Source of the DNA: a virus
IMG/VR virus record: IMGVR_UViG_3300024346_000363
Span: 1-29,603 of that record
DNA length: 29,603 bases
Strand: one strand, 5' to 3'
Shown here: one piece after another, positions 1 through 29,603 of the stretch
Position numbering within the stretch: position 1 is the first letter of the stretch
How the letters are laid out: each line of letters begins with the position of its first letter
Position numbers and translations under genes: made by a program
Notes under the pieces: model-generated
Told to the model about the DNA's origin: nothing
The model's database searches: none
What the model saw: only the letters and a program-made list of their open reading frames with translations

Positions 1-1
1 A

Positions 2-73
2 GCCAAAGCAATGAAAGTTTATCATGAAATATTGCTAGATAGATTATATGATTTACAATCACAACTTAAATAA
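2..73 (+). CDS. C-terminal end of an upstream gene (partial)
   Basis: An open frame enters from the left edge and ends at TAA (71-73). The readable tail is AKAMKVYHEILLDRLYDLQSQ followed by LK, which looks alpha-helical. The start lies outside the window, so no function can be given. It lies 15 nt before the Sak4-like ATPase gene on the same strand and is probably in the same operon. An internal ATG at 11 could start a 20-residue peptide, but a truncated larger gene is more likely. Confidence 0.5.
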   Translation, partial: AKAMKVYHEILLDRLYDLQSQLK

Positions 74-88
74 TAAATAAACATATTA

Positions 89-763
89 ATGGGTAAAATG
101 ATTTTAGTAATTGGAGATCCAGGTTCTGGTAAATCCACAGCAATTGAAACTTTAGATCCATCATCTACTGTTATTGTAAAGCCTAATAATAAAGCTTTAC
201 CATTCAGAGGTGGTGCAGTTAAATACAGTGCTGAATTAAACAATGTTGTAATAGCAAAAGAATTCAAAGAATTAGAAGGAGTTTTGACTGGTATCAATAA
301 TAGTACATCTGGTAAGATTAAAACTATTGTTGTAGAGGATTTAACTCACTATTTTTCTCATAGAGTTATGAAAGATGCTAAGACAAGTGGTTTTCAGAAG
401 TGGACAGATATGGCCCTTGATTGCTTTAATTCATTGATTAAGTTTGAGTCAAATTTAAGAGATGATTTAAGTGTAATTGTAATTGGTCATACAGACAGAG
501 CAACTGATGCACTTGGCAATACAATTATTAGTTTACAAACTCCAGGTAAATTGTTAGAGAATAATATTAAGATTCCTTCTTATTTCACTTACATGTTGCA
601 CACTGATGTAATTGAAGTGAATAATAAAATGGAATACAGATTCCTGACTAATTTTGATGGAACAAAAGTGGCTAAAACGCCAAAAGATTGCTTTCCTAAG
701 TATATTCAAAATGATTATGCTTTAGTGTTAGAAACAATAGATAAATATCAAAAAGGAGAATAA
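89..763 (+). CDS. Sak4-like P-loop ATPase (putative single-strand annealing protein)
   Basis: This 224-aa protein begins with a RecA/AAA-type nucleotide-binding fold. The Walker A motif GDPGSGKST is at residues 9-17 right after the first beta strand, and a Walker B-like strand (KTIVVEDLTH) lies near residues 77-86. A further strand, VIVIGHTDRA, may be the sensor or motif-3 strand. The length and layout fit the phage AAA_24/Sak4 family, RecA-core ATPases that help anneal single-stranded DNA during phage recombination. Sak4 genes often sit beside an SSB-like DUF669 gene, and such a gene lies two positions downstream here. ATG 89 was chosen; ATG 98 (MILVIG) would also keep the whole fold. The P-loop ATPase call is firm. 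The Sak4 assignment rests on layout and neighbours. Confidence 0.8.
   Translation: MGKMILVIGDPGSGKSTAIETLDPSSTVIVKPNNKALPFRGGAVKYSAELNNVVIAKEFKELEGVLTGINNSTSGKIKTIVVEDLTHYFSHRVMKDAKTSGFQKWTDMALDCFNSLIKFESNLRDDLSVIVIGHTDRATDALGNTIISLQTPGKLLENNIKIPSYFTYMLHTDVIEVNNKMEYRFLTNFDGTKVAKTPKDCFPKYIQNDYALVLETIDKYQKGE
753..758 (+). promoter_or_regulatory. Ribosome binding site AAGGAG for the 72-aa gene
   Basis: AAGGAG lies six bases before ATG 765, inside the last codons of the ATPase gene. Most starts in this block have only A-rich leaders, so this clear Shine-Dalgarno site is notable and fixes the start. Confidence 0.7.
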
Positions 764-764
764 T

Positions 765-983
765 ATGAAGCAGATTAGTATGAAAGAATTCACAGAAGAT
801 GTGAATAACATGATGTCTAAAGGACAATTAATAGAAAAATATGAAATTAGTGCAGATAATGTTAAGAAAATTGCTAGACAATTGGGATTGACTATTAAAC
901 GTGCTACTAAACCTAAGTTTGAGCTAATTATGGATATTGATCCAATTGAATCTCATTCAGAAGTTTTAAATACAATCCAATAA
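765..983 (+). CDS. Small helix-turn-helix-like protein
   Basis: This 72-aa protein has a likely helix-turn-helix near residues 18-43: the stretch LIEKYEISADNVKKIARQLG reads as helix, turn at the Ser-Ala-Asp, then recognition helix, followed by the basic TIKRATKPK. A DNA-binding role is inferred. The C-terminal third is acidic. It starts 1 nt after the ATPase stop and has a strong AAGGAG site, so the two are co-expressed. The next gene is SSB-like, so an accessory role in recombination or replication is plausible but not shown. I do not recognise a named family. Confidence 0.6.
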   Translation: MKQISMKEFTEDVNNMMSKGQLIEKYEISADNVKKIARQLGLTIKRATKPKFELIMDIDPIESHSEVLNTIQ

Positions 984-1013
984 CAACAATTAAATAATTA
1001 AATATAATAAGAA

Positions 1014-1592
1014 ATGGAATTAAATTTTAATGATGCAGCAATTAGTACAGGATCTACAAACAATTATATGGAACCAGGTAACCATATTGTTAAAGTGACT
1101 AAAGTGGAGAAAGGATTAAGCTCTAAAGCTCAATCTCCATATGTTGAAATCACTGTAACAAATGAAAAAGGTGCTACATGTGCTCAACAATATTATTTGA
1201 ATACAGCAGTTGCTGAAGGTAAAAAGCAATCAGCTTGGAATATCTCTGCATCTGCAATTCTTACAATTGTTGCTGCTGCAAATAATACTGATGAGGCTGG
1301 TGCTAAATCTAAACTTGCTGGTTTAAATGGAGAAAACATTGATGCTAAATTAGCAACATTGCTAGTTGGTAAACCATTTGCAATGACATTAAATGGTAAA
1401 TGGATTAATCCAGAAGACACATCTAAGAAATCTTGGATTAAAGCTGAATTTGGTTCATATTTATTTGCTGTACCAGTTGATAAATTTGACAAGCTTTCTA
1501 AGAAAGTTTATGTTAAAGGTGAGGATTTGTCTGTTAGCAATAGCAGCAATGCTCATGTTGAAATTTCTACACCAAGCACAACAGTTTGGTAG
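1014..1592 (+). CDS. Putative single-stranded DNA-binding protein (DUF669-like)
   Basis: This 192-aa protein opens with the phage DUF669 pattern: an acidic N-terminus (MELNFNDAA), then a Pro-Gly turn (EPGNHIVKVTKVEKG), and an SPYVEITVTNEKG strand. A beta-rich core with KPFAMTLNGKW and WIKAEFGSYLF resembles an OB-like fold. DUF669 proteins are commonly encoded beside Sak4-type ATPases and are regarded as phage SSBs. The C-terminus is Ser/Thr-rich and ends in TVW, not the acidic tail of bacterial SSB. A hairpin terminator lies just behind the stop, so this gene may be made in excess of the primase downstream, as an SSB would need. The stop is TAG followed immediately by in-frame TAA. Confidence 0.6.
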   Translation: MELNFNDAAISTGSTNNYMEPGNHIVKVTKVEKGLSSKAQSPYVEITVTNEKGATCAQQYYLNTAVAEGKKQSAWNISASAILTIVAAANNTDEAGAKSKLAGLNGENIDAKLATLLVGKPFAMTLNGKWINPEDTSKKSWIKAEFGSYLFAVPVDKFDKLSKKVYVKGEDLSVSNSSNAHVEISTPSTTVW

Positions 1593-1601
1593 TAATTAAT
1601 T

Positions 1602-1645
1602 AAGGGCAACTGCCATTCTGTTTGCATGGAATGGCAGACCCTTTT
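1602..1645 (+). terminator. Intrinsic terminator or attenuator after the SSB-like gene
   Basis: An 8-bp perfect stem TGCCATTC/GAATGGCA (1611-1618 with 1629-1636) closes a 10-nt loop. It is extended by AAGGG/CCCTT (1602-1606 with 1639-1643) across a small internal loop and ends in TTTT (1642-1645). This has the form of a rho-independent terminator. Because the primase follows at once on the same strand with no obvious new promoter, it probably stops only part of transcription and lowers expression of downstream genes. The short T run fits partial termination. Confidence 0.75.
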
Positions 1646-1657
1646 ACATTTAAATAT

Positions 1658-2644
1658 ATGGATTTAAATTTTGAGGATGCTAATATATCAATTACTTCTA
1701 ATGAAATATTATCCAAAATTAGTGAGTGTGATATATTTAAGATGTATATTAATAATTTTAAAGACATCAATAAAAGCTTTTGTTCTGAATTAAGAAATGA
1801 TAAGCATCCAAGTTGTAGGATTTATTCTAATGAGTATAATACTCTTAGGTATAAAGACTTTTCAAATGGAGACCATTTTGATTGCTGGAATTATGTTATG
1901 AGTAAATTTAATTGTAATTATTTTGAAGCATTAAATATAATTTCATGTGATTTTAATATAAAGAATGTAACAATTGATATAAATCCAAGAATATTAGTTA
2001 AGAATGATTTGCCAGTTAAATCATTAGTTAAACTAGAAGTTGAATGTCAACCATTTAATATACATGATTTTAATTATTGGAATCAATATCTTATTACATT
2101 TGAAATGCTTGAATTTTATAATGTGAAATCAGCTAAAAGGGTTTTTCTATATAAAGATGATACAAGATATATATTTGAGTATAAAAATTCTAGTCCTAAA
2201 TATGCTTATTTATTTAATGAAGACTGGAAAATATATTCTCCTTATGATGTATCTGGTAAATGGATGAGAGTTGGCAATAACTATGAATTTGAGGGTTGGG
2301 ATCAACTTGATGAAAGTGGTGGTGAATTTGTTATTATAACAAAAAGCTTAAAAGATGTAATGGATTATAGAATGATTGGCATAAATGCTGTTTCATTACC
2401 AAGTGAAACTTCAAAACTTACTAATAGTTTAGTTGGAATGCTTAAAGCTAAGTTTAATAAAATTATTATTAATCTTGATTTTGATAGGCAGGGAATTGAA
2501 AGTTCAAATAAAATTGTCAATGAATATGGTTTTAATCATTTCTATGTTGATGATGAAAAGGATCTAAGTGATTGGATCAAGAAAAACAAGTCTCTTGATG
2601 AGGCTAAAAAAATGATATATGGAAAGATTAAGAATTGGGTTTGA
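1658..2644 (+). CDS. DnaG-type DNA primase with TOPRIM domain
   Basis: This protein, 328 aa from ATG 1658, resembles bacterial and phage DnaG primases, which make RNA primers at the fork. The N-terminal third has the shape of the DnaG zinc-finger domain (LRNDKHPSCRIY near 45-56, RYKDF at 64-68, CNYFEAL at 86-92) but lacks the regular Cys/His zinc ligands. A TOPRIM core follows: ITKSLKDV (227-234), PSE (248-250), LDFDRQG (273-279, acidic D274 and D276) and KDLSDW (301-306). The usual TOPRIM glutamate of motif I is replaced here by TKS. ATG 1658 is preferred because TTG 1622 and ATG 1631 both lie inside the terminator hairpin. The replicative helicase is not in the window. Confidence 0.85.
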   Translation: MDLNFEDANISITSNEILSKISECDIFKMYINNFKDINKSFCSELRNDKHPSCRIYSNEYNTLRYKDFSNGDHFDCWNYVMSKFNCNYFEALNIISCDFNIKNVTIDINPRILVKNDLPVKSLVKLEVECQPFNIHDFNYWNQYLITFEMLEFYNVKSAKRVFLYKDDTRYIFEYKNSSPKYAYLFNEDWKIYSPYDVSGKWMRVGNNYEFEGWDQLDESGGEFVIITKSLKDVMDYRMIGINAVSLPSETSKLTNSLVGMLKAKFNKIIINLDFDRQGIESSNKIVNEYGFNHFYVDDEKDLSDWIKKNKSLDEAKKMIYGKIKNWV

Positions 2645-3032
2645 TCCTGATGGACCATGGGTTTATAAATCATATAGAGATGTTCTTCAAGCAATGATGT
2701 GGGAAGAAGCTAAATATGAACTATATTTAATAACAAAGGATGACACTGGTGAGCCTTTAGAAATTGCAGCACAATTAGGCATTAACCCAGCAAATGTTTT
2801 TTATGGGATTGCTGATAATAATGCAATTGTAGTACAATTAAATGATAGTAAAATAAAAATATATTTAACACCAATAATGGAGGTTTTTACATTAACTAAT
2901 GAAACAAGTGTTGATACAGTTGCAATATTAGTTGATAGTAAACAAGATATATATAACATACAGCCAAAATGGTTTCAACAACTAAAGTTTTGGGTAAATA
3001 GATTATATAGTGGGCAAGAAAAAGAGTGTTAA
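2619..3032 (+). CDS. HAD-like protein (tentative)
   Basis: This 137-aa protein overlaps the end of the primase gene by 26 nt in another frame. It opens with a strand and the motif GFDPDGPWV (D9 and D11), which matches HAD motif I (DxDG). A helix and a strand ending LITKDD follow, where HAD motif II carries Thr/Ser. Later strands (SKIKIYL and TVAILVDSK) could complete a Rossmannoid fold. It is shorter than most HAD phosphatases and lacks a clear motif IV acidic pair, so it may be a nucleotidase-like remnant or an unrelated alpha/beta protein. The reading frame is well supported by its length and overlap arrangement. The HAD call is moderate. Confidence 0.5.
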   Translation: MERLRIGFDPDGPWVYKSYRDVLQAMMWEEAKYELYLITKDDTGEPLEIAAQLGINPANVFYGIADNNAIVVQLNDSKIKIYLTPIMEVFTLTNETSVDTVAILVDSKQDIYNIQPKWFQQLKFWVNRLYSGQEKEC

Positions 3033-3438
3033 GAAAGTTCCAGTGGCAAAACCAAGGAATAGTGGTACAATGACAGAAAGTGCATTTTGGAGCTTTATAA
3101 GGAGTGCTCTTAGACAAAAGAGTAGATGGTGGAAACCAATTAGTGAGTGTAAGAGCTTGTCTAAAAGACCATATAAAGGGCCAAATAAAAGACAGAAGTT
3201 TGAGTATCAATGTTCTGAATGTAAGAAATGGCATCCTGACAAGAATATTGCTATTGATCACATTAAGCCTGCTGGGAAATTAAATTGTGCAGAAGACCTA
3301 CCTCTGTTTGTAACAAAACTATTTTGTGAGATTGACAACTTGCAAGTGTTATGTGAACAATGTCATTTGGTAAAAACTGCATTAGATAAAGAAAGCATTA
3401 AACAATCAAAATTAATTGAAAATGGAAAAACAAACTAA
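3010..3438 (+). CDS. HNH endonuclease
   Basis: This 142-aa protein has a clear HNH/McrA-type nuclease core: a zinc pair C68-x2-C71, the catalytic AIDHIKP (D83, H84), a central Asn at 110 in IDNLQVLC, and C115-x2-C118 with H119 in CEQCHLVKT. The fold cuts DNA with a metal held by the HNH residues. The N-terminus is basic (GKKKSVKKVPVAKPR) and then reads NSGTMTESAFWSFIRSALR, a helix that precedes the nuclease core. The start is GTG 3010, which overlaps the previous gene by 23 nt. ATG 3070 would lose the basic tail. It sits within the replication block rather than in a free-standing or intron setting, so a recombination or packaging role is as likely as homing. Confidence 0.85.
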   Translation: MGKKKSVKKVPVAKPRNSGTMTESAFWSFIRSALRQKSRWWKPISECKSLSKRPYKGPNKRQKFEYQCSECKKWHPDKNIAIDHIKPAGKLNCAEDLPLFVTKLFCEIDNLQVLCEQCHLVKTALDKESIKQSKLIENGKTN

Positions 3439-3883
3439 AATATTTATTATTTCCTTAGGATTTACATTTATTAGTTTATCTTTTATTGAGCAAATTGCTT
3501 GTAATGATGTTAATTTAAATAATAATTTAAAAGCTGTTGATACAACTGCTTCTGCAGATGGTTTTGATTTTAATCAGAAATCAGTTTATAATATGATTCT
3601 TATTGCTGAAATTGATCATCCTAAAATTGTTCTTAAACAATCTATATGTGAGACAGGTCATTTTAAATCAAATGTATTGAAAAAAAATAACAACTTATTT
3701 GGTTTCCATAATGGAAAAGAATATTTGAAATTTGATTCATTATTTGATTGCTGTATTTATTACAAGCATTGGCAAGAAAGACATTATGGTGGAGGTGATT
3801 ATTATTTATTTTTAGATAAATTTAAATATGCTGCTGATACAAATTACGTTAACACATTAAAAAAAATAAGGATAAATGTATAA
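3422..3883 (+). CDS. Endolysin-like glucosaminidase (exported)
   Basis: This 153-aa protein (from ATG 3422) carries a glucosaminidase domain related to LytG/FlgJ (PF01832), which hydrolyses peptidoglycan glycan strands. The signature is LKQSICETGHFKS with catalytic E77, then NNNLFGF (89-95), a Phe-Asp-Ser turn, and a C-terminal YAADTNYVNTLKKI helix. The N-terminus (KIFIISLGFTFISLSFIEQIAC) is a membrane-export segment ending in Cys27. It may be a signal peptide, a signal anchor or a loose Bacteroidetes lipobox. TTG 3416 is an alternative start adding only two residues. It overlaps the HNH gene by 17 nt. Placement of a lysis enzyme among replication genes is unusual. No holin is evident. Confidence 0.8.
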   Translation: MEKQTKIFIISLGFTFISLSFIEQIACNDVNLNNNLKAVDTTASADGFDFNQKSVYNMILIAEIDHPKIVLKQSICETGHFKSNVLKKNNNLFGFHNGKEYLKFDSLFDCCIYYKHWQERHYGGGDYYLFLDKFKYAADTNYVNTLKKIRINV

Positions 3884-4049
3884 AGTGCCAATAGAAGTTT
3901 TAGAAATATTCAGAGATCAGCTTAAGCTAACATCTGAAATGCTTGATGTTGCACATAAAGGGGGTAAACTTCATGTGAATCAAGTTAGTTCAACTTTAGA
4001 AAGAAATATTAAATTAATTGAATTAATAAGGGAAAATTATGGAATATGA
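3876..4049 (+). CDS. Small protein, 57 aa
   Basis: ATG 3876 to TGA 4047-4049 encodes 57 residues starting MYKVPIEVLEIFRDQLKL and ending LIELIRENYGI. It overlaps the endolysin gene by 8 nt and the next gene by 11 nt, the usual packing in this operon, and otherwise there would be a 155-nt gap. The composition is helical (two amphipathic helices around a Lys-Gly-Gly turn), and it may be a small helical hairpin. No family is recognised. It is likely a real gene given the coupling, the ATG start and the lack of another frame here. Confidence 0.6.
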   Translation: MYKVPIEVLEIFRDQLKLTSEMLDVAHKGGKLHVNQVSSTLERNIKLIELIRENYGI

Positions 4050-4314
4050 TTTAAAAAAAGAAAAAGAGCTTTCTAAGCTTGGTTTTAAAAAGTGTTGGTT
4101 TAGTGATAAATCTGGCTATTGGTTTGAAAAAAAAGTTAAATACAAAGATTTTAAACTTCAATTTATTTGTGAAACAGATAGAAATTTATTTTTAATGTCA
4201 GCAAAAACATTTGAATATTATGGTGGTAAAATGGATTCACCTAGTTATGAAGATATTAAGAAGTTTAAATGTAATTTAAAAACAATAAAACAAACTCTAA
4301 ATAAATATAAATGA
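4039..4314 (+). CDS. Hypothetical protein, 91 aa
   Basis: This protein is basic, with many aromatic residues and a likely alternating strand region (KCWFSDKSGYWFEKKVKYKD, then LQFICETDRN). It has no signal peptide or membrane segment. I do not recognise the family. It overlaps the 57-aa gene by 11 nt and shares ATGA (4311-4314) with the exonuclease gene downstream, so it is likely translated together with that gene. Confidence 0.6.
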   Translation: MEYDLKKEKELSKLGFKKCWFSDKSGYWFEKKVKYKDFKLQFICETDRNLFLMSAKTFEYYGGKMDSPSYEDIKKFKCNLKTIKQTLNKYK

Positions 4315-5120
4315 AGATAGCTGTAATAGATTTAGACTCAATAGCATTTACAATTGGTCATCCAAATAAGCAATTAGATGGTGATGGTAATCCAATGAGA
4401 ACTGATGATGACAGCAAGTTTCTTTATATTGATAAAACAGATGAGGAGTTAATTGATGCAGCTGATAGTGTTATGTCAGCAATTATTATGAAGGGTGGTT
4501 TCACTCACTACATAGGATTTATCAAAGGTAGCAAGACCATAGCAGAAAGAAAGGAAATTAACATTGATTACAAAGCCAATAGGAATAAAGAATCTCCAGG
4601 CTGGTGGGCATTTGTTAAGAAAACTTTGATTGAAAGATGGGGTGCTATTTCTGTAGATAATATGGAAGTTGATGATGCTGTAAATATAACAAGACTAAAA
4701 CTATCTGATAGCTACATTGTTGCTATGGATAAAGATTTGTTGCATTTACATGGAACTCATTATAATTGGTCAAAAGATGAATGGAATATAATTGGTTTTG
4801 AAGAAGCATATACTAAGTTTTGGTCAGACATGATTACTGGCCAATCTGGTGACAATATTAAAGGCATTCCTAAGAAAGGTGCTAAATATGTTGAGAATAT
4901 GTTATTAGAACAAACAAAGATGCCATTTAGAACTAGAGTTTTTGATGAATACATCAAGCATTTTGGTGAATATGAAGGCATTAAAGAATTTCATAAAAAC
5001 TATTCATGCTTAAAGATTAAAGAGACATGTGAAGGATTTGAAATTCCATCACCAATAAAATTTGAAAGAGAGAATGTTAATGAGCAAGCGCAGAGAGATA
5101 AACAAATTGATTCAATATAA
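4311..5120 (+). CDS. 5'-3' exonuclease (PIN/FEN superfamily)
   Basis: This 269-aa protein matches the phage 5'-3' exonuclease/RNase H family (T4 RNase H, Pol I 5' nuclease), which removes primers and flaps during replication and resects ends in recombination. Visible metal-binding acids are D7/D9 in AVIDLDS, E119/D121/D122 in EVDDAV, D140/D142 in MDKDLLHL, and D181 in the helix-3-turn GQSGDNIKGIPKKG (177-190). The phosphate-contact motif YKANR (87-91) is also present. The spacing matches the family. The ATG overlaps the previous stop (ATGA). A primase nearby and an annealing pair upstream support a role in lagging-strand maturation or recombination. No C-terminal extension is visible. Confidence 0.9.
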   Translation: MKIAVIDLDSIAFTIGHPNKQLDGDGNPMRTDDDSKFLYIDKTDEELIDAADSVMSAIIMKGGFTHYIGFIKGSKTIAERKEINIDYKANRNKESPGWWAFVKKTLIERWGAISVDNMEVDDAVNITRLKLSDSYIVAMDKDLLHLHGTHYNWSKDEWNIIGFEEAYTKFWSDMITGQSGDNIKGIPKKGAKYVENMLLEQTKMPFRTRVFDEYIKHFGEYEGIKEFHKNYSCLKIKETCEGFEIPSPIKFERENVNEQAQRDKQIDSI

Positions 5121-5676
5121 AAAAAAATCAAAGAATTTTATTCTTCCTATGTTAGGATTTCCAATTTCTCAATTTGAGCCCCATATAATTGACTGCAATA
5201 TAATTGTAGAAGGGTTTCCAAAGATTGTTGTTATATTTGATAATATAGATGAAGAACCACTTAAGATGCTTATTTATAAGCTTCAAAGTGATTATTTGTT
5301 TTTAGATTGTGAATATGATGATGATGATAGGGAAGTTGTGTTATTTTTTGATGTTCCTAAAGAATTTAAGAGTGATTTTGAGTTGTTTTTAATTGGTTCT
5401 TATTCAAAGATGAGTGATGTCTACAAAAATAGACTTGTTCAGTACTTTGGTAAGTCTACATGTGAAGACTGGGGACTTGTTACAATGTGGGATACAATCT
5501 ATCCTAAAGAACACAAGAAAAAACAAATTGCTGAAAAATATGGAGTTGATTTAGATAAAATATCAGAATTGATTTCAAGTCCAGATATAGAGCATGAGAT
5601 TTACAAAACAATAGAAGAATTAAATATTATATATGACAAAACAGGACAGGATAGGCACAGTGTTGAGGAAATTTGA
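5080..5676 (+). CDS. Hypothetical conserved-type protein
   Basis: From ATG 5080 this is 198 aa, starting MSKRREINKLIQYKKK. ATG 5074 and TTG 5062 are possible longer starts, but 5080 follows a GAAAGAGAGA stretch. It overlaps the exonuclease gene by 41 nt. The N-terminus is basic. The middle alternates strands with acidic loops (VVIFDNIDEEP, LDCEYDDDDREVVLFFDVP), and the C-terminal helical part (KKKQIAEKYGVDLDKISELI) could be a helix-turn-helix-like segment. I do not recognise the family. The final 44 bases overlap a further small gene in another frame. Confidence 0.6.
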   Translation: MSKRREINKLIQYKKKSKNFILPMLGFPISQFEPHIIDCNIIVEGFPKIVVIFDNIDEEPLKMLIYKLQSDYLFLDCEYDDDDREVVLFFDVPKEFKSDFELFLIGSYSKMSDVYKNRLVQYFGKSTCEDWGLVTMWDTIYPKEHKKKQIAEKYGVDLDKISELISSPDIEHEIYKTIEELNIIYDKTGQDRHSVEEI

Positions 5677-5812
5677 TCATTTATGGCAAAAGAAGTCAAT
5701 GACATTTTGTGATGTAATTAAACAAATAACTAACGGTAATTTGGAAATGACTGATGATGAGATAACTCAATCATTAAAGGACATAAATCCAGATGAGAAA
5801 CAAACAAAATAG
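5633..5812 (+). CDS. Small protein, 59 aa
   Basis: ATG 5633 to TAG 5810-5812 encodes 59 residues. The core LRKFDHLWQKKSMTFCDVIK, followed by a Gly-Asn turn and MTDDEITQSL, matches the general layout of small phage proteins with a W..NPDxxFxQLI helix followed by an acidic EDDE helix. That comparison is from memory and tentative. The gene overlaps the previous one by 44 nt and ends 2 nt before the sigma-factor start, so it fills an otherwise open 138-nt gap in the operon. A shorter form from ATG 5699 (37 aa) is possible. Confidence 0.6.
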   Translation: MTKQDRIGTVLRKFDHLWQKKSMTFCDVIKQITNGNLEMTDDEITQSLKDINPDEKQTK

Positions 5813-5814
5813 AT

Positions 5815-6363
5815 ATGATTGAATGTAAGCTAGAAGATTTTGAAAATTACAGGAAAGATCTTTTTAAATATGCTTGTAGTTTATTAAAAACTAGAGGTTT
5901 TTGTGCAAAAGATGGTGAATTAAAATGTTTTGGTGAAGATTTAGTACAACAAACTTATTTGCAGCTCCATAGTTGGGGCACAAGTAAGTTTGTAACTGAA
6001 ACTCATTTAAGAAATTTCTTATTTGGAGTTGTATATAGAGAATATCTACATCTTATTGATATAAATAGAAGAGGTGCACAATATATATTGCTTAAGAAAG
6101 ATGTTTTTGATAAAATGTATTCTGAAGAGTTTAAACAAATTGATATAAGAAAGCACCATAAACCAACACAAGAATTCTTTGATTGTGCAAGTTCTTTTAA
6201 AAAAGAGCTTGATGACAGAGAGGTTCTTATATTAAATGGTTTAATTGATGGTTATAGTCAAAGAGAAATATCTGAAAAAATACATTTAAGCATTACAATA
6301 GTTCATACAACTGTTAAAAAAATTAGAGATAAATATAAAAAACATGAAGGCACAAATTGTTAA
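5815..6363 (+). CDS. ECF-like RNA polymerase sigma factor
   Basis: This 182-aa protein has the two-domain plan of sigma-70 family group IV factors. Region 2 includes EDLVQQTYLQLH (41-52), the family's core-binding helix pattern, and LRNFLFGVVYREYLHLIDINRR (65-86) over regions 2.3-2.4. Region 4 spans about 133-175: DDREVLILNGLIDGYSQREI, then the recognition helix HLSITIVHTTVKKIRDKYKK. The length is typical of ECF sigma factors. Such a protein would direct host or phage RNA polymerase to particular promoters. Phage proteins of this type may also act as anti-host modulators. It overlaps the next gene by 20 nt. Region 4 is the stronger half. A sigma-like HTH regulator is the main alternative. Confidence 0.75.
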   Translation: MIECKLEDFENYRKDLFKYACSLLKTRGFCAKDGELKCFGEDLVQQTYLQLHSWGTSKFVTETHLRNFLFGVVYREYLHLIDINRRGAQYILLKKDVFDKMYSEEFKQIDIRKHHKPTQEFFDCASSFKKELDDREVLILNGLIDGYSQREISEKIHLSITIVHTTVKKIRDKYKKHEGTNC

Positions 6364-6829
6364 ATGTTCAAGTGACACATTCTGGTATTCAAATATTTCT
6401 TTACCAATTAAAATTGAAGTGGAATGTCACAGAGGTTTTTATAAAATTATTGATGGAAAGTATTCTGGTAAATTTGTAGCTAATTCAGATTTTATTAATG
6501 ATGAAGACTATGAAACAAGAGTATTTAATTCAGGTGCAAAGCGTGATGGAGATGACAGTAAACCATATGTTCACAATCTACAAGGGTATACCAGACTTAG
6601 GTTTGGTTACCTAACTAGAATGGGAGCAAATAAATATGGTGATGGCAATTTCCTTAAAGGAATGCCTAAAGAGGATTCAATTAAGAGCCTTGATAGACAT
6701 TTAGCTAAATACCTTGATGGTGATATGTCAGAAGATCATCTTGCAGCAATTATTTTCAATGTTCAGCTTATAATGCTAGAAGAAAAGAAAGAAGGAATGC
6801 AAGCTGACCATTACTTTTTAATACAATAA
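6344..6829 (+). CDS. DUF5664-type (d)NTP diphosphohydrolase with N-terminal beta domain
   Basis: The C-terminal half of this 161-aa protein fits the DUF5664 family, annotated as dATP/dGTP diphosphohydrolase, a helical NTP-pyrophosphatase type. The signature is RFGYLTRMGANKYGDGNFLK (86-105), then SLDRHLAKYLDGD (115-127) and EDHLAAIIFNVQLIML. The N-terminal 60 residues form a separate beta-rich piece (IKIEVECHRGFYKIIDGKYS), possibly SH3/KOW-like, that is not part of that family as I know it. The reaction would be removal of pyrophosphate from deoxynucleoside triphosphates, for pool control or modified-base synthesis. No PurZ-like or base-modifying gene is visible in the window. The start overlaps the sigma gene by 20 nt. 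Confidence 0.7.
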   Translation: MKAQIVKCSSDTFWYSNISLPIKIEVECHRGFYKIIDGKYSGKFVANSDFINDEDYETRVFNSGAKRDGDDSKPYVHNLQGYTRLRFGYLTRMGANKYGDGNFLKGMPKEDSIKSLDRHLAKYLDGDMSEDHLAAIIFNVQLIMLEEKKEGMQADHYFLIQ

Positions 6830-6853
6830 AAATGCAAATTTAAAATCAAAACA

Positions 6854-7822
6854 ATGACAAAAAGTCAAAAAGTTGTTTACAATTGGTTAATGGAAAGACG
6901 TGGATATTTAAAATGTTCTGCCAAAGTCATTAATAAAGTGATTGACACTAAGTCTTCTTTAAAAGATATTGGAATTGCTATAAAACAAGCAAGATCTGAC
7001 ATTAAATTAGGGGTTAGTGTAATTAGTCCCAATAAAGCTAAAAGCTCTGTTAAACTAGCTAAAACACCTATTAAAAAGATTAAGAGGTTATTCTTTGACA
7101 TAGAGACAAGTCCAAATATAGTTACATCATGGAGAGTTGGTTACAATTTAAATATTGGTCCAGAAAACATAATCAGAGAAAGAGCTATTATATGTGTTTG
7201 TTGGAAATGGGAAGGTAGTTCTAAGCAATATTCTTTGCAATGGGATAAAGGTGATGATAAACAGCTGTTAAAAGACTTTGTAAAAGTTTTAGGTGAAGCA
7301 GATGAAATATGTGGTCATAATAGTGATAGATTTGACATTAAATGGTTAAGAACTAGGTGCTATATTAATGGCATACCAATGTTTCCATCATATCAATCTG
7401 TTGACACATTAAAATTAGCTAGATCTGGATTTTATTTTAATTCTAACAAGCTTGATTACCTTGGCAAGGTTTCAGGATTTGGAGGCAAGAAAGATACTGG
7501 AGGCATGCAAACTTGGAATAGTATATTATTTGATAATTGCCCTAAAGCAATGAAGAAAATGATTCACTATTGTCATGGAGATATAGATTTACTAGAGAAA
7601 GTTTATAAGAAGCTTGATAATTACACTCTTGCAAAAACTCATGCTGGTGTTTTATTAGGTGGAGAGAAATGTTCTTGTTCATCTTGTGGAAGTAATAATA
7701 CAAATTGTAATAAAACAAGAGTTTTAGCCAGTGGTATTGTTAAAAAACAAATGGCTTGCAGAGATTGTGGTAAAATGCATTCAGTTTCAGAATCAACTTA
7801 TAAAAAAGAAAGGGGCAAATAA
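6854..7822 (+). CDS. DEDDy 3'-5' exonuclease with C-terminal zinc ribbon
   Basis: This 322-aa protein has a ribonuclease-H-like exonuclease core: FDIETS with D82/E84 (motif I), GHNSDRFDIKWL with D161 (motif II), and HYCHGDIDLL with Y239/D243 (motif III, Y-x3-D, which defines the DEDDy class). This core is found in family B polymerase proofreading domains and free-standing nucleases, which degrade DNA or RNA from the 3' end. Before it is a 70-residue helical basic region that may bind DNA. After it is a treble of Cys pairs: C275/C278 and C302/C305 (with C273 and C285 nearby), a likely zinc ribbon. No polymerase palm follows, so this is a stand-alone nuclease and not a truncated polymerase. The start is ATG 6854, 24 nt after the previous stop. 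Confidence 0.85.
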   Translation: MTKSQKVVYNWLMERRGYLKCSAKVINKVIDTKSSLKDIGIAIKQARSDIKLGVSVISPNKAKSSVKLAKTPIKKIKRLFFDIETSPNIVTSWRVGYNLNIGPENIIRERAIICVCWKWEGSSKQYSLQWDKGDDKQLLKDFVKVLGEADEICGHNSDRFDIKWLRTRCYINGIPMFPSYQSVDTLKLARSGFYFNSNKLDYLGKVSGFGGKKDTGGMQTWNSILFDNCPKAMKKMIHYCHGDIDLLEKVYKKLDNYTLAKTHAGVLLGGEKCSCSSCGSNNTNCNKTRVLASGIVKKQMACRDCGKMHSVSESTYKKERGK

Positions 7823-7823
7823 A

Positions 7824-8507
7824 ATGAAAATTTGGCACTTTAGTGACTCACATATGCTTCACAATAGAATATTAGTTCCAGATGGAATTGAGATGGCTAT
7901 TTTTAGTGGAGATTGCTCAAATCCAAGAGATAAATACTCTAATGAGCAAGAAGTTTTTAATTTTATAGAATGGTATGGAAGTCTTAAAATACCATATAAA
8001 ATTATGATTGCTGGTAATCATGATACATCTATTGAGGCAAAATTTGTCACAAGAGAGAAAATTGAAAGTAAGGGAATCATATATTTAGAGAATGAATCTA
8101 AGGAAGTTGGAGGGTTTAAGATATATGGTTCTCCTTTTACACCAACATTTGGTGAATGGGCATTTATGAAAGCAAGAGACAAGCTACATAATTTATGGCA
8201 AACAATACCATTTAATTCTGACATTGTAATAATTCATGGGCCTCCAAAAGGAATCCTTGATTTGTCTTATAATAGAATGAATGTTCTTGAGTTTTGTGGA
8301 TGTAATGCCTTAAAGAATAGAATGCTTGAAATACAACCAAAATTAATGTGCTTTGGGCACATTCATAACCACAAAGATATTATTAATGCTGGTTGGACTA
8401 AATTAAATAAATATCAGACAATATTCAGTAATGGATCTTGTGTAACTGATGGTAAATTTGAATATGGTCCAACAAGTCATGGTAATGTCTTTGATTTAAC
8501 AATTTAA
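7824..8507 (+). CDS. Calcineurin-like metallophosphoesterase
   Basis: From ATG 7824 this is 227 aa with all the blocks of the metallophosphoesterase fold: DSH (D8, H10), SGD (D30), GNHD (64-67), HGPP (138-141) and GHIH (178-181). These residues hold a two-metal centre that hydrolyses phosphate esters. The size fits small single-domain phosphatases or nucleases of phages and bacteria. The substrate cannot be told from sequence. ATG 7824 is chosen because the starts 31 codons upstream lie inside the exonuclease gene, while AAAGAAAGGGG (7806-7815) gives a good ribosome site. It follows the exonuclease by 1 nt, so the two may act together in nucleic-acid turnover. Confidence 0.9.
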   Translation: MKIWHFSDSHMLHNRILVPDGIEMAIFSGDCSNPRDKYSNEQEVFNFIEWYGSLKIPYKIMIAGNHDTSIEAKFVTREKIESKGIIYLENESKEVGGFKIYGSPFTPTFGEWAFMKARDKLHNLWQTIPFNSDIVIIHGPPKGILDLSYNRMNVLEFCGCNALKNRMLEIQPKLMCFGHIHNHKDIINAGWTKLNKYQTIFSNGSCVTDGKFEYGPTSHGNVFDLTI

Positions 8508-8518
8508 TAATAAATAAT

Positions 8519-8725
8519 ATGAAGCAAGTTGATAGTTTTCAAAGAAAAAGATATGAAAGAGTTGCAAAAGGTGTATACAAATACATTAGCTCTACAACAA
8601 AAACTGGTAAGGTTTTAACCTCTAAAAATACATATAGAGTTTTAAAAACTTCAAATGGTAAGAAATTTGAAGCTTATTTTACAAACAAAACAAAAGCTAT
8701 TCAATTTTACAATAGCATTAAGTAA
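8519..8725 (+). CDS. Small AP2-like DNA-binding candidate
   Basis: This 68-aa basic protein has the pattern of three strands and a helix: GVYKYISSTT, then TYRVLKTSNGKKFEAYFTNK, then KAIQFYNSIK. This arrangement resembles AP2/ERF-type or integrase arm-type DNA-binding domains in phages, with YRV in the second strand and a final amphipathic helix. DNA binding is inferred. It is the last gene before the block terminator and has an A-rich leader rather than a clear Shine-Dalgarno site. Confidence 0.6.
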   Translation: MKQVDSFQRKRYERVAKGVYKYISSTTKTGKVLTSKNTYRVLKTSNGKKFEAYFTNKTKAIQFYNSIK

Positions 8726-8731
8726 ATAAAT

Positions 8732-8767
8732 AAGGCCCTTTAGCAATTAAACTAGAGGGCCTTTTTA
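8732..8767 (+). terminator. Intrinsic terminator ending the left block
   Basis: AAGGCCCTTTAG (8732-8743) pairs with CTAGAGGGCCTT (8752-8763), a 12-bp stem with one G-U pair and an 8-nt loop. It runs into a five-T tract (8762-8766), then an A. This is a strong rho-independent terminator on the + strand. The opposite strand has TTATTTATTTA after the stem, so weak function there is possible. Confidence 0.9.
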
Positions 8768-8777
8768 ATAAAATTAT

Positions 8778-8957
8778 ATGAGAATTATTTTTTTCAGTTT
8801 TAATTTATTTCCAGAGGAAGTTGCAGTTGAATTTAGTATTTTAAAATTTATTCCAGAAGACATTGAAAATAAACATCCAAGAAGTTTGTTTGGTTTATTT
8901 TTAACTAAAAATGGAGCAGTTATTAATTTATTTTTCTTAAATATTTCTTTTTATTAA
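8778..8957 (+). CDS. Possible small hydrophobic protein, 59 aa
   Basis: ATG 8778 to TAA 8955-8957 is an open frame of 59 residues, phenylalanine-rich, starting MRIIFFSFNLFPEEVAVEFS and ending FFLNISFY. It lies after the block terminator and stops just before the shared hairpin. It has no clear ribosome site and no close homologue known to me. The length of the open frame in AT-rich DNA is only modest evidence. If real, it would need read-through or its own promoter. Otherwise this interval holds only the two terminators. Confidence 0.35.
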   Translation: MRIIFFSFNLFPEEVAVEFSILKFIPEDIENKHPRSLFGLFLTKNGAVINLFFLNISFY

Positions 8958-8984
8958 AGAAGAGGGGCTTAACCCCCTTTTTTC
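8956..8984. terminator. Bidirectional terminator between convergent blocks
   Basis: GGGG (8964-8967) pairs with CCCC (within 8973-8977) around a CTTAA loop. The + strand continues with six Ts (8978-8983). On the - strand the stem is followed by CTTCTTTAAT. The A/G-rich left flank can extend the pairing with wobble pairs. It sits directly behind the stop of the - strand 1874-aa gene (8984-8986), so its main job is likely ending the right block while also catching + strand read-through. Confidence 0.75.
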
Positions 8985-11900
8985 TAGAAGTCTAATGGAT
9001 TTTTATTAATAATTTTCCATACATCTTGTACAGGTCTTGCTCCTGGAGTTATTTTTGTAAGATTTGCCCAGAATTTATTTCTACCTTTTAATGATCCAGC
9101 TTTATATTCATAATCTCCATAATAAAATGCTGATGGCAAACTACCAACTGTTTTAATTAAATCTTTTGCAACAGAAGCTAATGGTATTGAATTACTTGTA
9201 AGACTAACAATATTACTTGGATTATAAAAGAATTCTAAATCTCCAGATATTCTATTTAGTAATGTCAACCCAAGCTTTACATATGGGTTTTTTCTTCTTT
9301 TTTTATCTTCATCATCATCACCTTCAGTTAATTTTAAGTATGCAAGTAATGTAGCAGTTAATAAAACTAATTCTATTAAATTCTTTTTCATATTATACAT
9401 TTCAAGCTCACTTAGCTCTCCTTTAGACATTTTAATTAAATTATTAAAAACATCTTTAGAAGCAACAAGTCTTGCTAATGTTAAATATCTTCCTTCAATA
9501 TCCATACCAAGTCTATTATCATACTGTTTTTCACCTAGTCTTGATTCTATTGCTGATGGCATCCACTTTCTAAATTGCATTGCAAGTCTATAAAATACAC
9601 TTTGTTGCATTGCAGCTGCTTCTCTATTACTATAACGTCCATGAATTAACTGATTTATTCTTTGGATTTTATCTGAAAATTGAGTTACTCTTGCTTCATC
9701 TTTCATCATCTTTTCACCTTCAGCTGTTAACTTACCAGAATTATCAATATATCCTTCTTTTAACATTACAGCAAGCATTGTTCTTGATTGTAAAAAAAGC
9801 TCTCCCTTTTTTTGCATTGAATACATATATTCTTGCAATTTTTGAGCGCTCATTTTTTTAAGCTTAACTTTATCAGTTAAGTTGTAATCATCTAATTCTT
9901 GTAATGGATTTATTCTTTCAAGATATTTAAATAACAAACTATCTTTAGTTAAAGCATTTGCACCAAATATATTTGTTGCTACAGCTAAATCTTTTATTCC
10001 AAAATATCTACCACCAACAGATTCAATAATATTTGATATATCACCAAATAAAATATTTGTAACTGCAGTTATTGGGCTAAGACCTATTTTTAATAAAGAG
10101 TTATATTTAAGTCCAACATCAGCAACATCTGACCAATATCTAGCTTCATAACCTATTTCATTACCTTCTGCGTCATATATTTTTTTGCCTTTTATTTCAC
10201 CCTGTTTTTTAGTCATATGCCCTTTTAATTGCATATCAATAACAGTGTTAATCATTTTCCAAAGATTTGTTTGCTCAGCAAATACCCTAACATCTGGTTG
10301 TGATGATTTAGTGAACTCTCTTCTTTTAATAGAGCCATCAGATGATCTAACCCATTTTAATTGCTCTTGTAAAAGTCTAGCTTCTGCCAACACTTTAGAT
10401 AGTTCATTGTAATTATTTGAATATGCAACAAAATCTAATAAACTTGCTCCAAGATCTCTTGATTTTTTATCCTTAGATAATCTATTTCTATACTGTTGAG
10501 GAACCATATCTGCATATAATTCTTCATTAGATTTAAATTGATCATATAAAACATTGTGTTTTGCTAAAACATGTGTTAAATCATAAGCAATAGTATTTGA
10601 TTTATTTATATTTGGTATATGATGTTTACCAACTTTGTATGGCAAGTTAGAATCAGCATTTTTAAGTGATTCTTGATAAAATAAATAAAAATCAAGTAAT
10701 GTTTTTGATGATTTTATTTTATCAAATTCAACATTTGGAACCGCTTCACCATCAACATATATTTCAGATTGAATAAGTCTTATGTCATCTTTTGTTTCAT
10801 TAATAAACATGTCATAAACTTGCTCTAATGTTTTGCCATTTTCTTTAGCATATATTGTTAATGCATCAACATGTTTTTGAACCTCATTCTTATATAGTTT
10901 ATTTGCAGTTGATGCCCTATTTTGAGCAGCTTTAATCAATGATCCAATTGTTCTACCTATATAGTTTGCTAAATCTGCTAAAGCTCCTACAGATGATTTA
11001 AAAGTACCAATATCTCTAACTTGAGCATTAATCATTGCCTCAGTTAGCTCAAAGCCTTCACTTGCAAACTGATTTATTGTTTTTAAGTTATGACTAAGAA
11101 TTAATGGAAATGCTCTTTTAAATAGTTTTCTACTTTCTGTTGCTAAATTATCAAACTCATAAAATGATTGTAAAATGTTTACAGCATATAGTAAGTTATC
11201 TTTATTTGCTTTACTAGGAACTGCTTCAACTTTATTTATATAGTCTTCAGCTTCTGCTAATGCCATCATACCAAGATCTGTAAATGCTTCTTCATCTTGC
11301 TCTTGATATGCTTTATCAAGTTTTGTTGATAGAGCCAATATTCTTTCTTCTAATTTTAATGCTTTTACAGATCCTTTAGCTTCTTCAGAAAGTTGTTTTT
11401 CAAGAGTTGAAATTCTTCTTTTAAAGAAAACAAATTGTTCTTCAAATGGAGAATCTTTAACATCACTAGAAACTTTAGATTTACTTGAACTTGCAGGGTT
11501 AACTTCTTCTAAAGCATTATTTAATTCTACCGCTTCATTTTTAATTTCATTATTAATTTTAGTTATTTGATAGACATAAAGCTTTCTTTTGTCATTAAAG
11601 AAATCATCAATATGCTCAAACTTCCCTTCTTCATAATCATCTCCTTTAAATTTCTTTTTTAAATATTCTTTATTTTTAAATTCAGAAACCTTTTTTAATC
11701 CTAAGCTCATTATATGATATTGTTCTCCATTAAAAACATATATTCCATCTTTATGACTTCTTGTTCTTATTGTTATTCTTTGATCTCCAACTGACATTCT
11801 TTCTATTGTTGACTCTTGAAATGGCATTGAATTAAACACTTGGAATTGTCCATATTTTTTAGATTCTCCTAATTTAAATACACCACTTTCCATACCAACT

Positions 11901-14608
11901 TTATTTGATATTTTAGGAGCATTCATTAATGCAAATGATTCATTTAAAACTTCAGATAAAGCCGAGTTTTTATTTAATCCAAGTAATTTTGATACAAATT
12001 CTAAAAGTTTAGAAAATACATTTGAATTTTTGTATTCTATTTTATTAAGTTTATTTTGAAATTCTTTATTACTCCAAGCTTCAGATATAAATTCATGTAT
12101 ATTTTTAAATCCATATTCTCCAACATCATAATTCTTTTTTAATTCAAAATATAGTTTAACTATATTGCTTGCGGCTTCTAATTGCTCCTTGCTTAATTTT
12201 GATTTATCACCACTAAGATATTCATCAATTAATTTAGATGTTGCCTCATGAGTTAGCTCATGTATATAAACTCTAGGTACATTTTTTACACCATTCCTAA
12301 TTTTAATTTCACCAGGTTTACCTTTGTAATATTCAAAACTACCTTGTGAATTATTAGCATCAACTTCATCTACAAAATCAACAGGTGTTGTTTCATCTAT
12401 AAAATCAGATAATAATGAAACAACTTCTTTTTCAATTTCTGTCCCATTATTTTTTATGATGTCAATCATATTTGCATTTGATGTTGTGTCAGATTGTGGA
12501 AAAAGTTGATTTATTTTAGAACTTTCAGAATCTTCTTCAATAAATGGCTTTATTATTTTACCATTATTATTTACTACATATAGGTTACCATTATATGCTT
12601 TTTTAACTTCATAACCAACTGCTCCAGCATTCTTTAATGCATCAGCTAATTGTTGCTTACTTGTTGAATAAGCAGTTGAAAATCCTGATTGATTTATTCC
12701 ATATCTTAATAAAACTTTGGTTATTTTATCATCTTCTTTTAGCAATATTGTTTTGCTTTCTTTTTCTCCTATAGTAACCTCATTCCATGTGTTGCCATAC
12801 TCATCAGTAACTTGCTTTGGATTATATCCTTGCTTTTTAAGAATATTAGATATGTTGTTTTCATAAAATGCTTCAATAGGTTTAAGTTTTTCAATACCTT
12901 GAGATTTAATGTTAGCTTTTTCTTTTTCTAATTCTTTTAATTCTCTAACAATAAGACTATTATTTTGTATATTAAATAATCTTTCTTCTTTAGAATTTAA
13001 TATATATAAATCATTATTTAAATTTTCTAGCTCTAGAATATTTTTTAATTCAATAGATGTATTATTTAAATCTACAATTTTATCACCTTTTATGAAAGCA
13101 TTAAAACTTTTTTCAGCATTTTTTTCATCAGCAAATATAGGATTACTATAACCTCTTGGTATATTTATAAATTCTCCAGTTTTTTTATTAATTAAAGCAG
13201 CAACTTTTGGTGGAGTAGAACTTGTAGAACTATGGTCATTTATTATTTTATAACCTAATTTTTTTGTTGTTAAATAATTATCATTTTTTATATTATTTTC
13301 AATACGTGATATAAGATTTGATTCATCTTCTAATCTTTTATTAAGTCTAAATTTATTTTTTTCAATTTCTTTATCTATTTTTAATAATTCATTAGCTAAA
13401 GTTTCATGACCCTCTACTTTAGCAGCAGTATCACCTGTAGGAAACAACACTTTCTCATATCCTTTCTTAGCAGAATCTTGTATAATAGATTTAACAAAGA
13501 ATGTTACCCAGTTAGATCCTTGGTTTAATAATTGTAGAAAATTATTAGATGTTTCAAATTTTTGAAGCTTTTCTTCATTTTCAGTATAACCTAATTCTTT
13601 AGCTCTAGTATAAGTAGTTTTTATTTCTTCCCCTCCAGGTCTAGTTTCATAAAAAGAATCACCTCTTCTTATTACAGTACTTCCAGTAAGTTCTTTTTTA
13701 TCTCTACCCTTCTGAAACAAATCAGATTGTACTTCAAGTATTCTACGAGTTTTTTCATCAGAAATTTTAGTAATACTTTTTACAAAATCTTTAGCTTCTT
13801 GTTCTGTTTTAAAAAACTCAATTTTTCTACCACCTGTAATTGGTAAATAAGAAACTTCCCATTTACCATTTGATAATTGCTCTATGTCTGGTTTATACTC
13901 TTCTGATAGTTCTGCTCCACCAAGATTAACTTGTCTATCATCACTTCTAAACCAACCAATACCTTGATCTGTAGCAAACTGAGCATGTCCTTTAATAGAA
14001 GGTGTAATAGCTGGTGTAGCTATCTCATTCTCTGTGTAATTAGTACCTCCTGGTACTGTTAGATTAGAGTAATACTTAGTAGGTAATAATTCTTGAGGCT
14101 TTGGTTTTAAATCTTCTTCTATAAGTTCTTTTATTTTATTTTTAGCTTCTCTTTCAGTTTGAAATCCTGTTAAAAATTCTTCATTATCCCTATATATACT
14201 ATAACCTGTTCTTTTAGAAATAATATCATACTCATAAGTATCTAAATCTTTATTAAAACTATTATCAGTTTTAGCAGTATTAACTTCAACAGTATAACTA
14301 TATTCAGAAGCAAATGAAACAAGTTTTTCTTCAATAGTATTGCCTTTTGAATTTTTAAATAATTCAACTTGTTCTTTAGGAATACCTAAATCCTTTTGAA
14401 TTTTATTCCAAAATACATCTGTATTACCAATTTGTTTAAACCAGCCGTTTATCTTAGAAATATTTTTAGTTACAATATCTGTAGCTTTTATAGAATAGCC
14501 AATTTGGCCTTCAGATTCATGCCACATAAGCATTGCCTTATCTTCACCAACTGAAGATTCTAACTCTTTCCACTCTTTTAAATTCTTATTAGGACAATAT
14601 AGTGCCAT
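8984..14608 (-). CDS. 1874-aa polyvalent-type protein with zincin and membrane segment
   Basis: The N-terminus (YCPNKNLKEWKELESSVGED) is of a kind I associate with giant proteins of crAss-like phages. Residues about 205-400 look like large-polyvalent-protein-associated modules (GHAQFATDQGIGWFRSDD, RRILEVQSDLFQKG, KGYEKVLFPTGDTAAKVEGH). A metalloprotease motif HELTH is at 783-787, with a downstream EFISEAWSNKEFQ acid likely completing the zinc site. Long helical and coiled-coil segments follow (about 1090-1300). Near the C-terminus are an RKWMPSAIESRLGE block, a hydrophobic stretch (LVLLTATLLAYLKL, about 1746-1762) and an acidic DDDEDKKRRK. Its length and position after the polymerase gene suggest a virion-borne or ejected protein. 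GGGAGG (14618-14623 region) lies 10 nt ahead of ATG. The role is inferred. The zincin and polyvalent features are visible. Confidence 0.8.
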   Translation of the reverse strand: MALYCPNKNLKEWKELESSVGEDKAMLMWHESEGQIGYSIKATDIVTKNISKINGWFKQIGNTDVFWNKIQKDLGIPKEQVELFKNSKGNTIEEKLVSFASEYSYTVEVNTAKTDNSFNKDLDTYEYDIISKRTGYSIYRDNEEFLTGFQTEREAKNKIKELIEEDLKPKPQELLPTKYYSNLTVPGGTNYTENEIATPAITPSIKGHAQFATDQGIGWFRSDDRQVNLGGAELSEEYKPDIEQLSNGKWEVSYLPITGGRKIEFFKTEQEAKDFVKSITKISDEKTRRILEVQSDLFQKGRDKKELTGSTVIRRGDSFYETRPGGEEIKTTYTRAKELGYTENEEKLQKFETSNNFLQLLNQGSNWVTFFVKSIIQDSAKKGYEKVLFPTGDTAAKVEGHETLANELLKIDKEIEKNKFRLNKRLEDESNLISRIENNIKNDNYLTTKKLGYKIINDHSSTSSTPPKVAALINKKTGEFINIPRGYSNPIFADEKNAEKSFNAFIKGDKIVDLNNTSIELKNILELENLNNDLYILNSKEERLFNIQNNSLIVRELKELEKEKANIKSQGIEKLKPIEAFYENNISNILKKQGYNPKQVTDEYGNTWNEVTIGEKESKTILLKEDDKITKVLLRYGINQSGFSTAYSTSKQQLADALKNAGAVGYEVKKAYNGNLYVVNNNGKIIKPFIEEDSESSKINQLFPQSDTTSNANMIDIIKNNGTEIEKEVVSLLSDFIDETTPVDFVDEVDANNSQGSFEYYKGKPGEIKIRNGVKNVPRVYIHELTHEATSKLIDEYLSGDKSKLSKEQLEAASNIVKLYFELKKNYDVGEYGFKNIHEFISEAWSNKEFQNKLNKIEYKNSNVFSKLLEFVSKLLGLNKNSALSEVLNESFALMNAPKISNKVGMESGVFKLGESKKYGQFQVFNSMPFQESTIERMSVGDQRITIRTRSHKDGIYVFNGEQYHIMSLGLKKVSEFKNKEYLKKKFKGDDYEEGKFEHIDDFFNDKRKLYVYQITKINNEIKNEAVELNNALEEVNPASSSKSKVSSDVKDSPFEEQFVFFKRRISTLEKQLSEEAKGSVKALKLEERILALSTKLDKAYQEQDEEAFTDLGMMALAEAEDYINKVEAVPSKANKDNLLYAVNILQSFYEFDNLATESRKLFKRAFPLILSHNLKTINQFASEGFELTEAMINAQVRDIGTFKSSVGALADLANYIGRTIGSLIKAAQNRASTANKLYKNEVQKHVDALTIYAKENGKTLEQVYDMFINETKDDIRLIQSEIYVDGEAVPNVEFDKIKSSKTLLDFYLFYQESLKNADSNLPYKVGKHHIPNINKSNTIAYDLTHVLAKHNVLYDQFKSNEELYADMVPQQYRNRLSKDKKSRDLGASLLDFVAYSNNYNELSKVLAEARLLQEQLKWVRSSDGSIKRREFTKSSQPDVRVFAEQTNLWKMINTVIDMQLKGHMTKKQGEIKGKKIYDAEGNEIGYEARYWSDVADVGLKYNSLLKIGLSPITAVTNILFGDISNIIESVGGRYFGIKDLAVATNIFGANALTKDSLLFKYLERINPLQELDDYNLTDKVKLKKMSAQKLQEYMYSMQKKGELFLQSRTMLAVMLKEGYIDNSGKLTAEGEKMMKDEARVTQFSDKIQRINQLIHGRYSNREAAAMQQSVFYRLAMQFRKWMPSAIESRLGEKQYDNRLGMDIEGRYLTLARLVASKDVFNNLIKMSKGELSELEMYNMKKNLIELVLLTATLLAYLKLTEGDDDEDKKRRKNPYVKLGLTLLNRISGDLEFFYNPSNIVSLTSNSIPLASVAKDLIKTVGSLPSAFYYGDYEYKAGSLKGRNKFWANLTKITPGARPVQDVWKIINKNPLDF
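12248..12262 (-). other. Zincin catalytic motif HELTH in the 1874-aa protein
   Basis: Codons for HELTH (residues 783-787) follow the strand PRVYI. This is the HExxH signature of zinc metalloproteases: two His ligands and a catalytic Glu. The later EFISEAW segment offers the third ligand. This is the second zincin motif in adjacent giant genes. Confidence 0.75.
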
Positions 14609-14611
14609 ATT

Positions 14612-17600
14612 TTATTTACCTCCCTTACAATATTTTTTATATAATTCCATTATTTCTTTTTCTGTTGCATAATCTGGAACAGAAATACCAGCTGCTATTA
14701 GGTCTTTTTTAACACCTTGATGAGAAGTACTCAATATAGGCTTTTTTTCTGACTCTTGCAACTTTTCATTAGCTAATTCACTAGCAACATCAGATGATAA
14801 TGAATACTTGTTTTTAGGTTTAGATTGTTCTGCAACACTAGTAGATGATTGAGTGGATATGTAAGCTTCATTAAGAGCTTTAATAAACCAATTTTTACCA
14901 CCTGTTTCCCAGACACTATTTTGACTAGTAGGTTGATGAGTAGATGACAATACCCATTTAGAACCTCCTTGTTTAGTTATTTCAGAAACTAATCTAGGAT
15001 GTTGTTTTAATTTAGCTTTAATAATATCTACCATTAAATTATAAGTGCTATTTGCTCCTTCATCTTTAGTAGCTGTAGACTTTAATGATTGATATGCAGA
15101 TTCTGCATCTTTATAAATTTTACCTTTAAATTCTACAGGATAAGACTCTGTAATATTACCTTTAGATTTAGCAAGTTCTGTAGGATTAGTAAGTGCTGCT
15201 GCTAAACCTTTTGAATTAGAACTTATTTCTATTCCTAATTTAACTGAAGGCAACTTAGCCTCATCAAATTTAATTGATTCACTACCAATATTACCAACTT
15301 GAGCATTCTTTGCCTGCTTACTTACTGCTGCATCAATATCACCTGAATCAGCTTCATCAGGCTCAGTATCTTCATATTCAGATTTCTTTTTTTCTTGCTC
15401 TTTTGCTTTCTTTTGTAATAAGCTTGATTCAACATTGCTTTCATATCCTAATGGATATGGAGAAACTTTCTTATTACCAACAAATTCAAGTGGAGCATAA
15501 TTTGCACTTGTTCCAACATGTTTAGATTCTGTTAAATCATGGAACTTTGTTTTATCAAATTCTTTATAAGAAACAAGTTCATATAATGTTTTATCAAATA
15601 TTGCAAACTGAGGAAATATAAATTGAACTTTAGAACCCTTTTCTCCAGTCTTTTTGTTTACATATTCTTGAGACTCTGTTTCAAATACATTTTCTAGGTA
15701 ATCTCTTGCTTTATCATTAGATGTTCCATCTGCATTTCTAGAATTAAAAGTCATGTTACCATCTACATCTTTAACCCATCCCTCTTTACCAGCTAATTTT
15801 CTGTAAAATAGTTTCATATATTGATTTCCAACATATGTTGCAAATGATTTTCTAAAATCATATCCAATTTTACCAAAATTATCTCCTAACGTGTTTTTTT
15901 CTTGAATGTTATCCTTTTTATTAAGTTCATCTAATGTTACATCTAGTGCTTGAGATAATTTATCAAACATAAATGGAGCAACAAACTTAACAAATGATCC
16001 AGACTTAAACTCAAGGTTATCTTTAACTATTAAGTAGTTAAACATATTGATTGCAAAATCTCTTGTTTCTTTGTTATTATAAAGGTCCTTAAATGAATCA
16101 AGTAATATTGATATAGTTTCTGGAGATTCTTTAACAAATGATTTAGAACTAACTAAATCTAATATTCCATCTTCATCTGGAGTTGATTGTAAATATCTAA
16201 TTAATGAATTCTCAGATATTCTTGAATCAGGATTATTTTTTAGTTCAGTTAATTGCTGTCCAAGAGTTTTACCATCAAGGCCTTTGTATATCAATCTGTT
16301 ATTAATATTGTCAAGTCTTTTTGCATATGCATCTTTGATTGATTCTGAAACAGAAGGATCATTAATCATATTAATCATCAATTGCTTATAAGCTTTAGTA
16401 GCAATATAACCTAACATTGATCTACCAACTTCTCTCATAGAACCAGCCTTGTTTGCAAATGATTGACCTAAAATATCTTTCATTTTCTCCATTGACTTTT
16501 TAAACATATCAGTTTGGCTAATAAATATTTTACCACCTCTTTCAAGAACTTTAAATGCTCTTAATGTATTATCATATGTTAGTTTATCAGCATCAAGTGC
16601 TGCTTCTATGTCTATTGGAAGACTCATTTCTCTATTAACACCAATACTAACTGGTTGACCATCTTCATAATTAACAATAAGCCCTAAATCATTTATAGAT
16701 TTATTAAGTCTTTGTTGTAAGTCAATAAAAGATGTATCAAGACCTTGGTTAAGTTTTAATAGTGTATTAATATTTGAAAGCAAATCTGAATACTTTTCAA
16801 TTTCACTAAATTGTAATAAAGCATTAAGTTGTATTTCTTGCAATTGAATTGGATCAGTTATTTCACCAGATATAACTCCTGCTATATCTTCAGTTGAAAC
16901 ATTTTTCATGTTTTCTTTTAATCCTTTAACCATTTCATTGGTTACAAGTTCATATTTAATGTCTAAAACTTTAGATATAGTGTATTTTAATGTCTTACTC
17001 TTTGTAATGCCTTTTTCAACATTATTTTTTAATGAATATGAAGATATTTTTTTATTCTCAGAATAGATTTGTAATGCAGGTAAGTTAATTAATAAAGATG
17101 CTTCATATTCAGGTAATCCCTGAGCAATTAATTCACTCCATCCTGGAAGTAATTCCATACTAAGTCCAAGCCTTCCAGCAATAGGATCTTTAGCATTATC
17201 TGTCATGATTTGTAATCCAGTACCAAGTAAATCAGAAATACGATCACCAGCATTATTAATGTATGAATAGCCATCAGAAACATATCCACCTATCATGTAT
17301 TTAAATGCACCTTCTTTAATTTTAGAATTAACTTTTGCTAAGAAGTTAAAGTTTTGAATCTTATTAGCTACTACACCAATTCCATTTTTACCAGCACTAT
17401 TTTTTACATTAGCATCAAATTTACCATTAATATCAGAAGCTGAAATATTCTTATCAGAAATAACATATTTAGAATTTTTCTTTTTAATTGAATCAATTTT
17501 ATTTGCTACATTCTTAAGTCTGTCTGTAGAAGTTGCTGTGTATGCAATTCCTTTTAACATTTCTTCATTTGTTAACATTGCAATCCTTCTGTCAAGAATC

Positions 17601-20600
17601 ATGTTATTAATAACACCATTATTTAACATTTCTGGATTTTTCTTTTTAGAAAACTCATCAATAGAAATTGGTAATCCAAATTCTTTTAATGTAAGCTCAA
17701 TTGATGCATCTTTATCTTTTGTAAGTTCAAGATTCTTTTCATATTCTATTCTAAAATCTTGATCTCTTTTAGTCTTGTAATATTTAAAAGCTTCCCATTT
17801 ATCTTCCATAGTAGTTTCAGTCCCATATTTAATAGCTTTACCATCTTTCATCCAATAATCATGTAATTGGATAAACTCACTATCAATATCAAAATCCGCT
17901 CCAGATAAATGTACAATTTCCTGTGGGAATATACCAACACCTTCCATTGTTATTGGAAGCAATCCAACAACTTTTAATGAAATCATTGAATGTTTATCAT
18001 CAGTTGGAATACGGTATCCAAGAGCTTCTAATAATTCACTTGGTATTTCATCTCCAACTTTTAAACCATGTTTAGTTAAAACTTTTTCAGATAAAAGGCA
18101 TTCAGAAAAAACTCTACCATCTTTATCTTTTTTATTATGTGCAAGTTCTCTTTTTCTATAATTTTTATATTTAGCAGGATTTTTAGCAACTACTTGATAT
18201 GGAATAACATTATCATTTTCATCAACAACAACATCAACTCCTGCTCCAGAAACTAATGAAACTTTTGTTCCATTAACCTTTTGAGCTAACACTCCTTTGC
18301 TAAAATGAGCTAATACAATTTGTTCAGCTTTGTCAACCATATTAACCATGTTAAAGTTGTATGGTTTTGAAAACAACTCTAATAATGATTCATCAGCTCC
18401 ACTAGATTGTAAACTTCTAATTAACTTAGCATTTAATTTAGATATATCAACCTTGCCTTCTTTAACATCTTTAATGTATGTCATTGCAGCTTTAAAACTG
18501 TTCTTTCTACTATCAGACATTAATGATCTGTATTCTTTTCTTACATCACCTAAAGACATTGTCTTGCCAGATACATTGACAATAGCTTTGTCATCTTGTT
18601 CACTATCAATTAATTGTATTAATTGTGAACCATCAGTAATCTGATCTTTACCAGTTGGTGTTTCAACTTGTAAGCGCTTATACTCATTTAATACATCAAC
18701 CATTGAATTAGATAAATTAAATCCATCTTCTTCAGTATCAACTGGCATTAATGTAGCACCTTTTGATCCAGATTCTACAATAACTTGATCAATACCATGC
18801 TCATCCATTTGATTAGCTATTTTATGGTGATATTCCATTCCTGGAATTGGGCTATAAAGCTTAGCTAATTTCTTAGTTAAACTTGCTATTGCATTTTTAT
18901 CAAAATTTCTATCTCCTAATAAATCAATTAATTCATCAGTTAATCTATCAAATTCAGCAGAATTTTTCTTTTCAACATAAGATATAGTTCCTCTATCTAA
19001 AGAGTGTTCAGATGTTTTATGGTAAATACCCATTCCAAATGTAACAGTCTTGTCTGGATTAAGAGATGCTTTATTACTTTCTAAATAACCTTGATCTTCA
19101 TCTGTAATTTCTAAAGAAACAACATTATTTCTGTTTGGTGTCTTTAATATTTTCTTATAAATATCCCAAACTGCATTATCAAGTCTACCAAGTGCATGCA
19201 ATGAGTATATTTTATGTACCATAGACTGGTATGATTGAGCATTATTAGTTTCTACTTCAGCAACTTTTTTCTCAATACCATCTCTTAATACATATTTATA
19301 TTTAACCCCATCAGCATCTACACCTTCAAGTATCTCTTCACTTTTATCAACTCTTTGAAGATTACCATTTTCTGGTGTTATTATTACATGAGAATTTATT
19401 GCTTTAATATAAGACACTCTGTGAGTTCCTGATCCATAATTATTACCAGAACCCATAGCTCCTTTATTTCTTTTAGAAATATCAGTTTTATCTTTTCTAG
19501 ATATAGCATAATCACCATCTAATAATTCATTTAAACTATTAGACATTATGTAATCATTTAAATAATGCTCACTTATTGCTTCTCTAATAGAGCCATATCT
19601 TGCACCTTCTTTTCCAAAGAAGTTATTTGGCATGTAATTGCTTAATAATTCTTCATCTTTCTTATATATAATACCAAACTTTTCTAAGTTATCAATATAT
19701 CTAGATATACCTTCATTTAAATATTGCCTAATTGCATCTTTAACTTTTTCAGAAGGAATTTCACTTAATTTACCATCTTTTGCAAGCTTAATGATTTCAT
19801 TATATAATTCTTCATTAATGTCTTTTATATATGCAAATTCAGTTAATTCAAATGCTCTTCCATCTTCTTTGTTGTTATAGCCTTTGTATTTTGTTGTTTC
19901 ACCAAACTCTTTCCATTCTCTTGAAATTCTTTCAGCTTCATTGCTAAAATTATTAAATAAAATATCAACAGCTGTTGAATTAGCTTTACCTTTTTCAGAC
20001 ATTTTCATAAATGGCAATTCAGCAACATAAGCTGTATTACTTGCTTCATTCTGTCTAAATACATATTTAGCAGTTCCTTGTGTAGAACCTTTTGTTGCAA
20101 ATAATGCTAATGATTGAGCTAGGTATGTTCTTCCATCATAATCTCCAAATACTACACCAGAATCTTCATCCTCATGTCTAAGACCATCTATTATATTAAT
20201 CTTTAAATCTTTAACAAGACTTCTATAATTTCTTAATAAATAGTTGTTCTTAATAAACTTAAAGTTTCTGTTATTTAAATCATTATTCTTATCTTTACCA
20301 GATTCAAGTTGTTTTAAATAGCTTTCACTATTCATTTTCTTAGCTTGAGATAAAACATAAGAAGACTTAATGATTTCATATACAGACTTGCCTTCTGCAT
20401 TCTTAAAAGATGCATTACCAATAGTTTCATCAAACATACCATTAGCTTCTGCTAATGCTTCAATATCACCCTTAGCTCCAATTCTTTCATCTGAACTAAA
20501 TATATCTTTACCATCATTAATCATTTTAGCTAGTCCAGAAAAAGAACCTTCTCCTTTGAATAAGCTTGTTTTAAATGGCATTGTTTCATGATTCATATCA

Positions 20601-23600
20601 TAAACAAGTTGTTGTTTTTTAGTTAACTCAACTCCATTCTCAACTTTAGCAGCTAATAATGAATATTCAATATATCCTTTAGATAACTTAATACCAGTTG
20701 AATCAAACAGGTCCTTTAATTTATTAACCTTGTCTTTTAATTGAGTTGCATTCATTTTAGACTTAGACCCATTGTTCATTTCTTTAACAACAAGGTTCAT
20801 TCTATCAGCAATTTCTTGCTTAGTTACACCAACTGAACTCATCATATAATTAATTGATGACTTCCAATTTTCAACAGATAACTTTTTAGGATTATTTGTA
20901 TTTGCACTAGTAACTAAAAAGTTCTTTTTCTCATCAACTAATGTAAATAATTGAGTAGTTAAACTTCCATCAAATGCATTTAAAAACATTTGATAGTCAT
21001 TAAAGTTTTTAGTAGGCTGGCTAATTGTATTATCCTCATTTACAACCATGCCAGTATCTTCCATTAGTCTGTCTAATACAGCTTTAATGTTAGGGTTATA
21101 TTCAGAAACACTTTGTAATTTATTAATCATTCCTGATTTAGGAACATCAGCTAACACTCTTGTTAATCCATTGTATGCAGTTACAGAATCAACAGCAACC
21201 TCAACTTCTTTGCCAATGATTGGATCATATTCCATGTATGTACTAAATGAAATATACTCTTTTATAATTTTAGGAAGAGAATCATGACCACCAGATAACC
21301 AAGCGTCTTGTGATGAGAATTTTTCTTTTACATCATTGTTTTCATTAACTTGTTCAGCTTGATCATCAATAGGTTCATAATTAAGAGACTTAAGTCTTCC
21401 CATAACCTGTTCTTTTAATACACTTTTGTATTGATCATCTTCATATGTATTAAGTTCTTTGTTAGCTTCTTGATTAATTTTTCTATATGCTTCTAAGCTT
21501 TTTTCTTTAATAGATTCTGCATAAGCATAAAAATCATCACTCTCTAGCTGAGACATTCTTTCATTTACAAAATAATCAAACAATTGATCATCAGACATGC
21601 CTAATAAACTATTCCCATACTCACCTCTTTTAGCTCTATTTATTTTAGCTGCAAATGTACTTATTAATTTATTAGATTTCTTTTGTGTATGGCTAATTGG
21701 TTGAAATGAAGATGTTCCAGTTAATTCATCATATACTTCTTCAGTTCCAGCTGGAATTAATTTGTATACAGCCATTCCAATCTTAAGATCAAATCTATTG
21801 CTTTTTTTAGTAGAAGTAGAAAATGCCTTATCAGATATCTTACCAAATAATGCATCAAGTGGTTCAGAATGATATTGAAACATTTTGAACAAATTCTTAA
21901 CCATTATAAAGAATCTTCTGAATGGGCCTTTAGATTTTTCATTTGCTTTAAATCCTTCCCATCTTTCAGCCATATGCTCTTCATATACAAGATCTTCTAA
22001 ATCTTCTAATGATAATACAGCATATTCAGCACTAGTTTTTCTAAGTCTTTCTATATCTTTCTTAAGTTGATTTAAAGCATTAGAACCATGTTTTGATATG
22101 TATTCTTTTTGAGCTTCAGCTAAATATTTCTGAATCTCTTGCTCTGTTAATAATAATCTAAACACAGCATGAAATGCCTCATGATAAGCAGTACCTTTAG
22201 TTGCTGTATTTTTATTTAGATATATTAAACCATCCCTAAATACACCTAATGGTATTTTATTAGCTTTAAGATTATTAATTATTTTACTAATATCTTTAAT
22301 TTCAATAAAGCTAGGTAACATTGCTTTCACATCATCAATTTCTTCTTGAGATAATGGCTTGCCACTTGTGTCTTCCATTTTAAATGCTGAAGGACCTTTT
22401 GGCTCATTTAATTCTGCTTTTGTTAATTCATTTCTAGTTGCAGTTATTTGCTTTTCTAAAGCTCTTAAATCTTTAGGATTTGAATTAACATCTTTTTCAA
22501 GAGCTTCTTTTTGTTTTATTAATCCACTAAGCTGTATTCTTAAATCAGCAGCAATTGATTCAGATTGTTTAGTTTCAGCAGGTGTTTTAGCACCTTCTAA
22601 AGCAGCTAGTTCTGCATCATATTTAACATTTATTTTATCTTTAACTTCTTGTTCTGTTTTACCTATGATTTGTTCAGACCAATCACCATTTTTATCAGGT
22701 TTTGATAAATAATAATAACCTTCATAATTACCTGTTTCAACCAAATCTCCATTCTTAAATTCAGTTTCCTTACTAATAAAATTTGTTTCATCTAATCCTA
22801 CAATATTAGGTTCTTCTATTAATCCAAAAGACCATGCTTTTCTTAATTCTAAACCATCAACAGTTTTTAATAAATTTGATTGTTCTTGTTCAATTAAAGC
22901 AATTTTAGATAAATTAGAATCTTCTATTTTTTTAAATTCTATATCAAATTGTTTTTTAGCTTCTTTTATTTTACCCCAATTTTCTTTACCAAAATATTCT
23001 TCTTTATTTGTTATGTTTTTACCTACCCATTTCCCATCTATTAATTCTTCTAATGACCAATTATTAATTCTTGTGTTTACAGGTAATGGTATATTCTTAA
23101 TAAGTTTATGAATTAGATTATCTCTATCAATTTCTTCTTCTAGATTAATATTACTAATTTGTTGTATATACTTTTCATTTTTATTATTTGTTTCTTGTCT
23201 TCTTCTTTCTATATCAGCTGTTTTAGCTTCTATGTCAGAAACAGGAGCTGCTTTAACATATTTATCTAATAAATCCTTAACATCATCTTTAGATGTTGCA
23301 GATTTAACTATTTCTCTTTCTTCTGCAGACATGTCAACCATATTCTCTTTAGAGAATCCTAGCTTAACCCCTTTTGCAATTGTTACATTACTTGGGTATG
23401 TTCCAGTTTTAACACCATCTTGATTATCTATATCAGATTTTGCAGTGTTATTAACAGAACTAGTTGCAGAAACTTTAGCAAATACTAATTGTTGAGATTT
23501 AACTACATCAACTGAAACTGCTGATGTCATTTCATCAACAGCATTCTTAGGAGAAATTGAAGCCTTAAAATCTGCTCTTGATAATTTCAATCCTAATTCT

Positions 23601-26600
23601 TTATTAGCAGCAGCTAATAACGCATCTATTGATGTTATATTAGACATGTTAACAAATACACTCTTAACAACTTTAGACTTGTTATTTCCATTAATAAAGC
23701 CCTCTAATGTAACTCTAACCTTACCTTTACCATCTCCTTTTTCATTACCAGCAGTAATTGCTAATGAAACAGCAAAGCTATCATAATTAACTCCATCTAT
23801 CTTTAATTTAGAATCAACTGCAATAAAAAATCCTTCATTTAATTCTGAGTTAAAATTAGATATATCATTTCTGTCAACCTCTTTTGATGCTCTAACATCT
23901 GCAGCCTTGTCTCTAATTTTTTCAAACACTTTGTTAGTTGAAGAATCAGATAGTTGATCTAATTTAGCAGGTCTAACTCTTACATATCTAACTGATCCAT
24001 TGTCCATTGGAATGACAAGAACATATCTTCCTAAATCATTAGGAATTGATTTCTCATCAATCTCAACTCCTGGTTGAAATAAACTTTCATCTATATTACC
24101 AATAAAAGATCCAGTTGTGTATTCTCCTTCTTGTCTTGCTTTAAAGTCATATATTAAATGTTGACCACCAGTTAAACTTAAATCAATATTTAAATCTTTA
24201 ATTAATGGCTGTTGTTGTCCATTAGGAACTAAGTCTAATGAACCATCAGTTAAACCAAATCTTATCCCAAGATCTTTAGTTGTAAAAGTTTTAGCTGGAC
24301 TGGCTTTAACTGTCTTAATTAAATTAATTGTAAAAGGATCAGTTGCTAATGCATTAACAAAACCAACATTATTGCCATCTAAAAATATACCAACATTCTT
24401 GTGTTTTCCACCTTTAGAGTCAGTACCTTCAACCACTTTTAATGTAATATGATTGTCAATATCTTCATTGTTTTTAACTAATGATTTAATTGCATCAATT
24501 ACTCTTTTAATAAATGATTTCTTTTTATCTTTATCTGCTTCAACAGAAACAACTTCACCAAATTTTTCAAACTCTTGACCTTTGTCTACATCTGGAGTTG
24601 TTGATAAATCAACTGCTCCTTGACCATCTTGAGATGCATCATCTTTTGATTCATCAGCAGCTTGTTTTTTAAATATTGGAGAGTTTCCAGATCTTGCTGC
24701 AGCCTCTTCCTCAGTTTCAACTTCTCCTTCAGCTTTGTCAGATGGAACTTCATAGTCAACACTTTCAACTGTCCCATCTACATTTTTATTTACATTGACA
24801 ACTTCAGCTTGTCTACTAACTCCATTATGTTTTACAACAATTGAGTCACCAACTTCTGGACCAGCTTGAGCTTTTTTAGAAGAGCTTCTTGCTAATATAG
24901 CATCTATATCATCATCATCTGCTTCAACTCCTGCTGCATCAAGTGGATTAACATCTTCTCCATTTTCATATTTCTTTTTAGCTGTAGCTGATTTTGCATT
25001 TGATTTCTTTATTATTTCTTCAGCTTCTTTATCAATTAAATCATTTGCAGCTTGAACATGCTCCTTCATTAATTCTCTATATTCTTTAGAAAATTGATCT
25101 TCTCTTTCTTGAAGTTTTTCAATGTCTTCTATTTTAGCTAATGCAGATTCAATGTCCATTGGATTCATTGCTGCATTTTTTAAAGCTTCTTTATATACTG
25201 CTTTATTTTCTGCAGTTTGTGATAAATAGTTATTACCAAGTAATGTTAATGGATTAGTACCTTCTAAAGAAGAATATATATTTCTTGATACTAAATTTTT
25301 AATTTGATCATTTAATGATGCCTTTCTACTTTTTGCATTATCAATAGTCAAAGATGAATATGCTAGTCTTTCTTTATTTCCATCACTAGCATTTGGGAAT
25401 CTTTCATCTATAATAGAATAAGCTCTTTGAATTTGTTTTACTTTATTAATCTTGTCTTCTACAAATTGAGCTACAGTTTGTTTGTTTTGAGATATTTCAT
25501 CAGTTGACATTTCATTGCCAAAGTTTGATCTAAACTCTTCTTCAGACATTGATTTAAAATTATTTAATTCATTTATCAAGTCTTCAGCTTTACCATATTT
25601 TGCTTTTGTTGATGCATAATTTATAAAGTCATCATTCTTTGCATTTTCATATGAGAATGTATCATTATTTTCTAATGCATTCTTTTGTTCCTCAACTAAG
25701 TTACCATGTCTCATTGCTTTACTAATTAAGTCTGTATAGACTTTTTTAGTTGAAAGATTTGACAATGCAGTTGGAACTGAATTTGTAATATTAGGATCAG
25801 AATAAGCTCCTGCTCCTTCTTTAAAAAGAGTTGTAGCATTACCCATTAATCCACCACTTAATGCTCCAATAAGTCCTTGATCCCAGCCTTCTTTTGTACC
25901 ATAAGCTTGATAAACTCCTTCAGAAAAAGAATCAATAAAGCTTGCTGCTTCTGGATTATAAAACTTCTTTTTGTAATAATCATTTACACCTTTTGTAATT
26001 CCATATTGAGACTGTTCCTGAAAGAAACCTTCTGCAATCATTGGCTCTACAAATTTTCTAGTCCCATATGTTTTCTCAAGAACTTTATCAATCTTTGATT
26101 TCTTTGCTAATTTATAAGCACCATCAAAACCTTCTTTAGAAACTTTTTCACCAAGACCTTTTAAATTAACTGCATCTGTAACTTTGTTGCCAAAAACTGA
26201 TTTACCAAATGTAATCCAGTTATCAAGCATAATGATTGGCATGTTTAATGCAAAAGAACTATTGCCAGCTTCTTCTGATAATAACTCTATATAATCTTTC
26301 TGTGATTGAGTTGCTTGAAATCCTTGTTTCCTTTCTAATTCAGATGTCATTGAAGTTCTAAATTCATTCTTATCAGATCTTGCATTAGCTGATGATTCAG
26401 CCATTGCACCCAATCCAGTAATAACACCATTTTTTAAACCATCTTTTACTTGATATAGTTTATTTGTATTTTCAATAAACTTAACTTTGTCAGTTGCATT
26501 TTCAATCTTTCTTAATCCTTCAAGATATTCAGCAGATTTACCAACCATTGCAGTTTTACCTAAAGCTGTAAAAGCTTTTGTATATGCATTACCAGACATA

Positions 26601-27169
26601 ATAGCTCCAGCAGAATATCCAATACCATCTAACACATCTCTCCATAATGTATTTCCATACATTAGTTTTTCAAATCCATGAGCTTCTTCTTCTCTTTTAG
26701 TTGAATAAAATGGAACTGCTGCTTTTATTTGTTTATCAGCATCATCAACTAATTTAGTGAATGGATTGTCATAGAATGAACTAGCTTTACCATCTTTAAT
26801 AGCATAGAATGTTCCAACAAATGGATTAATAACACCTTCAGCTGCAGATGTTACAGCTCTTCCAGCCATATTAACTACACCATTAGCAGCTTTGTCATAC
26901 CAAGGTTGTCTTTCACCTCTTAAGTATTCAAATTGGGTTTTACCAGATTGTTCAACATTAAAATACTCAGAAGTCATTTGAGTATCATATTTACTTTCAC
27001 CAAATTTACCATAGCCAGATTCAGTAGAATATCCAGGTAATTCTGAAGGTCTAAGAATGCTCTTTGCTGTTAGTCCAGTTAAATCTCTTTGTTGGACACC
27101 TGTTGGCTTAGGTTTTTCTGTGTATCCAGAATTGTCTGGTACTATTATTGGTCTTAGTTTTTTTCCCAT
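14612..27169 (-). CDS. 4185-aa giant protein: zincin, DFDID RNA polymerase and C-terminal NADAR-like domain
   Basis: Domains in order. Residues 1-480 are a Gly/Ala-rich region with hydrophobic helices, possibly membrane or capsid-cargo related. Coiled coils run from about 480 to 730. A small beta domain (GDSIVVKHNGVSRQAEVV) follows near 770. HEAFH with a later EEHMAERW acid is a zincin at about 1663. Then comes a very long region around the polymerase core: HFSKGVLAQK, RIPTDDKHSM, VVGLLP, and GADFDID with catalytic aspartates at 3092-3096. This matches the crAss-like phage polymerases related to phi14:2 gp66 and to RNAi-type polymerases, which synthesise RNA from DNA. The C-terminus (about 3980-4100) resembles NADAR/YbiA. 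The gp66-type protein is about 2180 aa, so this one is nearly double and looks like a fusion or polyprotein. It starts in TAATG with the 706-aa gene and is followed by the 1874-aa gene. Confidence 0.9.
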   Translation of the reverse strand: MGKKLRPIIVPDNSGYTEKPKPTGVQQRDLTGLTAKSILRPSELPGYSTESGYGKFGESKYDTQMTSEYFNVEQSGKTQFEYLRGERQPWYDKAANGVVNMAGRAVTSAAEGVINPFVGTFYAIKDGKASSFYDNPFTKLVDDADKQIKAAVPFYSTKREEEAHGFEKLMYGNTLWRDVLDGIGYSAGAIMSGNAYTKAFTALGKTAMVGKSAEYLEGLRKIENATDKVKFIENTNKLYQVKDGLKNGVITGLGAMAESSANARSDKNEFRTSMTSELERKQGFQATQSQKDYIELLSEEAGNSSFALNMPIIMLDNWITFGKSVFGNKVTDAVNLKGLGEKVSKEGFDGAYKLAKKSKIDKVLEKTYGTRKFVEPMIAEGFFQEQSQYGITKGVNDYYKKKFYNPEAASFIDSFSEGVYQAYGTKEGWDQGLIGALSGGLMGNATTLFKEGAGAYSDPNITNSVPTALSNLSTKKVYTDLISKAMRHGNLVEEQKNALENNDTFSYENAKNDDFINYASTKAKYGKAEDLINELNNFKSMSEEEFRSNFGNEMSTDEISQNKQTVAQFVEDKINKVKQIQRAYSIIDERFPNASDGNKERLAYSSLTIDNAKSRKASLNDQIKNLVSRNIYSSLEGTNPLTLLGNNYLSQTAENKAVYKEALKNAAMNPMDIESALAKIEDIEKLQEREDQFSKEYRELMKEHVQAANDLIDKEAEEIIKKSNAKSATAKKKYENGEDVNPLDAAGVEADDDDIDAILARSSSKKAQAGPEVGDSIVVKHNGVSRQAEVVNVNKNVDGTVESVDYEVPSDKAEGEVETEEEAAARSGNSPIFKKQAADESKDDASQDGQGAVDLSTTPDVDKGQEFEKFGEVVSVEADKDKKKSFIKRVIDAIKSLVKNNEDIDNHITLKVVEGTDSKGGKHKNVGIFLDGNNVGFVNALATDPFTINLIKTVKASPAKTFTTKDLGIRFGLTDGSLDLVPNGQQQPLIKDLNIDLSLTGGQHLIYDFKARQEGEYTTGSFIGNIDESLFQPGVEIDEKSIPNDLGRYVLVIPMDNGSVRYVRVRPAKLDQLSDSSTNKVFEKIRDKAADVRASKEVDRNDISNFNSELNEGFFIAVDSKLKIDGVNYDSFAVSLAITAGNEKGDGKGKVRVTLEGFINGNNKSKVVKSVFVNMSNITSIDALLAAANKELGLKLSRADFKASISPKNAVDEMTSAVSVDVVKSQQLVFAKVSATSSVNNTAKSDIDNQDGVKTGTYPSNVTIAKGVKLGFSKENMVDMSAEEREIVKSATSKDDVKDLLDKYVKAAPVSDIEAKTADIERRRQETNNKNEKYIQQISNINLEEEIDRDNLIHKLIKNIPLPVNTRINNWSLEELIDGKWVGKNITNKEEYFGKENWGKIKEAKKQFDIEFKKIEDSNLSKIALIEQEQSNLLKTVDGLELRKAWSFGLIEEPNIVGLDETNFISKETEFKNGDLVETGNYEGYYYLSKPDKNGDWSEQIIGKTEQEVKDKINVKYDAELAALEGAKTPAETKQSESIAADLRIQLSGLIKQKEALEKDVNSNPKDLRALEKQITATRNELTKAELNEPKGPSAFKMEDTSGKPLSQEEIDDVKAMLPSFIEIKDISKIINNLKANKIPLGVFRDGLIYLNKNTATKGTAYHEAFHAVFRLLLTEQEIQKYLAEAQKEYISKHGSNALNQLKKDIERLRKTSAEYAVLSLEDLEDLVYEEHMAERWEGFKANEKSKGPFRRFFIMVKNLFKMFQYHSEPLDALFGKISDKAFSTSTKKSNRFDLKIGMAVYKLIPAGTEEVYDELTGTSSFQPISHTQKKSNKLISTFAAKINRAKRGEYGNSLLGMSDDQLFDYFVNERMSQLESDDFYAYAESIKEKSLEAYRKINQEANKELNTYEDDQYKSVLKEQVMGRLKSLNYEPIDDQAEQVNENNDVKEKFSSQDAWLSGGHDSLPKIIKEYISFSTYMEYDPIIGKEVEVAVDSVTAYNGLTRVLADVPKSGMINKLQSVSEYNPNIKAVLDRLMEDTGMVVNEDNTISQPTKNFNDYQMFLNAFDGSLTTQLFTLVDEKKNFLVTSANTNNPKKLSVENWKSSINYMMSSVGVTKQEIADRMNLVVKEMNNGSKSKMNATQLKDKVNKLKDLFDSTGIKLSKGYIEYSLLAAKVENGVELTKKQQLVYDMNHETMPFKTSLFKGEGSFSGLAKMINDGKDIFSSDERIGAKGDIEALAEANGMFDETIGNASFKNAEGKSVYEIIKSSYVLSQAKKMNSESYLKQLESGKDKNNDLNNRNFKFIKNNYLLRNYRSLVKDLKINIIDGLRHEDEDSGVVFGDYDGRTYLAQSLALFATKGSTQGTAKYVFRQNEASNTAYVAELPFMKMSEKGKANSTAVDILFNNFSNEAERISREWKEFGETTKYKGYNNKEDGRAFELTEFAYIKDINEELYNEIIKLAKDGKLSEIPSEKVKDAIRQYLNEGISRYIDNLEKFGIIYKKDEELLSNYMPNNFFGKEGARYGSIREAISEHYLNDYIMSNSLNELLDGDYAISRKDKTDISKRNKGAMGSGNNYGSGTHRVSYIKAINSHVIITPENGNLQRVDKSEEILEGVDADGVKYKYVLRDGIEKKVAEVETNNAQSYQSMVHKIYSLHALGRLDNAVWDIYKKILKTPNRNNVVSLEITDEDQGYLESNKASLNPDKTVTFGMGIYHKTSEHSLDRGTISYVEKKNSAEFDRLTDELIDLLGDRNFDKNAIASLTKKLAKLYSPIPGMEYHHKIANQMDEHGIDQVIVESGSKGATLMPVDTEEDGFNLSNSMVDVLNEYKRLQVETPTGKDQITDGSQLIQLIDSEQDDKAIVNVSGKTMSLGDVRKEYRSLMSDSRKNSFKAAMTYIKDVKEGKVDISKLNAKLIRSLQSSGADESLLELFSKPYNFNMVNMVDKAEQIVLAHFSKGVLAQKVNGTKVSLVSGAGVDVVVDENDNVIPYQVVAKNPAKYKNYRKRELAHNKKDKDGRVFSECLLSEKVLTKHGLKVGDEIPSELLEALGYRIPTDDKHSMISLKVVGLLPITMEGVGIFPQEIVHLSGADFDIDSEFIQLHDYWMKDGKAIKYGTETTMEDKWEAFKYYKTKRDQDFRIEYEKNLELTKDKDASIELTLKEFGLPISIDEFSKKKNPEMLNNGVINNMILDRRIAMLTNEEMLKGIAYTATSTDRLKNVANKIDSIKKKNSKYVISDKNISASDINGKFDANVKNSAGKNGIGVVANKIQNFNFLAKVNSKIKEGAFKYMIGGYVSDGYSYINNAGDRISDLLGTGLQIMTDNAKDPIAGRLGLSMELLPGWSELIAQGLPEYEASLLINLPALQIYSENKKISSYSLKNNVEKGITKSKTLKYTISKVLDIKYELVTNEMVKGLKENMKNVSTEDIAGVISGEITDPIQLQEIQLNALLQFSEIEKYSDLLSNINTLLKLNQGLDTSFIDLQQRLNKSINDLGLIVNYEDGQPVSIGVNREMSLPIDIEAALDADKLTYDNTLRAFKVLERGGKIFISQTDMFKKSMEKMKDILGQSFANKAGSMREVGRSMLGYIATKAYKQLMINMINDPSVSESIKDAYAKRLDNINNRLIYKGLDGKTLGQQLTELKNNPDSRISENSLIRYLQSTPDEDGILDLVSSKSFVKESPETISILLDSFKDLYNNKETRDFAINMFNYLIVKDNLEFKSGSFVKFVAPFMFDKLSQALDVTLDELNKKDNIQEKNTLGDNFGKIGYDFRKSFATYVGNQYMKLFYRKLAGKEGWVKDVDGNMTFNSRNADGTSNDKARDYLENVFETESQEYVNKKTGEKGSKVQFIFPQFAIFDKTLYELVSYKEFDKTKFHDLTESKHVGTSANYAPLEFVGNKKVSPYPLGYESNVESSLLQKKAKEQEKKKSEYEDTEPDEADSGDIDAAVSKQAKNAQVGNIGSESIKFDEAKLPSVKLGIEISSNSKGLAAALTNPTELAKSKGNITESYPVEFKGKIYKDAESAYQSLKSTATKDEGANSTYNLMVDIIKAKLKQHPRLVSEITKQGGSKWVLSSTHQPTSQNSVWETGGKNWFIKALNEAYISTQSSTSVAEQSKPKNKYSLSSDVASELANEKLQESEKKPILSTSHQGVKKDLIAAGISVPDYATEKEIMELYKKYCKGGK
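14618..14623 (-). promoter_or_regulatory. Ribosome binding site for the 1874-aa gene
   Basis: GGGAGG on the - strand sits in the final Gly-Gly codons of the giant gene, about 10 nt ahead of ATG (14606-14608). Only three bases separate the two genes, so one message carries both. Confidence 0.65.
17882..17896 (-). other. RNA polymerase catalytic motif DFDID
   Basis: The codons encode D-F-D-I-D (residues 3092-3096), preceded by HLSGA. In multisubunit-type and gp66-type RNA polymerases, three aspartates in the double-psi beta-barrel hold the catalytic magnesium. All three are intact here, so the polymerase is predicted to be active. Confidence 0.9.
22169..22183 (-). other. Zincin catalytic motif HEAFH in the giant polymerase protein
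   Basis: The codons encode H-E-A-F-H (residues 1663-1667) after KGTAY. EEHMAERW about 85 residues later supplies a candidate third zinc ligand. This is the HExxH pattern of metallopeptidases, intact in its visible catalytic residues. Confidence 0.75.
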
Positions 27170-29289
27170 TATTCTCCTTGTTCTGGTTCTGGTTCCGATT
27201 CTGATTCTGTTTGGTATTTTTGATAATTTTTAGCATCTGCACTAACTCCTTTAGGATTAAAGAATCCCAAGTGTTTTGATAAACCACTAGATGACAATCT
27301 TCTAGATGCTTCTCCTACATCTATAGGATCTTCTGTAACTTGATTATTTGAATTTAATACTAAACTTTTAAACTCTGTTCCATTTGGTCCATTATGAATG
27401 TAAGTTATATATTTATTCCCTTCATAATCTTCTTCTTCACTAACTACATTAATCATTGCTTTTGAAACTCCTAATTGTTTAGAAATTGCTAATTCATCTG
27501 ATGTTGCTTGCGCAGAATTTATAGATCTATTTCCATTTACAACAAACTCATTAATTGATTTTAATAATCTATCAGAAGATTGAGTTGCATTTTTTAAATT
27601 AGATAGACCAGTTTGAATTATGTATCTCTTACCATCACCTCCAGTTATTTCCATATCTCCAGGAACTAATTTTTTATTAGTTAATGATCTATTAAATCCA
27701 CTTAAATTTGCTCCATTTAATCTTGCAGCATTATTTTCTGGATCTTTTACAACTTCTCCATCTGCAGTCTTAATAGTTACATTTGATAATTGTCCTGGAT
27801 CTTTTATATTACCATTTCCATCAAGTACAACCTGAAACTGTCTAGATAGCCAATCTCCAAATTCTGGAGGAAATGCATTAGATGATGTTTCAATATTATT
27901 AACCTTACTTAAATAACCTCCAATTGCATTTAATGCTTCATCTTTGCTTGATGCATTAACTCCAATTCTTTTGGCTGTAGATATCATTTTATTTACATCA
28001 TTAACCATACCATCTCCAAGAGCTTTAGTTTTTATTGGATATTTAACATATTCCCAACCATCACCAGAACTATTTGGTAGCCTAACCGTTATGTCTTTAT
28101 CTGTCTTATCCATTACTTGGAACTTAACTCCATTAATATCTACTTCTCCTCCTTCCATTGGTAATTCATCTACATTTATGTTTTTACCTAAAACATTAGT
28201 ATAGTGTGATCCTGGTGCTGGTGGATTATAAACTGGTTTACCATCTTTATACTCAAAATTATCACCAAGAATTCCTTGAATAACTCTTGTAGAACTATTA
28301 TCATTATTTGCTGTTAATGGATCAGCAGCCATAAATTGCTCTGACAATTGGAATGCTTTAATTCTTTCTTGTTCTGCATCTGCTTTATCAGCTGCTCTTA
28401 AATCCCAAGAATTTGCTTTTAAAGACATGCTTCCTTTAGATCCTCTATATTTAGCAACTAATCCTTCTTCAATTGCTGTTACTCTGTCTGCATATTCTTT
28501 TTCTGCATTATTTGGATTTATTGATCCATCAGCAATACCATATTGTATTTCCTTTATTATGTCTTGTTTTGTTTTACTATTTTCTAAGAAACTTCTAAAT
28601 GTGTTTCTAATTTTAGGATCAATAATTTCTTCCATTTTACCAGATTGAATATAACCTTGATTATCTGGACTAGCATACAATTTTGTTATTTCAGAATTAA
28701 TTCCTTTAGTTAAATCATCTAGTTCTTTATTTCTATCTACATAAGCACCAACATTTGATGTTGACAATCTTTGATCACCTTCAATTCCTTGACCAACTCC
28801 ATAATTCTGTCTGCTTCTTTGTATTTCCATTGCTCTCCAAGGAGACAAATTTAAATCTTCAGCTTCTTGTAATGCCTTTTGCTGTTCTTGATATGTTTTA
28901 TATGCAGCATTAATTTCACTAAGTTTACCAGTTGAAAGTTCTTTGTTTATATCTCTTGATTTTTTCTTTAGCCATGTCTTGTATTCAACAGATCCTTTGT
29001 CACCTTTTGCTAATTCATCTGCTTTAGTACTTAGCTCTTGATTAAGATCATTAAAATACTTACTAGCATAATCTTTATCTCCAACATTGTAAGTTTGTCC
29101 AAATGCACTAACTTGATCTAATGCTTGAACTTTTTCTTGTAAGTCAGATAATGCATCTTCTTCTTCAACAGATTTATTAAATTGTTTTTGCTTCTCAGCT
29201 CCTTCAGCTGCTATTAATTCTAATGGCAGTGGAACATATTGAGAAACATATTTGTTAGGCTCTATGAGTTGATTAAATCTTGATGGCAT
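27169..29289 (-). CDS. Candidate virion/cargo protein, 706 aa
   Basis: I do not recognise a catalytic domain. The N-terminus (RFNQLIEPNKYVSQYVPLPL) followed by a long helical section (about 25-170) resembles internal structural proteins placed ahead of the RNA polymerase genes in crAss-like phages, judged from layout. The middle is beta-rich with several Gly-Asp turns (GGEVDINGVKF, ITGGDGKRYII). The C-terminus is a disordered acidic tail (ESESEPEPEQGE). No signal peptide or membrane helix is seen. The stop codon TAA overlaps the next ATG (TAATG), coupling it to the polymerase gene. Structural or co-packaged cargo is the best inference. Confidence 0.7.
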   Translation of the reverse strand: MPSRFNQLIEPNKYVSQYVPLPLELIAAEGAEKQKQFNKSVEEEDALSDLQEKVQALDQVSAFGQTYNVGDKDYASKYFNDLNQELSTKADELAKGDKGSVEYKTWLKKKSRDINKELSTGKLSEINAAYKTYQEQQKALQEAEDLNLSPWRAMEIQRSRQNYGVGQGIEGDQRLSTSNVGAYVDRNKELDDLTKGINSEITKLYASPDNQGYIQSGKMEEIIDPKIRNTFRSFLENSKTKQDIIKEIQYGIADGSINPNNAEKEYADRVTAIEEGLVAKYRGSKGSMSLKANSWDLRAADKADAEQERIKAFQLSEQFMAADPLTANNDNSSTRVIQGILGDNFEYKDGKPVYNPPAPGSHYTNVLGKNINVDELPMEGGEVDINGVKFQVMDKTDKDITVRLPNSSGDGWEYVKYPIKTKALGDGMVNDVNKMISTAKRIGVNASSKDEALNAIGGYLSKVNNIETSSNAFPPEFGDWLSRQFQVVLDGNGNIKDPGQLSNVTIKTADGEVVKDPENNAARLNGANLSGFNRSLTNKKLVPGDMEITGGDGKRYIIQTGLSNLKNATQSSDRLLKSINEFVVNGNRSINSAQATSDELAISKQLGVSKAMINVVSEEEDYEGNKYITYIHNGPNGTEFKSLVLNSNNQVTEDPIDVGEASRRLSSSGLSKHLGFFNPKGVSADAKNYQKYQTESESEPEPEQGE
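27174..27179 (-). promoter_or_regulatory. Ribosome binding site AAGGAG for the giant gene
   Basis: On the - strand AAGGAG lies four bases before ATG (27167-27169), within the end of the 706-aa gene. With the TAATG overlap this supports translational coupling and confirms the start. Confidence 0.7.
27181..27209 (-). repeat. Hexanucleotide repeat encoding a Ser/Pro-Glu tail
   Basis: About five units of TTCTGG/TTCYGA on the + strand encode alternating Glu with Ser or Pro at the C-terminus of the 706-aa protein. Such tracts are prone to slippage in multiples of six, which would alter length without breaking the frame. Confidence 0.6.
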
Positions 29290-29307
29290 ATTGTTTTATA
29301 TATAATA

Positions 29308-29603
29308 TTATTTAGTAGCTGTAGTTGCTGCTTGAACTTTAGTTGGATCTAATTTTTCATTAGTATTTTTATGATACCAAGCTTTTTTTCTTTTGTTATA
29401 ATTATAATCAGGATAAGCTTTAGATATTAAATCAAGCTTCTCTTGATCACTTTTAGACATTCCATAATCAGATCCAGCACCACCAATTGTAGCAGCAATT
29501 CCAGATGTTGCCATTCTTGCAATATCCTCACTTCTAGCTTTATTAGCTTGTGTATCAGCTCTTTCTTGCATTTGCAATTGTTTGTTTAATGGCAAGAATT
29601 GAT
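29308..29603 (-). CDS. C-terminal part of an upstream virion-region gene (partial)
   Basis: The frame is open to the right edge, reading ..QFLPLNKQLQMQERADTQ. There is no ATG; TTG at 29593-29595 could be read as a start, but a true start beyond the window is more likely. The visible 97 residues have a Gly/Ala segment (MATSGIAATIGGAGSDYG) that may insert in or pack against a membrane, then a Tyr-rich basic part (YPDYNYNKRKKAWYHKNTN) and an Ala/Thr tail. It ends at TAA 29308-29310, 18 nt before the 706-aa gene. I do not recognise the family. The location suggests a structural or ejection protein. Confidence 0.55.
   Translation of the reverse strand, partial: QFLPLNKQLQMQERADTQANKARSEDIARMATSGIAATIGGAGSDYGMSKSDQEKLDLISKAYPDYNYNKRKKAWYHKNTNEKLDPTKVQAATTATK

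Follow-up and report, generated by a model that had tools for sequence, protein, structure and literature searches.

A single reading frame of 4185 codons dominates a 29,603-base IMG/VR virus fragment, and it raises two related questions: does it encode a novel kind of transcription machine or a rearranged version of one already known, and how might such a large protein reach its site of action and work there? The preliminary description, made from the sequence alone, had read the frame as a hydrophobic N-terminal region, a zincin, a gp66-type DFDID polymerase and a C-terminal accessory domain, possibly delivered with the virion and cut into working parts. Large multidomain transcription proteins of crAss-like phages have been described by Yutin et al. 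2021 (PMC7886860), and polymerase genes of these phages reach ~6000 aa according to a review (PMC10136315). Hence, we analyzed the whole fragment (hereafter the window), which is a single metagenomic fragment, by profile searches, structure prediction and comparative genomics. Homology and gene order identify the protein as the equivalent of gp67 and gp66 of phage phi14:2 joined in one frame.

The fused frame and its genomic context

The frame runs on the minus strand from an ATG to a TAA and is uninterrupted, as the preliminary description had stated. At the 29% GC of the window, base composition predicts 4186 successive sense codons with a chance of ~1e-140, and the longest stop-free run in 30 simulated first-order Markov sequences was 146 codons; the frame is thus far beyond chance. 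The features of the locus, all on the minus strand, are as follows, with the flanking and cargo-related modules designated A, B and C.

27169..29289, minus: 706-aa gene upstream of the fusion, occupying the position of phi14:2 g068 (gene order; weak blastp match, E 0.004)
14612..27169, minus: fused virion RNA polymerase gene, 4185 aa (open reading frame list and homology)
24983..27007, minus: module A, residues 55-729, homologue of the cargo proteins crAss001 gp47 and phi14:2 gp67 (blastp, profile)
21773..22369, minus: zincin-like domain, residues 1601-1799 (matches the crAss001 gp47 C-terminal domain)
22169..22183, minus: HEAFH motif, residues 1663-1667 (sequence)
19826..21598, minus: N-terminal part of module B, residues 1858-2448, directly after the zincin (HMM match, ~150 frames)
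17570..19012, minus: polymerase core, residues 2720-3200 (profile match to PDB 6VR4 and fold match)
17882..17896, minus: catalytic DFDID motif, residues 3092-3096 (sequence conservation)
15815..17548, minus: C-terminal part of the polymerase, residues 3208-3785 (profile matches)
14840..15232, minus: optional C-terminal domain of the fused protein, residues 3980-4110 (conserved in eight other loci)
8984..14608, minus: module C gene downstream of the fusion, its 1874-aa product homologous to phi14:2 g065 and crAss001 gp49 (blastp, HMM)
12248..12262, minus: HELTH, a further zincin-like motif, within the module C protein (phi14:2 g065 has a homologous site)

The three genes of this strand are arranged serially, such that the stop codon of the 706-aa gene shares one base with the ATG that opens the fused gene, and a 3-base gap separates the fused gene from the module C gene. 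Replication-type genes occupy positions 1-8507 of the plus strand and converge on this trio. In the same stretch, a 182-aa protein (5815-6363, plus) resembles RNA polymerase sigma factors (phrog_1740, E 1e-7), in a phage with a polymerase of its own.

As a single query the 4185-aa protein recovered nothing useful from Pfam, PHROGs or PDB, the results being empty or nearly so, and a contig scan with the window sequence alone returned zero contigs; relatives were reached by alignments (profiles) or tblastn alone. Matches by tblastn to deposited phages were mostly to crAss-like phages, with 22-27% identity at the best-covered places, and the polymerase part gave blastp matches to crAss001 gp50 (E 9e-15) and phi14:2 gp66 (E 3e-16). 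The module C protein likewise matched phi14:2 g065 and crAss001 gp49 (E 9e-15 and 4e-17). Phage phi14:2 of the Steigviridae shares with the window the same two modules in the same order, on the same strand and between the same flanking genes: its g068-g067-g066-g065 series (580-1798-2181-1422 aa, with near-zero gaps) is repeated as 706-4185-1874 aa, and it is on account of this order that we equate the 4185-aa protein with gp67 plus gp66. Unlike in the window, the two phi14:2 genes are distinct and overlap by one base. As candidates for an internal start of the polymerase, ATG codons of the fused frame at residues 1799, 1858, 1872 and 1923 lack an obvious ribosome-binding site, a feature that is not decisive for Bacteroidota phages.

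The polymerase module

An alignment of 65 members covering residues 2440-3600 gave a profile match with an E-value of 1.3e-72 to phi14:2 gp66 (residues 707-1852 of its structure, 6VR4). Consistent with this, an AlphaFold2 model of the polymerase part (pLDDT 88.7, pTM 0.86) matched 6VR4 with an E-value of 1.7e-28 and a TM score of 0.65 over the query, in a match of the whole model rather than of each barrel singly; the runners-up in this fold search were the phage polymerases P32 gp64 and P23-45 gp96. Residues K2707, K2718, K2803, R3053, P3055, D3092, D3094 and D3096 are invariant or nearly so. These include the three aspartates of the DFDxD metal-binding motif, together with R3053 and P3055 of its GYRxP context, here YRIP preceding DFDID, and the active-site residues of gp66 are conserved in the window polymerase. 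Homology thus extends across the polymerase body, and the modeled chain is predicted to share the gp66 fold with its two double-psi barrels. Membership in the gp66-type family is secure, and the proposed match of the 2800-3200 region to double-psi barrel polymerases was recovered with 6VR4.

The N-terminal module, the zincin-like domain and the C-terminal domains

The homology of module A to the gp47/gp67-type cargo proteins spans the N-terminal ~700 residues of the fused protein (blastp E 3e-33 with crAss001 gp47; E 3e-58 with phi14:2 gp67 in an iterated HMM profile search). Apart from the appellation 'putative RNA-polymerase subunit', no annotation has so far been given to gp47 and gp49. The hydrophobic character ascribed to this region did not hold: the mean Kyte-Doolittle value of the first 500 residues is -0.53 as against -0.59 for the entire protein, and its few Ala/Gly-rich stretches (around residues 106, 304 and 431) include none exceeding 1.1 over 19 residues.

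Between modules A and B lies the zincin-like domain, in which the sole invariant positions among 40 aligned members are the signature Y-H-E-x-x-H and a downstream E-E pair that would supply the third ligand; the earlier reading of this motif was therefore sound. HExxH occurs in 145 of 146 frames with zincin and polymerase, the exception being truncated by a contig edge, in a scan that itself selected for HExxH; it is also found in 69 of the 71 loci recovered with the polymerase motif alone. Searches with the domain recovered no match among Pfam families or PDB sequences, and a fold search of the PDB with the zincin-plus-junction model gave no meaningful match. That AlphaFold2 model, with a mean pLDDT of 81, places HEAFH on a helix after two strands and predicts a short, mostly ordered link to module B rather than a long disordered one; the linker is also partly conserved in sequence. 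Assignment to the zincin class draws on the motif, the homology to crAss001 gp47, the arrangement and the annotation of the gene at the equivalent position in p-crAssphage ('fused to zincin protease'), whose own zincin matches a different profile, and proteolytic activity is a prediction. The zincin-like HELTH motif that the window carries in module C is of a type that, in Intestiviridae, instead terminates the module A protein.

The C-terminal accessory domain of the preliminary description corresponds to the optional domain at residues 3980-4110. It weakly matches phrog_1017 (4/5 members), while no match was found in Pfam and PDB. A NADAR/DUF1768-like fold, suspected from the annotation of the cr126_1 polymerase, was without Pfam support and was also set aside because the cr126_1 C-terminus shows no resemblance to these residues.

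Recurrence of the fusion

Scans of viral contigs with the polymerase-core and zincin alignments yielded at least 80 loci each. Among the matches listed for the polymerase motif alone, zincin and polymerase lie in one frame in 71 of 80 IMG/VR contigs; of the nine others, seven are truncated by the 5' contig edge, and the frame is separate or broken in two (L079, L083). Because the contigs were selected for their resemblance to the window, such frequencies describe its neighbourhood rather than all crAss-like phages. Frames complete for A, zincin and B span 3785 to 5160 aa, with a median of 4517. Near relatives of the fused type encode a crAss-type portal (35% identity, E 1e-124) and a major capsid protein, and it is from them that the evidence for Crassvirales comes, the window fragment itself being without those genes. 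In a polymerase tree, a fully supported branch separates the fused contigs from the deposited Steigviridae, Suoliviridae and Intestiviridae, in a quick reconstruction with long branches and midpoint rooting only. The fused contigs constitute a large environmental clade that has no members in the named phage collection searched and in which most loci carry the giant fusion as a rule; no publication describing it was found in a limited open-access library.

Comparable fusions are nevertheless present in named phages. In the Suoliviridae, cr55_1 gp70 (4551 aa, annotated 'hypothetical protein') and cr118_1 gp14 (4946 aa, annotated 'exonuclease V') combine the zincin and the polymerase core in a single frame, and a module C gene comes next, but they are very distant from the window in sequence, fall in a separate clade of the polymerase tree and, unlike it, show no module A N-terminus with the profiles used. 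The Intestiviridae (p-crAssphage gp45/gp44, crAss002, ctcc615) resemble the window in having giant polymerase genes of 4071-4424 aa, with p-crAssphage gp45 annotated as an RNAP-associated protein fused to a zincin protease; here, however, the polymerase is fused to module C and not to module A. Suoliviridae polymerase genes measure 4491-4946 aa, two of them being those with the zincin in frame. Hence, the notion that crAss-like polymerases are typically split or about half the size of the window protein is not supported. A fusion of this kind already exists in deposited gut phage genomes and in dozens of environmental relatives, and that of the window is an instructive variation on a known design rather than a new machine.

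A near-constant order of modules with wandering gene boundaries

Comparison across these phages adds a further observation: the order A-zincin-B-C is near-constant, while the gene boundaries wander. Modules A, B and C are three genes in Steigviridae; A is separate from a B+C gene in Intestiviridae; and A+B precedes a separate C gene in Suoliviridae and the window clade. A sub-branch (L055, L066, L067, L070, L112, L133) has the A N-terminus, zincin+B and C as separate genes, with just the latter two resolved in L066. Within phi14:2 gp67, unlike the window protein, the zincin was not detected. As in the window, crAss001 gp47 joins module A to a zincin of the same type, at its C-terminus, with gp50 as the polymerase; but gp47 is a separate gene and an exception to the order, being encoded on the strand opposite to that of gp50 and gp49. 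At the other extreme, Chitinophaga sp. YR573 encodes A, zincin, B and C in one 5491-aa frame on a chromosome contig (L203:1064-17536). That fusions of adjacent modules occur for every pair argues for a joint action of the parts in equal amounts.

A crAss-type portal ~30 kb upstream and a tyrosine recombinase ~23 kb downstream of the Chitinophaga frame suggest that this isolate genome carries the region as an integrated crAss-like prophage, though the crAss001 capsid protein as query found no match in it. Spirosoma oryzae DSM 28354 has a 3367-aa zincin+polymerase frame and a module C gene (L187:5903-20541); the contig also carries a portal gene and an integrase, and this is possibly a second such prophage. 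The cyanobacterial Leptolyngbya phage Lbo-JY46 encodes module A and a 2748-aa protein that combines a zincin-like domain with module C (L168:17593-30499), and no polymerase core was detected within that stretch. In cr108_1 (L174:11519-23112) module A and the zincin share a frame that closes with the polymerase core, and the C-terminal part of the polymerase is in the next gene, ~290 bases on, such that the break falls inside the polymerase itself.

Delivery, processing and alternative readings

The identity of the modules, their synteny, the conservation of the active-site motif and the recurrence of the fusion are established here. The best explanation of the whole, to which we assign a probability of about 0.82, is that the protein is an in-frame fusion of A+zincin with B that is packaged, injected and transcribes early genes, these last steps being argued by analogy with homologues. 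By this account a chain of ~470 kDa would be packed in the capsid beside a separate module C protein, threaded partly unfolded through the tail into the host, and refolded there so as to transcribe early genes without the host polymerase; the fusion would set a 1:1 ratio of A and B and ensure that both are packaged and enter together. Virion delivery, which the preliminary description had proposed, is well supported by mass spectrometry of the unfused homologues: gp47, gp49 and gp50 were detected in crAss001 virions (PMC10172136), and phi14:2 g065-g068 are annotated from MS/MS in their GenBank notes. The crAss001 cargo is thought to exit partly unfolded through tail channel constrictions of <50 angstroms (PMC10172136), and early transcription by the phi14:2 polymerase is resistant to rifampicin, as a review recounts (PMC10136315).

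Alternatively, module A might stay in the ejection channel in the envelope and hold the polymerase at the entry point, where transcription would help pull in the genome. A similar role was proposed for the polymerase of the Thermus phage P23-45, whose authors also cite crAss-like fusions (PMC10770324). Its gp96 (5002 aa) is comparable to the window protein as a giant virion protein combining a two-barrel RNA polymerase with a metallopeptidase domain, but the polymerase is N-terminal, on a tape measure protein, and belongs to another lineage with a weak fold match only. The Ala/Gly-rich stretches of module A would suit a tethering role; however, the module is not strongly hydrophobic, the predicted membrane helix of crAss001 is in a different protein, gp45 (PMC10172136), and many relatives encode A and B as distinct proteins, leaving this reading unlikely at perhaps one chance in four.

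Rather less probable is that the protein is a polyprotein, in which cleavage by the central zincin around residues 1800-1858 would release the polymerase from A at assembly or after entry. The position of the zincin exactly at the A/B boundary, the invariance of its HExxH and glutamate residues, and the separate A and B proteins of Steigviridae, which imply that B can work unattached, accord with such cleavage. But crAss001, cr112 and Dulem virus 41 retain the zincin as the C-terminal domain of a separate gp47-type protein with no B to free, which speaks against the separation of A from B as its main function, and the junction with B is a short one with some sequence conservation and, in the model, mostly ordered. 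Phage N4 injects its 3500-residue virion polymerase as a single chain, so that protein size alone does not demand cutting. The comparative evidence does not call for the suggested division into working parts. A more specific and still more doubtful version has the chain packaged and threaded as a single molecule and holds the zincin to be a built-in maturation protease, activated in the host by the ordered entry of the N-terminal module and then cutting the polymerase free; if true, the fused lineages would represent a self-processing injected polyprotein. Finally, that sequencing or assembly spuriously joined two genes, a concern already raised in the preliminary description, is rejected as extremely improbable: although the window is one metagenomic fragment and the cr108_1 and L083 frames are broken elsewhere within the same module, the fusion recurs in at least 71 other, independent contigs, with polymerase segments down to ~20-30% identity, and in deposited Suoliviridae genomes.

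Conclusions

The natural fusions between neighbours, A+B, B+C and all of them in the Chitinophaga region, lend support to the idea of a single functional unit comprising module A, the zincin and the polymerase in these phages. With their near-constant order and wandering boundaries, these lineages offer a direct test of whether the proteins are injected as one thread.
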